A DNA stretch of 64,000 bases from IMG/VR virus record IMGVR_UViG_3300028388_001285, positions 17,998-81,997 of that record, one strand, 5' to 3'. This DNA is from a virus. The stretch's first letter is position 1. Every line of letters starts with the position of its first letter. Positions 1-64,000 of the stretch are shown here, in pieces. The notes under the pieces were generated by a model. That model saw nothing but the letters and a program-made list of their open reading frames with translations. It searched no databases and was not told where the DNA came from. The translations under genes were made by a program, and so were the position numbers.

Positions 1-914
1 CAGTAACTGAGCTTAGAGATAGATTAGTGAAGTTGGAAGAAAGCGGTAGGTGGAAGATGTTAGAGAAGAACGTATCATTATACTTAGACCCGAAATCGAA
101 AGAATACAATGGTGTCAATTACAAGATTGATGTCAAGAATAGGTTAAACCCTATCAACAAATACCCTTGGAAAGAATCCGAAAGAGAGGGCTGCGTGACT
201 ATTTATGAGTTTCCAAAGCTTATAGATGACAGAGTTCCGGAAGGAGCCTATATAATTGGACATGACCCTTACGCAAATGATGACCCAAGTGGCGAATCGT
301 TAGCAGCTGTTTATGTGCTTAAGACCAAGAAGCATTTCAGCAAGCTCGGACATGACGAAATAGTAGCTACTTATGTGGCACGTCCATATGCTGGACGACA
401 TGTCGTAAACGAAACTATACTCAAGCTATCTCTGATGTATGGTAATGCGAAGATTTACTTCGAGAACGTTCGAGGAAATGTGAAAGAGTACTTCGAAAAG
501 ATTAAGAAATTACACCTTTTAGCCAAACAGCCCACAACAGTACTGTCTAAGAAGGCTTCATATATGCATGGTTCTGCGGTAGTATATGGGTATCCCATGT
601 CAAGTAGAGCGATGAAGATGGAGGCTATACAATATGTTAGGGACTGGTTATTGGAAGAAAGAGAGGTTGACGGCGATAGAATAGTATACAATCTAGATAG
701 AATCTGGGATAGAGCCTTGCTACAGGAACTCATAGCCTTTAATATGGACGGTAACTTTGACCGTGTTATGGCGCTAGCAGGCTGCATAGTTGGGTTGAAT
801 GAGACCCATAACCAATACGAGAAAGAATTAGTCTCAGAATCTAAAGTAGACCAAGTAGTAAGCTTTCTAGTCGACAACTCATATATATTTAACAACACGA
901 CTAGACCATGATAG
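1..914 (+). CDS. terL: Terminase large subunit, C-terminal part (5' end outside window)
   Basis: This is the DNA-packaging motor subunit; the visible part is the RNase H-like nuclease domain that cuts concatemeric DNA. The frame is open from base 3, so the ATPase half lies upstream of the window. Acidic residues sit where the terminase nuclease places them: GHDPY (Asp codon 264-266), YFENV (Glu codon 462-464) and GNFDRV near the end (Asp codon 759-761). The gene ends with a TGA read as Trp (909-911) followed at once by TAG, giving ...TRPW. The portal ATG (908) overlaps this end in the string ATGATAG, so the two genes are translationally coupled. The family call rests on motifs and on position just before the portal. 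Confidence 0.88.
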
Positions 915-3298
915 AAACATTATCATTTCCAAAACAAAGGCTGTCCTATAAGAAAAAGGTGAGGGATAACAATAAGTGGGCGAAGAATATGATTGACCAC
1001 TTGTTAATGAATTATACTGTAGACACTGGCGACGGCACATTTAGCGGTTCCAATACACACAGGAAAAGGATGTTAACCAACTACAAGTTATTCAACAACC
1101 AAATAGATCAAAAGGACTTTGAGCGCGAACTCAATCCTCTTGGAATTGAGGTAGGACAGTTTAAAGATAACATTGAGCCTTACAACAAGGCTTACAACAA
1201 AATCCAAGTATTACTTGGTGAAGAATTAAAACGCCCATTGAACTTTAGAACTGTTCTAGTGAACAGTGACGGTATTAAATCCAAGCAGATGCATAAGGAT
1301 ATGATGCTCAGGCAGTTCATAGAGGCGGATATACAGGCGACGATTCAACAGCTACAGACTGGGGAAGAGGTCGACCAAAGCCTATTTGAGGGAATAGTAC
1401 CCCCTGAGGAGTTGCAGAAATACATGTCAACTACGTACTTAGAAGCCAGAGAGCATAAAGCCAACCAGATATTGAAGTATATGATCAAGTCACTCTCTGT
1501 AAAGGAGTTGATGAATGATGCATTTAAACATGCGTTGATATCAGGTATAGAATGTATGTGGGTAGGAGTGGAGAATGGTGAACCAACAGTTCAAGTACTG
1601 AATCCACTAGGAGTATTTTGGCACAAATCCCCTGAAGTAAAGTATATACAGGATGGTTTGTATGCTGGGTATAGGACATTTATGACTGCTGGCGACATCT
1701 TAGATAAGTTCGGACAGTACCTTGATGACAAAGACTTGAAGAAATTCGAGAATAGTGTACAAGGTATACACGGAATGCGGGACGACTTGGTAGGTAAACA
1801 GATGAAATATCCCAATACTACTGTGTATGATACGTACATGAATACGTACTATAACGCTAATCATGACGAAGGATCGTATGGCAGAAGTAAAGGAGAGGAC
1901 TGGTTAGTAGCTCACGTGGAATGGATGAGCCAGAAGCGAGTAGGTTTCGTTACCTATAAGGATGAAGACGGTCTTCCTAAGGATACTATAGTCGGAGAGG
2001 ACTTTGTAGTACCACCACATGCTAAGAGAACAACCAAAAAAGGAGAGTTCGGCAAGAAAGAGACTGTGTGGGAGTTCGATGGCATCACCCTGAAGTGGGG
2101 TTGGATACCAGAACCTTGGACAGGCATACGTATAGGAGAGGATATATACTGTTGTATGGGCCCGAAGAAGTACGTGAAGCGAAGTATGGATAACCCATTT
2201 GATGTGCAATTAGGTTATTACGGACTCACTTTAAACAATATGAATGCAGACAGTGTATCTCTGATGGATCGTATGAGACCCTTCCAGTACCTGTACTTCA
2301 TCATAATGCACAAACTAAAGAAACTTATTGCTAGGGATAGAGGCAAGTTATTCCATTTCGATACTAGTATGGTTGATCCAAAGATTGGATTAGAAAAAAC
2401 TATGTACTACCTAGAGGAGATGGATATAGACTTCTTTAACCCATTGCATAACGCAGAACAAGCTGGCTCGGCACAACGAGCTAAGGTAACTACCGCCACA
2501 GACAGGTCTAATATGCAGCATATACTTAATTATATCAACCTGTTAGTAGCATTAGATGAGCAGATATCAGATGTAGCTGGAGTAACCAGGCAGCGTGAGG
2601 GGCAGATTCAACCCTCTGAAGCAGTCACTAACTCTCAGCAGACTATCATGCAATCATCTACTATCACTGAAGCAGCGTATTTCTTCCCGCATTTCAAAGT
2701 ATGGGAACGTGTATTGAATGCATTAGTGAATGTAACACAGAGTTGCTGGAAGAATAAGTCAATATTAAAACAGTTTGTATTAGATGATCTATCTATACAG
2801 GCTCTGAAGCTGTCACCAGACGAGCTGAAGAACGCTGATTTTGGAGTATTCATCTCTAACTCTTCCAGAGACAACGAAGTATTTGAAAATTTACGTGGAT
2901 TAGCCCAGCCGTTATTACAGAATGACAAAGCGAAGTTTACTGATATCATACGATTATTGAAATCGGAGTCTATCGGAGAACTGGAAAGTCAGATTGAACA
3001 GTCTGAGAAGAGTTCCATACAGCAGCAGATGCAGGAAATTCAAGCTCAGCAGGAGGCACAGAGAGAAGCTACACAAGCTCAAGTACAGTTACAACAGGCT
3101 GAATGGGAGCACGAGAAAGACTTGCAAGCACAGAAAGATAATGCTGCAATGGAACGTGAGATCATCAAGGCTACTTCTTGAGGCGGAGACGTCAATGAAA
3201 ACGAGGTTCCGGATGTATTGGAAATTGCTAAATTCCAGAACCAAAGCCGATGAAAGGGCAGCAGAAGCCATCTAATGGCGAAAAATAATCCGCTATAG
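908..3298 (+). CDS. Portal protein (796 aa, crAss-like)
   Basis: Portal proteins form the dodecameric ring at the capsid vertex through which DNA passes. The length, the position between terminase and major capsid protein, and the overall sequence fit crAss-like portals. The last third before the tail is alpha-helical and rich in Gln and Glu (roughly residues 690-757), as expected for the coiled barrel end. With the standard code the gene stops at 3179. Reading TGA as Trp at 3179-3181 and 3251-3253 adds 39 residues up to TAG at 3296-3298. The extension continues in a plausible way (VPDVLEIAKFQNQ) before becoming basic. The ATG lies inside the terL stop region. Confidence 0.85.
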
Positions 3299-3366
3299 AA
3301 AACAGCCGTACTTTCGTTTAGCATATCATTTTATTTTGATTATAGAATTTAAAATTCGACATTTGT

Positions 3367-4551
3367 ATGAGTGAGAATGTACAACACAACGTTTCACTAG
3401 AAGATCTTGTAGGCTTTCTGGATGGGGAACCAACCGAAACTACATACAGGTCTGCTAACTTAGGTGTTGACCCTACAGAGGGAGACCCCGCACCAGCGGC
3501 TGATCCCACACCTGTGGAACCAAAGGAGGACAAAGATCCTATTGAGCCGGTAGAACCTAAACCGGCTGAACCAACTCCTGAGAAAGATCCTGAACCAGTT
3601 GAACCCACCCCTACCGAACCCACTACCAAAGAACCTAAACCGGATGGTGATGCAGGCGATCCTGCCCCAACCGATGGCATTAACTACGAGGCATTGTTCT
3701 CGCTGCTAGATGACATGGGGGCTTTAAGTGTGGGAGAAGATTTCGAGTTTGACGGTACCCCTGAAGGTATACAGGAAGCTTTAAAAGCTACTGATACCAG
3801 TAAACAGGAGGTAATCGCCAAGCAAATATGGGAAGGTATCCCCGAAGATTTCAGGGATGCTGTATTATATGGTGTAAATCAAGGTGGAAGTTTTGAGGAT
3901 TACGTTAAAGCCACAATCCCAAAGACTCTGGATCAACTAGATTTAGATACCAAGGTGGATCAGCGTAAAGCGATAACACTATGGTACAAGGAAACCACAC
4001 AACATAGCGATGAAAAGATCGAACGACTTCTAGATAGATTGGAGGCTTCCGATGCATTAGCAGAGGCAGCCGCAGAATCAGTAGAAGAGTTAGAAGATAT
4101 CTACGCTAAGAGGAAAAAGGACGTAGCAGCTACTGCTGCAAAAGCCAGAGAAGCTCAGATCGAGGAACAGACGCGCTGGCAAAACGAAATAAAAGACAAG
4201 ATTCAGTCTGCTGACTTCTTACGAGGTCGGCGAAAGAATAAGATCGCAGGGTTTATGTTCAACCCTGTAACTGTCGGTGATTCAACCCTCACCGGATGAG
4301 CGCGAACTCTTACCCAGATTGACAAAAATCCCGAACATACTTTACAATTAGCTAACTTGCTATTTGACTATGATCCTAAAAAAGGTGTCAACTACGATAG
4401 GATTACAGAAGAATTGCATTCACAAGCAACTAAGAGCTTCAGAGAAAAACTGGACTCTGTAATTGATGCTAAGTCTAAGGTAACAGGAAAGGGTAGCGCA
4501 ACGTCCCAACCAGAATGGAACTGGGACATATTTATTAAACAAAATGATTAA
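3367..4551 (+). CDS. Acidic Pro/Glu-rich head protein, scaffold candidate (394 aa)
   Basis: The N-terminal region (about residues 35-105) is a low-complexity Pro/Glu/Thr/Asp stretch built of PxEPxEP-type repeats. It is followed by an acidic globular part and a charged alpha-helical segment (about residues 195-285) suited to coiled-coil assembly. An in-frame TGA at 4297-4299 (Gly-Trp-Ala context) splits the gene under the standard code; read as Trp it runs on to TAA at 4549-4551. Lying directly before the major capsid gene and being acidic and helical, it is best viewed as a scaffolding or capsid-assembly protein. That role is inferred from position and composition, not from a recognised domain. 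Confidence 0.7.
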
Positions 4552-4582
4552 TACCAATTTTTAGAAACAATCGTATTTAAAC

Positions 4583-6055
4583 ATGGCAACGACTAGAAGT
4601 CAGTTTATTATTAAACATTACGAAGGTTTCGGTGGTAACTTTATTGATTCTCAATACTTAGGCGCTTCTTACGAGACTGGCAAACCTCACGTATTTGAAA
4701 ACACTCTTATGAAGATCTACTCTTCTAAGAATCGCTTCTTTACGGGTAAGTTGCTTCTTGGCATGACCGGAGCGAAATCATACGGTACTGAAGAAATCGA
4801 CACCGAAATTTATCGCTGGCGTCTGCAAGGAGCAGAGGAAAGGTATGCGCGTTCATTGGAACACATTGACGCTTCTAACACTACCCCTGGTCTTAACGGA
4901 ACAACTTTCAAGATCAAATTGGATCTTGATTACTATGCCAACCCAGATGTATTGATGCCAGAAGATAATGATTTCCCATTGGAGATCGTTGATGGCCCAG
5001 TACAAGATGGCGAAGGTTATATCTACACTGTTAGACTCCAAGGAGATGACCCAACAACCTTCCTGCCTACCTACTTGTTAGATGAAGGAAGAGAGTTCAA
5101 CAAGGTTTGGACAAGCGTACCCAGTGAATACAACGAACGGTTTGGTACCCAACAGTACCCTGCAAGCTTTATGCTTGAGAACCAAGTTGGAGCATTCGCT
5201 CAGAAATTCACTGTTACAGATAAAGCAATGAGAGACGACGGACGTCTCGGTATCAATTTCTTATACACTGATCCTCGTACTAACAAGGAAATGAGTGTAG
5301 AGAAATTCCTGCCTATGGCTGAAGCTAAGATGCACGACGAACTGTATATGGGCATGGAAGCTCAATTATGGTACGGACGTAAGCAGACTAAGCCAGGTCA
5401 CAAGGATTACTGGATCAAGACTGGTTCAGGATTAAGAGAACAATTAGCCGATTCATGGATCGAGTACTACAACTCAGTACTTACCGTTAATCGTCTGAAA
5501 GACTACCTGATGGATATCTTCTTCACACGGGAAGATGAGCCGAATAGAAAGGTAGTAGCTATGACTGGTACACTTGGATCTATCATGTTCCATGACATGT
5601 TAGCAGTTGAAGCTTCCTCTTTCCTGACTGTGGATACAAACTTTACACAACAGTTAAGTTCTAACCCACGTCACCTGTCTTTCGGTGCGCAATTTACGCA
5701 CTATCAAGGACCAGAAGGTATCGAGGTAACCTTGGTCAAGAACCCACTCTATGATTCACGGAAGTACTGCAAGCGTATGCACCCGCAGTATCCTGAATTC
5801 CCAATTGATTCCATGCGGATGACATTTTTGGACTTCGGATCACAAGAGAAAGCTGGTAACATTATGATGCTTAAGGTCAAAGACACTTACCGTTACGGTT
5901 ACGTAATGGGAACTGTTGGACCGAATGGCCCCGTTAAAGGTGGACAAGCTGGTGCTCTGATTGCAGGGTACGACATGTTTACTGAAGGCACCGCAGGTGT
6001 CTGCGTGAAAGATGTTACTCGTTGTGGTGAATTGATCTATGACGACCAATACTAG
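4583..6055 (+). CDS. Major capsid protein (490 aa, crAss-like HK97 fold)
   Basis: This is the main shell protein of the head. Its length (490 residues), its place after portal and scaffold, and its N-terminus (MATTRSQFIIKHYEGFGGN) match crAss-like major capsid proteins, which adopt the HK97 fold. It contains no in-frame TGA although it has several Trp residues, all TGG. It ends in TAG. The leader upstream of the ATG is AT-rich with no Shine-Dalgarno motif. A 113-base non-coding stretch with strong base-pairing potential follows. Confidence 0.88.
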   Translation: MATTRSQFIIKHYEGFGGNFIDSQYLGASYETGKPHVFENTLMKIYSSKNRFFTGKLLLGMTGAKSYGTEEIDTEIYRWRLQGAEERYARSLEHIDASNTTPGLNGTTFKIKLDLDYYANPDVLMPEDNDFPLEIVDGPVQDGEGYIYTVRLQGDDPTTFLPTYLLDEGREFNKVWTSVPSEYNERFGTQQYPASFMLENQVGAFAQKFTVTDKAMRDDGRLGINFLYTDPRTNKEMSVEKFLPMAEAKMHDELYMGMEAQLWYGRKQTKPGHKDYWIKTGSGLREQLADSWIEYYNSVLTVNRLKDYLMDIFFTREDEPNRKVVAMTGTLGSIMFHDMLAVEASSFLTVDTNFTQQLSSNPRHLSFGAQFTHYQGPEGIEVTLVKNPLYDSRKYCKRMHPQYPEFPIDSMRMTFLDFGSQEKAGNIMMLKVKDTYRYGYVMGTVGPNGPVKGGQAGALIAGYDMFTEGTAGVCVKDVTRCGELIYDDQY

Positions 6056-6168
6056 AAAATAAGGAGTGCTAGGTCTAGCGACCGATTAGTGCTACCAGTG
6101 ATCGTATAGCTTGCGTTCGTTGTTAGTAGTAGTTATGGGGCTAGCCTAGTTCTTACCAACCGAAAAAT
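6056..6168 (+). other. Structured intergenic region after the capsid gene
   Basis: This 113-base gap has no credible frame. A long-range stem can form between CTAGGtCTAGC (6069-6079) and GCTAGCCTAG (6140-6149): ten base pairs with one bulged T at 6074. The enclosed 60 bases contain a smaller CGAT/ATCG pairing (83-86 with 101-104 of the 6000s). No T-run follows, so a classical intrinsic terminator is unlikely. It could be an RNA-processing or attenuation element lowering expression downstream of the highly expressed capsid gene, or a small RNA. Confidence 0.45.
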
Positions 6169-6750
6169 ATGACCGGAATTGTTGAATTAGGATTAGCGAT
6201 TATATCCGGGGGTGTAATAACCGCCGTATTTAACTATTTCATCAGTAGGCAAAAAGTCAAATCTGATGTTTTCGCACAAGTAGTAGAGACCTGGAGACAA
6301 GATAATGAACGTCTTAGAGCCAAAGAAGCTATGCTAGTGCAGAAAATAGATGAGTTGAAGTCAGCCTTGGATGAGTTAAAGTTTAAGTTCCAGCTATTCC
6401 AAACGGCTCAAATGTCATTACCAGTACCTATGTGGATTAAGGATTTATCCGGAAGGATGTTAGCTTTGAACGATGCGTACGTGGAAATGATATTAGACTC
6501 AATGAACCTTGAGGTGTCCGACTATATAGGCAAGTTCGATAGGGATATATGGCCTAAAGAGGTTGCTGTTCACTTTAAGGAACACGACAATACTGTTAAG
6601 TTAACCGGTAAAGCTCAGATGTTCTCTGAGACCTTCAATCTTAATGGACAAGAAACTACTTGGAGGGTTATCAAATACCCAAGATTCTTCGACGGAAAGA
6701 TCGTCGGGATAGCTGGTATTGCGATACCGCCTCCCGATTTTTTATTTTAA
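6169..6750 (+). CDS. Membrane-anchored PAS-domain protein (193 aa)
   Basis: Three parts can be seen. Residues about 4-25 form one hydrophobic membrane segment. Residues about 35-80 are a charged helix with heptad character (RAKEAMLVQKIDELKSALDE), a likely coiled coil. Residues about 82-190 look like a PAS domain: PVPMWIKDLSGRMLALND at the start, GKFDRDIWP in the middle, and a final TWRVIKYPRFFDGKIVGIAG strand pair. PAS domains bind small ligands or act as signalling and dimerisation modules. There is no kinase, cyclase or DNA-binding domain attached. It lies between the capsid gene and connector genes, so it may be a virion, lysis-timing or host-signalling factor; the role is unknown. Confidence 0.65.
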   Translation: MTGIVELGLAIISGGVITAVFNYFISRQKVKSDVFAQVVETWRQDNERLRAKEAMLVQKIDELKSALDELKFKFQLFQTAQMSLPVPMWIKDLSGRMLALNDAYVEMILDSMNLEVSDYIGKFDRDIWPKEVAVHFKEHDNTVKLTGKAQMFSETFNLNGQETTWRVIKYPRFFDGKIVGIAGIAIPPPDFLF

Positions 6751-6752
6751 TA

Positions 6753-6794
6753 CCTTATTTATAACAATAAGGGACTTCTAAACTAACAAGAAGT
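6753..6794 (+). other. Two adjacent small hairpins between genes
   Basis: CCTTATT (6753-6759) pairs with AATAAGG (6766-6772), and ACTTCT (6774-6779) pairs with AGAAGT (6789-6794). Both fall in the 59-base gap between the PAS gene and the next small frame. The following bases are A-rich rather than T-rich, so these look more like mRNA stabilising or processing structures than a terminator. Confidence 0.35.
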
Positions 6795-6809
6795 AAAAAT
6801 TTAGGAATT

Positions 6810-6923
6810 ATGGCAAGTGTAAGTAAAAAAGTATTTATCTATTCGATCCCTAGGGAAACCGCTACTAAGGTTTCTGAGTGGGTCAACTCTTCTTCTGGAA
6901 AGAAAATGCAGAAGACAAGATAA
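6810..6923 (+). CDS. Possible microprotein (37 aa)
   Basis: An ATG-initiated frame encodes MASVSKKVFIYSIPRETATK and continues for 17 more residues to TAA at 6921-6923. It is basic, with no recognisable domain. It begins after an AT-rich leader like those of neighbouring genes and ends two bases before the next gene's only available start codon (TTG), which suggests it is translated and couples to that gene. Chance occurrence cannot be excluded at this length. Confidence 0.45.
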   Translation: MASVSKKVFIYSIPRETATKVSEWVNSSSGKKMQKTR

Positions 6924-6924
6924 A

Positions 6925-7656
6925 TTGGAATTAAAGTGGAACTTGGAGAAAGGTTACCTTACTAACAGACCCTGGAAGAAGGGCGACTCTATCCGTGAAG
7001 AAGATATGACCTACTTTCAACGTAAGTCATGGAAACTGAATGATGGTTCTACTATGTTAGACTTAGGAAACTTTGATGATGAAATGTTTTATTACATGGC
7101 ATTGGATTCTAAGTTTATCGCTAACTCTGAGAAGGAATGGAGAGGGCATAAATGGCCCAAAGCCACCCACTATATAGCAATTGAAAATGAAGCTGATGAG
7201 ATTAAGTACAGAAAGAGCCGAGTGAAGACGAAAGCTTTTGCTATGCTTGAGTCTGATGACTTAACTCCCAGCATGAAAGAAAAGTTCTGCGCTATACTTG
7301 GACTTATATCTTCGAATTCGAAGGTAACAGAGGAGCAGACCCACAATTTATTGTTTGATTGGATTGAACAATCTGACTATAGACCTGGTTCGAACATAGA
7401 TAAACTCACCGAATTAACTACTCTATTAGAAACTGCTACTGGCAGAGAGGATATCGAGGCTAGATATACGTTGAAACGTGCGATAGATAATCGTGTTGTA
7501 TTTGAAAAACAAGGTGGTTACACCTGGAACAAGGCGACAGGAGCTATTGTACTTGGAGATACGTATGCGGAAGCCATTGAGTTCTTCTTGAATCCGAAGA
7601 AGCAAGCTCTGGTAGAAGAGTTAGAAGAAGAAATAAAAGCTAAAACTATAGTATAA
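6925..7656 (+). CDS. Structural/connector-region protein of unknown function (243 aa)
   Basis: I do not recognise a domain. The protein is charged and mostly helical; near the N-terminus it has WNLEKGYLTNRPWKKGD, and it ends in a Glu/Lys-rich helix. No ATG exists upstream in frame, so TTG at 6925, right behind the stop of the 37-residue frame, is the apparent start; the first internal ATG is 27 codons further on. It overlaps the next gene by one base (TAATG), so the two are coupled. Its position in the head-to-tail interval suggests a virion assembly role, which is inferred only. Confidence 0.65.
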   Translation: MELKWNLEKGYLTNRPWKKGDSIREEDMTYFQRKSWKLNDGSTMLDLGNFDDEMFYYMALDSKFIANSEKEWRGHKWPKATHYIAIENEADEIKYRKSRVKTKAFAMLESDDLTPSMKEKFCAILGLISSNSKVTEEQTHNLLFDWIEQSDYRPGSNIDKLTELTTLLETATGREDIEARYTLKRAIDNRVVFEKQGGYTWNKATGAIVLGDTYAEAIEFFLNPKKQALVEELEEEIKAKTIV

Positions 7657-8375
7657 TGACTATACGTGAAATGGGTTATGATTTTGATCTGAAGATTGAC
7701 AAGGTAGCGTCCTTCTCAAAAGAAGATTTTAACGTAGCTGAGAAAGATTGGTTACTTAATGAGGCGCAGAATGTCTTTATCAAGACTCGATATGGAATGC
7801 ATAACTCGTATGGGTTTGGGTTCGAAGTAACTCAAAAACGTATAGATGATTTATCTAAGTTGGTTGTGAAGTTTCCTTTGCAGCCGGCGCTCGTACCTAC
7901 TCTGAACGAGGGCATCTATGAGGTATCCTTGTCTCAGCTAGCGTACGATTATATGTTTTTTATTAGGGGGCAAGCTCTGGTGGATAAAGAATGCTCAAAA
8001 TGGGCATCACTCAACCTGGTGCAACATGATGATCTGAATCATCTACTATGCGATCCCTTTAATGATCCGGATGAAAAGGAAGTCCCATTTAATTTCGGGC
8101 GTTCCACGTCTGTTGAAAATGCGGCTTCTATCTATATTTATCCTGGGCAGCTAACAATCTATGAGGTTAAGTTGGAGTACATTCAACACCCGCCCAGATT
8201 GAACTCTGGAGGCTATGTGTACATCGACAACATAACCTATCCTGAACAGGATTGCATGTTGGCTGAACATACTCATCCCGAAATTGTGGATATAGCTGTA
8301 GCTATAGCATCCGGTATAATAGAGCATCCTGATTATGTGAGTATAAAGAACATGAAATTAAAGGCTCACGAATAA
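7656..8375 (+). CDS. Putative head-tail connector / ring protein (239 aa)
   Basis: The sequence has the look of the conserved small connector-region proteins found after the capsid gene in crAss-like phages: mixed alpha/beta with an aromatic-rich middle (LSQLAYDYMFFIRGQA) and a C-terminal beta region. There is no catalytic motif. The start overlaps the upstream stop by one base. An AT-rich 25-base leader separates it from the next gene. The ring or connector assignment is inferred from position and size. Confidence 0.6.
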   Translation: MTIREMGYDFDLKIDKVASFSKEDFNVAEKDWLLNEAQNVFIKTRYGMHNSYGFGFEVTQKRIDDLSKLVVKFPLQPALVPTLNEGIYEVSLSQLAYDYMFFIRGQALVDKECSKWASLNLVQHDDLNHLLCDPFNDPDEKEVPFNFGRSTSVENAASIYIYPGQLTIYEVKLEYIQHPPRLNSGGYVYIDNITYPEQDCMLAEHTHPEIVDIAVAIASGIIEHPDYVSIKNMKLKAHE

Positions 8376-8400
8376 TTAGAATAAATTAAATTAATTAATA

Positions 8401-9762
8401 ATGTATAATAGACAAAACAACAAACGCGCTGTAGAGACGTATTTGGTAGGTGCCGCAAATGGTACTTTCTACAATACTGCTGGAAATGGCAACCATATCA
8501 ATAACTCCACTACTGGAGCTTGTGTGTTAGCTGATGGAGCTATTGGCGTATTTGATGGAAGTGGTTGGGGTTCAGCTGGCCTTAATGTGGCTACTGTTGC
8601 TACTCCTACTGTAACAACTTCCCCTGTGATATATATTGCGCAAGGTACTGCCTATTCATCCAACCCTGCTCAGCATCCTGGTGCTAAATTCCCACTCTGG
8701 AACGAACCTTATGTACGTTCAGCGGATATCAATGGAAACAATTGGATTGTTGCTACTAAGCAAGACTACGTTGCTCCATTACACGAAGTATGGCTGGTTG
8801 GAGATGATTCCGGTACGGGAGTTATCACGGCTAGTGATGAGACTGAATATACAATTTCAGTAGCATATCGTGGACGTATCGCGGATGAGTTGTACTCAAG
8901 TGAAGCTGCTGCTCACTCTAAGTTCAGTGTAACCACCCCGAACTTTACTGCTCTGTCAACTGCTGAACCAGTGGATTGGCTGATCCAGAATTTAGTTTGG
9001 AACATCAACCGTAACTCACGGGCAATCGCTATGAATCGTACCCGTTTCCGGGGCAACGATCCTATCGTAGCTTTTGCAGTAAATACTTCTGGTACAGACG
9101 GTACCGACATTAGTGGATTGAATGCTGCTGGTGGAGAATTCCTGCCTGTAGTTAATACTACCTTTGGCACTCGTGGAATCAACACCACTATCGCTAACGT
9201 AGCTTCATTGAAAGCTGCTGCTGATGCAACCCCAATCCCAGCTGATTCTCATATTCTTACTGCTGATATTACTACTGCTGGTACTGCTACTGGCGGCGTA
9301 GCTGATGCTATCCTGATCATGGCACTTGACCGTGCTGAAGCTTGGGAAGATCGGATTCAACAGAAGAAGTACTACCTTGACGTAGCGCTGAGAACTGGGT
9401 TTGACTACAACTTAGTCAACCTGTCACGGGAAGTTGCTGGACGCGAAGGTGAAGGTCAAGGCGCTAAGCTTGATCGTATGTACAGAAATACTCACGGACA
9501 ACGTAAGTATAATCTGGATCACACCGAAGATCCTGTAACTGAATTTCCGTCACCATTTGTTACTACAACAAATTATGACCAATATATTCTCGAACATGTA
9601 GATGTCAATCAGATTGACACTTCTAACATTAGCGAATCACCGAAGAAAACAATCGTGTGTTTCCCAGCCGGCGATTCTCAGGGTACTGCATTTGAAAACT
9701 GCATTGCTAACTGGCTCGCAACTGCTCCTGCGGGAGCAAACGCTTGGAAAACGCATAGCTAG
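8401..9762 (+). CDS. Putative major virion structural protein (453 aa)
   Basis: The protein is rich in Thr, Ala, Gly and Asn with beta-strand character in the first 280 residues, then helical and charged (about residues 300-360). It lacks enzymatic motifs, and its codon use resembles the capsid gene (few rare codons, no TGA), which suggests high expression. It ends in TAG and is preceded by a very AT-rich leader (AATTAATTAATA then ATG). A major auxiliary head or tail component is the most reasonable guess; I cannot name the exact family. Confidence 0.55.
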   Translation: MYNRQNNKRAVETYLVGAANGTFYNTAGNGNHINNSTTGACVLADGAIGVFDGSGWGSAGLNVATVATPTVTTSPVIYIAQGTAYSSNPAQHPGAKFPLWNEPYVRSADINGNNWIVATKQDYVAPLHEVWLVGDDSGTGVITASDETEYTISVAYRGRIADELYSSEAAAHSKFSVTTPNFTALSTAEPVDWLIQNLVWNINRNSRAIAMNRTRFRGNDPIVAFAVNTSGTDGTDISGLNAAGGEFLPVVNTTFGTRGINTTIANVASLKAAADATPIPADSHILTADITTAGTATGGVADAILIMALDRAEAWEDRIQQKKYYLDVALRTGFDYNLVNLSREVAGREGEGQGAKLDRMYRNTHGQRKYNLDHTEDPVTEFPSPFVTTTNYDQYILEHVDVNQIDTSNISESPKKTIVCFPAGDSQGTAFENCIANWLATAPAGANAWKTHS

Positions 9763-9774
9763 AAATTAGTAGTT

Positions 9775-10227
9775 ATGTCTTGTGAAATCAACGAATACTC
9801 TTCTCACGATTTCAATATTGTCAGCAAAGGCGACTGTGATCCTTGTCCAAGAGACACTGTTCTTGAGGTCAAGGATTCCGCCTTTGTAACTGACTTACAG
9901 GCATTCTATGCCCCTACTAGACTGTACTTTCCAGCTTCTAGTGTGCAAAGTCCTAAGGACGGAGCAATACTAATAGAACTGTACAAAGACGCGACAGTTT
10001 ACTGGAAATACCGATACGGGGACGATACTTGAATCCTCGTAGGTATAAAACGCGACGATGCGTATGAGTCTTTGGATGTCTCAGATCTAGACCACTGTTT
10101 TACAAAAGATGATGAGGGGGGTGACCCAGACGGAGATTTAGCTTGCTATATGTTGGAGATGATTACATGTGATTGTCACGTGTACTTGGAATACTCTTCA
10201 GATCTAGACTGCACCCTATTAACCTAA
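9775..10227 (+). CDS. Small fibre-associated protein sharing a domain with the next gene (150 aa)
   Basis: One TGA (10030-10032, DDTWILVG) is read as Trp; the frame then runs to TAA at 10225-10227. The segment around residues 62-87 (ILIELYKDATVYWKYRYGDD then TW) matches residues about 67-92 of the following giant fibre (VLIETWDDITRYWEYNCGTG then TW), so the two genes share a paralogous N-terminal domain, probably a virion-attachment module. The C-terminal third is acidic with paired cysteines (CDCHVYLEY). Function is unknown beyond a likely fibre or adaptor role. Confidence 0.65.
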
Positions 10228-10231
10228 CCAA

Positions 10232-13200
10232 ATGGCCGGAATTAGAAAATACTTGTATATAACGGATATATCAGCTTGCGACTGAAAGTCGTGTAGTGCT
10301 GGAGCTCTGCGTATTAAACAGTTTACGTTTATAAACGATGAGACTGGAAGTAACGCACCTGCTGTAAGTGCGCCGAATACACTGCCTACATCTCCTGCTG
10401 ATGAGGCTGTCCTAATTGAAACTTGGGATGACATTACCCGTTACTGGGAATACAATTGCGGTACTGGTACATGGTCACATGTATTAGATATTGCGCTGGG
10501 TGCTACTACAACGTTTGTGGCGCTGACAGATACCCCTAGCTCCTTTACTGGAGAAGGGGATAAGTACGTTAAGGTGAATACTGGGGCAACTGCCTTAGAA
10601 TTCTCGAACATAACTGCATCTGAAGTTGTGTCAGTACCATATGGTGTATTAACTTCCACTAATGTGCAGGATGCTCTCAATGAGATACAGACAAACGTAG
10701 ATAGTTTAAGCACTAACTTTACTTTCATAGATCTAGACGATACTCCTGCAACCTATAATGGTTCTGCGGCTGATATAGTCAGAACTAATGTAACTAATAC
10801 CGGGTTGGAATTCCACACACTAACCAAGTCAGATCTTGGTTTGGGCAATGTAGAGAATACAGCATTGTCAACTTGGGCTGGAAGTACGAACATAACTACA
10901 GTAGGAACTATAGGAGCTGGTACATGGCAAGGTACAGCAATAGCTGATGCCTATGTATCTGGGGCTGCGTACTGGGATAGCAAGCAAGATGGATTAACCT
11001 TCGGCATTGCAGATACTAACACAGTAGTTATAAATGCTACAGATGTAGCTGCTTTAGACTATGCACAGTTCACTGTACAAGGTCTGAGAGGTAGGGATAC
11101 ATCTGAAGTCAAACAAGATCTCAGCCTAGAGAATGTAGCTAACGTAGATATAACTACGGTAACTGACGTATCTAGTTATGGCTGGGTACTAGATGAAGAC
11201 GCAATGTCTTCAGACGACGACACAAAAGTTCCAACACAACAATCAGTTAAGGCGTATGTGGACGCAGCTGTAGTTGGAATATATACACACAAGGGAAGCT
11301 ACGATGCTGCAACTAACACACCTGACTTAGATACTAGCCCAAGCGGAATCTCTAAAGGCGATGCTTATACAGTATCTGTTGCAGGTACATTTTTCACAGA
11401 AGCTGTAGAAATAGGTGATGTATTAATAGCAGATCAAGACTCCCCCACACTTCTTAGTCACTGGACTAGGATAAACAAGAACATTGACGTAGCCACTACA
11501 ACCTCAGCAGGTATTGTAGAGTTAGCTACTGATGGAGAAGTCGCTGCCAACGTAGCTGTACAGGGTAATGACTCACGATTAAGTGATGCTAGAACTCCAG
11601 TAGCGCATACACATAGCACGAGCGATATCACTAGTGGTACGTTCGACAATGCTAGAATTGCGGAAAGTAATGTAACGCAACACGTAGCGGCTATAGATCA
11701 CGGCTCCCTAGCTGGAGTCAGTGACGATGACCATACTATGTACACTAGAGCTGATGGTACTAGGGACTTTAGTGCAACAGTGAGCTACGCCTCACACCCT
11801 ACCTTCACCTCTGATACCGAACTGGTAGATAAGAAATATGTAGACGACGAGGTAATAGCTTCTGGAGGCTACAATGACGAAAGCGCGCAGGATGCCATAG
11901 GCACTATACTGTTAGATAGTTCCGAAATTGACTTTACGTATGATGACGGTACTCCAAGTATAACTGCAACATTAGTGAACAGTAGTATCGACGAAACCAA
12001 GTTAGATGTAAGTGTGAATGCTAGTTTAGATTTAGCCGACACTTCACTACAATCTGGTGACAATATTTCTGTACTAACTAATGATTCAGGGTACTTAACC
12101 GGTAACGAGAGTATTACTCTGACCGGAGACCTCAGCGGGACTGGCACCACCTCAATTAATGCGAGCCTTGCTGCTGACACAGTAGGTGTTAGTGAATTGA
12201 ATACCACTGGTACCCCAGACGGAACGAAGTTCCTTAGGGACGATATGACCTGGGTTACAGTAAGTACTTCCGAGAGTAATGACTTGGCAACTGACGGTGT
12301 GACCGGAATAGCTGACGATCAACTAGTGGTAGGTACTGCGAGTGGTACAGCCGCTTATAAAACATTAACTTCAGGAATACTAACTTATGACACTACGACA
12401 AATAATTTTACGTCTATTACTGATAGCAGTTCTAATTGGGACGCTGCCTATACTCATGTTAGTAATAATGGTACTGACCATGCTTACATTGACCAAGACG
12501 TCACTAGTACTGGTACTCCTACTTTTGCTTCTGTTGACGTAGGAAACACGGGACTCACAGTAGGTACTTCTGTACCATTCTCTGATTCAAGTGGAACGTT
12601 GACGTTACAGAATGTGGATGCAATCGACGCAACCACCGAGAGTACATTAGAAGCGGCCCTAGATCATAATAGTCTGCAAGGTTTAACTACAGGAGATCCA
12701 CACACGCAGTATTCATTAGTAGATGGTTCAAGAGATTATACTGCTAAGGTAGCTTATTCCGCACACCCCACATTCACAGCTGACACTGAAATAGTGGACA
12801 AGAAGTATGTGGACGACGCTATAACAGCCGGTGGAGGATACACCGATGAAGATGCACAAGATGCAGTTGCTACTGCACTTACTGATACTAGTGAGATAGC
12901 TTGGACATATGCCGACATAGCTGGTGAGATCACAGCCGACATTGTAGCTGGCAGTATAGATGAGACTAAACTCGACACTAGTGTGAACGCTAGTTTAGAT
13001 TTAGCGGACTCAGCCCTACAGTCGGGAGATAGTGTATCTGATCTAACCAATGATGCTGGGTATTTACTATCTACGGACATAGACACATTAGCGGAATTGA
13101 ACGCTATTGTAGGTGACGCTACACTAATTGACACTACTGATAGTAGGTTGTCAGATGCTAGAACACCTACGGCACACAACCACACAGCGTCAGAGATTAC

Positions 13201-16200
13201 TGATTTTGATACTGAGGTATCGAATAATACTAGTGTGGCTGCCAACACTGCTAAAGAGACTAACGTTACCACAAACTTAGGCTACACACCCAGTCCTACC
13301 GATGGTACTGTTACATCAAGTGACGGTACTGATGCGACGCTTACATTAGCAACGGGTGTGAATGCTGGGCTTTTAGCCCCCGCAGACTTTACTGTATTAT
13401 CTAATACATCTGGTACCAACACTGGAGACCAAGTTGTACCAAGTGACCTTACTGACTTTACTGAGCAGACTGCCTGGAGTGTATTTTACTCCGACGGTGC
13501 TGGAGATGTAACGGAGTTAGCTTTGGGAGCATCTGGCACTGTGTTGCAATCAAACGGCGCAGCTGCCGCACCTACATTTGAAACAACTTCTTCTGTAGAA
13601 GCACTCTCTGATTTAACTGACATAGACGGTCTGAATTACACTGCTGGTAACCTACTGGTAGCTGATGGTACTGACAGCTATGATTCTGGTAAATTGGAAA
13701 CAACAAGCTTAGGTACAGATATATCAGACATGTTTGGCATTGTAGATGGAATGGCATTCGATAAACCATCCCTCAGCATTGCTGATGTAGCTGGCGATCT
13801 AGTATTAAGTGTCACCAACATTGCTGGAGGTGATATGGAATTCTGGATTGGTGGAGAGAAGTCGGTTTTGGATTGCGATCCTACCGCAGCTACAGTTACC
13901 CTCACTGAGGGCACTGACGCTAACACACCTGCTACTAACTACATATATGTAACTAACTCTGGAGGGACTGCGACACTTCAAGCAAGTACAACGTTACCTA
14001 CAGGGGCATTTGCATGGATAGGAAAAGTTGTAGTACCAGACTCAGTCACATGGGGAACTACTGGAGCCTATGCGTTCCAGAGATACACGGAAGCCTTTAT
14101 AAATAGTTCTAGGGGTGCTCTCTCACACGAGCGTGAGAAACTACGGGCCTTAGGTGCTGTATACATTAATGGTGTAAATCAGACACTGACTATAGATACT
14201 GTAGCTTCACCAGATAGTGTACATCTAGAAACTACTACGGGCACAATTTACCAACTACACCGACAAACTTTTCCAGCGTTTACTACTGGACCGTATTACT
14301 ATGGTAATGGTACCAATATATACGAACAGATCAGTGACCTCAATGGGGTTTTGGAATTGGTAGATGGTACAGCCATTGCCGATAACGATAGATATAACTT
14401 AGTCGTATGAGGAGCAGTTAACATAACCACTGGAGAAAGTAAGTTGTTTGTAAACACACCAACTGGTGTCTATTCTTCGGATGCCAATGCAATAGCTGAC
14501 GCAAACAATACAGCAGATTACAGTGTACCAGACGATATGCGATCCGTAGCATTCTTGGTAGCTAGACTAGTGTTGCGGTACGATGCGCAGGGAGGCGGAG
14601 AGTTTAGCGCACTAGGTGACGGAACCTATTCATTGCTGGGCGTACCTGTAGGAGTCAGATCGGGAGGATCTGGAGCTGTAGCTTCTAGTGAATTTTCTGA
14701 CTCACAGTTTAGATTATTCTCTGATACGGATAGTACTGCTCAGATAGCTTTAGATGCAGGTAATGTTACTACTGGAAATGTTCGTACCATAACAATGGCG
14801 GACACCGATGTAGACTTAGCCAATTTGCCTACAGCTGCTGAGAAGACTATACTGGGTAACACTTCAGGAAGTAATACCGGAGACCAAACTACTATAGTAG
14901 GGATCACTGGAACCAAGGCAGAATTTGATGCTGCTGTTACAGACGGCAATTTCTTGTATGTAGGCGATGCTCCAACGGCGCACACTCATACAGCATCAGA
15001 GGTAACAGACTTCGACACTGAAGTAAGTAACAATACAGATGTAGCGGCTAACACATCTGCAAGACACACACAACATACAGATACTGGAACTACCAGCCAA
15101 ACGTTCACACTACACAGCGGAGATGCTTCTCCCGTGAAAGTGAAGAACTCTAGCGGTGAGTTACAGGTAAGAAATAATGCCGATAGTGCTTACGCTGATC
15201 TGCGAGTAGCTAACCTCACTGTAGAGGGCACTACTACCACGATTAACTCAGAGACGCTTACTATCGACGACAATATAATTGTACTCAACAATAATGAAGC
15301 TGGCACTCCTTCGGAGAATGCTGGCGTAGAAGTCGAACGTGGTACTTCAACAAACGCTTCCTTAATATGGGACGAAAGCTCCGATGTATGGAAAGCTGGA
15401 GAGTCCGGCTCTGAAACTGAGATCTCATTGCTTGGACACTCACACTCAATCACTGATGTCACTGGGACTAAGGCACAATTTGATTCAGCCTTATCTGACG
15501 GTTCGTTCGCCTATTCTGGGGACGCTCCGACAGCGCACGTACATGCTGCTTCAGATGTAACATCTGGAACATTCCATAACGATAGGATATCGCAGAGCAG
15601 TGTACTGCAACATGAAGGAGGAATCAACCATGATAATTTGTTTGGATTTTCTAACGATGAACACGTTGCACACAGTACTGTCAGTATTGCCACACAGCAT
15701 TCATTGACAGGCGGCGGCACTATAGCTGCCACTAGAACATTAAATCTAGTCAATGATGCAGCCTCACCAGGCAACAGTAAGTTGTACGGTACAGATGGTA
15801 GTGGCACGAAAGGGTGGTATGATCAACCTATTGCTGGAACAGTTGATGGCAGTGGAGCTGCTGGACAAGTAGCATACTGGTCAGACACTGACACTTTAAC
15901 TAGTAATGCTATACTAAGCTTAAACCCAGGTGGTAATCAAGTAACAATAAATGACGGGGTGTTAAGCCTTGAGGAGCGAGCTGCTGCTATAACTAGCTCT
16001 GCTGGTTACGGGCAGATATGGGTAAAGAATGACAGCCCAAATAACTTGTACTTCACTGGCGATGACGGTGTGGATATAAAGTTGAATTTAGTAGTTGGTA
16101 CTGATGTTCAGGCATACAGCTCTAACCTAGATTCATGGGCAGCAGTAAACGAATCATCTTATTACAACTCTACGGAGACAGACAGTGCGATAAGTACTGC

Positions 16201-18184
16201 TGTAGGAGATTACACTCTGACTACTGACTTGGCATCCACAGCTAACGCTAAAGGGGCTAGTCTAATAGGAATAGAAGATAGTGGGACATTGTTTGCTGCC
16301 ACTAATGTAGAAGCAGCTTTAGCCGAGCTTGCTGGAGCAAGTTATGTAGACGCTACTAATGGTGCGGCCAATCGCATAGCTGTATTCACTGATGTGGATA
16401 CAGTAAATGGTGATGCTGACTTTACCTGGAATGGTACTACGCTAGTAGTTAACGGACAGAGTACGATACAGCAATATAACAATGGAGCTAATAGTGTGTT
16501 TACATATAAAGCTGGAGGACAAGATCTCAACAGCTTTAGAATGGTTACTGATTTAGATAGTTCGGCTAATCTTGAATCCGTCAAATTTACCACATATACG
16601 ACCTCTGCGGCTGCTGATGCAGGACAGTTTATTTTTGAGGTGGATGAAACACAGAAGCTTGTTATTGACAGTGGAGGAATAGAAGTTACAGGAACTATTA
16701 CTGGAGATTTAACCGGTAACGTAACTGGGAATGTCTCAGGAACAGCTGCTACTGTAACAGCGGCAGCCCAACCTAACATTACAACACTTGGGACATTGAC
16801 CTCATTGACGGTAGACACTATAAACATAGACAGTAATAACATAACTGGCTTAAGTGGAAATCTCAACATTACTCCAGCAGCGGGAGGAAGCATCACTTTA
16901 GATAATACAATAGACATTGATGCCGGTGTAGTTACCGGAGCCACGTCAATTACTTCTACCAGTTTTGTTGGAGACTTGACTGGAAATGCTGATACCGTAA
17001 CAACTAATGCGAATCTTACTGGCGAAGTTACCTCTACAGGTAACGCAGCAGTAATAGATTCTACTGCTATATCTAATAAGACTCTAGTGACTGCCGCTAC
17101 TGGCGACATGTTTTTAATTACCGATGCATCTGATTCTGGAAACTTAAAGCGAGTTAATGCCATTGATTTTCTAGGTACAGGTACTGTTACCGCTACTGAC
17201 GGAGCAGATAATCGGATTGCAGTGTTCACTAACTCTTCAAATATTGAAGGTGACGCAGGACTTACTTGGGATGGAGTAGGTAATAAGTTCATTGTTGAAG
17301 GTGATATCCTTATAAATTCTGACGGAGGAAGTCCAAGTTTATCTCTCAAAGAAGACACAACTAATAATGTCGGTCTATATACCACATTCAATTCAGGCAA
17401 TCTAGAGAGAGCTTATATCAACACTAAAAGTGATGGCGGAGCTGACTACGGTAGATTTGAAATCTATGTAAAAGACACTCTAACACTCACACTAGATGAC
17501 GATGGCGCAGATTTAGAAGGAAGTTTGTTCCTTAAAGAGCAGGCAGCCGCTGCCACTGATGTCACAGGTTACGGACAACTCTGAGCTAAGACTGATGGAT
17601 CATTATGGTTCACTGATGATGTGGGAACCTCTACAGATCTACTTGCTGCCGCATCTGGAATGGCAAGCTTTACTGTTACCGCTGACAGCGGGACAAACCA
17701 GACAATAACTAACGCACAAACATTAGACATAGCTGGAGGTACTAATATCACAACTACTGTTGCGGATACCGACACTGTGACCATCAATTTAGATAGTCAC
17801 AATCATACTATGTCAGAACTTAGTGATCGCACTGAGTACATAATGATAAATGAATTCCTCGCAAGTACTACTATCGAGGATGGAGACGGTGAGGTAGCTT
17901 CAATGATACCCGTCGACTTAAACAATTACTATATTATCTCTATGGAAGCTAAAGCTGTTTCAGCTACCGGCTCGGACGCTACTACTGTAACGGTCGAGAA
18001 GAATGGTACGGCAATAACTGGGTTAACTGTGACACTTAATACAGGCAACTCTTGGTACGCTTCCGATACGCCTACTAGCTCGACGCAAGTGGCAACTGGA
18101 GATATACTTAGACTTTCAATTTCCTCTACCACTGGGACCGCCACAGGTTTAGTTGGAGTAATTAAACTGAGGAAAACATCTTAA
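10232..18184 (+). CDS. Giant repetitive fibre protein (2650 aa)
   Basis: The gene is continuous once TGA at 10283, 14408 and 17582 is read as Trp; under the standard code it appears as four pieces. After the N-terminal domain shared with the preceding gene come many phage-fibre repeats with HxH signatures, such as SDARTPVAHTHSTSDITSG, TPTAHNHTASEITDFDTEV and DAPTAHVHAASDVTSG. Repeats of this kind form trimeric fibre shafts. A non-repetitive block around residues 1165-1490 (GGDMEFWIGGEKS; YINGVNQTLTID) interrupts them. A second run of repeats and a compact beta-rich C-terminus follow, the likely receptor-binding tip. It is a main host-recognition fibre; whether it attaches to head or tail is open. 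Confidence 0.85.
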
Positions 18185-18206
18185 AATTAAATAAAATAAT
18201 ATAATC

Positions 18207-19907
18207 ATGCCTCAATTTTTTGTAGACGCAAATAGAACTGCTTTTGACGCGAAGAAAAGAACTTTGCCAACGGAGATTTATTTGCCAGTAAATTTAGGAC
18301 GTGCGACGGCAAAAGATACTACCGATTCTGTCGGTTCGTTTTTGGGTGCAACTCCCTCTGACTCAGTTAACTTGTGGGAATGGATTGAATACAAAAGTGC
18401 AGCTGACCCTGTAACTGATGTAGCAGATCTTAGAACCCTATCTGGAACTTCTGACGGAGATTCAACACTTGGTACCTTCACCGGATCAACTGTTGCTGAT
18501 GGAGAAACGATTAAGGGAGCTATCCAAGATTTGGAAACTGCTTTCGAAGCGCTTACTGCGCCATCGTATTACGCAGATGTAGTATCTACTACTAATGTAA
18601 CTTTGTCTGGGGAACAGACTATTGACGGAGTATTAACTTCTGCCAGTAGAGTTCTCTTAACAGGGCAAACAGATACCTCTGAGAATGGAGTGTACACAAC
18701 TGCTGCTGGAGCATGGACTAGAATTCCAGAATTAAACAGTGCTGGCGAGTTTACTAAAGGTAAACTTATCTCAGTACTTAGTGGAACAACTTACTCTGAC
18801 ACTGTTTGGATGAACCAAGCGGCTGTCGAAACCCTTGAAACAAGTGGTATTACCATATCCCCACTTAGCGCTACTGCTATAGTACTTGATACTACACCAC
18901 AGCTTGGTGGAATGCTTGACGTAAACGGACAAGCTATTGGAGATGGAACTAACGAACTTATAGTATTTTCTGAAACTGGCTCAGCCGTGAATGAAATTAC
19001 TATTACTAACGCAGCTACTGCTGGTGCTCCTAGCATTACAGCTAGTGGTGATGATACCAATATTGCTCTTAACCTTGACGGTAAAGGTACTGGAGATGTT
19101 ACCATCTCTGATTCTAACCTTGCTGTTACTGGCAACATTACTGTTACTGGTACTGTAGATACCAGAGATATCGCAGATGATGGTGACGCTATAGACAACT
19201 TAGTCACCTTGAGTGGTGTAGCTAAAGATGCAACTAGTGTTGGAACAATTGACGAAGGTGCTATTATCTCTGACACTACTATAGTAGGAGCTCTTGGAGA
19301 ACTTTCCGTAGACCTCGACGCTATGCGTATTCTCAGTGGGGTTGCTGCTGAAGCTGTTGATTTAGGAGCTATCGCTGGCGGCAATGTCGTCACTGATAAC
19401 AGTACTATACTCACGGCAATCACTGAGCTCGACGTAGATCTTACGGCATTACAAACTGCTGTTGGAATTAATGCAGAAGCTACTCACTTGGGAGTATTCT
19501 CAGGTACAACTATTAGCGATAATCAGACTGCTAAGGCTGCGATTCAAGCTTTAGAGACTGCTCTCGAAGTAGAAGAAAATACTGGCTACATCAGCCTTAC
19601 TAAGGTAGGAGCTGTTGCTGATGGTAATCACGACTTGTTCGTAATCCCAGCCGCACTGAATGGTTTAGACATCAAACGTGTCGATGTAGCTGCTGCTTCT
19701 GGTGCAGGTACTTGTGATGTACAACTCACCTCTGGTGGTGATAATGTACTCACATCTGCTCTAAGTATTAGCGGAACAACTGCTGCTTCATCTACTGGTA
19801 TAGCAGATGGAGGACTCGCAACTGGTGAACTCTTGATTGCAGTTATAAGTAGTTATTCAGCTACCCTGACCGACATGGCAATAACTGTAACATACGGACC
19901 TGCGTAA
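18207..19907 (+). CDS. Second tail/head fibre protein (566 aa)
   Basis: The sequence contains the well-known fibre segment VTLSGEQTIDGV ... RVLLTGQTDTSENGVY followed by AWTR (about residues 131-172), seen in many phage tail fibres, then beta-rich Thr/Ala/Gly repeats (LSGVAKDATSVGTIDEGAII and a related unit). The N-terminus (MPQFFVDANRTAFDAKKRTLP) is distinct and may be the virion anchor. There is no in-frame TGA. A clean AT-rich leader precedes the ATG. It probably assembles as a trimer next to, or on top of, the giant fibre. Confidence 0.8.
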   Translation: MPQFFVDANRTAFDAKKRTLPTEIYLPVNLGRATAKDTTDSVGSFLGATPSDSVNLWEWIEYKSAADPVTDVADLRTLSGTSDGDSTLGTFTGSTVADGETIKGAIQDLETAFEALTAPSYYADVVSTTNVTLSGEQTIDGVLTSASRVLLTGQTDTSENGVYTTAAGAWTRIPELNSAGEFTKGKLISVLSGTTYSDTVWMNQAAVETLETSGITISPLSATAIVLDTTPQLGGMLDVNGQAIGDGTNELIVFSETGSAVNEITITNAATAGAPSITASGDDTNIALNLDGKGTGDVTISDSNLAVTGNITVTGTVDTRDIADDGDAIDNLVTLSGVAKDATSVGTIDEGAIISDTTIVGALGELSVDLDAMRILSGVAAEAVDLGAIAGGNVVTDNSTILTAITELDVDLTALQTAVGINAEATHLGVFSGTTISDNQTAKAAIQALETALEVEENTGYISLTKVGAVADGNHDLFVIPAALNGLDIKRVDVAAASGAGTCDVQLTSGGDNVLTSALSISGTTAASSTGIADGGLATGELLIAVISSYSATLTDMAITVTYGPA

Positions 19908-19917
19908 AAAACTAACA

Positions 19918-20436
19918 ATGAAATATCTACTGTCTTTACTACTGATGTTAACTATGATCATGAGCTTAAATGCTCAACGCAATGATTATAGACTATGATT
20001 TACACAACTAAGTGTACAAGCACCGATATGTATTGACGGAAGAACTGAAGCATACAAAGAGTTTGGGCACAGTCCTAACTTTGAGTGGGAGGCTGGATAC
20101 GAATGGCACTTGGATGCCGGATGAATCGCTCCAGTCACCCAACTCACGTATGCAGTTGACCGAGATATATTCAAGCATAAGTCTAGAAGTTACCTCCGAT
20201 TAAAGCAGGGGTTTGACTTCTTACCTGATGAAGATAGTGATCTCATAGTATTCTTACCTATTCGGAATATCAGGTTAACTGGATGGAAGTTCTGGAAAGG
20301 AGAATACAATTCCCCATTTCTTACCGAGATGCGCTGGAGGTACAACGACGATTGAAAATTTAGACTGGCTTGGGAATTCTATAAGGATACCTTTCTTGTA
20401 AGAGCCGGAGTCACAATAAACATATACAAATGGTAA
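19918..20436 (+). CDS. Secreted / outer-membrane-type protein with signal peptide (172 aa)
   Basis: This gene is visible only with TGA as Trp (19996, 20122 and 20353). Residues 1-20 (MKYLLSLLLMLTMIMSLNAQ) are a textbook signal peptide with the Bacteroidetes-like ending SLNAQ. The mature part alternates aromatic and polar residues (WEAGYEWHLD; FLPIRNIRLTGWKFWKGEY; MRWRYNDDWKFRLAWEFYKD), consistent with amphipathic beta strands of a small barrel or lipocalin-like fold. A phage protein exported by the host could alter the surface, for example superinfection exclusion or receptor masking; that is inference. It overlaps the next gene by seven bases inside the fibre block. Confidence 0.75.
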
Positions 20437-20909
20437 TTACAACTGCAAGTGATTGTGGCAGTCTAACTGTTACGTCACCATTGTTTGTAGATTCACAAGA
20501 GCCCACATATACACTTGAATACAAGTCTTGTGGTGACACAGAGTTTACTACGATGGATATAACGTTCGGTACTGGGATACCGCAATATACCATTACCCCA
20601 ACTATGCTTGGACAAACGGATGAGATTTGTGACGGTATCTACTGTTTCAAACTCACTGCTACTTATACTGACGAATCCATAGCTGTGGAGTATGCTCAGG
20701 AGTTTGTAGATTGTGTTGCCAAGTGTAATATAGTAGACATTATGATGGAGACTTTGAGCTCGGATGTTCGTCAATGGTACGAAGCCGTGCATGACTCCAC
20801 TGAATGTTTCTACTGTGATTGCGAAAAGACTTGTGACCTATACCAAATCTATTTAGATATAGTGGCCAATTCAGAGGCCAACCTAAGTAATCCCTGCACG
20901 AAATGCTAA
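20430..20909 (+). CDS. Cysteine-rich protein, unknown function (159 aa)
   Basis: The N-terminal half is beta-rich (SLTVTSPLFVDSQEPTYTLE), the C-terminal half helical and rich in Cys (CNIVDIMM; CFYCDCEKTCDLYQIY; NPCTKC). The spacing of the cysteines could bind zinc or form disulfides. It starts inside the end of the signal-peptide gene and its stop overlaps the next start, so it belongs to the same operon. I do not recognise a family; a fibre chaperone or adaptor is a possible role because it sits between fibre genes. Confidence 0.6.
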   Translation: MVITTASDCGSLTVTSPLFVDSQEPTYTLEYKSCGDTEFTTMDITFGTGIPQYTITPTMLGQTDEICDGIYCFKLTATYTDESIAVEYAQEFVDCVAKCNIVDIMMETLSSDVRQWYEAVHDSTECFYCDCEKTCDLYQIYLDIVANSEANLSNPCTKC

Positions 20910-21211
20910 CCTATAAATGCGTTGCAACGCACCTGCGACATAAAGGCGTTCTAGAAAAGAAGTACGGCTTGCACTGCAAGACTGGGGACTGCTATGCGTC
21001 TATCGCAACAGAGTATAGAAATATATACTTTATTAGAAATAACTCTAGCTGTTTAGATACGGATTCATGCATTCCTACCAAACCTTTAAGTTGTACAGGA
21101 ACTCCCATCTGTCCAAGTATACTCAGTAATTGTGAACTCACATTAACTGATATTACACCGATAGATACAAACTGCACCGTATTTGGGATAGTACAAAACC
21201 CTACAGTATAA
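20903..21211 (+). CDS. Small cysteine-rich protein, unknown function (102 aa)
   Basis: This short frame overlaps the previous gene by seven bases and the next by one (TAATG), the packing expected of real coupled genes. Cysteines recur (GLHCKTGDCYAS; SCLDTDSCIPTKPLSC; CTGTPICPS), mirroring the style of its upstream neighbour. No domain is recognised. Confidence 0.55.
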   Translation: MLTYKCVATHLRHKGVLEKKYGLHCKTGDCYASIATEYRNIYFIRNNSSCLDTDSCIPTKPLSCTGTPICPSILSNCELTLTDITPIDTNCTVFGIVQNPTV

Positions 21212-22701
21212 TGATAACAGTAACTATAAATTTAAGTATAACTGGAGGGACAGCCCCTTTTAAGTACTGGGTAACACACACTTGTCCAGACGCTGTTGTG
21301 ATAACGAATCCTACTGGCACATCTACTACTGATACTATAGATGTGACCGTACAGTTTCCGAACACGACAGTTCTAACTAATTGTGCTAACCTGTTTACTC
21401 TTAGAGTGGAAGACGCTTTAGGATGTATTGGAGAGTGGAGTATCGGATTTCATAATCCATGTGTAGATTTTTCTTTAGGCACTGTACAAAATTCTGCTCC
21501 ATATACCTACTGGGTTAGCCCTACAGGTAACAATGGACCAGTGACGTACTCATGGTCAATACCTTCATTCATGGAGTTCTTGAACAGTACCAGTACAGAT
21601 GACGTAATACATCTTAAGATTAAGGATAATTACTCACCTCCTGCTGGGGGTATATCTGGAACTATCACTGTCTTTGGTACCGATGAGGTAGGGTGTACAG
21701 CAACTGCTACTACTGTAGTCAGTGTATGTAAACCTACAGCATTTGAACAAGAGTACTCAGCTTACTGTACTGGTAACGGGGAAGACCCATTCTACATAGT
21801 AGAGTGGTTGCCGATCTGAGATCCAGCAATCTCTCCTTGTGAGGAGGGTCAGTGGGCTACAGTAAATGGCGTAAGCGATTCCATCAAGGATTGGTATAGA
21901 GTGGATACAGGGGTACAAGAAACCTCTATTAGCACTGAGTTAATATTTGACGGGAAGATACAAGCTAGACCATTCTTCAGTCAAGATTTAAGCTTAACAG
22001 ATCCAGTGACGTACAAGGCAGTTTACACAGTAACTACTTTGAACGGTGTTGTGACTGACCCTACTACTCTACTACTCACAGTATATCCATGTGAAGAGGG
22101 AGGAAGACCTATGGGCATTACTTTAAATGCACAGGCTAACTGCCTTGGAGATGATATAGAACTTGACTTAGAGGACATAGTACACTCTAGCAGTAGTACT
22201 ATTGACTGGACCACATTCAACATAATCACTGACGCAGCTGTTGCAGGAGCTACAACCTCTTGGGATGGTGTAACCAGAACGCTGACTTACAGCCCTGGTG
22301 TACTAGCTGGAGTAGATAAAGTTGAATGGGAAGTAGCTGATGCAAACGGTATATTCTCAGGAAAGATAAACATTTACTTTGATTTGGACTGTCCGGCTGT
22401 GATTACAGCCACTGACGACACGGCATGTGTAGTCTGCGGAACTACTACAAGTATAGACGTACTTGCAAATGACGTAGGAGACTTTGACCCACTGTCGTTA
22501 CAGATAGCTCAGTTCCCACAATATGGAGCTGCTACCGTAATCAATAACGAAATAGTTTACACCATCCCAGCCAATGTAGCTGGAACGGATGTAATCAAAT
22601 ACCAAGTTAAGAATAGAAATCATACCGGGGTATCTAACCTCGGAACCTTAGACATAGAAATAGTATGCGCTGGTTCAGATAACTCTACTTTAGCTTGCTA
22701 A
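21211..22701 (+). CDS. Ig-like / PKD-type repeat protein, fibre-block adhesin (496 aa)
   Basis: TGA at 21817-21819 (LPIWDPAIS) is read as Trp and joins two halves. The protein is almost entirely beta-rich with SprB/PKD-like units: GGTAPFKYWVTHTCPDAVVI, then LGTVQNSAPYTYWVSPTGNN, then YSWSIPSF. In the C-terminal half there is a VLANDVGDFDP unit followed by IVYTIPANVAGTDVIKYQV, the pattern of cadherin/Ig-like tandem domains in Bacteroidetes cell-surface adhesins. It is probably a surface-exposed, carbohydrate- or cell-binding virion protein. Confidence 0.65.
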
Positions 22702-22729
22702 TTTAAATAAACCTATAATATAATATAAA

Positions 22730-23305
22730 ATGGCTTGTACATTTAATTTATTTGATAGACTTACTGGTACACCGCAGACTGGGGGAACTTGGTCAAAAGA
22801 TGGTGGTAACCCACAAGACGTTGTGTTGACTGGAGCTCACTTAGGAACTTTCGATCCTTCAGGGCTAGTCCTGGGAACTTACACGTTTACCTATTCTGTA
22901 GGTGCCGTGCCTTGCGACGATACAGCTGATGTTGTAGTAACCGTTAACGCGACCGCAGTGGCTGGTGATGACGTATCCAAGACTTATTGTACCACTGATA
23001 CCACACAATACAACCTGTATAATTTGATTACAGGTAGTCCGGATTCGGACGGTGATTGGCAAGCTGGCACATCTGGTGTAACTTCAGCTGGTTATGACGA
23101 TAACAGTACTTCAACTGTTACTGACGATACGTTCCAACCTAGCTTAGTGGCAGAAGGTACCTACGTGTTCATCTATAACGTGAATCATGGTGATGGTAAT
23201 ACACCTCCTGGTTGCGATAGTTGTACCGACAGCTCTACTTTAACTATTAACGTAGTTGCAACTGGTGACGCAGGTGGAAACGGCGTAGCTACTGCTTGTA
23301 ACTAA
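22730..23305 (+). CDS. Ig-like adhesin family member 1 (191 aa)
   Basis: The protein starts CTFNLFDRLTGTPQTGGTWS and carries two Ig-like units of the type L.GTYTFTYSVG followed by a cysteine and DTADVVVTV. The same design (DxLTG.P, a GG-T-W motif, a G.Y.F.Y strand, then C..TA.V.I.V) recurs in the next three genes, marking a tandem paralogous family. There is no in-frame TGA. The leader upstream is AT-rich (TATAATATAATATAAA). Confidence 0.6.
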   Translation: MACTFNLFDRLTGTPQTGGTWSKDGGNPQDVVLTGAHLGTFDPSGLVLGTYTFTYSVGAVPCDDTADVVVTVNATAVAGDDVSKTYCTTDTTQYNLYNLITGSPDSDGDWQAGTSGVTSAGYDDNSTSTVTDDTFQPSLVAEGTYVFIYNVNHGDGNTPPGCDSCTDSSTLTINVVATGDAGGNGVATACN

Positions 23306-23321
23306 TAACTAACTACAACAC

Positions 23322-23726
23322 ATGGCTTCTACTAGATTTTTATTTGATCATTTAACTGGAAGCCCTGACAGCACTGGATCATGGACTCTGGTCTCAGGGC
23401 CGGGTAGTGATGCAGACCTAAAAGTAAATGGTACCCCGCAGACTATCACTTATGGTAACTCTGTGGGTACTAACTACTTTGTTAACATAGGGTTTGACTC
23501 TACTATAGGAACTGCAACTGGTGTGTACGTATTTAGATATACTACTGGTGTATCTCCTTGTGAGGATACTGCTGATGTGACGATTACTGTATCTGCACCA
23601 CCGACTTTTGATGTATCTGAGGATATATGCCTATGCCATTCAGGTACAGATGTAACGGAAGATATATGTAATTGTCAGGTAGTGGATGTTGGTACAAATA
23701 CAGCAGATACGATATGTTTCACATAA
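23322..23726 (+). CDS. Ig-like adhesin family member 2 (134 aa)
   Basis: The N-terminus RFLFDHLTGSPDSTGSWTLV aligns with the previous gene. One Ig-like unit (GVYVFRYTTGVSPCEDTADV) is followed by a cysteine-rich end (DICLCHSGTDVTEDICNCQ). It is shorter than its neighbour by one repeat unit. It was probably produced by local duplication within the host-recognition block. Confidence 0.55.
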   Translation: MASTRFLFDHLTGSPDSTGSWTLVSGPGSDADLKVNGTPQTITYGNSVGTNYFVNIGFDSTIGTATGVYVFRYTTGVSPCEDTADVTITVSAPPTFDVSEDICLCHSGTDVTEDICNCQVVDVGTNTADTICFT

Positions 23727-23736
23727 ATAAACAATT

Positions 23737-24450
23737 ATGGCTGACTTTCTTTTAAAAGATTTTGACATACTTAATGGTGGAGACGGTACTCCATCTGTAG
23801 TAGATCCAGGAGGAGCTTGGAGATTAACCGCAGCCCCCGAAGATTACAATGGATACATTCGTTTCGATACTCCACCTAATGGAGATCAGGCGGTAGCCGT
23901 TGGGCAATTACTACCCGGAGACGATGATCCCAAGATCTTGTTCACAACTGGCAGAGGTAAATTCGTTCTGACGTATGAACTTTCTGGAGAATGTGATCAG
24001 ACCGACGACTACACGATGTGATACATGGAAAATGATTACTTTGTCCATGCCAAGGATATAGGCGTTATAGCAAATGGCGACACTTTTGATAGCAAGGTTT
24101 TGTCTTGTTACCACCGATCCGATAATCCTGGATTACCGTCTACTAGCAGCGTCAATGATGAGGACTGCTGGTTCACATTCACGACACCCTCTTCTGGGGG
24201 ATTCATTGGACAAAGTTTGAGTATTGACAGTATAAATACTGACGAGCTGGAGAACCCACAAATTCGTATTTACTCTGATTACGATACCGAGATTAATGAA
24301 ACCTCTGTTATTACAACCTCTTCGCAGCAACGTAGAGAATACACAGGAGTAAACAAATGGACTACAAATACTCAGTATTGGGTATGGGTGTCTAATCTAA
24401 ACACTAGTAGTCCTGGAGGGGAATTTAGATTTACATTTCAATGGTACTAG
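23737..24450 (+). CDS. Ig-like adhesin family member 3 (237 aa)
   Basis: One TGA (24019-24021, YTMWYMEND) joins an N-terminal Ig-like unit of the local family (DPGGAWRLTAAPEDYNG; GKFVLTYELSGECDQTDDYT) to a second beta domain (CWFTFTTPSSGGFIG; NTQYWVWVSNLN). The second part resembles bacterial pre-peptidase C-terminal/jelly-roll type binding domains. It ends in TAG three bases before the next ATG. Confidence 0.6.
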
Positions 24451-24453
24451 AAC

Positions 24454-25788
24454 ATGGCAACAATTAATTTAAAAACAAAACACGAAGAACTTGTAGGAGG
24501 TTCTGTGGACCCAGGAGGTACTTGGACAATCACCGATCACGATGGTGGGTTCCCAGTCTCCATAACTGTAGATGGATCATCAAGCTCTTATGCGGACAAT
24601 GATACAATAGGATCAGATGACAACCCCGAAGTTGCTTTTGCTTCTAGAGGAGTCTATGAGTTTACGTACTCAGTATCAGCTGGGTGTGTAGCGGCTTCGG
24701 CCACAATGACTATTACAGTGCAGGGTCCAGCAGCGAGTATCACTGACGATACATCTAGCTGTACATACGAGATCTCTTTAACTAATCCTACCAGTGGAAC
24801 TAATCTCACAGCAGATTTGTCTGTGGCGAACAACTCCTCTGATATAACATTAGAGATGCGTAAAACTATCGACCGAACTTGCTCACCAGTAGCAGGTTGG
24901 ACTGAAGTAAACATCTTAGATGAGACGCTAACAGCCACAGGACAGCTGTGGTCGGGCGTTCGACAGGCAGATGGAGCCTTCCTATACGACGGAGATTATA
25001 TAACGACTCTGCGCATTTATAGGAGTTATCCAAACAACTTCATGCTAGTCAATCTTAATCCTACTACCTCTCCATACCTTACAGGTGTGTGCGGTACAGT
25101 GGATGCCAATGATTTACTGTATGATGGTAGCTCCCCAAATACATTCGCTACCGCAGTTAAATGCGTGATAAAGAATGCTATACACGGTTACTGGGGCTTA
25201 ACCGAAAATACGAACTATAACATAGAGGTACTAGCATCTGGAGCTTCAGGCTCTGGCAGCATCAGTATACGATTCAAAGCTAAGAACAACCCTACTACAA
25301 GCCCAGCTTGGGTAGGTATTGACAGTTTGAATATACTCATGAAGTACTACTCTAATGGTACACTTACAGATAGTTATTATACAAATGGATTTACAGCAGC
25401 AGCTGTAGTGAATTCCTATGTCATCTCTGACAGTACTCCTTGTGGAGTGTTAGGAGGCACTTGGACTCCAGCTGCAATTCCTTTCTTGGATGAAAACCAT
25501 TTGACCTATAACTCAATTGTGCCGACAGTTACGACACTAACGTACTCCCCGTACGGAAGCCCTACTACATCCGTGAACTGCTCAGTGACTCACTTAGACG
25601 CTGACGATACACAAAGTTGTAGTCAAGGCAGGACATATCAGTGGGAAATAGATACTGGAGGCGGCTATGTCTCGCAAGGTAGCACCACTGAGGTTATAGA
25701 TGTTACGACTGCGGGTGACTATCGCGTCACGATCAGTTGCTTAGATCAAGGGTGCAGCAATGTTTCTGCGCCTGTGACAGTGACGTAA
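24454..25788 (+). CDS. Ig-like adhesin family member 4, last gene of the fibre block (444 aa)
   Basis: The N-terminal unit repeats the family pattern (DPGGTWTITDHDGG; GVYEFTYSVSAGC). A middle domain (about residues 100-320) is beta-rich and unlike the others. The C-terminus ends with another Ig/PKD-like unit (CSQGRTYQWEIDTGGGYVSQ; TAGDYRVTISC). The intrinsic terminator at 25819-25850 directly follows, so this is the end of the transcription unit. Confidence 0.6.
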   Translation: MATINLKTKHEELVGGSVDPGGTWTITDHDGGFPVSITVDGSSSSYADNDTIGSDDNPEVAFASRGVYEFTYSVSAGCVAASATMTITVQGPAASITDDTSSCTYEISLTNPTSGTNLTADLSVANNSSDITLEMRKTIDRTCSPVAGWTEVNILDETLTATGQLWSGVRQADGAFLYDGDYITTLRIYRSYPNNFMLVNLNPTTSPYLTGVCGTVDANDLLYDGSSPNTFATAVKCVIKNAIHGYWGLTENTNYNIEVLASGASGSGSISIRFKAKNNPTTSPAWVGIDSLNILMKYYSNGTLTDSYYTNGFTAAAVVNSYVISDSTPCGVLGGTWTPAAIPFLDENHLTYNSIVPTVTTLTYSPYGSPTTSVNCSVTHLDADDTQSCSQGRTYQWEIDTGGGYVSQGSTTEVIDVTTAGDYRVTISCLDQGCSNVSAPVTVT

Positions 25789-25818
25789 TATAACACCACA
25801 CATATAAAAGTTAAAGAG

Positions 25819-25850
25819 GGGAGTAGGCGTAAAGCCACACTCCCTTTTTT
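25819..25850 (+). terminator. Intrinsic terminator closing the fibre block
   Basis: GGGAGT (25819-25824) pairs with ACTCCC (25839-25844), with an inner GGC/GCC pairing around a GTAAA loop, followed by six T. It separates the fibre block from the tail genes. Confidence 0.8.
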
Positions 25851-25893
25851 GTTATTAGCGTACTGGAAAATATTTAATTATAATAACTATATT

Positions 25894-26652
25894 ATGGCTA
25901 CAAGATTAGAACACATTTACGCGATACAAAATCAGTATCACAGAGGGTCTAAGCCTGACGATGCTAAGTACCCTTCCAACCGATTAGTGGAACATTTTCT
26001 AAACACTATGAGGGCGTTGCTGGTTAAACGTAAACAAGACAAGCACTACACTATATCGCCAATGACATATCAGACTGTGTGCATACCTCTAGAGGTTTCT
26101 TCCTATGAGGAGTGCAGCTGTTTGGATGAGGAGATTCTACCGCTGTTGGAGGATTGTACTTTACTGAAGTCTAAATGTCCACTACCGTCCGAGATAACAT
26201 CTAGGTGGGGTACATCAATAGACGTCAAGTATTTGAATGGTAATCCAGTCCCACGCACTAGTATGACCTCTAACAAATATGCTCCCTACTCGTTAGCAGG
26301 AGCTGGACAAGTCGAAGGTTGGTTTATAGGAGACAACTCATACTTATATGTAATCAACTCAAGCATGTTACAAGTGGTACTCGCCAGAGCTTTATGGGAG
26401 AACCCAGCAGACCTAGATGGCTACTGCGACTGTAATGAAATCACCATAGGAGGTGGTAGTAACGGTAGCGGAAGCACTACATGCCATGACTCACTTACAG
26501 AGGAATACCCGATTGACGCTGAGTTAGTCGAACCTCTATACAGTATGGTTATGGATAAGTTGTATAGGTCACAAGCACTTCCCATCGACAACATGAACGA
26601 TGGAAGAGAAGTTGAACACCTAAATGCATTAGATCCTAATGAAAGACAATAA
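25894..26652 (+). CDS. Tail/connector-region structural protein (252 aa)
   Basis: The N-terminus (MATRLEHIYAIQNQYHRGSK) is helical; the middle has a Cys-rich patch (EECSCLDEEILPLLEDC) and the C-terminus a CDCNE motif followed by a Gly/Ser linker and a helical end. The ATG at 25894 has an AT-rich leader; an upstream TTG would lie in the terminator and is rejected. The stop overlaps the next start by 14 bases. It resembles proteins conserved in this position in crAss-like genomes, presumably virion components, but I cannot name the exact role. Confidence 0.6.
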   Translation: MATRLEHIYAIQNQYHRGSKPDDAKYPSNRLVEHFLNTMRALLVKRKQDKHYTISPMTYQTVCIPLEVSSYEECSCLDEEILPLLEDCTLLKSKCPLPSEITSRWGTSIDVKYLNGNPVPRTSMTSNKYAPYSLAGAGQVEGWFIGDNSYLYVINSSMLQVVLARALWENPADLDGYCDCNEITIGGGSNGSGSTTCHDSLTEEYPIDAELVEPLYSMVMDKLYRSQALPIDNMNDGREVEHLNALDPNERQ

Positions 26653-27091
26653 GAGATCTTATACTCTACAAGACATCTACGAACAGTACGACAACCCCCA
26701 CGACCTAGACAAAGCAGACTATATAAAAATATGCAGGGCATTTAATTACTACCTAGTCCGATCACTTATCGAGACTGGGTATGCTTATAAATTACCCCAC
26801 ACACTAGGCACAATTTCCATACGTAAACGTAAGGGAGGTGGAGGACTACTGAACTTTAAACATTATAATGAGACTGGTGAGAAGGTTTATTTAAAGAACA
26901 AACACTCTGAGGGATACTACTGTAAGTGGATTTGAAATAAGTCCAGACCCCAGTGTGTACTCAGAGATCCACAGTTGTATTCTTTCAAAGCTACTAGAAC
27001 TAATAATAGGGCTTTAGCTAAGGCTGTAAAAGGCAAGAACACAATGAAAAAATATTTTACTTATGACAAGAATCCGGTATACATCAATTAA
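26639..27091 (+). CDS. Conserved crAss-like virion-region protein (150 aa)
   Basis: TGA at 26933-26935 (CKWIWNKS) is read as Trp and the frame closes at TAA 27089-27091. The sequence looks like a small family I associate with crAss-like late regions: a helical N-terminus (ADYIKICRAFNYYLV), a basic beta core (GTISIRKRKGGGG), then KSRPQCVLRDP and a Lys-rich end. It overlaps both neighbours (14 and 29 bases), so the cluster is translationally coupled. Biochemical role unknown. Confidence 0.65.
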
Positions 27092-27980
27092 ATCGGTTCT
27101 ATACGATTTGTCTACGCTTGTTCCAGAGAACGAATGGAATGACTTAAAGTTTACGGAGTGAGCTATTAAAGCCCTACGTAAGTTGAAGTCTGAAGTTAAA
27201 TTAGAAGAGGCCGTAGCTATTAGGAATCTAGTAGAACACAAAGCGCAGCTGCCTAACGATCTAACGTATCTTACGCAAGTTGCCTACCGACCAGAGTTAC
27301 CATCTGATGAGATAGAGGAACTCACACGAATCATGAATCTCCAAGGGGAAGAGTGGAACACAGCGGTAACAGACCATATGTTTAATCCTAGCGGACTTCC
27401 AGAGAAAGCCGTACGATCATTATATGCGTCTGGTTTGAACAAGTGGTACCCAATGCGAGCTTCTAGTTCTCCATTTATGTCTGGAATACTTATTACTGGC
27501 ACTCCTTACAACAGCGTAGATTGGACAACTCCTAACTTGCAGGGGGATCACGAATACATAGTCGATTCAAGCATGTGCTTAACGTCGACGCTCTCTGATG
27601 CGGTGTTAGCTATATCGTATATGAGATACCCCGTAAAAGCTAATGGGGACACACTTATACCCGACGATGAGGATTTGAAAGAAGCAATAGTACACTACTG
27701 TCTGTATAGATACTGGTTGACTAGAAGTTTCTTACGTGAACCAAACGCCGACAAAGAAAGAGACTATCATCTGTCACGGTACGAGGTGTTAATGGCCAAG
27801 GCTGGCGGAGAATTAAACTTACCTACTTTAGATGAATTAGAAAACCTCAAGAACCTGACTAACCGATTAGTTCCTAGATCTAATCAGTACGACAACTTCT
27901 TTAGTAAGTTGAACAACAGGGAATCTGCTGACACCATGTCACACTGAGGTAATCATGATACTAACAATTATGCCAACTAA
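27063..27980 (+). CDS. Putative tail tubular / head-completion protein (305 aa)
   Basis: ATG at 27063 overlaps the previous gene. Two TGA codons (27159-27161, FTEWAIKAL; 27945-27947, SHWGNH) are read as Trp, and the protein ends at TAA 27978-27980. The N-terminal pattern (a Trp followed by a helix, then LPNDLTYLTQVAY) and size resemble the P22 gp4-like connector family that crAss-like phages place before the large tail protein. The last 11 codons beyond the second TGA overlap the start of the next gene. Assignment is by position and weak similarity. Confidence 0.55.
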
Positions 27981-30900
27981 ATTTAACAGTTCGAATACAT
28001 TTCAGGCTGGTATGAACAAGGATGTTAATCCTAAGTTTCAACCTAAGGGAACCTATCGGTTCGCTCTGAACGCTGTGTTAGAGGTTAAGGAAGGTTTGCA
28101 AGGTAGTATACTTAATGAGATTGGTAACACATTCTGCCAAGTGATTCACGATGAATCAGGCGCTACTATAGTAGGACATGTACTGACTGATACTAGAGAC
28201 ATAGTATTGTTCCTAGCATTCCATTCTGGTAACTCTGCGATAGCAACTTGGAACCCTGATACATGTGAGTACACGGAGTTGCTGAAAGGTAACTGCTTAA
28301 ACTTTAGTACTAAGCATCCAGTGTTCGCACAGTTTAGAATACGAGGTGGTTGTGACAGGGTAATATACTTCACGGATAAACACAATCCATATAGAGTATT
28401 TAACTTAGACCAACTCAACAGATATAAAGATTCTGACGGGGATGTAGATTGTGATAGATTACTTTACTCTAGGAACGTAGAACGCCCTTGCATTAATGTT
28501 GATAGAATCAACGAAGGTGGCGGACTCCTACCCATAGGGGCTTATCAGGTAGCTGTTCAATACTTGGACGAAGAACTTAACCCGACTAATTATTTTTATA
28601 TTACTGATGCACTTTACCTTGCAGATGAATCACTGAACTCTCTCAATGAAGAGATAGATGGTGGATTCAATATCGTAGACCCAGACGCAAATATACTCGG
28701 CGGAGTACCTTTAGCTAACAAATCAATTACGTGGTCGCTGTCTGATCTAGACACCAACTTCTCGTATTACAAGTTAGCTATATTGGTTTCTGAATCTGCT
28801 ACAGGAAGTCTCAGTTCTGCCTATGAAACAGACGAGCAGACTATATCTGGTACAGAGGATTTCTACACGCTAAGTAACTTAGAGGATATCAACTTTACTT
28901 CTATAGACAACGTCATTGTGGATCGTCCTGCGATAAACAAAGTAACTGACCATGCACAGTTGGATAACAGATTGTGGTTGGCAGGTACAATGAATGACGG
29001 ATACGATTGGGCAAAGGTGCAGCAAGCAGCTAACACTATCACTTCTAAGTGGACTACGGATACAGTTCCAACGAGGGAGACCAAACGGTTTCCAGAGTAC
29101 CAAGTTAAGTTGCGTAACTACATGCGTGATGAAGTTTATGCATTCTCTATATGGGGAGTGTTTGCTAATGGTACAAGAACTCCAGCTTTCCATATCCCTG
29201 GAAGGGAGACGATGGTTAACCCAGGAATAGGTGATGAGACTGATAATTACAGAACATCGGTACCAGCAGGAGCGAATTGGGATACTTATCCAGTAACTAT
29301 TGGAGGCTTGAATGCTTACAATAAAAGTAACAGCATAGCTTCACTAGAGGATGTGAAACACTTAGGTTACGAGGCTTCTGACATAGGAGAGACTATTGAT
29401 CGTTGGAGAATATACAACACTGCTACGTACGATGACTTTGAGAGGACTGAAGGGGAGATGGCATACTACGAGTGTAACACTAGGTACCCTGACCTGAAAG
29501 ACTGTAGCGGGGATTTCATATTCCCAACTACGACAATAGACGGTGAAATCGTACCGGCAAATGTACGTCATCACAAGTTTCCTGATACTAAGACTAGTCC
29601 ATTATTTAGAGCTGGTGACTTAGATGCGCTAGCTTGTTTAGGTATCAAATTTGATCTGTCACAGTTCTTGGCGGACGTAGGAGATATTGAGGTTGAAGGT
29701 TGAGTTATCGGTGTAGCAAGACGTAACGCTACAAACAGAACTATATTTGACAAAGGATTACTGTTTGCTGGACAAACTTCAGACAAAGACCTTGGAGGCG
29801 ACACTCCACGTATAGGCAAAGATGATGTGATCTTCACAGGTTGGTTAGCTGACAGGGCTGTTGGACATAACCTAACACATACACCTAAAAGTGCTTGGTA
29901 CTTCTCACCTAAAGAAACACACGCACGACCAGCAATTGCAGGTTCGTACGTAAAACTGGAACGTTTACACCCATCAAATATCGGTTACATACAAAGTGAC
30001 ATACGATACTGGTTCGGTACTCTTGGTACCTCATTAACCCCAGTGTTTGATTTTGGTGGTCGTGGACAATTCTTACCACTAGACACGTACACCTACATGG
30101 ATCGAGTGGAATTTTACACGGTGGAAATTATCGACGGACCACCGCTTGGTAGTAGTAACCCATGAGGGGTAACACAAACTAGCGCCTCAGGTACTAAAAT
30201 ACGTACCCATATTTACTCTAGACATATGCTGAACCTAGAGTTTGAAGAAGACTATAGGTATCACCAGTTTAGTACCGACATACAGGCAACTAGTGGAGTA
30301 CGTAATGACGCTTGTTATGTAAGTATTAAGACTAACAACGAAGTGTACCCCGATCTAGAATCTGTTATATATCATCCAGTATCTAATTGTTATTACACCA
30401 ATGGCACTACTGTCTACGGTGGTGACACATTTATAGGTAGATATCATACGACCACAAAAAGCACGTTAGATAAAGGCCCTGATGAAAAAGACTTGGGGGA
30501 TAGAAGTTTGATTGCTGCGTATGTTGAATCAGAACTTAACCATGAGTACAGGCATGACGGTATCTTAGAGGATTGGCAGTCCACTTGGAAAGGTGAACTG
30601 GTTTACAATAATCAGAATAACAATGAAACTATCCGGGAGTACTTAAGCCCGGAGATTGACTTTTCTGATATCGAAGCAGACAGAAACCCAGCTGATTACT
30701 TTGGATACAATAAAGATTTCCAGAAGTTGAACAACGAGAAGCCTAACTTCCCATTGTCAGACTCGTATGATTACTGTGATGCTTGTCCAAACAAATATCC
30801 ATATAGAATCATGTACTCTGAGAAATCATTCCAAGAAGAATTGGTAGATAATTATTTAATTGTAAAGGCTAACAACTACAGAGATTTAGATGGAGACTCC

Positions 30901-32262
30901 GGACCAATTACCAGACTCTTCACCGACAAGGATAACCTATTCGCACTATCCACTAAAGCTTTATGGACTGTACCTACTAGGCCACAGACGTTGCAAACAT
31001 CTGAGGGTACTATATATGTAGGTACAGGAGATGCGTTGGCACTACCGCCAAAGCGTGTAGTTTATCCTGGGTTTGCTTACGGAGGCACTAAGGATATATT
31101 GTCACTAGTCAGTACAGAGTATGGGAGTGTATGGGCAGATAGTCTAACAGGTAAGGTATTTCATTGGCGAGGACAATTGGAAGAGATCTCTTCTAATGGT
31201 ATGCGTAACTGGTTTGAAGAGAATACTAAGTCTAAGATAAAGGAACAGATGTTTGCTTTCTCTTTGGAGAACAACATACCAAGCGTACCAACTGATTTAT
31301 ATGGTGTAGGTCTAGTGGGCACGTATGATCCTAGATATCGAAGATACATATTAAGTTTCCGTGACTACGAGATACTTGACATGGAGAACTTCGAAGGTGG
31401 TGTGGAAGGATTTGAATCATTAACCTCTTACAATCCTAGTAAGCTATACTTTGACCTAACTGCGGGAGACTTCTTTAGGGTTAAGTACATTGCTGCTACT
31501 GGTTGGTACAAATTACCTATACCGTATTTGGATAGAAACACATTCCGTAACAGATCTTGGACGGTGTCATATTCATTTCCACACAAGGCTTGGGTGAGCT
31601 TTCACTCATACTTACCAGCATACATGTTCAATGATGAAGATACATTCTATACTGGATTACATAATAGTCTGTGGATGTTCACACATAACTACGGGGAACA
31701 TCAGAAATACTATGGAAAGAAGTACGACCATATACTAGACTTTATCGTGAATGAGCAACCAATACTGGATAAGACTTATAGTAGCCTTAAAGTAATAAGT
31801 GATATCAGTCGGTATGATGAGGAACACGAGAACTATATAGAGTCTCTGCTAGAGTTCTTCACATATGGTATGTTCTACAACTCCAACCAAACTAGTGGTA
31901 AGCAACAGATATTTAGGAAGGACGGTTCAAGTCCATTCTTGTCTACATATGATAACCAGAATCAAATGGTACTGGCAGAGAAAGTAGATGAGCACTGGAA
32001 TATATCTGGGTTTAGGGATCTAGGTATAGGACATAACTCCTACCCAATATGGACAAACGCTTGGGATGAAGTACAGTCTGACTATTATATAGATAAGGTA
32101 CCTAACCCGGAAGCCATTGAGACAGACAAGAGTCTGTTTAATCACGGCAGGTTTAGGGATGCTTGGCTAGGCGTACGACTATACCATGATGGTGAAGTAC
32201 AAGGTAACTACAGAATAAACACTGACCTAATTAATACACTACAAAGAATATCTTATAGGTAA
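27970..32262 (+). CDS. Large tail protein, 'stabilization protein' type (1430 aa)
   Basis: TGA at 29701 (VEGWVIGV) and 30163 (SNPWGVTQ) are read as Trp, giving one gene where the standard code shows three. The start KFNSSNTFQAGMNKDVNPKF fits the large tail protein of crAss-like phages commonly labelled stabilization protein (P22 gp10-like). It is beta-rich throughout with many Tyr and Asp. The ATG at 27970 is chosen; an in-frame ATG at 27955 would add five residues. The stop overlaps the next start by one base. It probably forms the tail hub below the connector. Confidence 0.7.
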
Positions 32263-35200
32263 TGGCAAAGCAAAAAGAAGAATTAGAATATAACTTGGGT
32301 GGAGATATAGGTACTGGACTGAGCGCTGCTGCACCTATGATGAGCGCGATTCCTGGGTGGGGAGCTATAGCTGGTATGGGCATGAGTGCCCTAGGTGGAT
32401 TCCTACAGAGTCGGCAGAACGATGCTCCAGCCACGTATCAACAAACCCAGTCCAACACTAATCCATATGGGTATGTAAAGGGCGGAACTATTAAGGAAGT
32501 AATTCCAGGCATAGCTCAGGTAAAGGCTGACACCTCAGCCGAGAACAGAGATGGAGCGCCCGATTCCGTGCAGGTGAATATGGGTGGTACTACGATTGAA
32601 CTTGCTGGAGACGAAGTAGTATTACTAAATGAAAAAAATAAAGGAGGCAGCCTAGGCGATAAGTTACAAGGAGGGTTCGTACTCTCCAACGCATTAACTA
32701 TCCCAGGTACCGACAAGACATTTGCATCAGCAGCTGAAGCCCCTCTGAATATGCTGAAGAATGACGAGAACCCAGCTCTCGCAAGGCAGATGCTACAGAA
32801 CCTGGCCGATCTAAACCAGAAGGAATTAATCAAATCTAATAATAGTTCTGAATATAAATCTGGCGGCAAGCTAACTAACCCTCCTAACAATGACCCAGAG
32901 TACACGATACATGCGTTAGCTCCGGGACAGTCTACTAAAGAGTTTGCTAGGGACGCCTTAGAACGCTATGGGGTAACTGACGCAGAGGCTGTTAAAGCCT
33001 TGGAAGATGATTTACAGGAAAGTAATCAGTTCGAGCCTTGGCAAATGGCAAATAGGTTGAGTCGTAATTATAGGAAGTCACAACAGAGAATCAAGGTGCC
33101 TAAAGACATGACTAAGTATGTCACGATGTTTGATTATCTGAAGGATGAAAAATATGTGGGTGGGAAAGATCTACCTTTCTGGAATCTAGATGATACACGA
33201 AAGTTCTACACTAAAAATAAACCACTGCGCAAGCCTAAAGGAGCTAGAGCTATTATGCCCGGAATGTCTACTAGTAAGTACCATGTACCAGCTAACCCTG
33301 CTAAGGGTATACCAGCATACGGTAATATGGACGAGTTTCCTGAAGAGGCGCTGCGCGGACACATTGACAAAGTACTGGGCAACTACAAAAAGAAATTCAA
33401 AAGACACGGCAAGTCGGATAAATTGTGGAACACAGACCAGGTGATAGCGGGATTGAAGGCGTTACATGATGATACCGGCTACGTGGCTCCAGTGGATCTT
33501 CTCTTCGCACAGATGCGTAAGGAAGGTGCGTTTAATCCTAGTGACGGAGGACGTAGTAAGTATACTAATCCAATGAATGTAGGAGAGACAGACAGTAAGA
33601 CTATCTACAAATTTAAAACTCCCGAAGCTGGTTTTTATGCCTGGGGAAGGTTACTGTATTCAGACTATCTGTCACACAGAACACGGGAAGACTTATATAG
33701 CAAAAAAGAAGCCTTCAAGAATCATGGAGACAATAGGTACGCTACTAGCCCCTACTACGAAGTAGGTGGATATGATGAGAAGAATAGATACCACATAGGG
33801 GTTAAACAGGCTGTGGACCAATATCGTAAGATGATGGTAGAAGATCCTGAGGCAGCGAAAGCTGGGAAAGCACAGAAGAAAATTAATACATACAGTTTAA
33901 AGGAAGGTGATACTCCGTACGAGATAGCAGATAAACTTGGGTTAGACCGAGACGCTTTTCTAGAGTTGAATCGGTTAGCCAGTAATAAGGAAGAGGCAAA
34001 GAGTACTGGACTAATAGATCCTAGCACTTTACCTGTAGGCTACGAGTTGATTTATGAAGATGACTTACCTAAAGCACAAGTAAAAATCTCACCTAAAGCA
34101 CAAGTAAGAATGACGAAAGCAAAACCAGAAAGAGAGGGGTCTGTACCTTCTAACCTTAAGTACTTCATGCCAGCAGGTATGGTACTGGGTAGAAAAGAAG
34201 GTGGTTACATTGGATATAACAATGGCGGACCAATTGAGCACGATGACCCGCGCATGGGCGATATAATGCAGCACGTTGTCACAGCGTTAGATATTGAAGA
34301 TCCAGCTAGTCAAGAAGATTTCCTGAATGACATGGCTAGCCGATACGCTAATATGTGGAATGAAGGGCAGTTTAACAATTGGGACACTTTTTTGGACTAT
34401 GTCAGTAAACCTAAGGATATGGCTACTGCGCAAGGATTCTTGAATGGAGTACCTGGACCACCCCCAAGTAGAGCCGGATTAGCTCAGGCTCTTGCAGGAC
34501 TATACGGTAATACATCTGCTGCCCCTGTGGCTCAGACATCCGCTGCTCCAGCACCAGTTACAACACCGGCGGCTACAGCTAGAACTACACCTGCTGCCAC
34601 AACTACTCCTGCACCAACATCATTTAATCCTAGTACACCATTTAACCCGCTGGTACGAACAGCACCGCAAATAACATCCCCAGCCTTGGCAGCCTCCAGA
34701 ACAGCTGCTGGCACAGCGGCAGTGAACAATGTAGGTAACATGAATATCACGCCTAGTCCAGTAGCCACACCGAACAAATTCGGAAGGTTCATGGAGAACT
34801 TAGGTGGAGCATTCAAAGGTGGAGGCGCTGGTACAGCACTACAGATTGCTGGAGCCCTTGGACAAGGTGCTATGGCATTGTTCAGTAATCAGGGAGAGCA
34901 AGCTGCACATACTGTACCTAATAGGTATAGAGAACAGCAGTACAATCCGGCGTCACAACTGCTAGCCAACCAACGAAGCTTTAGTGGTGCCTTGGATATG
35001 GCACGCAATAGTGCATCTGGGTTTGGACAGTTGATGAGTAGAGGTCAGCAAAGCTACGCTAACAAAATGGCGGCTGATAGAACTACACTGGACAGAGCAC
35101 AGCTGATGAACAATAGGTACCAACAACAATACGACCGATCAACACACGCTTTAGCAAATCAAAATGCTAATAGAATGTGGAAAACTGATCAGGTTAATAA

Positions 35201-35375
35201 GATGGCAAAAGGACAGCGCATGGGCAACTTAGCCACAGCGTTTGGTCAGACACCGATAAATTTGGGACAAGCTATGAACCGACAGGCTGCTAATCAAGAG
35301 GCTGTTAGATGGTACATGCAAGCTATTGACCCAGCATTGGCCGCGTCGATTAAGAAACAAATGAACGTAAGATAA
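32262..35375 (+). CDS. Virion protein with muralytic (glucosaminidase-like) and LysM-like regions (1037 aa)
   Basis: The N-terminus has a Gly/Ala hydrophobic stretch (about residues 13-50). Residues about 410-500 resemble a glucosaminidase/lysozyme-type domain: LLFAQMRKEGAF with a candidate catalytic Glu at 421, NPMNVGE, and EAGFYAWGRLLYSDYL. Residues about 543-600 resemble LysM (YSLKEGDTPYEIADKLGLD ... GYELIYED), which binds peptidoglycan. A Pro/Ala/Thr linker spans about 749-795, then a Gln/Asn/Ala-rich helical C-terminus. It probably travels in the virion and opens the cell wall during DNA entry. No TGA in frame; both neighbours overlap by one base. Confidence 0.65.
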   Translation: MAKQKEELEYNLGGDIGTGLSAAAPMMSAIPGWGAIAGMGMSALGGFLQSRQNDAPATYQQTQSNTNPYGYVKGGTIKEVIPGIAQVKADTSAENRDGAPDSVQVNMGGTTIELAGDEVVLLNEKNKGGSLGDKLQGGFVLSNALTIPGTDKTFASAAEAPLNMLKNDENPALARQMLQNLADLNQKELIKSNNSSEYKSGGKLTNPPNNDPEYTIHALAPGQSTKEFARDALERYGVTDAEAVKALEDDLQESNQFEPWQMANRLSRNYRKSQQRIKVPKDMTKYVTMFDYLKDEKYVGGKDLPFWNLDDTRKFYTKNKPLRKPKGARAIMPGMSTSKYHVPANPAKGIPAYGNMDEFPEEALRGHIDKVLGNYKKKFKRHGKSDKLWNTDQVIAGLKALHDDTGYVAPVDLLFAQMRKEGAFNPSDGGRSKYTNPMNVGETDSKTIYKFKTPEAGFYAWGRLLYSDYLSHRTREDLYSKKEAFKNHGDNRYATSPYYEVGGYDEKNRYHIGVKQAVDQYRKMMVEDPEAAKAGKAQKKINTYSLKEGDTPYEIADKLGLDRDAFLELNRLASNKEEAKSTGLIDPSTLPVGYELIYEDDLPKAQVKISPKAQVRMTKAKPEREGSVPSNLKYFMPAGMVLGRKEGGYIGYNNGGPIEHDDPRMGDIMQHVVTALDIEDPASQEDFLNDMASRYANMWNEGQFNNWDTFLDYVSKPKDMATAQGFLNGVPGPPPSRAGLAQALAGLYGNTSAAPVAQTSAAPAPVTTPAATARTTPAATTTPAPTSFNPSTPFNPLVRTAPQITSPALAASRTAAGTAAVNNVGNMNITPSPVATPNKFGRFMENLGGAFKGGGAGTALQIAGALGQGAMALFSNQGEQAAHTVPNRYREQQYNPASQLLANQRSFSGALDMARNSASGFGQLMSRGQQSYANKMAADRTTLDRAQLMNNRYQQQYDRSTHALANQNANRMWKTDQVNKMAKGQRMGNLATAFGQTPINLGQAMNRQAANQEAVRWYMQAIDPALAASIKKQMNVR

Positions 35376-37183
35376 TGGCAAAGTATCAATATTTTAAACT
35401 ACAGGCTCCACAATTTCAGCTAGAAGAGACTCCGATACAACCAATGCTACAAGCACTTGGGTACAGACAAAAGAGATTCGATGCCGCTTATGAACTAGCT
35501 GGAGACTTAGAGGACCAATACATTGACGCCCTCCCTAAAGATAGGGCTAGGGCTGACGCAATACAAGGTGGCTGGCGTAAAGAGATTGACGACATGGTCA
35601 AAAAGTATGATGGTGATTACTCTCAGATGTATAAAGATTTGGGGGGATTGAAGCGTCGTATGACTAGAGAACTCACGCCGGGAGGTGAGGGTTACGAGAT
35701 AGGACAATCTAAGGCACGCATGAAGGCAGCCTATGAAGCTGGTAAGAAGCAATTAGCTGGCGAGAAGATCACAGGTGACATGCTTAATAACTGGTACAGG
35801 TACACTATGGATAGCTACGGAGGCGTACAGAAAGATCCTACTACTGGAGCTTGGACTGGCATACAGCCAGAAGACATAGGAAACTATGTAGATCCGTATG
35901 AACTTGGACTAGAAGCTGTTAAAGAACTTGTCCCAGATACATGGGAATACTCACGCACAGACGCTAGCGGCATGTACTTCTACGATAAGAGTGGTAAGGA
36001 GAAATATTTATCACAGGATAGAATCCGAGAAGCTGTTTCCAATAGATTGTCCAGCGATGAACGCTACTGGAATATGTTACAGCAGGAAGCTAAGTGGACT
36101 GGACGTCCAATGTCATCTGTAATGAATAGATTCCAAACCGATGTTACAGCATTCGATCCATTCGCCTACTCACAGACAGAGAGTGGTAGTGGTATGAGAG
36201 CAGACAGCGCAGCTATATATGCTGACAAGAAAGCTATGTTAGAGAATTGGAGACCAGATAGTAGGCCAATACAACCAGCAACTCCAGCTTTCAACAACGC
36301 TATGAATATGCCTGACTTTGGTTACACTACAGAGACTGAGGGATACGATCCCGAATTAACGGCTGAGTACTTCGGACACGGCATTAAGCAGAAAGGCACA
36401 GCTGATGACCAACTAAAAGCTTATTATGAAAAGCTAGAGGGACCATTCAAATCAGCATTCTACAAGACTATGCGGGGCGCTAAGGCAACTGAGCAAAGAG
36501 CTGCTTACGAAAGAGGAGACATGAGTCAAGAAGATTACTATGGATTCGTACAAACTAAATGGAAACAAATTGCTGATAGGGTTGGAAATTACAATAATAC
36601 ATTGTATAAGTATCCTAACGAGTACAAGAACGATGACCTAGATAATTGGGCAGCTATGGCTCAGAATGCTCAGTGAAGAGACATGACTGGTAAGAAGGTT
36701 AAGGTACCGAAAGAAGTTGGGGCATTAAAGAATACTGGAACTTCTAGAGCCACTAAGCTAGGGTGGTATCCACAAGGACCGATAGCAACTGGACAAGTGT
36801 TTGGTGAAATGGTCATTGATCCTAACAATCCAAAGAAACAATACATCGTAAGTAGAAGTGACAAGGTATCTGGTAACATGAAAGGTATAAATGAGTTGAG
36901 ATCTCCTTACTATACGGGCAAACCTAGTGGGAAAGTACCAGCTCGTATCAAATACCAAGGTATAGATGTAGGTGTGCTAGCTAGCACTAGATTAGACAAT
37001 AACCTTAATTTTGTTGTAGACTTATATGATCCAGCTAATCCTGGCGAGGTCATAGACACCATAGAGGATGAAATGTCAGTAGGAGACTTCATGGACAACA
37101 TGAATGTAGAGGCTGTAAAGAACGTTGTAGGAAATTCAGGTTTAGGTAGTAAAGCACTATTATTCGGAGAAGAGTTAGATTAA
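35375..37183 (+). CDS. Helical virion protein, candidate packaged/ejected protein (602 aa)
   Basis: TGA at 36674-36676 (NAQWRDMTG) joins two halves; the stop is TAA 37181-37183. The first 430 residues are charged and alpha-helical (RFDAAYELAGDLEDQYIDAL; KSARTDASG-like Asp/Tyr patches further on). The last 170 residues, after the recoded codon, are beta-rich and basic. It lies directly before the giant polymerase-type gene, where crAss-like phages encode proteins packaged in the capsid, so a cargo or ejection role is plausible. I see no catalytic motif. Confidence 0.55.
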
Positions 37184-37193
37184 ATAAATAATT

Positions 37194-40100
37194 ATGCCAG
37201 AAATAAAAGATGTCGTAAGGGCCATTCTGCACCAAAAGGCGCAGCAGGGTTTTCTTGCTGGAAATCCTTCTGTAAGCAGAGAGGGTTTTGTAAATCTAGA
37301 TAAATTTGGGAAATATGACAAGACGCTCACACCTGGAACATGGGAGAACGTCAGAAACTTGTCCCCAAGAATGGCTCAGGAGTACCACAGAGGTACAGAG
37401 CAGCCATGAAACCACAAATATGCAAGGGGGATTGCCAACTTTGTCACAGGTACTGCTTCTAAGGTTGGAGCCACTGTAGGTTTTGCAGCCGGAGCTCTCG
37501 GAGCGCTAGCAACCGGAGAGTTAAGTACGGTCTACGATAATGCTGTAGTGGACGCCTTTACGAAGGCTGAAGCGGCTATGGAGATACCTATTTACGTAAA
37601 AAGACAGTATGCTGAAGGCAACCTTATACATAAGATGGGTACCACTGAGTTCTGAGCTAAGGACTTAGGAGAAGGTCTTGAATTCTTGGCCAGTATGTTT
37701 ATACCAACTTACGGTATAGGACTTGCAGGTAAGGGTTTACAGGCTGTAGCTAAATCTGCTAAAGTGGCTAAGGGATTGGCTCGCGGAGAGCGCGTGCTTA
37801 CTACTGTACTGAACAGTACAGTTGAGGCAGGGTTTGAAGCCAAACATGCTAACGATGAGATTAGAGACCAGCTAGCTAGGCAGAGGGGGTACATATCATA
37901 TGATTTATTACCACCTGATATACAACAGGAGATCTCGGTTTTAGCGGGACAAGCTGCTGCTAGAACTTTCTGGGGCAATATGATTGGTCTGATGTTACCC
38001 AACTATCTGGAGTCTGGTTGGGCTAGGAGTATTATGGGGTTTGACAAAGCAGGTTCCAATGTACGACAAGCCATACGTAAGAAAGCACTATCCCCTGACG
38101 ATATAGTTAAGGCTAAGTCCAAGTGGAAAGCAGCTACTAAGGGTCTGGTGTCCGAGGGTCTTTGGGAGGAGAACTTTCAAGAAGCTGTAGGACAGTTTGA
38201 AGCTAGATTAGCGGAAGGTAAGATCGAAAGAGAAGACTACGCTAAAGAATTAGTACGTAACCTCAGCAACAATGCATGGGGTTTTGCTCGTGCAGTACCT
38301 AACTTACCGTTCGCACCGTTTGGTGTAGACTTCGGTATAGCTGCTAAGGCTGGCACTGAGCAAGATGCTGGTGCCACTGCTATCGCACTCGGAGCTATCA
38401 TAGGTTCTGGAATGAGTACTGTGTCGCAAGCGATGGACAACGCTAGACTGCGAGAATCAGCTGAGCGTGAGAACTCACTTTGAGGTGACCTAGTGAAGTT
38501 CAAGGAAACATTAGACAAGATACTGGTTGACGATCAGAAATCTATATATAAAACTTTCGGAACTGAGACCGACGAAGAAGGTAACGAGACTCCTATCTAT
38601 GTTAATCCTAAGACTGGAGCTACCGAGATTGACCCAGATAAATTACGTAATCTAGCTCTGGCTAACACTGTAGACTTAAACTTCTTTGATGAAGCTGTGT
38701 TTGCAGATGTTAACAACGATGAGTTGTGGGCCACATTCAACGATAAGATGGCGGCAGCCTCATATGGGTGGTACTTAGGATCATCCGGGATATCTAAAGA
38801 AGATGCACAAGACTTACTTGAAGGTAGAGAAGATGCCAATGAGATACTGTCACTCATGGACTCGTTTGAAGAAGCGGAGAGGGACTCCCAGACTTCCGAC
38901 GATATTCGTGGTGAGCAGGTCGACAAGAAATTTAAACGGTTCTTGCATAGGATCAATTACTTCCTTAATGCTCGTGGCAAGATGCTGGACGAGATGTATA
39001 GTAAGAACCCTGAGGTTATCGGTCCTATGGTGGAAGATAATCAGGCAGCTTTACAGAAGGTAACTAACGCTAGCTCTAGGAAAGCTTTGAAGAGTGAGTT
39101 TGTAGAAGCTGTAGGTGGTATAGATACTCTCAATAGAGAGGTTAAAGAACTAGAGACTGAGTTTGAAGCTGTTAAGAAGACTGACCCAGCTAAGGCTGAT
39201 GAGATAGCTAGGAAGATAAGTACTAAGAACTATCTAATGTCAGAGAGAATGCACGTAGACGGCTACGATGCAAACTTACAAGGTATAGATGCGGAGAACA
39301 ACAAGGCGCTTGTAGATGAGTACTTTAGGTCTAAGCATAACAACCCTACTACCTTAGGTATGAACCCATCAATGGCGGTAAGCTACCAGTCATTACGGGA
39401 TCGTAAGTACTATAGGTTAGGTAAAGCTTACATGGCCGCTAAGGATATCAACGACATAGCTGATGAATTTTTAGAGGAAAGAGATATTGATGACTTGAGT
39501 GTAGGTATTGAAGCGCTCAGAGGATCTGCTAAATATTTTAATGGTGAGAACTCTGATGTAACTGCTGCTACCGAAAAGATAAATACAGCGTTAGATGAAG
39601 AAATAGACAAGATAAACATAGGACTTCAGGAAGTAAACGAAGCCATGTATAATTTGGCCGGTGAAAACCTGGGTGCTGAAGAGACGAAGTTAGTAGCTAC
39701 GCATCTGAAGGATACACAGAGTCAGTTACAAACACAGATGGGTCGTATTAAGTTGTTACGCGAGGAGATGTCCTCAGCGCATGAAGCTATTAATGCTACT
39801 GACGATGAGTACGCTGCATGGAATACTGAGGATGGTCTGAAGATGGAACACTTCCGTAACCTGACTAAGAAGATATGGGCATTAGATAGCTTAGCTCTGG
39901 AATCATTCGATAACCTTGCTAAGACTATGCAGTTCATGCAACTGTTGTTAGGAATAGAAGCTGCCTTCGAGGATAGAACTGACATCAGCGATGACCTAAA
40001 GGCAGATGTAGCTGCTGAAATACTACAGCTTAAGGAGATACTTAAAGCTTACAGAGAAGCGGCTGAAAAGAATATGCAATCCAGAGCCTCGAAACAGGTG

Positions 40101-43100
40101 AGAGCTTTGCGGGAGTTAGGACAAGTAATGAATGAGGCTACTCTGAAACTTGAAGCTCCAAGACAATTATTGCTAGATGTATTTGGTAATGATGCTATCA
40201 GGGAGTTCGAGAAGCAATTTGGAGACGAACCTTCTTTCGAACAGTTCGAGGTATTGATGTCCCTGTTCTCAGAGAGAGCTAGTGATGGGCAAAAGCAGAA
40301 GATGCGTGAAGCATTGCTGCGCACAGGACAGTCGACGGTTTCAGCATTGTCTACTCTCAGTAAGGGATTAGCTGATCCCATGAATCCTACGGATAGGGGG
40401 AGTAAGATACTAACAAATTACCTTGCGAATCCCATTAAATATGCGTCCGCAATTGTGATGCCACTACTTGGAGGAGGACTGTTCACACCAGAGAATACTA
40501 TATTCTGGGAGTATAGGGAGAACAAAGACATAGCAGAATTTAAACACCAACTTGAAAGTATATCTTACGCAGGTTTATCAGTAGACAAAGCTAGTAAGCT
40601 GAAAGCATTCTTCGATGCACATACATTAATGCGTGGATTACAGTTGGCTGGGGAGTTTCTCAGCGCTGAGAAAGCTAACACTGCTAGGATACTTGAGGAA
40701 GAGGTGAAACTGCATAAGGTATTGTCTAAGGACAAGGCTCCTGAAGACGTTATAGCACCTACTCCACAGCAGTATGTAGCTTACCAAGAGGCCATACGAT
40801 TCTTATTCAAACCATTAGCGTCCAAGTGGGCGAGTAATACATTCTATCTTGAAGGTTTCCCTGGGTCTGGCAAGACTAAGGTAGCTGCTAGAAGGATAGT
40901 TGACTTGTGGAAAAGTTTGGAACATATCACAGACAGTCAGATTTATACGGCTGGTAACACTGTGGCGTCATCAAAGATTATCCACGAGGCTGTTAAGGGT
41001 ACCGAAGGAGGTGCCACTACTATTGAGGATCTGTTAGCTGCCGACTTAACTAACACCAAGTTAGTCATAATTGATGAGGCTCCAGCTTTAGAGAGAAGTG
41101 TAGCGTTAGCTTTAACGAAGAAGTTAAATGCTGCTAAGGTGAAGACTATAATCCTGGGCGACCCTGCACAGGTTACAGTAGATGCACACCCGTTTTTATT
41201 AAACGAAAAGTACATCAGAATAACTATGTCAGATCCACTGACTGCCAGTTATCGTACTAACATACCAGCCATCTATGATTTCTTCATCAACTTTAAAAAC
41301 ACTTCAGCGGTACACAGACAGTTAGCTGCTACTAGTAACATGTCGCTAGGGGATGTGATTAAACCGCACTCAAATGCTCTCGGTGTTGTAGGAGATACTG
41401 AGAGAAGTACGATGCTTAGGGCAATTGCTAGACCTAGCAGCAGATCGAAGTTACTTATAGTAGCCAATAAAGATCAGAAGCAGCGATACCTCAATGAGTA
41501 CTTCAAAGATCCTGAGTACAATATATCTGATGTAGAAGTATTAACTTACGATCAGGCTAATGGTATACAGGCTGATGAGGTGTACATAGATATGCCCACA
41601 ACTGCATTGGACATCAAAGGCAATAACTTCAAACCTATTGGATACAACAAGGCTATGTATACTGCTGCAAGTAGGCCGGTTAAGTTCTTGTTCGTGTTAG
41701 GCTCATTAGTACAGACACAGGTAGACAGTATGTTAGACTCTACCGTGCAAACTGCTGCTAGTGAACTGCTTCAAAATGTGGAGCAGTATGAGGGTATATT
41801 AACTGCTAAGGGTAATGCACATGCAGCCCTAACAAATGAGGCTGTAGATGGTACGTTGTTCGATGACATTGATGAAGTGTTTGATGCAGCGAAGACTACC
41901 GACAAGGAAACTACAGACGATGATATAGAGATTGCTAGACAAGAGCGAGGTAGCCCGGATCAGGAACTGCCTGAGGAACCAGAAGATGTTGGTGCTATAG
42001 AGAAAGAAGATCTAACTGAAGAACCAGTTGAACCTACTAAGTTGCCTAGAGTGACTTCAGAGGTAATCGAATATGACTTCAAGTTCCCACAGAACTCTAA
42101 CATTAAAGTTGACAATTTAGTAGCCACAGGCTCACAGTTTAAAATAGTAGCTGCTGTTTCCAGATCACCTAAGAAATTTCCGGTAGCACACTACGTAGTG
42201 GCTCCAACTATAGGTGACCCTAATAGATATGTGGTAGTAGCTATGTTAGGTAACGATGATTACCAATCCGGTGAGATGGGAATGTGGCTGAAACGTGAGG
42301 AAAATAAATTCAAGGCTGATCCGAATAGAGGGCCAGTTGAAAGTTCCACACGTATCAGAATGGATGAAGATGGATTTGATTGGGGGCCAGACCTCGACAG
42401 AGCTGTTATAGGAGAAGGTACGTTAAGTAATGTACAAAAGTTACAGTATGTATATGACCGTAGTGCTGAGACAAGCATGGAGTCTGACATACACAAGTAC
42501 TTGGATACGTTCTTCCCAAATGATGACACTTATCGTACTGGTAAGAAATTAAACTGGGCAGCGTTGAACCCATACATTAAGTACAAGATATTTACATCTG
42601 ACTTTGGACCTGATGCTGCATCTAAAGTGCCTAAGGGACAATTTGTGCCTAGACCTGGTGTACCATATGCGGTGCTTCAGTTACCGATGCCTAACAGCGA
42701 GAAGAAACATTCTCCACAATACATAAGACAGCAGCGCCGTAAGGTTAGGATGGATCATCCGTATATAAAGACTCTTCGTGAGTTGTACGATAACATCATC
42801 ATACTTGAGGCTGGACTAGGACTTGAGTACGGTACGGAGGAGTTCAATAAACTCATCAAGGCGAACGCAACTAGATTTGAGCTTGGACCCAAAGAGAATG
42901 GGTTCCCAGTGAAGTTGCAAGATAACCCTGCGATGCCTAAGGAACTTGAGGATCTAACTGCGGAGCAGATTAATGCTCTGGACAGCTTAGTCAAGTTACT
43001 ATATGGGGCTGAATATTCTAGAGTTGTTGTAGAGACTAAAGCTGAAGCAAACGCTTTCACAAAGTCTGGGGATGGTAGATTCTATATAGACAAGGAATAT

Positions 43101-46100
43101 ACTGGTAATGGTTATGCGTTCATGGAACGTGTGGCGGAAGATTCCTCTATCGCTCAACCTGAGCCATACAGACAATGGCAGATGAGGGGTGGTGTAGGCG
43201 AAGCTTCAACAGCATTCAACGCCATAGCTGTAGCTAATGGTAAGATTGAAGGACTTAATATTAAGGTTAAGAAGCGTAAGAAGACTAGTATAGGAACTGT
43301 TGAGTTCTACGTTGGTAAGTCATTACTAGCGTTCACAGAGAACACTCGTAGATTCATGGCTGCCATGCGTGGTAGGTACGAGGATACGCGGAAAGAGGCT
43401 AGTGACTTCCTAGGCGAAGCTTTACCTGAGAAGTTTCCCAGAGATTGGGAGACAGCTATGAAGGTATTAGCTAAAGTATATGATGATAGTAATGGTTTGT
43501 ACGGTGTTGATCGTGCAGATATTATGAGGGCACAGAAGGAACTAATTGCTAAACCAGTCACTACAGACTTGTTGGCACAGATCGTCACGCCTACTAGTGA
43601 AAGACACCCAAGCTTAGAATTACCTATCTATCGAAAAAGTTTCGGACACGACAAGACAAATACAGGGTTTAATGACCTTGGAAGTAACTTAAATAACAAA
43701 GACAATAGAGCTAGGATCGCTGAACAGGTGCACGGTAACCTTTCTAGAGTGATACCTACAGTAGTTACGGGCAGAATAAAGAATACAGTTACCGTGACTG
43801 AGCAACAGGTACCAGTTAAAGCACCTAAGAAAGTCAAGACACAATCTCAATTCAATAAGCTAACTGTGGACCAACAGTACAGTAAGATAGTCGGACTGCA
43901 TAAGCAAGGACGGGTAGATGATGAAGTGCTGCAATGGGCTGCCGAAGCTAAAGAAGATAATGATAAAACCTCGCTTGAAAAGATATGGGAGCTTGGTAAC
44001 ATGACAGATACTATGCGGTCTATCAGTACAGATACTACACATGTATCTAAAGAAGAGGCAACCAAAATATTAGGTCGATTAGACTTAGAGCATAGGACAT
44101 ACGAACTATCTGAATTAGTGGATAAGTTGACGCAATTCATGTCACCATTTCATAGGAAGTTGATGTGGGCACTGACACACGCAATAGATAGTTTAAGTAA
44201 ATCTGGTATCACTGTAGATTTAGCACACGTAGCTAAGGGAGACTACGCACATGCACTTGGACTTAGATTCCCTGACGGAAGGATTGGACTATATACTGGT
44301 AGGATATTCCAGACAACTAAGAAATACACTGGGTTCAAGTTGGGCAGGGTACTGGCTCATGAGTTAATACATGCTATTACATCCGATAAATTATATCGGT
44401 TTGAGACTGCGGAAGAAGAGTTCACTGGACGCGAGCGCGAGATACTACAACAGTTATTCGATATATTCACGTACGTTAAATCCCTTAAAGGTGTACGTGG
44501 AGATATGGATAATTTGCGAGAGTTTGTTGCGGAGGTATTTGCCAGCGAGAGGCTTGCAAGAGATCTATCTAGAATAGAATTACCACCCGAACTGAGGTAC
44601 AAAACTAACTCTAGGGGCATCCTAGATACTGTTAAGAACCTCATCACTAACTTGCTAAGAATAGTGATGAAACCATTCTTACGTACTAGGTCAGCAACGG
44701 AAGCTGTAATCAATTTAGCCGGAGAACTTATAGACATGCAGCATAGAGCTGGTGTATACGATGACCCTAAGAAGGGGCATCATGCACTGTCACTGGATGA
44801 CCCAGACGGGTTCCAGTATATCAAGACTAACTTTGGTGGAGTCGAAGGTTATAGGATAGCCAAGAACTTTATCCTAGAGAGGTTGGCATACTATAAGATG
44901 ACTGATGATGACTCCGGTAGAGAGAAGAGTGTTGGGTACTTTATACCAGTTGATGATGCTGGATTCGTAGCCTCTAAAGAGGAGATCTACTATCAGATAC
45001 ATTCTGATATCAATTCACATATAGCATTCAATAGAATGTTAGCTAAGAACTTGGTACGAGATATTGCTATGGATGAAGCTGCGATAGAGTCAGCCACCAA
45101 CGTACGTCAAGAGAGGCTAGCCAAGATTGCTAAGGAGATATCTGAAGCTAAGTTAAAAAGGGTGCAGGACGCAATACCTGCTTTCGAGACCCTGATGCGT
45201 AACAATAGAGTGACACATCGTCCAGTCTACTTTGAAGTTATGAAGACTATCTTCCCTAACTGGTCGATAGGAAAAGAGACTCAGTTGGACAAGTACAGGT
45301 ACGACACTAATGAAAACTTAATACGTGAGATGATGTCTGTGGAGGGTGTAAACCTTAAGGAGCAGATCATCGACAACGAGTACCAGAATAATGTACATAA
45401 GTTAAGCGATTCAGTAAAGGACTTCTTGTCAATAGTACAGTACACTACTAGTGATAATAAGATTGTAACAGTTAATCCAAGCTACGCTTATGTACGGGCA
45501 TTGCAACTATTCCGCAAGTTAGACTTCAATACTATTGTAGATTTACAAGACTTTGAAGATAGGAGAAAAGAAATAGAGAAGACTGAAATCATAAATGATG
45601 CTACTACCTCTATACTGGATAAGTTAGCTGACTTATTACAAGATGCTACGTACACTTATAACATGCCTAAGTATGTCAATGTGATTATACATAGACCTAT
45701 AGGGGCTTTAACAGACGAGTATTACCTAATACTGTCTAATACGGAGGAAGTAACTAACGTAGTACTTCTTGAAGAAGCTAAGGAGATAGCAAAGAATGAC
45801 CCTGATTTCAGAATTGTAAAGAGCAGTTCTTATATACTCAGAGATTTATATGAGGAGGCAAACATGCCTATCACTCCTAAGCAGTTCAACAAACTATATG
45901 ACAGAGCACTAGCTAGGAATACATTAGCTGAGCTACACACATTGTTCTCATCTCAGAAGGAGACCGAGTTAATGATTGCTTCTAAAGGTCTCGACAAGAA
46001 TGGTAAAAAGAAGATACGATACATCAAAGCTAAGGACTTAGGTGTTAATGTATCTGTACGTAGGCACATAGCTGATGAGTTAACTGAGCTGAACGAGGAC

Positions 46101-49100
46101 TTAAAAAGTAAAGGTGGGTTAAAGAACTTTTGGAACAGTCGCGTAGGAATAGAGATGGATGGACTGCTCACTGGAAACAGACAAGAGAAACTAAAAGGTA
46201 TATACAAGTTCTACTCGATGATGGGACTCGGGCATCTAATCCGAGAGCATAATGTGAAGTACGCTGTAAGATCAATAGATGGTACAGCGAAGACTATCAT
46301 AGAGCTTATGACCGACATATCAAATACCTTAGCAGATACCCGTAAGACTAAGTTGTTAGTGGACGGTGAACCTCAGGTGGATGATAGGGGTAAAACTATA
46401 TACACTAAGACCTCACGTACAATGGAGGATGCATTAGCTAACAATAACGGACGTATCTTACGACTGTCCAACATTGTCAGTAGGAATACTGAACTAGCTA
46501 GAGCCACATCAGTTAGAGATGGTGCAGGTAAGACTCTGTATAAATATAATAACTCACACTATTTGTATGATCTGTTCGATGCTATGATTAGCAAGAGAAG
46601 GGACAAACATGAGTTTAGAGACAAGGGATTACCACAGTTCTTGAAGTCTGAATACTTCTCACATAATATATTTGTGAATGGGTTGAACTCATTACACACT
46701 AACCTGCTATACCATGATGTGTTCAGAAATGAGAATGTAGGATCGACTAAGGTATACGGAAAGGAGACTGCTAAACACCGAGCCATACGAGAATTCGTAG
46801 CGGGCTTTGTGGCCACACTGGATGCCAGTGGTAAGGCTAGAAGATATAACCAATTCTTCTACCCACCCTCTGACAGAAGTAAGGTGTTCTCAGCGGAAGT
46901 ATCCGCACTGACACCGGACGAGATTAAGGAAGGGTTGTTGAAGATCATACAACAGTTCAAGGCTAGACCTGTAGTCGGACACGTTAAGAATTATAACAGA
47001 AAAGCTTATACTAATCTGCGACTACTTGAATCAGCTGTTCAGGAACTAGGCGGTGACATCAGCAGTATCTCTGAGAAGAAACTAGTGAACAAGATGTTCG
47101 ATAAGTTAGGAGAGGAAGCTGTTAAAGCTGCTAAAGAATTTATTGCTAATGAGGTAGACATCCCCGGTGATTTCCATAAAGTCATGAGCGACTTACGTAA
47201 AGGCAAGAAGTTTATCGTAGACGTCAAGTCTGCTTTTAAGTTTCATGATAAGGAGTTTGCTGGAAGTAGTCCAATACAAGATTACAAAAAGTTACCAGAT
47301 GGTAGCAGAGCATACGATGTAAAGGTAGAACAGATACTACCACTAGTAGATGCGTTCGTTAAGAATAACTATGTCAATGGATTCTTTTTGAATCAGTTAG
47401 CTGTAGGAGACTCAGCATACTACAAGCAGTGGGAGGATGATATCGTTAAACGTATGGCTGGACCGACTGCCTCTGGGCAGATTGGCTTAGTTCATCCTGA
47501 CTTTGGTATGCGCGAGAATTATAAAGTACTGGTACTAGGAGATGCAGAGTTAACTCCTGAGAATATTAGAAAGTTCTTGGAGAGATTCTTGAAACCTGAG
47601 GATGTAGAGGAAGTCATAGAAGCCTTCAGTAAAGGTAATATAGACTGGACAGATGCACAAGGATTCATAACTCCTAGGAGAGCGCAGGAATTACGTAAAG
47701 GATTTGGTAGAGCCTACAAGGTAGGACGTGTAGTCAAACCTGTACACTTCGAGATACGTACTGATTGGGTACCTCTAATGAACTTTGGGGAAGAATCTGC
47801 CGCAAGTGCCCTGATGAACCCTGCCCTTCAAAAACAATTAGAAGGAAAGAATTTTAGGATATCTCCTGTAGATCCCACTGTAATTGAGGAAGGTATCCCC
47901 ATCCCAACTTACACCAAGTACTCAGCTGTTGAGTTGAGTGACGACTTAGCTGATATTGATACTGGTAGATTTAAGAGATCACTAGGTATTATACGCCAGC
48001 GTATGGAAGAGTTAGGAGTAGATGAGGTTATTTTTGGTTCAGGTATAAAAGTAGGAGCACCTAAAAACACTATAGATGTTGAAGCTTTTGTACGTGGGGA
48101 TAAGGTAGAGCAGAACAACATACTCACCCTTTCAAACAGGGACATGAGATTACAGCTGAACCCTTGGCACGATCCAGATAGCCACGTAAGTATATACACA
48201 CAGTTGATGTACTTTATAGGTATCTTAGGAGAGAATGATGCTGATGCTGGTGCTGTATATGACTCACTAGCTAGTGTAATTAAAGAAGGAACAGATTTAG
48301 CAGACGAAACATTAGATGATGGCTCAGGATTTAGAGCCGCAGTAATGAGTGCGCTGGAAGGTAGGGGTAATGAACGTGCCCTGCAACTGGTAGAGTCAGG
48401 ACTATCTTTTGACAACCCGATACTACAGAAGAAAGCTTTGGTAGCATTAGTTAACATGATTGAGAAGCTTACTATCAGGGTGAAATTCCCCGGAGGTAAG
48501 ATGGTCCTTCAATCTGCTTACGGTATACAGAAGTATGGTGTTAAAAAGCTGGAGTCTGGTGCTAAGCATAGAGGCGAGGAGCTCACGTATGGTGAGGATG
48601 AGAACGGTAGGCTATATGCTGAAGTAATCATGCCTAAGTCAGTGTTGACTAAGAAACAGATTGACGCGATTAATAAAGGTAAACCTCTCTTTGCATTCCA
48701 CGATGCGTTTGGATTTAGAATTCCATCCACTGAATTACACTCAGCTGTACCATTAAAGATAGTAGGTACATACGATGACTATGGAACCAATGTTATCATT
48801 GCTCCGAAGGAACTTGTACCACTGCACGGATCAGACTTTGACGTGGATTCACTCTTCATAGTATGGAGAGACAGTGCTAAGAATAACGTAGAGGTATTAA
48901 ATACTGACAAGCCACTCAAGGCACAGGATGTGATAGATGGCAAGTTCACTAATAGAACGTTGGTAGCTGAGGGAGATTACATAGGCTACGCTGGTGGTGA
49001 ATTAGACCCTGAGTTTTTACCTAAGCTCGACAGGATAGAAGAGGAGTTGAAATCATTGCGTACCAGATGGGCTAGAATAAATAACGAGCCTAAGGAATAC

Positions 49101-52100
49101 GCTAGATTACGTGCGAGAATTAGCAAGGACTTACGCAAGGTAAGAGAACTACGCATTAAATACCACAAGAATGTTATCACTGAGCACATGCTTAAGATCA
49201 TGACTGATCCTAAGAACCGCAAGCGGATGCTCACACCTATATCTACTGAGGAGTTTGGCAACACGCTGGATGAGTTAGGATTAGGTGGTAAGGAACACCT
49301 TGACTTGAACCTGTACACAGATAAGAGCAAGGCATTTAACTTAGTACGAGATGGTCAACAACTAGTTGGTATCTTTGCCAACAACATCAAGTCTCTAGCT
49401 TACATGGTTAGAGCTGGAAGTACTGTTGATAGACCGGTTACTAAAGAGAAGACTCACTTTGATTACACTACTATAGACGGTGTTACACGTACCTTTGATA
49501 GAATTAGAGAGTACGATGTAACTGACCCAACTAAGCAGATGTGGCAGAGGTTAGATGCTATGGTTAATGCGGCGATAGATAACATCAAAGAACTTAAACT
49601 GCCTAGAGCTAGTATCAATGTAGAGAATGGTAATACTTTCAGTGCCTTACTCGGATTAGGTATGCCTATACGAGACGCTGTGATGCTGTTCAATCAGCCA
49701 GTGACGCTGGAACTGAATAAAGCTAAATACTCTGACCCAGTTATGGCTAGGAGTGTACTGGCTAAAGCCATAGCTCTAGAGAAGAAGTCTAGAGGCATAG
49801 AGGAAGCTGAACCTATTACTCCAAGTGCTGACATCTTAGAGAATTATCTAAGTGAAGATCTTGATATTGAGGGTATGTCTAATGAGGAGCTTCTGCAACA
49901 GGAGGCTATACTAGACATATTCAAAAAGGCTAGCATGTTAGGGGAGAACTTACGAGGTATGTCCTCATTCTTATCTATAGTACGACAGTATCCTGTTGAC
50001 GCAGCTGGAATTGACGCTGTAACGGATGACTTCAACGAGATATTTGGAGAGTACGAGGACGCTAAAGCACCTATAGATATACGAGGTGGATTCTATTATG
50101 ACATCCCCAACTTCTTCAAGGTCAACCCACACATTGCTGCTACATATGAGGGGTACTTGATGATACGTAAGTACATGGACACACAGTTTGCAGTACACTC
50201 ACAGGAGTTCAGGGACTTCGCTAAGGACATGAAGAATCTTAAGATAAAACTTAACCGAGGTTGGGAAGATAGTTCTAGTGCAGCTAACAAAGCATTGATT
50301 CGTGAAGAGTTAGTCAAGTACTTGATGGCAGATATACTGGTAGACAAAGTAGTTGATACTGAACCTTTCTTAATATTCGGATTCAAGGATAGAGCTAGGA
50401 CTCTGTTTGGTTCGAGTGCATTCTCACATAGGTTTGTGAAGAAGGTACAGGCAGCCAAGAAAGCAGATTACCTTAGGGCTAGAAAGGATTCAAGCTATAA
50501 GCCTAATTCATTCCTATTCCACCTCAGTGTAGACAGAAACTTCTGGACAGGTATGCTGAGCCTTAGGTTCTCTAAAGGATCTAACTTAACTATAGATGAG
50601 GTAGAGGAGCTGGAGCAAGACTTCATTTCATTAAAGAACTTACTCTTCGAAGAGGGGAAACGTAATTACTCTGCTGAGTATACCAATGATCTCTCACTGA
50701 TACCTCAAGGGTACTCAGAGTTTCAATTAGAGTTTGTAGATTATGCAGTCCTGAATTATGGACTTGGATATTCCTCAGCTAACTACTCTAACATACTGCC
50801 TACGTCTATCTATAAAGAATTAGATGCCGACATAAAGCAAAGGTTAGAACATTTCCGTAGGAGTGAAGACTTACGGGCAGATATAAAGGAACACTTCGAG
50901 GTGTCACTAGCTACTATGTATGCGGATAAGTTACCGTATGTACCTAGTAGAATTAAGGCTTCTAAACAAGGGGTCACACAGTTTACAAACAAAGAAGGTG
51001 TGTCTGAATCAGAGCCATTATACTCTGGTAAGAAGATTATAGATGGTAACCCAGTACATTTTGACAGGTTATATGAGAAGGTCAGTAAAGACGATGCCTC
51101 ATACATGTCATCTTATATCAAGTCTGGTATGGGAGACAGAGCCGAGGCGTTCATAAAAGTATATACTAGTGAGGACGGACACTCACATGCGTATCAAAGA
51201 ACTGGTGTCATGCTGGATAAATCCTATGAGGTGTATGAAAGTATTGATGAGCCTTATCTGATAATGGATTACTTCTCACCTAGACAACGTACTATTAAGG
51301 TACAGGACATCAACGAAGATAAGATAGATACACACCACAACATGGCTGGTTATGAAGGTGAAGAGATTCACTTGGTAACTAACTCTGATGTGACTAGAGT
51401 CAATCGTAGAACTGTAGTGGTACAGAAAGCTACCCAACACAAGGGTGGTGGTACTACATTAGAAGTAACTACTGCTTTACCTGATCCATTCGTTGAGTCA
51501 GAGACAGACTTAGATGCGTTTGATATGGAGATACCACACACTGAGGAGTCTGGACCGGGCATTCCTGATGCATTTACTGCTAATCGTAATGAAACTTTAC
51601 GTGCAGATATAGAAGCGTGGAGTGCTGCTGCTAGATTAAATGAGACCGAAGAACGGTACGAGATATCTGGTAACAACTACGGACGTGTAAGTAATGTGCT
51701 TAATGCTTTCAGAGATATAGAACCTGGAGCTAAGTGGTTCGAGAAGCAAGCTCAAAACAGATTTAAAGGTTACCCAGAAGGTACTAAGCTTCACACTGAG
51801 GAAGGTACCATGACTGAGGAGGAATACTTAGAGGCTCTGAAAGTGAAGGATGTCAAAGGTAGAACACGCGGTAAGATCATCCACAATATCATACAGACAT
51901 TCATCAAAGAGTTTTACAATGAAGATGCAACTGAGTTGTATGCAGAAAGGGCTAGACTATTAAATGAAGGTAACTACCAACCTTGGGAGTTCAACTGGCT
52001 AATTAAATTAGTACCGTCTATTATAAAACGGTCTGGTATTAATGTCTTTGATAAGATATTAGCGGAAGAGAACCGCGATCATGTCATGTCGGAGGTAGTT

Positions 52101-55100
52101 GTTGCTAGTGACATATTAGATATAGCGGGTACTATTGACATGTTAATACAGCATGGTGATGGGACTTATTCTATCGTAGACTTCAAGACTGGTATTGCAT
52201 TTGGGGCTGAGTCACCGCATAAACTCAAGTATTACAATGGTATCAACAGTGACATCCATACCTCACCTAGAGACATGGCTAAGTTACAGATAGCGTTGTA
52301 TGCATTCATTATGAAGGCACAGCATCCAGAGATCAAGTTTAGAAACCTAGAGGTGAGTTGGATACCTTCAGCTAACTTCAGCACAATGGTAGATCACAAA
52401 CGCCATGTGGATATGGAAGATTACTTACATATTATTAAGCAATGGTTACAGCGTGATCCTAAGATGGCTGAGACATGGGTTAAGATACAGAACTTAGATC
52501 ATTTCAAACAGTTGTTTGACCCGACTACATACAATGCTAGTTATTCTAAATCTATATCGGAGGACTTGAGTGAAGATGGTAAGACTCCAGAGCAGTTGAT
52601 CCAAATAAAAACTCAGAGACTTAAAGAGTTGACCTTATACAAGGTAGATGAGGAAACACCGGACGATGATGTGGCTAGAGCTAAGAAGGTAGAAGCCATT
52701 AAATTAGTACAGGAATTGGTGGAACTAAAAGGTGACAAGAACACCAACTATGATGGCTGGAAGGCTGACATAGGAGAGTTAAGTACTTACCTTGGTAACA
52801 TCAATGACATCAATCACCCGTACATTAGATTATACGGTACTGAGTTTGAGAAGGCCAAGCAACGTGCAGACAAGAGATTTGACACGTACTACAAAGGGTT
52901 CCTCGCTAGGATGCGACCTGTATATAAGTCGTACCAGAAGCGTAAAAAAATACCTACTCCTTGGGAGAAGTTACCTTTCATAAAGGGTAGCCTCAACCTC
53001 AACAAGTACACTGATATATTTGAGCCAGCGTTAAAGCAGAAGAAGCAAGGGGACGTAAGTATACCTAGCTTCAACAACACTGACGCTGACTGGTCTGCTG
53101 CACAAACTAAGTACAGACTTTCAGACAAGGAGATCAGTGAGTACAAAGCACTCGTCAAGTACTTGCAGGACTCATACGAGGGTTTCTTTGTGGACAGTAA
53201 GTCGAAGTATGGTACGGCAGTATGGAACCAAGTAGCTACAACACGTAAGATAAAGGGTGTAGAAGAGTTTGTCACTAATGGTGAACTGTTCAATGGCATG
53301 AAAGGGGGCGACAAGTTCAGTGTGAATGCCCGTACAAGCCCATTTAAGTACTCTAGAGAGACGTTCATGCCTATGATATACCGATCAGCTTGGGAGATTG
53401 TAGAAAAGGAAGGAGCGGCCTCTAAAGAGCACAGAGATCACCTCTACCATAAGTACTTGAAGATGTTCTACGAGGACACATTCGACCAATGGTATAACTC
53501 AGAAGAGGCGTTGCCGTTGAAGTATCTACCAAATGATTACGTACTGGCTAGTGGAAACTACTCTATAAATCTTGAACAGCAGTTTGATCTATTCATGCGG
53601 TCTATGATATACAAGGAAGAACTTGACGATGTGTATGCATTCGGTAAGGGACTCCAGTATTTATTTGACCCGCAAATAGAGGATTCAAAAGCATGGAAGA
53701 GAGCTAAGCACTTTATGAAACTTAACATAGAGATGCAGCTTAAGGGTAGAAGGCAGAAGGATATACAGCTGTTCGGTAGGAGACGTAAGGACATCATCAA
53801 GATGGGTAGAACATTCAAGCAAGGAGCAGCCGCGCCTATTATGTGGTTGAAACCTATTACAGGTACAGTGAACGGTATCTTTGCATTTATGGTTAATATA
53901 AAGGAGGCCATGAAGGGCTCAATTATAAAGGATGCAGCTAAACTATTTCCAGGCTTGAAATTAAATACCGATATTGCAGACTTCACCGTGTCCGATCTAG
54001 CGTGGTCCATCAAAGAGTATTTCAAGATGCAGTTCGCGGCGGCCACTGGTGGTTTGAAGCGTAATAAGATGTTCTTAATGGCTAAGAAGCTACAGTATCT
54101 CCCCGACAACTATAAGTGGGCGAGTGATTCGTCACACCTGTTGACTACGAAGAACAAATTCTTCTCACAGCGGACATTATATATGTTCCACACGATACCA
54201 GAGGAAGCAGTAGCATTCATGGTCATGGGAGCACAGCTTAGGAACATGAAAGTGAGTAAGGATCATAAAACACACGCGGGTACATCTCTTTGGAATATGT
54301 ACGACGTTGTGAAGAAAGCTAATGACGATGGAACCGAATATCACGATGTACAGTGGAAACGTCATAAAGACGGTCCAGATAAAGGTAGACCAGTTGTTAG
54401 AGGCAAGATAAATTTAAGTAAAGACGAAGCAAAAGAAAGATGGGAAGATGTGACTGAACTCAGTTCTTTGGAAGCCCAACGTCTAAAGTACGTTTACCAG
54501 AGAATGCATGGTGGGTACAGGGAAGACGAAAGAATAACGTTAGAGTACTATCTATTAGGGGAATTATTTATACAGTATCGGAAGTTTCTGCCTACAATCC
54601 TGAAGAATGGTATGATGTCAAAAGGTAAGCTGGATAGTCTAGGCCACTATGTTACCACTGGTAAGAAGGATGGCGTAGAGACTATGGAGTGGACAGCAGA
54701 AGTAATGGAAGGTAGATGGCTAGTAGTAACTAAGATGTTACTAGCAGCACTAGGTATAAAAGGTAAGTTCGATAATCCTTCGAACGCATATCAGAGGGTA
54801 ATGAATCGTGTGCTACCTCATAAGAGGGAAGATTACATGTGGAGAAATCTGGAACCTAGACAGAAAGAAGCTATGATTGACTTTGCAGTCACTATGGCTA
54901 CATGAGGTGCTATCTTTGCAGGTTACTACGCTATGTTTGGGATGCAGGGAGACGATGATCCAATACGTAAGTTGTATGCACGTATTATGAATGACTACTC
55001 ACAGCAGTATAATGTGTGGGAGATCAGTAAGAATATGATGAACAACTTATCACCTGTATCATTCAGGAAAGGATACAAAGCTATGGATGCTACATCAACA

Positions 55101-55295
55101 TTGTTAATGTCAGTGATAATGGCTGAAGTATTTAATGACCCCGATGCACTAACAGCGTTAGGTAATTATAGAGGAATAGCTGAAACGCAGAGGTCAATAC
55201 CTTTGATCTCTTCTTACAGAGACTTAGAAGTTTTCCTAAGAAAGACGGAAGACTCTACGCTTCAGGATTACTTACTCTTCAGAGGTTTCAACTAG
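37194..55295 (+). CDS. Giant virion RNA polymerase polyprotein (6033 aa): helicase, metallopeptidase, DxDxD RNAP, PD-(D/E)XK nuclease
   Basis: One 18.1-kb gene, continuous only with TGA (37407, 37653, 38481, 54903) as Trp; it ends in TAG. In order: a hydrophobic N-terminal region; long coiled coils (about 430-1100); SF1 helicase motifs GFPGSGKT (1221-1228), IIDEA (1292-1296), GDPAQ (1322-1326) and TAASR (1490-1494); metallopeptidase HELIH (2389-2393) with a following EFVAEVF; RNA polymerase double-psi barrels with GSGIKVG (Lys 3619) and DFDVD (Asp 3881, 3883, 3885), the metal-binding DxDxD of YonO/crAss-type polymerases; a RecB-like PD-(D/E)XK nuclease (His 4897, Asp 4982, DFK 4996-4998); and a C-terminus with hydrophobic helices. 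By analogy with the phi14:2 virion polymerase it is probably injected to transcribe early genes. Confidence 0.85.
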
Positions 55296-55907
55296 GTTTG
55301 TAATAAGATCCCAGCACCCGGATGATTTACGAAAGAGTACACCAAGTGGTGTCCAATTTTGAAAGTCATTGTATTCAGAACTGTTTGATGGTCCTAATAC
55401 ACCGGCTTTAAAACTAGAATACTTTATAAGTACAAATTCGTATTGCAGTGGATGAATTGTACCAGGTTTATACATCAGAACTTTACCTTGTTTGATGGTT
55501 CTCTTATCTAAATTTAATAGATATTGAAATCCTTGGGCAAGTTTGACATTATTGATTTGGTCCATTACTTCGGGCAGGTACTTATACATAACTTTAAACT
55601 TGTCGTTCTTCATAACAACAGGATTTAAAGTTGCTTTGCGCAATGGTAACACAAACCAATCACCTTTTCGTATCCAATTGTGTACAATATTCCGAGTACC
55701 GTTTAGATTACTCCAGGTAATACAGAAGACACCTTCTTCTTGCATATCGTTAGTAGATACATCATCTACAAACTGAAAGTCAGGATGTTCTAATATATCG
55801 GAAGGTCTAAAAAATTGCACCGCTATTACTGCGTTATAATTATTCAGTTTTGGTACATACTTGTAACTTCTAACGAAGTTTGGGTTGTTGTTTGGAAGAT
55901 ATTCCAT
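55272..55907 (-). CDS. Protein of unknown function, convergent with the giant gene (211 aa)
   Basis: The protein is beta-rich with many aromatic residues (GVFCITWSNLNG; KGDWFVLPLRKATLNPVV; YLLNLDKRTIKQGKVLMY). I do not recognise a domain. Its stop (TAA at 55272-55274 on the plus strand) lies inside the last codons of the giant plus-strand gene, so the two genes overlap tail to tail by 24 bases. Upstream of its ATG is the AT-rich AACTTTAAATTATTAAG and then a hairpin terminator, so it probably has its own promoter. Confidence 0.65.
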   Translation of the reverse strand: MEYLPNNNPNFVRSYKYVPKLNNYNAVIAVQFFRPSDILEHPDFQFVDDVSTNDMQEEGVFCITWSNLNGTRNIVHNWIRKGDWFVLPLRKATLNPVVMKNDKFKVMYKYLPEVMDQINNVKLAQGFQYLLNLDKRTIKQGKVLMYKPGTIHPLQYEFVLIKYSSFKAGVLGPSNSSEYNDFQNWTPLGVLFRKSSGCWDLITNLVETSEE

Positions 55908-55935
55908 CTTAATAATTTAAAGTTAAAAAATACGT

Positions 55936-55961
55936 GGAGCCGATTACGGCTCCCCTTTTTT
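55936..55961. terminator. Bidirectional hairpin terminator
   Basis: A perfect seven-pair stem, GGAGCCG (55936-55942) with CGGCTCC (55947-55953), has an ATTA loop and T-rich ends on both sides: CCTTTTTT on the plus strand and ACGTATTTTTT on the minus strand. It can end the minus-strand 44-residue gene and any plus-strand readthrough from the giant gene. Confidence 0.75.
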
Positions 55962-55963
55962 GT

Positions 55964-56098
55964 TTAGGTACCTCGTCTTCGTCCGGGACCTATCTTACCT
56001 TTCTTCAATCTTCGTAAGGAGATACGTCTGAACAGACTGAGGTCTTTTGCGTGCTTTCTTACACGCTTGATCAAATTTGACGTTTTTACCTTTTTCAT
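55964..56098 (-). CDS. Tiny highly basic protein (44 aa)
   Basis: The frame MKKVKTSNLIKRVRKHAKDL continues with two further Arg/Lys clusters (FRRISLRRLKKGK; GPGRRRGT). It has 18 Lys+Arg and one acidic residue in 44, so it must bind nucleic acid or an acidic surface. It is flanked on both sides by hairpin terminators, forming a one-gene transcription unit. The ATG has an AT-rich leader. Candidate roles are a nucleoid, ribosome or RNA-polymerase binding factor; none is shown by the sequence. Confidence 0.6.
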   Translation of the reverse strand: MKKVKTSNLIKRVRKHAKDLSLFRRISLRRLKKGKIGPGRRRGT

Positions 56099-56127
56099 AG
56101 GGTAAAAGTTTTAAAGGTTAAATAATA

Positions 56128-56161
56128 GGGAGAGAACTGTAATGGTTCCCTCCCTTTTTTT
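56128..56161. terminator. Hairpin terminator between minus-strand units
   Basis: GGGAGAGAAC (56128-56137) pairs with GTTCCCTCCC (56145-56154) except for one A/C mismatch, followed on the plus strand by seven T. On the minus strand the stem is followed by TATTATTT, a weaker U-tract, ending the operon that terminates at 56195. Confidence 0.7.
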
Positions 56162-56194
56162 GTTGGGAATTTCCTCGGACTATACTTCCTTGAT

Positions 56195-56779
56195 CTATTT
56201 TCCTTTCTTCAAGGTGACCCCGAATCCGAAACCTTGCTTTGGACTTGCTGCAAATAGAGTGGCAATTATGTACCTATCGTACTCCTTTTTTCCAATCTTG
56301 ACATAGGGTATATTGATTATAGCCTTGTCTGATTGGATAATGGATTCTTGCAGATAACGTAATCTAACAGCCAGAATCACCTTTTCTCGTGCTTTCATAT
56401 TGTCAGCTATTTTCAAGCAGTTAGTCAACACTTTTCGGTAAGCTTCGGATTTGTCTCTGTAGCCGTAACGTTTCAACAGCCATTTTATCCGTTCTTCCAA
56501 TGTAGTAAGTGGTTCTGGTTCTACTACTGTTGATTGCTTTACCAAAGGTAGTCTAGTTTCAAGTTTCGAAGGCTTACAATAGTCACGCCAGCCCCTGGTG
56601 TGAGATAAAAGCTTATGTACCTTCTCGTGGATGTGAAACATCCAGAAAAAGGTAAGTACAAAGCCTACAATACACACAATGATCCAGTTTGACTCGCCAG
56701 TACAGGTGTTACCCATATACTTTGCTGTCACAAGAAGTGTGTCTAGATTCTCAATAGAATCTCCAAATAGATTTCCCAT
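56195..56779 (-). CDS. Membrane protein of unknown function (194 aa)
   Basis: A hydrophobic segment at about residues 32-49 (WIIVCIVGFVLTFFWMFH) predicts one membrane span near the N-terminus, with a Cys just before it. The rest is a basic cytoplasmic-type helical domain (RIKWLLKRYGYRDKSEAYRK; LRYLQESIIQSDKAI). It ends in TAG. It is the last gene of the operon that begins at 58179. No family recognised; lysis or membrane-takeover functions are possible. Confidence 0.6.
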   Translation of the reverse strand: MGNLFGDSIENLDTLLVTAKYMGNTCTGESNWIIVCIVGFVLTFFWMFHIHEKVHKLLSHTRGWRDYCKPSKLETRLPLVKQSTVVEPEPLTTLEERIKWLLKRYGYRDKSEAYRKVLTNCLKIADNMKAREKVILAVRLRYLQESIIQSDKAIINIPYVKIGKKEYDRYIIATLFAASPKQGFGFGVTLKKGK

Positions 56780-56806
56780 AAATATGAATTAAAAGATTAA
56801 AAAATC

Positions 56807-57091
56807 TTAGAAATATGGCTCCTGTTCGTCTCAGTAATCATCGTCTTCATGGTAATAAAACTCAGGATCTTGGGACTCTTCCATGAATTCACACCAATCA
56901 GTGATCTTTAGGTATTTGTTATTTCCTCCAAATTCAAACCCTCAAGCCCTGTAGAATTCATGTGGTGTCATTTTCTCTATATCAGAAAATAAACTAAGTT
57001 CTGCAAGTTCCTGTAGCTGTTCTATATCCATATTCGAAACCATTTCTTCAGCTAACGTTGAAGTAGCTTCAAATTTAGTGTACTCTTTCAT
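56807..57091 (-). CDS. Acidic protein recovered by TGA recoding (94 aa)
   Basis: This gene appears only when TGA is Trp, at plus positions 56942-56944 (RAWGFEFGG) and 56831-56833 (DDYWDEQEP). It starts MKEYTKFEATSTLAEEMVSN and ends in TAA. It is strongly acidic, with a C-terminal run of Asp, Glu and Tyr. The ATG overlaps the upstream stop by one base (TAATG), strong support that it is real. Acidic phage proteins of this size are often host-enzyme inhibitors or DNA mimics, but no evidence beyond composition is available. Confidence 0.7.
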
Positions 57092-57393
57092 TATCCATAG
57101 TTTTTATTATGATTAGTTCCGCTAAAGAACCAAGGACGATCAAGTAAAGTGCGTACTAAAGAGGACGTACTATGTTTGATGTCTAATAAATGGCTTCGCA
57201 TCTTATACATATGTCCAGAGATATCCATCTCCATATAGATATTATCTAATCTAGACTCAATATTCCACCATGCAATACCAAAAATCATTGCAGCCCCCAA
57301 ATACATCAAAGATAGAATTAACACAAGATCCTTAACATTATCTTGTAATTGTTCTACCTGTTCAGGTATTAATTGTACGTAAATTGTATCCAT
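57091..57393 (-). CDS. Single-span membrane protein (100 aa)
   Basis: A clear transmembrane helix lies at about residues 20-45 (VKDLVLILSLMYLGAAMIFG then IAWWN), preceded by a short polar N-terminus and followed by a basic, His-containing tail. The size and design are compatible with a holin-like or membrane-anchored accessory protein. The start follows the previous stop with a one-base gap (TAA T ATG) and its own stop overlaps the next start. Confidence 0.6.
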   Translation of the reverse strand: MDTIYVQLIPEQVEQLQDNVKDLVLILSLMYLGAAMIFGIAWWNIESRLDNIYMEMDISGHMYKMRSHLLDIKHSTSSLVRTLLDRPWFFSGTNHNKNYG

Positions 57394-57394
57394 A

Positions 57395-57685
57395 TTATTT
57401 AGTTGTTATAGTTGCTTCGATAAAATCTAACAATGTAGATATTTCATTCTTGACTTCTTGTAACTTATTAAATTCATCCTTAATAAGTTTGTCATAGTCC
57501 TTCCCAACTGCCTTAGAACATGGGTCTTTCGCAGGGGCTAATGCCTTGTCTGTTAAATCTGAACGAAGTCTACTGAGAATTCCCCGTAATCTAGAGTCTA
57601 AATTTAAACCTGTTCTCCGAGTCATTCCAGCGCTATATGCCAATTCAATTGCTCCTAATGCTTTGAGTATATTATTATTATTCAT
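57395..57685 (-). CDS. Helical protein of unknown function (96 aa)
   Basis: All-helical and charged, with an Asn-rich N-terminus (MNNNNILKALGAIELAYSAG), an Arg/Leu-rich middle and a C-terminal amphipathic helix. Its start overlaps the end of the upstream gene by eight bases, showing tight operon packing. No domain recognised. Confidence 0.55.
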   Translation of the reverse strand: MNNNNILKALGAIELAYSAGMTRRTGLNLDSRLRGILSRLRSDLTDKALAPAKDPCSKAVGKDYDKLIKDEFNKLQEVKNEISTLLDFIEATITTK

Positions 57686-57944
57686 TGTCGTTATTATATT
57701 TAGTAGTTAATAATTTGCCCGTAGGCGTTGTTAAGAAATAGTCATAATCCTCTGGAAATATCCACTGTATAAATGGAAGTATCCTAGAATTATTATGAAA
57801 GGGGTCCAGTCCGGACCCCCTTATTTTATCTGCTCTAGTAGGAGCTAGTTCATACAATGTATTAAACATTGCTTGCCCTAATCTCCACTGCTTATGCTTA
57901 AGTAAATTTAATATTACCTCAGCAAGAAATATTCTAAAGTGCAT
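57678..57944 (-). CDS. Small protein of unknown function (88 aa)
   Basis: The N-terminus (MHFRIFLAEVILNLLKHKQW) is an amphipathic helix; the middle contains GSGLDPFHNNSRILPF. Operon neighbours abut it by one base upstream and an eight-base overlap downstream. No domain recognised. Confidence 0.5.
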   Translation of the reverse strand: MHFRIFLAEVILNLLKHKQWRLGQAMFNTLYELAPTRADKIRGSGLDPFHNNSRILPFIQWIFPEDYDYFLTTPTGKLLTTKYNNDNE

Positions 57945-57945
57945 G

Positions 57946-58179
57946 TTATGCTTTCTTTATCAATGCTGTCAACTCAATCAATTTCTTGGAAACTGCTTCA
58001 AGTTGATCCATAGCGAGTTTAAATGACTGTTCGGACGTTTCTTCTCCTCGGTGTACTTTTATAAAGTGCTCCTCTAATGCTCCTAAAGCATCTCGAACTA
58101 ATTGCTGGGCACTATTCATGCCATAACTTGAAAATTTTAACGTTGATATTGTACCAAGTATTTGTATTGTATTTGTCAT
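57946..58179 (-). CDS. Small helical protein, first gene of an accessory operon (77 aa)
   Basis: A compact helical protein (MTNTIQILGTISTLKFSSYG then helices ending in LIELTALIKKA). It follows a strong minus-strand terminator at 58201-58232 with an AT-rich gap (TTACATCAAAATCAAAAGAC), so a promoter for the 58179-56195 operon should lie there, but I cannot identify a consensus. No domain recognised. Confidence 0.5.
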   Translation of the reverse strand: MTNTIQILGTISTLKFSSYGMNSAQQLVRDALGALEEHFIKVHRGEETSEQSFKLAMDQLEAVSKKLIELTALIKKA

Positions 58180-58200
58180 GTCTTTTGATTTTGATGTAAT

Positions 58201-58232
58201 AAAAAAGCCTGACTCTCTTACGAAAGCCAGAC
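58201..58232 (-). terminator. Intrinsic terminator ending the nuclease/ligase operon
   Basis: On the minus strand GTCTGGCTTTC pairs over 11 positions (three G-U) with GAGAGTCAGGC around a four-base loop (GTAA), followed directly by six T. It closes the operon that runs from 63918. Confidence 0.8.
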
Positions 58233-58255
58233 TTCTACCTTATTTGATTAACTAA

Positions 58256-58558
58256 TTATTTCTTGTCGAGAGTAATCTCTACCATGCCATCAGGGTATGA
58301 TAACTTGTAGTATTTGATTACTCCTTTTTTCATTTCAGCAGCCTGTTCATTAGGCTTGTCTAAAGATTTCAGGTACCTGACACCTAGTTCATTGATACCT
58401 AAAAATCTTAGTGCGTAACGTTTAATCCCACCAGATTTATTAATCCTCCGTATCAACCCCAAGTCTTGCTTAGAAAGATGTAGCATGTCTAACATCTCCG
58501 CTTTTGTTAAGGGTCGTCCACTGATTCTACGTCGTAGCCAATCATGTTCTTTGCCCAA
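58256..58558 (-). CDS. Putative small DNA-binding-type protein (100 aa; start uncertain)
   Basis: Basic at its N-terminus (EHDWLRRRISGRPLTKAEML) and helical through about residue 40 (MLHLSKQDLGLIRRINKSGG), which could be a helix-turn-helix; the end is a small beta unit. The start is unclear. TTG at 58558 avoids overlap with the upstream gene; an ATG at 58660 gives 134 residues, reads one TGA as Trp (NFWTGI), but overlaps the upstream gene by 77 bases. It is the last gene before the terminator. Confidence 0.5.
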   Translation of the reverse strand: MGKEHDWLRRRISGRPLTKAEMLDMLHLSKQDLGLIRRINKSGGIKRYALRFLGINELGVRYLKSLDKPNEQAAEMKKGVIKYYKLSYPDGMVEITLDKK

Positions 58559-58583
58559 TATAATGGCAGCCCGATGGATCGCA

Positions 58584-59153
58584 CTAGATCCTGTGGGTTG
58601 TGGCTTTTTTCGGAATGAATTCTTTATCCCAGTTCAGAAGTTTACGAGTCTTTTTCTCATCATACATAAATATTTCATTATACTTCTCAGGCTTACTTCA
58701 TACTTCAGCTCCTGAAGGTAATGTTGTGTTTAATGTGTCTTCCCAGTACTCCTTTAATTCAGGATCTTTGGAAAGAATTTGATAGTTAGTTGAATTCTTA
58801 TCTCTAAAGTTTAGTCGTACATATTTCTTATCTATCTTTGAATACTTACCCTCTAAGAAAGGTTTAATTACTGTTACATAATCTTTCTTAGGTAATTCAA
58901 ATACTACCATGATATGTTCATCATATGGTTCATAGCAGTCCACAAATTGATCGTGGGCTTCCATCTTATCCATAATATTATCAGGTAGCTTTGCTAATTC
59001 GAACAATAAGAACATATGTTTACCTCATTCATCTAAGTTGCCTTCATTTCAGACTACATCTCCGATGAACGAAGTTACTAACCCATAGTCCAGAACATAA
59101 TCCAGATCTTTTAGTAATGGGAATAGAAAGGATAAGCTTTTTTGTATATACAT
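58584..59153 (-). CDS. Protein of unknown function, joined by TGA recoding (189 aa)
   Basis: Three TGA codons (VVWNEGN, DEWGKHM, EVWSKPE) are read as Trp; without recoding only a 105-residue middle is visible. It begins MYIQKSLSFLFPLLKDLDYV and ends in TAG. The centre (MVVFELPKKDYVTVIKPFLE; KYVRLNFRDKNSTNY) is alpha/beta. The ATG starts right behind the stop of the upstream nuclease gene (TAA then ATG, no gap), so the two are coupled and may act together. Function not recognised. Confidence 0.65.
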
Positions 59154-60167
59154 TTATTCAAATAGGTCAAGTTCGATGTCCCCATGTTGTTCATATATAT
59201 TACGTGGGAACTCTCATTTATCTGTTTTAATATGCCACTTCAAATCATCTATTAGTTGATCAATGCCTTTAACTGTTGTTCTACCTCCTCTCAGTGTACC
59301 TCCGCTGAGCCCCGCTCTTATATCATTATCGGAACATGAATACACTATGGCAGGGGCAGGATTTGGTCTAGTTTCTACGACCAAAAACTTAAAGGGCTTC
59401 ATGGAAAAATTATTTGAAATAGCTTCACTAATAGCGCTTTCTTCATTAGTATATATTGGTAACAATTCTAACCCTTTTGTATAAAAAGCGGCTTGTCTGT
59501 AGTATCCAAATTGTTGAAAGCTCTTAGGAAATGAATATGCACTTTTACCTGTAGACTTTAAGTCTCATGGTTGGATAGATTGTTCATTGTAATCTATTGT
59601 AACTCCATCCATAAAACCTTTACATAACATGTCCTTGTATTCGAACTGAAGTTCTAGCTGGTAAAAATGTTTTACGTCTTTTGATTTAGTAAAGTACTTT
59701 CCAGTAAATGGAGAGTTCATTACTGCGGCAGCAGATTCAACAGCTATTTGATATTCATCTTGTGATAGTATATCCCTATCGTTCACTTCGCATTTTTCTT
59801 TGTAGAAGTTCTTAGCTGTATCGCTGCTCCAAAATATATTAATAACTCTTTTTAGGTTGATTTTATACCCAGCTATATTGTAAGCATCTCTGTACTTAGC
59901 AATTGCTGATGTGGCCGTTAGTCCACAAGGTAACGCTTCGGTAAATTTACCTAGCAATCCTTGAGGTCTTTCGGATTTAGTTACTACAAATAGATTATCC
60001 CACTGATCAGGAGTAGTTAAAATACAATCAATCGCACTACCAATTCTGAAGTATTTAGTATCTATTACTTCTTTATCTCCATCCATTCATTTACGTGCGA
60101 ATAATGGGTTATCTATTAATGTTGACAACAGGCTATTAGATATCCTGTATTTTAGGTAATCACTCAT
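59154..60167 (-). CDS. PD-(D/E)XK exonuclease-like protein (YqaJ/RecE type, 337 aa)
   Basis: Reading three TGA codons as Trp (ARKWMDG; IQPWDLK; TDKWEFP) gives a complete nuclease-like protein. The N-terminus (MSDYLKYRISNSLLSTLIDN) and RIGSAIDCIL (about residues 41-50) resemble phage RecE/YqaJ-type exonucleases. The catalytic region is GFMDGV (Asp 187) and W-D-L-K (Asp 202, Lys 204), followed by a Gln/Tyr helix (SFQQFGYYRQAAFY) as in RecB-like nucleases. TGA is codon 201, immediately before the catalytic DLK. It probably processes DNA ends for recombination or replication. The start lies inside the end of the upstream endonuclease gene. Confidence 0.75.
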
Positions 60168-60574
60168 TCTTTTATTAGTTCTATGGTTCGTTTTATTTCG
60201 GTCTTATTACTTGGCATGAATAAATATCATTGTTTATCATTGTCGTTACACCATTTCTTAAATAGTTTTCATTTAAGCCTAGCTTGCGGTGTAAAAAATC
60301 CTTTAGTCTCTATCACTCAAGGCTCATCAATACCAACAAAGTCTGGTTTATATTTCACAGCACTCTGTTTTTTTCTTTGTGGCTTGTAAGTCTTGGTTTT
60401 AGAACCAATCTTTTCTCAGCTAGGTAACTCATATATAAATCCGTCGAGTAAGATTATTTCGAAGGGCTCATATTCAAACTTGAGCCCTTCTTCAGTTAAT
60501 AGATTATAACAATACCGTTCTAATTTAGAACGAAATCGTTCGACGGGTATATTTCCGTACTTATTTTCTTTCAT
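60152..60574 (-). CDS. Small PD-(D/E)XK endonuclease, endonuclease I/DUF1064-like (140 aa)
   Basis: This gene is invisible under the standard code: five of its six Trp codons are TGA (residues 53, 86, 102, 116, 137). The translated product shows a compact nuclease core: FEYEP (Glu 35), YKPDFV (Asp 78) and VIETKGF (Glu 89, Lys 91), followed by a basic helix with Trp. This pattern is that of phage junction-resolving/T7 endonuclease I-like and DUF1064 enzymes, which cut branched DNA. It overlaps the exonuclease gene by 16 bases, suggesting joint action on recombination intermediates. The ATG at 60574 is the clear start. Confidence 0.75.
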
Positions 60575-60615
60575 GCCTATAAAATAGGTAATTTAACCTC
60601 AAATTCCTAATAGAA

Positions 60616-61995
60616 CTACTCCAGAAGTTTTATTCTGAGGGCATGTTTCTTTAATAATTTTTTCCAATAAGGCTTAGCTTCCTCTTTTGAGAGATGTTCG
60701 ATTGCTGTCACCTTTCCATTGATAAACGTGTAACGTTTTCTTGAAAATAATGGTACATACTCTCCGCTAAAGGCTTTAGTTCTTTCTAAGCTTGAGGCTG
60801 ATGTATCGTAATGAAACGAATTATAGTACTTCAAATCCTCCATCGGACTTAAGGCACCTACCCATAGCGGGCCAGCGTTATGCCCACTGAGATCTAACAC
60901 GGTCATATTCTTGTAGATTTCTTCGGAAGTGTTTTCCATTAAAGAAGTAGCAGCTACTCCATTCTTAAGTAGTACTCCCTTATGGAACCACAGTTGATAC
61001 AATGGAATATTCTCTTTAAGTGGTGTTCCGCTGATATCCACAAGCTCTCCGTCTCTTTCACTGTAAAAGATACCATGTTCATCGACAATTACCTTATCAT
61101 GGAGTCTAGTCCCCCTTATGCGGTAATGCCCCCAACCATAACTAATCATAAATGCATTAGCAGGGTTAGTAAATCCAGCATCTTTGTAAACGCTGATTTC
61201 CTTAGTGACTTTCTGATTATCTATATTTACCGGAGTTAATCGGCTCATAGAGTAAACAGATTCAACGTAAGAATTTTCAATTCGAAGTAACTCGTTTTTA
61301 GGGAGTTGTTTTACGTATGGAGAGACTGATATCTTTGCAACAGGATCTCGCATTAGATTAGCAAGCAATTCTATAGCTTCTTTATCATCTCCTATCCAGA
61401 TACCGGCAGTACGGTTATTTTCGTCATAGTAAGACAGCTGATATTTAGGGGGAGTTGGGATAGTACTAAAACCATCAAACATCCATAATACACCAGGGTT
61501 GGCGGTATATACCCACCCTATGTCACAGACTCCGTTAAAATCCTCTAGAATGTGCTTAAGCCTGCCTGTAGCGACGTGTTCAGCAATTATGGTAGAATCA
61601 TGCCCAGGGTCTGAAAAGTCTTCAGCATTGAAGATACTACCGTTATGGTAGAACACAACTTCTTTATCACCATCGTAAATAAGTGGCTGAGTATAGTCTG
61701 GATCTTCACTCATACTAAAGCCTTGTCGATAGTGTGCTATGACAGTTTCTTTTTCTCCGGGGAATGTCTTGGGAACAGTAATATGTTTGGTAAGTAATTC
61801 AGTAAAATCCTTGGCAGGGTACATAAACTTATCATCCTCTGCTGGATTCGCATGACGACTACCGTAAATTTTACGATAGTTTCCTAACGAATCAATTACT
61901 ACCAATCCAACACCGTCAAGATCCACATCCACTTTATCGTGGGCTAATAATAGAAATTTCAGGTACGTGGGGTTTAAACCCACGCCCTGATGCAT
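60616..61995 (-). CDS. Class II glutamine amidotransferase-like protein lacking the nucleophile Cys (459 aa)
   Basis: The N-terminus MHQGVGL aligns position by position with the canonical MCGIVGL of class II (Ntn) amidotransferases, but Cys 2 is His. Other class II landmarks are present: AHYRQG (87-92; family GHTRWAT), FYHNGSIFN (116-124; family VVHNGEIYN) and the DSTIIAEH / FNGVCDIGWV region. The remaining 250 residues are unfamiliar. The ATG at 61995 overlaps the upstream ATP-grasp stop by one base (TAATG); an ATG 12 bases earlier also exists but puts no Cys at position 2. With the ATP-grasp partner it suggests a peptide or metabolite ligation pair, with glutaminase activity lost or replaced. 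Confidence 0.65.
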   Translation of the reverse strand: MHQGVGLNPTYLKFLLLAHDKVDVDLDGVGLVVIDSLGNYRKIYGSRHANPAEDDKFMYPAKDFTELLTKHITVPKTFPGEKETVIAHYRQGFSMSEDPDYTQPLIYDGDKEVVFYHNGSIFNAEDFSDPGHDSTIIAEHVATGRLKHILEDFNGVCDIGWVYTANPGVLWMFDGFSTIPTPPKYQLSYYDENNRTAGIWIGDDKEAIELLANLMRDPVAKISVSPYVKQLPKNELLRIENSYVESVYSMSRLTPVNIDNQKVTKEISVYKDAGFTNPANAFMISYGWGHYRIRGTRLHDKVIVDEHGIFYSERDGELVDISGTPLKENIPLYQLWFHKGVLLKNGVAATSLMENTSEEIYKNMTVLDLSGHNAGPLWVGALSPMEDLKYYNSFHYDTSASSLERTKAFSGEYVPLFSRKRYTFINGKVTAIEHLSKEEAKPYWKKLLKKHALRIKLLE

Positions 61996-62912
61996 TATTG
62001 ATCTCATGCGTGATTTTTTAAGAAATGTGCTTGATTAGAAAGCATTGCTTTACGTTTGATTATCACGGGCAAAGCTCTCTTAATATTGGCTGCGGCATCT
62101 ATCGTGTGTGGGTTATCGAGCGAGATATCACACCCCGGAATACAATCCAGGAATGAAAACTCCTTCTTATACTCGTTGTAACCTACGAAAATAGTTCCAA
62201 GATCAATATCAAGTTCCATCAAACACTGGAGTAGCAGATCCATCACACTATTCCATTCGGTTGGTAAAATAAATTTCTCAACGTAATCAAATTCACCTTC
62301 TTCAGTGAATTGAATGGATGCCGAGTAAATATCTCCATTGTCTCTGTAGACAGTCGGAGTTTTATACTTCCCGCCTTTCTTCTCGTACAAGTTACAGTAC
62401 TTCACTTCCACTCCACGTAACCAAGGTGAGGCTACAATGAAAAATTCATCTGTAGTCATAAAAGCTTTTTCTACGAAGAAGGAATTCCAGTTTCCCTTCC
62501 TTTGTAACTCAGTAACTACTTGTAAGAAATCATCCATATTCATACAGTTGATATCTTCCTGGGTAGTAGCTGCTGATTGTTTTCGAACACTCACCGCACA
62601 ATTAGGGGCAAAATGTTGCATGTATTTATCCAACATAATCTTATTCCCCTGAATAAAATTGGAAAGTGGTGTATGATTTCCCGGAACAGGAAGTCCAGTA
62701 CTTTCCCATAAGTCTCTGACATGCAGCCTGTCCTTTGACATACGAACCGCTAATGGGTCGTTTATTTGTAGTGCAGGACGATTATCAAAAGAACGTGCTC
62801 CACTACCAAGCGAAATATTAGCTCGGAAAGGTAGCTCAGACATGTCTAAAAATAATCGTCTAATATCAGGGCTAAGCCCACAAAAGGTAGGCTTAAAAGT
62901 TCTCTTTCCCAT
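61995..62912 (-). CDS. ATP-grasp ligase-like protein (305 aa)
   Basis: ATP-grasp features can be followed along the protein: an N-terminal preATP-grasp part, then DPLAVRMSKDRLHVRDLWES with the usual TGLPVP after it, a Lys-bearing strand (SVRKQSAATTQEDI), FFVEKAF with following DEFFIVASPWLRG, and a C-terminal TIFVGYNEYKKEFSFLDCIP that takes the place of the family's metal-binding E-x-N strand. ATP-grasp enzymes join a carboxylate to an amine or thiol through an acyl phosphate. One TGA (NHAWDQ) lies three codons from the end. It is coupled to the class II amidotransferase-like gene. Confidence 0.6.
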
Positions 62913-62925
62913 AATAATATTTTAA

Positions 62926-63918
62926 TTACCAGATAATTGGTTCTTTCTCCAGTTCTTTCTCAAGAACATCGTTGACCATATTGAAACAGTCAATTGCATT
63001 AAACGCCGGAAATTTGTCCGCACATAATGTTTTATTCGCACCTAAAGGTGACGGGTGAGAAGATACAATAAACCTCGAAGAAAGGTCTATGTATTCGATG
63101 TTGTCGGTTATACCAACATCTAACATCTCATCTTCTTTGATTTTCGGCAAATTACGAGTAATTGCGTTAAGAGCATGACCGCCCCATACAACAAAAACTA
63201 TATCATCCCTTTCTAATAGCCTTTTTATTACAGCATCAGTAAAGGGTTTCCATAGTTTGGAATGAGATCCAGCTTTACCTTTTTCTACAGTCAAAGCCGT
63301 ATTTAAAAGTAACACTCCCTGTTTTGGCAAATGTCCAAGCCATGAATAAACTCCTGAGTAACAACCTGGCTTTGTGCTATCGAAACAACGTTTATTAGCC
63401 TCTATGTCTAAGTCATTCCAGTCTTTAACAGTAGTACCTAATTCAGGCATTATCTTTTTAAAGATACTTTTTAATGATGGACTAATACGTACCATACGGT
63501 ACGCTCCTGACACTTTCTTTGAATCCTCAAAGAAATGGTTATCAAAAGCTAATCCAGTAGCTGAACCATCATGATAAGGATCTTCTTGTACTCTCACACG
63601 ATAATCTCTGTCATCAAATACTAACACCTCATCTCTTGCAAACCATTTTTCTTTTCTAATACTTAACTCTATACCTGGTGAGTTTCTTATATCTGTATAC
63701 TCAAAGTCTGTACTTAATGCTAGATTAAAATCGTCATAAGCATTTGTAGCATTATTAAAATCGAATGTACTCTGCTTATTTTCATCCTTATTATTTTGGT
63801 ATTGATAACCAAACTTTACAAAGATTTCTTTTGCTTTTATTTCTCGGTTTTTGAATTTCGCTACATCTTCGTCAATGTTCACTACTTTGTCAAATAAAAA
63901 TAATTCTGTTTGTTTCAT
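62926..63918 (-). CDS. ung: Uracil-DNA glycosylase, family 1 (330 aa)
   Basis: UDG removes uracil from DNA. The family signatures are clear: QEDPYHDGSATGLAF (DPYH at 113-116; canonical GQDPYH with the catalytic Asp), GVLLLNTALTV (201-211), WGGHA (245-249) and SSHPSPLGA (286-294, the catalytic-His motif). At 330 residues it is about 100 longer than typical family 1 enzymes; the extra is an N-terminal extension of about 95 residues, rich in Asn and Asp. It heads the visible part of the minus-strand repair/recombination operon and probably guards the phage DNA or edits host DNA. Confidence 0.85.
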   Translation of the reverse strand: MKQTELFLFDKVVNIDEDVAKFKNREIKAKEIFVKFGYQYQNNKDENKQSTFDFNNATNAYDDFNLALSTDFEYTDIRNSPGIELSIRKEKWFARDEVLVFDDRDYRVRVQEDPYHDGSATGLAFDNHFFEDSKKVSGAYRMVRISPSLKSIFKKIMPELGTTVKDWNDLDIEANKRCFDSTKPGCYSGVYSWLGHLPKQGVLLLNTALTVEKGKAGSHSKLWKPFTDAVIKRLLERDDIVFVVWGGHALNAITRNLPKIKEDEMLDVGITDNIEYIDLSSRFIVSSHPSPLGANKTLCADKFPAFNAIDCFNMVNDVLEKELEKEPIIW

Positions 63919-64000
63919 AATTTAGTTTTGTTCTGTTAATCCCGTACTGCACCTAACAACGTGTATAGTGCATTTTCGTGCCTCAAACGACACCATACAC

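Follow-up and report, generated by a model that had tools for sequence, protein, structure and literature searches.

The closest described systems for the locus analysed here are those of the crassviruses phi14:2 and crAss001. In phi14:2, three genes of the late cargo block, in the order gp67-gp66-gp65, encode proteins that have all been detected in virions by mass spectrometry. For the RNA polymerase (RNAP) of this phage, the presence in the virion and the transcription of early genes have been shown in the literature, and the structure of the gp66 enzyme has been solved (PDB 6VR4). The counterparts in crAss001 are the RNAP-associated proteins gp47, gp49 and gp50, which sum to 694 kDa and are also present in virions according to mass spectrometry (PMC10172136). 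Zeta crassviruses of the same clade can differ in where one protein ends and the next begins (Yutin et al. 2021), PDDEXK nucleases within large transcription proteins were already described in 2021, and crassvirus RNAP chains of up to ~6000 aa have been mentioned in a review.

Long RNAP chains are also found among the Suoliviridae of GenBank, for instance cr273_1 gp35 (5794 aa) and those of cr7_1 (5443 aa), cr118_1 (4946 aa), cr6_1 (4400 aa) and cr109_1 (4328 aa). Like the chain described below, these giants join a gp67-like region, a zincin peptidase and the RNAP, and they stand in the same gene order; however, their gp65-like gene is separate and lies downstream, so that the five Suoliviridae examined whose block is complete have a chain of 4328-5794 aa and another of 1381-2043 aa. 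A long fused RNAP chain is not unprecedented in Crassvirales. An earlier reading of this locus from its letters alone (the sequence-only reading) had stated that these functions occupy shorter or separate proteins in well-studied phages, which is right for phi14:2 and crAss001 but overstated in view of the GenBank chains and the review. Nor is it new for an RNAP chain to include a helicase, since the cr118_1 chain carries a complete SF1 helicase (AAA_30 1.7e-25, UvrD_C_2), although it is situated behind the RNAP and not in front of it as in our chain. In GenBank, this 4946-aa chain (MT774379.1, 16381-31221), with a virion RNAP (DFDID 3209) and an SF1 helicase, is named 'DNA helicase'; similar misnaming affects cr124_1 ('DNA helicase') and cr109_1 ('DprA-like').

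The window, that is, the whole stretch of 64,000 nucleotides analysed, corresponds to bases 17998-81997 of an IMG/VR virus record of 81,997 bases. It contains one gene that very probably encodes the whole crassvirus transcription block as a single polypeptide, a block that elsewhere is distributed over two or three virion proteins. The order of domains is a gp67-like N-terminus, an SF1 helicase, a zincin peptidase, a double-psi-barrel (DPBB) RNAP, a RecB-type nuclease and a gp65-like C-terminus. The features of this gene are the following:

37194-55295, + strand: single gene, 6033 aa, 683.7 kDa, with TGA as Trp and TAG as stop (code 4 frame; collinear with a 6679-aa ORF in the relative G001)
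37362-39293, + strand: N-terminal region, residues 57-700, homologue of phi14:2 gp67 (BLAST 2e-17 for residues 63-335; P+Q profile against gp67 domE 3e-21)
40746-41792, + strand: SF1 helicase, residues 1185-1533 (Pfam AAA_30 3.8e-9)
41958-42023, + strand: acidic linker, probably disordered, residues 1589-1610
44130-44735, + strand: zincin-like metallopeptidase core, residues 2313-2514, with H2389, E2390, H2393 and the third ligand E2443 (tetrad invariant in 27 sequences; type-2 profile 6e-10)
44616-45107, + strand: C-terminal flank of a type-1 peptidase module, residues 2475-2638 (type-1 profile 5e-8)
47334-50183, + strand: predicted virion RNAP core of the phi14:2 gp66 type, residues 3381-4330 (profile and fold match to 6VR4)
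47916-47918, + strand: invariant Lys 3575 (TKYS; 29 of 29 sequences, common to gp66)
48048-48050, + strand: invariant Lys 3619 (KVG; 29 of 29 sequences, common to gp66, cr112 and cr273)
48834-48848, + strand: DFDVD, catalytic DxDxD motif, residues 3881-3885 (29 of 29 sequences; aligned with DFDID 1361-1365 of gp66)
51810-52454, + strand: RecB-type PD-(D/E)XK nuclease, residues 4873-5087 (PDDEXK_1 5.3e-9)
52464-55292, + strand: C-terminal region of the gp65 type, residues 5091-6033 (P+Q profile against cr112 gp5 4.7e-6)

The length of this protein depends on recoding. With NCBI code 4, the frame is open over 6033 codons without a break, but with code 11 it is interrupted at codons 72, 154, 430 and 5904 and the longest remaining piece is 38493-54905 (5470 aa). 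The TGA codons are:

37407-37409, + strand: codon 72 (Trp), TGG in 2 of 5 aligned relatives
37653-37655, + strand: codon 154 (Trp), TGG in all 7 aligned relatives, phi14:2 gp67 among them
38481-38483, + strand: codon 430 (Trp), in a variable alignment column
54903-54905, + strand: codon 5904 (Trp), matched by TGG in several relatives, by TGA in locus L060

Reading TGA as Trp is, as a prediction, sound, being supported by the alignments at codons 154 and 5904, by the muzzle gene, which is also crossed by two in-frame TGA codons, and by a tRNA with anticodon UCA present in the record. This tRNA has a long variable arm (L002:10731-10824, + strand; tRNA-Sec-like score 36.2 bits) and is the likely opal suppressor. 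A recoding of TAG as Gln, tested first, does not open the frame. It could be argued that TGA is a true stop here and that the protein consists of only 5470 aa, or of several ORFs, as TGA accounts for no more than 4 of the 60 Trp codons of the gene and code 11 gives no frame above that length. This is highly improbable and largely refuted already: homology continues across the TGA codons, one of which falls on an invariant Trp, the muzzle gene and the UCA tRNA speak for recoding, and the corresponding gene of a relative (G001) is open without it. The single gene of 6033 residues proposed by the sequence-only reading therefore stands, although its dependence on recoding had not been mentioned.

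The giant gene is placed after the muzzle gene and two putative cargo genes and before genes of the opposite strand:

27955-32262, + strand: crassvirus muzzle protein, 1435 aa (PF25731 6.5e-50)
32262-35375, + strand: putative cargo protein 1, 1037 aa (assigned by its place in a gene order shared with phi14:2 and Suoliviridae, without sequence match)
35375-37183, + strand: putative cargo protein 2, 602 aa (assigned likewise by gene order, without sequence match)

Its order within the late cargo block is that of gp67-gp66-gp65. Together with the muzzle, the capsid protein (PF23898 1.8e-80) and the portal (phrog_6547 5.6e-119) are markers that assign the window phage to the order Crassvirales, as a remote relative of crAssphage, a common virus of the gut. 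The portal is ~30% identical to those of several Crassvirales families alike, and in the RNAP tree the clade of the window is separate from six sequences of Steigviridae and Suoliviridae (support 100). A genome-contig search for relatives found none.

The core of the chain is, by profile and model, a crassvirus virion RNA polymerase. A profile of 29 sequences gave 6VR4 (7.5e-56) as its one meaningful match, and BLAST of the middle region against phi14:2 gp66 gave 9e-12. Residues 3401-4200 used as tblastn query retrieve crassvirus RNAPs; single-sequence searches of IMG/VR and PDB with the RNAP segment alone gave no match, the helicase, middle and C-terminal pieces as tblastn queries found none in 50,697 phage records, and in a Pfam scan neither RNAP nor peptidase families reached the cut-off (M48 only 0.018). 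The sequence-only reading had proposed a crass-like phage with a single-chain double-psi-barrel RNAP and had placed DFDVD in that barrel. In agreement with this, the AlphaFold2 model of residues 3381-4330 is a confidently predicted domain that includes DFDVD (mean pLDDT 79.8, pTM 0.82) and whose best Foldseek match in PDB is 6VR4 (E 4.5e-24, TMq 0.66); next came a plant RNA-dependent RNA polymerase (1.1e-3). The outcome by which that reading would have been refuted, a structure prediction at odds with this placement, thus did not arise. The lysines K3575 and K3619, invariant and shared with gp66, are candidates for the catalytic lysines of a second, beta-like barrel.

By collinearity the chain equals gp67, gp66 and gp65 of phi14:2, the gp65 part being weaker. 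Its mass of 683.7 kDa comes near the 694 kDa of gp47, gp49 and gp50 of crAss001 together. The match of the C-terminal region to gp65 itself is 0.009 with the P+Q profile, and cr112 gp5 in turn matches gp65 at 1e-32. The weakness of this C-terminal match counts against regarding the chain as the complete transcription block, as do the absence of helicase and nuclease from phi14:2 and most known crassviruses, or their location elsewhere, and the single HExxH of the chain. In phi14:2, neither the SF1 helicase nor PDDEXK is detectable with Pfam. Given this distribution among crassviruses, no characterised homologue indicates what part the two enzymes play.

Two other kinds of giant proteins are comparable. 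The N4-like virion RNAP (Schitoviridae gp50) is also giant and fused to a zincin, and there is a weak fold hint of likeness to the chain of the window. However, it is a T7-type single-subunit polymerase whereas the window core is a DPBB enzyme; no T7-type fold was found in this core, 6VR4 being the only significant fold or profile match. Polyvalent proteins (Iyer et al. 2017, PMC5512222) share with the chain the combination of disparate enzyme domains and a zincin in one presumably injected polypeptide, but the window protein has a DPBB RNAP core, and in the Pfam scan it showed no ArdC-N, DdrB-ParB, ART or methylase-helicase domain.

The fusion into one gene is genuine and not unique to the window contig, as other contigs have the same one-gene form. 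G001 (106,629 bases) was found through its capsid protein, which is 76% identical to that of the window phage, and it contains a frame of 6679 aa, unbroken in the standard code and collinear with the window protein: window residues 58-6015 align with 55-6672 in blocks of 25-35% identity. The same end-to-end order in two independent records makes an assembly artefact very unlikely. An alignment-based scan of IMG/VR yielded 36 loci, for which the N-terminal (N), RNAP and C-terminal (C) parts were then queried separately. The three parts share one frame in G001, G008, G009, G011, G012 (with a TGA inside the C-terminal part), G016, G018/G019 and G031, so that the three-into-one architecture is present in at least 8 contigs. 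In seven of these single-chain relatives (G001, G016, G018, G009, G008, G031 and G011), with frames of 6045-6679 aa under the standard code, helicase, peptidase, RNAP, nuclease and C-terminus are collinear as in the window; they possess two HExxH peptidases, as against a single one in the window, which is of the second type and stands at the first position. Other relatives show RNAP and C in one frame, without a match to the N-terminal query (G023, G024, G025 and G040), two chains divided as N+RNAP and C (G020-22 and G028), two chains with RNAP and C but no N-terminal match (G027, G033 and G039), N separate from RNAP+C (G017), or three chains (G035-G037). As far as found, a recurrent and complete three-into-one fusion has not been described before.

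Joins between the chains of the transcription block come and go between close relatives. In the RNAP tree, the RNAP/C border changed at least 7 times, 5 of these changes being forced by strong branches, and it differs even between the sisters L045 and L049 (support 100). This tree was a quick one with some long branches, and it does not separate fusion from fission.

The sequence-only reading had also recognised the SF1 helicase, HELIH, DFDVD and the RecB-like nuclease, all of which are present, HELIH at 2389 and DFDVD at 3881. The helicase has its Walker A (K1227), Walker B (D1294, E1295), motif III (G1322, D1323, Q1326) and motif VI (R1494), and motifs I, II, III and VI are invariant among the relatives compared. 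In the nuclease, which resembles AddB/Cas4/RecB exonucleases, D4982, D4996 and K4998 are kept in 18 of 18 sequences and H4897 in 17 of 18. Both enzymes are thus predicted to be catalytically intact. The conservation of these residues and the likeness to exonucleases are what favours the view, put forward in that reading, that helicase and nuclease constitute a weapon degrading host DNA upon entry. This is unlikely. In AddAB/RecBCD the nuclease follows the helicase immediately and forms a unit with it, an arrangement that the window chain lacks: the two domains are ~3300 residues apart and belong to different chains in G017, G020, G028, G033 and G035, so that they would not form an AddAB-like unit. 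Besides, nothing favours host over phage DNA as their target, and an attack on host DNA is speculation.

The HELIH motif, taken for a metallopeptidase in the sequence-only reading, belongs to a zincin-like HExxH...E tetrad, and its conservation bears this out. The peptidase model has a pLDDT of 65.7 overall and of 80-92 in the core, and Foldseek gave no significant PDB match, the best being N4 vRNAP gp50 (E 0.59). In most relatives, one HExxH peptidase (peptidase 1) is located between helicase and RNAP and another (peptidase 2) between RNAP and nuclease. Separate RNAP chains begin 96-149 aa before peptidase 1 (L035, L039, L054 and L057-L059), and separate C chains begin 127-256 aa before peptidase 2 (10 loci as well as phi14:2, cr273 and cr7). 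In phi14:2 the peptidase is located in gp65 (HEIMH at 245), and the motif stands at 243 in the C chain of cr273 and at 251 in that of cr7. L064 and cr112 are exceptions, with the border just behind the peptidase. Since nearly all borders of split chains are near a HExxH and only ~8% of the fused chain is found within 260 aa upstream of one, the peptidases mark the junctions, a rule for which, as far as found, there is no earlier description. When the junctions were searched for disordered linkers, only one was clear, that behind the helicase.

The sole HExxH of the window chain lies at the N/RNAP border, and there is none at the RNAP/C border. It is not an ordinary first peptidase, since the excised piece matched the second type better (2.1e-10 versus 3e-7 for the first type); its core is akin to the peptidase that relatives have at their RNAP/C border. 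With the full chain, the type-2 and type-1 profiles match separate sub-regions. Window positions 44130-45107 show a peptidase exchange, with a second-type core at the first-type position followed by a first-type flank, and loss of the peptidase of the RNAP/C border. L042, the locus closest to the window in the tree (support 88), likewise carries a peptidase of the second type (HEGLH) at the first position and has none in its C chain.

The location of the peptidases points to a self-cleaving polyprotein as a real possibility, though one that falls short of an even chance: the zincins would cut beside themselves at ancestral borders, giving the same two or three chains as in phi14:2. A cut by the internal metallopeptidase after ejection had been suggested in the sequence-only reading. 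The proximity of split borders to the peptidases and the invariant tetrad are in accordance with self-cleavage, and so are the changes of the RNAP/C border, at least 5-7 in the tree, which suggest that the number of chains hardly matters. However, borders have to fall between domains anyway, no cleavage site was found, and both the RNAP/C border of the window and the C chain of L042 are devoid of a peptidase. Our estimate of self-cleavage is held back by the N4 vRNAP, which has a zincin and yet is packaged unprocessed, the zincin region being needed for packaging (PMC5512222). This precedent, the non-significant Foldseek match to N4 gp50 and the alternation of fused and split forms between close relatives (L045/L049), expected if linkage is neutral, argue instead for a chain that stays whole like the N4 enzyme, its zincins serving packaging or acting on host proteins. 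Such an uncleaved machine is a plausible option which we do not regard as probable: the constrictions of the tail barrel (<50 A) make ejection and refolding difficult for a chain of 684 kDa, and nearly all borders adjoin peptidases. Somewhat doubtfully, one may think of a phage lineage with a self-processing virion transcription polyprotein of 6000-6700 residues, which zincins at the ancestral borders would divide into three parts and in which fusion and fission would be nearly neutral. A search of the open-access literature found no described crassvirus polyprotein.

By homology with phi14:2 and crAss001, the chain is most likely virion cargo and then an early-gene RNA polymerase. It would be made late and packaged near the portal, it would be ejected partly unfolded, ahead of the DNA or with it, and its RNAP would transcribe the early genes. 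With less confidence, the helicase may be given a role in opening or clearing promoter DNA or the DNA that enters, and the nuclease one in trimming DNA at an early stage of infection. The peptidase might also sever the chain at its former borders, which would make the number of genes almost neutral. The crassvirus virion RNAP, in itself unusual for having both catalytic barrels in one chain, can gather all its partners, together with a helicase and a nuclease, in a polypeptide of ~684 kDa. As the peptidases are consistently found at the joins, self-cutting of the kind considered for polyvalent proteins becomes testable, with defined places for cleavage.

Several other genes of this phage deserve mention. 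To the left of the window, ARAGORN detects a tmRNA-like gene (L002:11897-12222, which is record G000:C1:11897-12222, + strand) with the tag APDQEKCSLWYNITTHRRFVVS; it matches the Rfam tmRNA at E=2e-16 and 45.7 bits, slightly under the gathering score of 47 bits. Adjoining it, with small phage genes on one side and the capsid block on the other, is the gene of a full-length GroEL of 558 aa (L002:12762-14438, + strand; TIGR02348 3.7e-199, above cut-off), which might assist the folding of the giant chain. A Por_Secre_tail protein (type IX secretion sorting) and a PNK3P polynucleotide 3'-phosphatase are encoded at L002:14441-15217 and 15224-15775, respectively, the former hinting at a Bacteroidota host. 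Within the window, the structural region contains a 2650-aa ORF with three in-frame TGA codons (10232-18184, + strand), and the opposite-strand block encodes a second, separate PDDEXK-like protein (59154-60167, - strand; DUF3799 5.5e-4).
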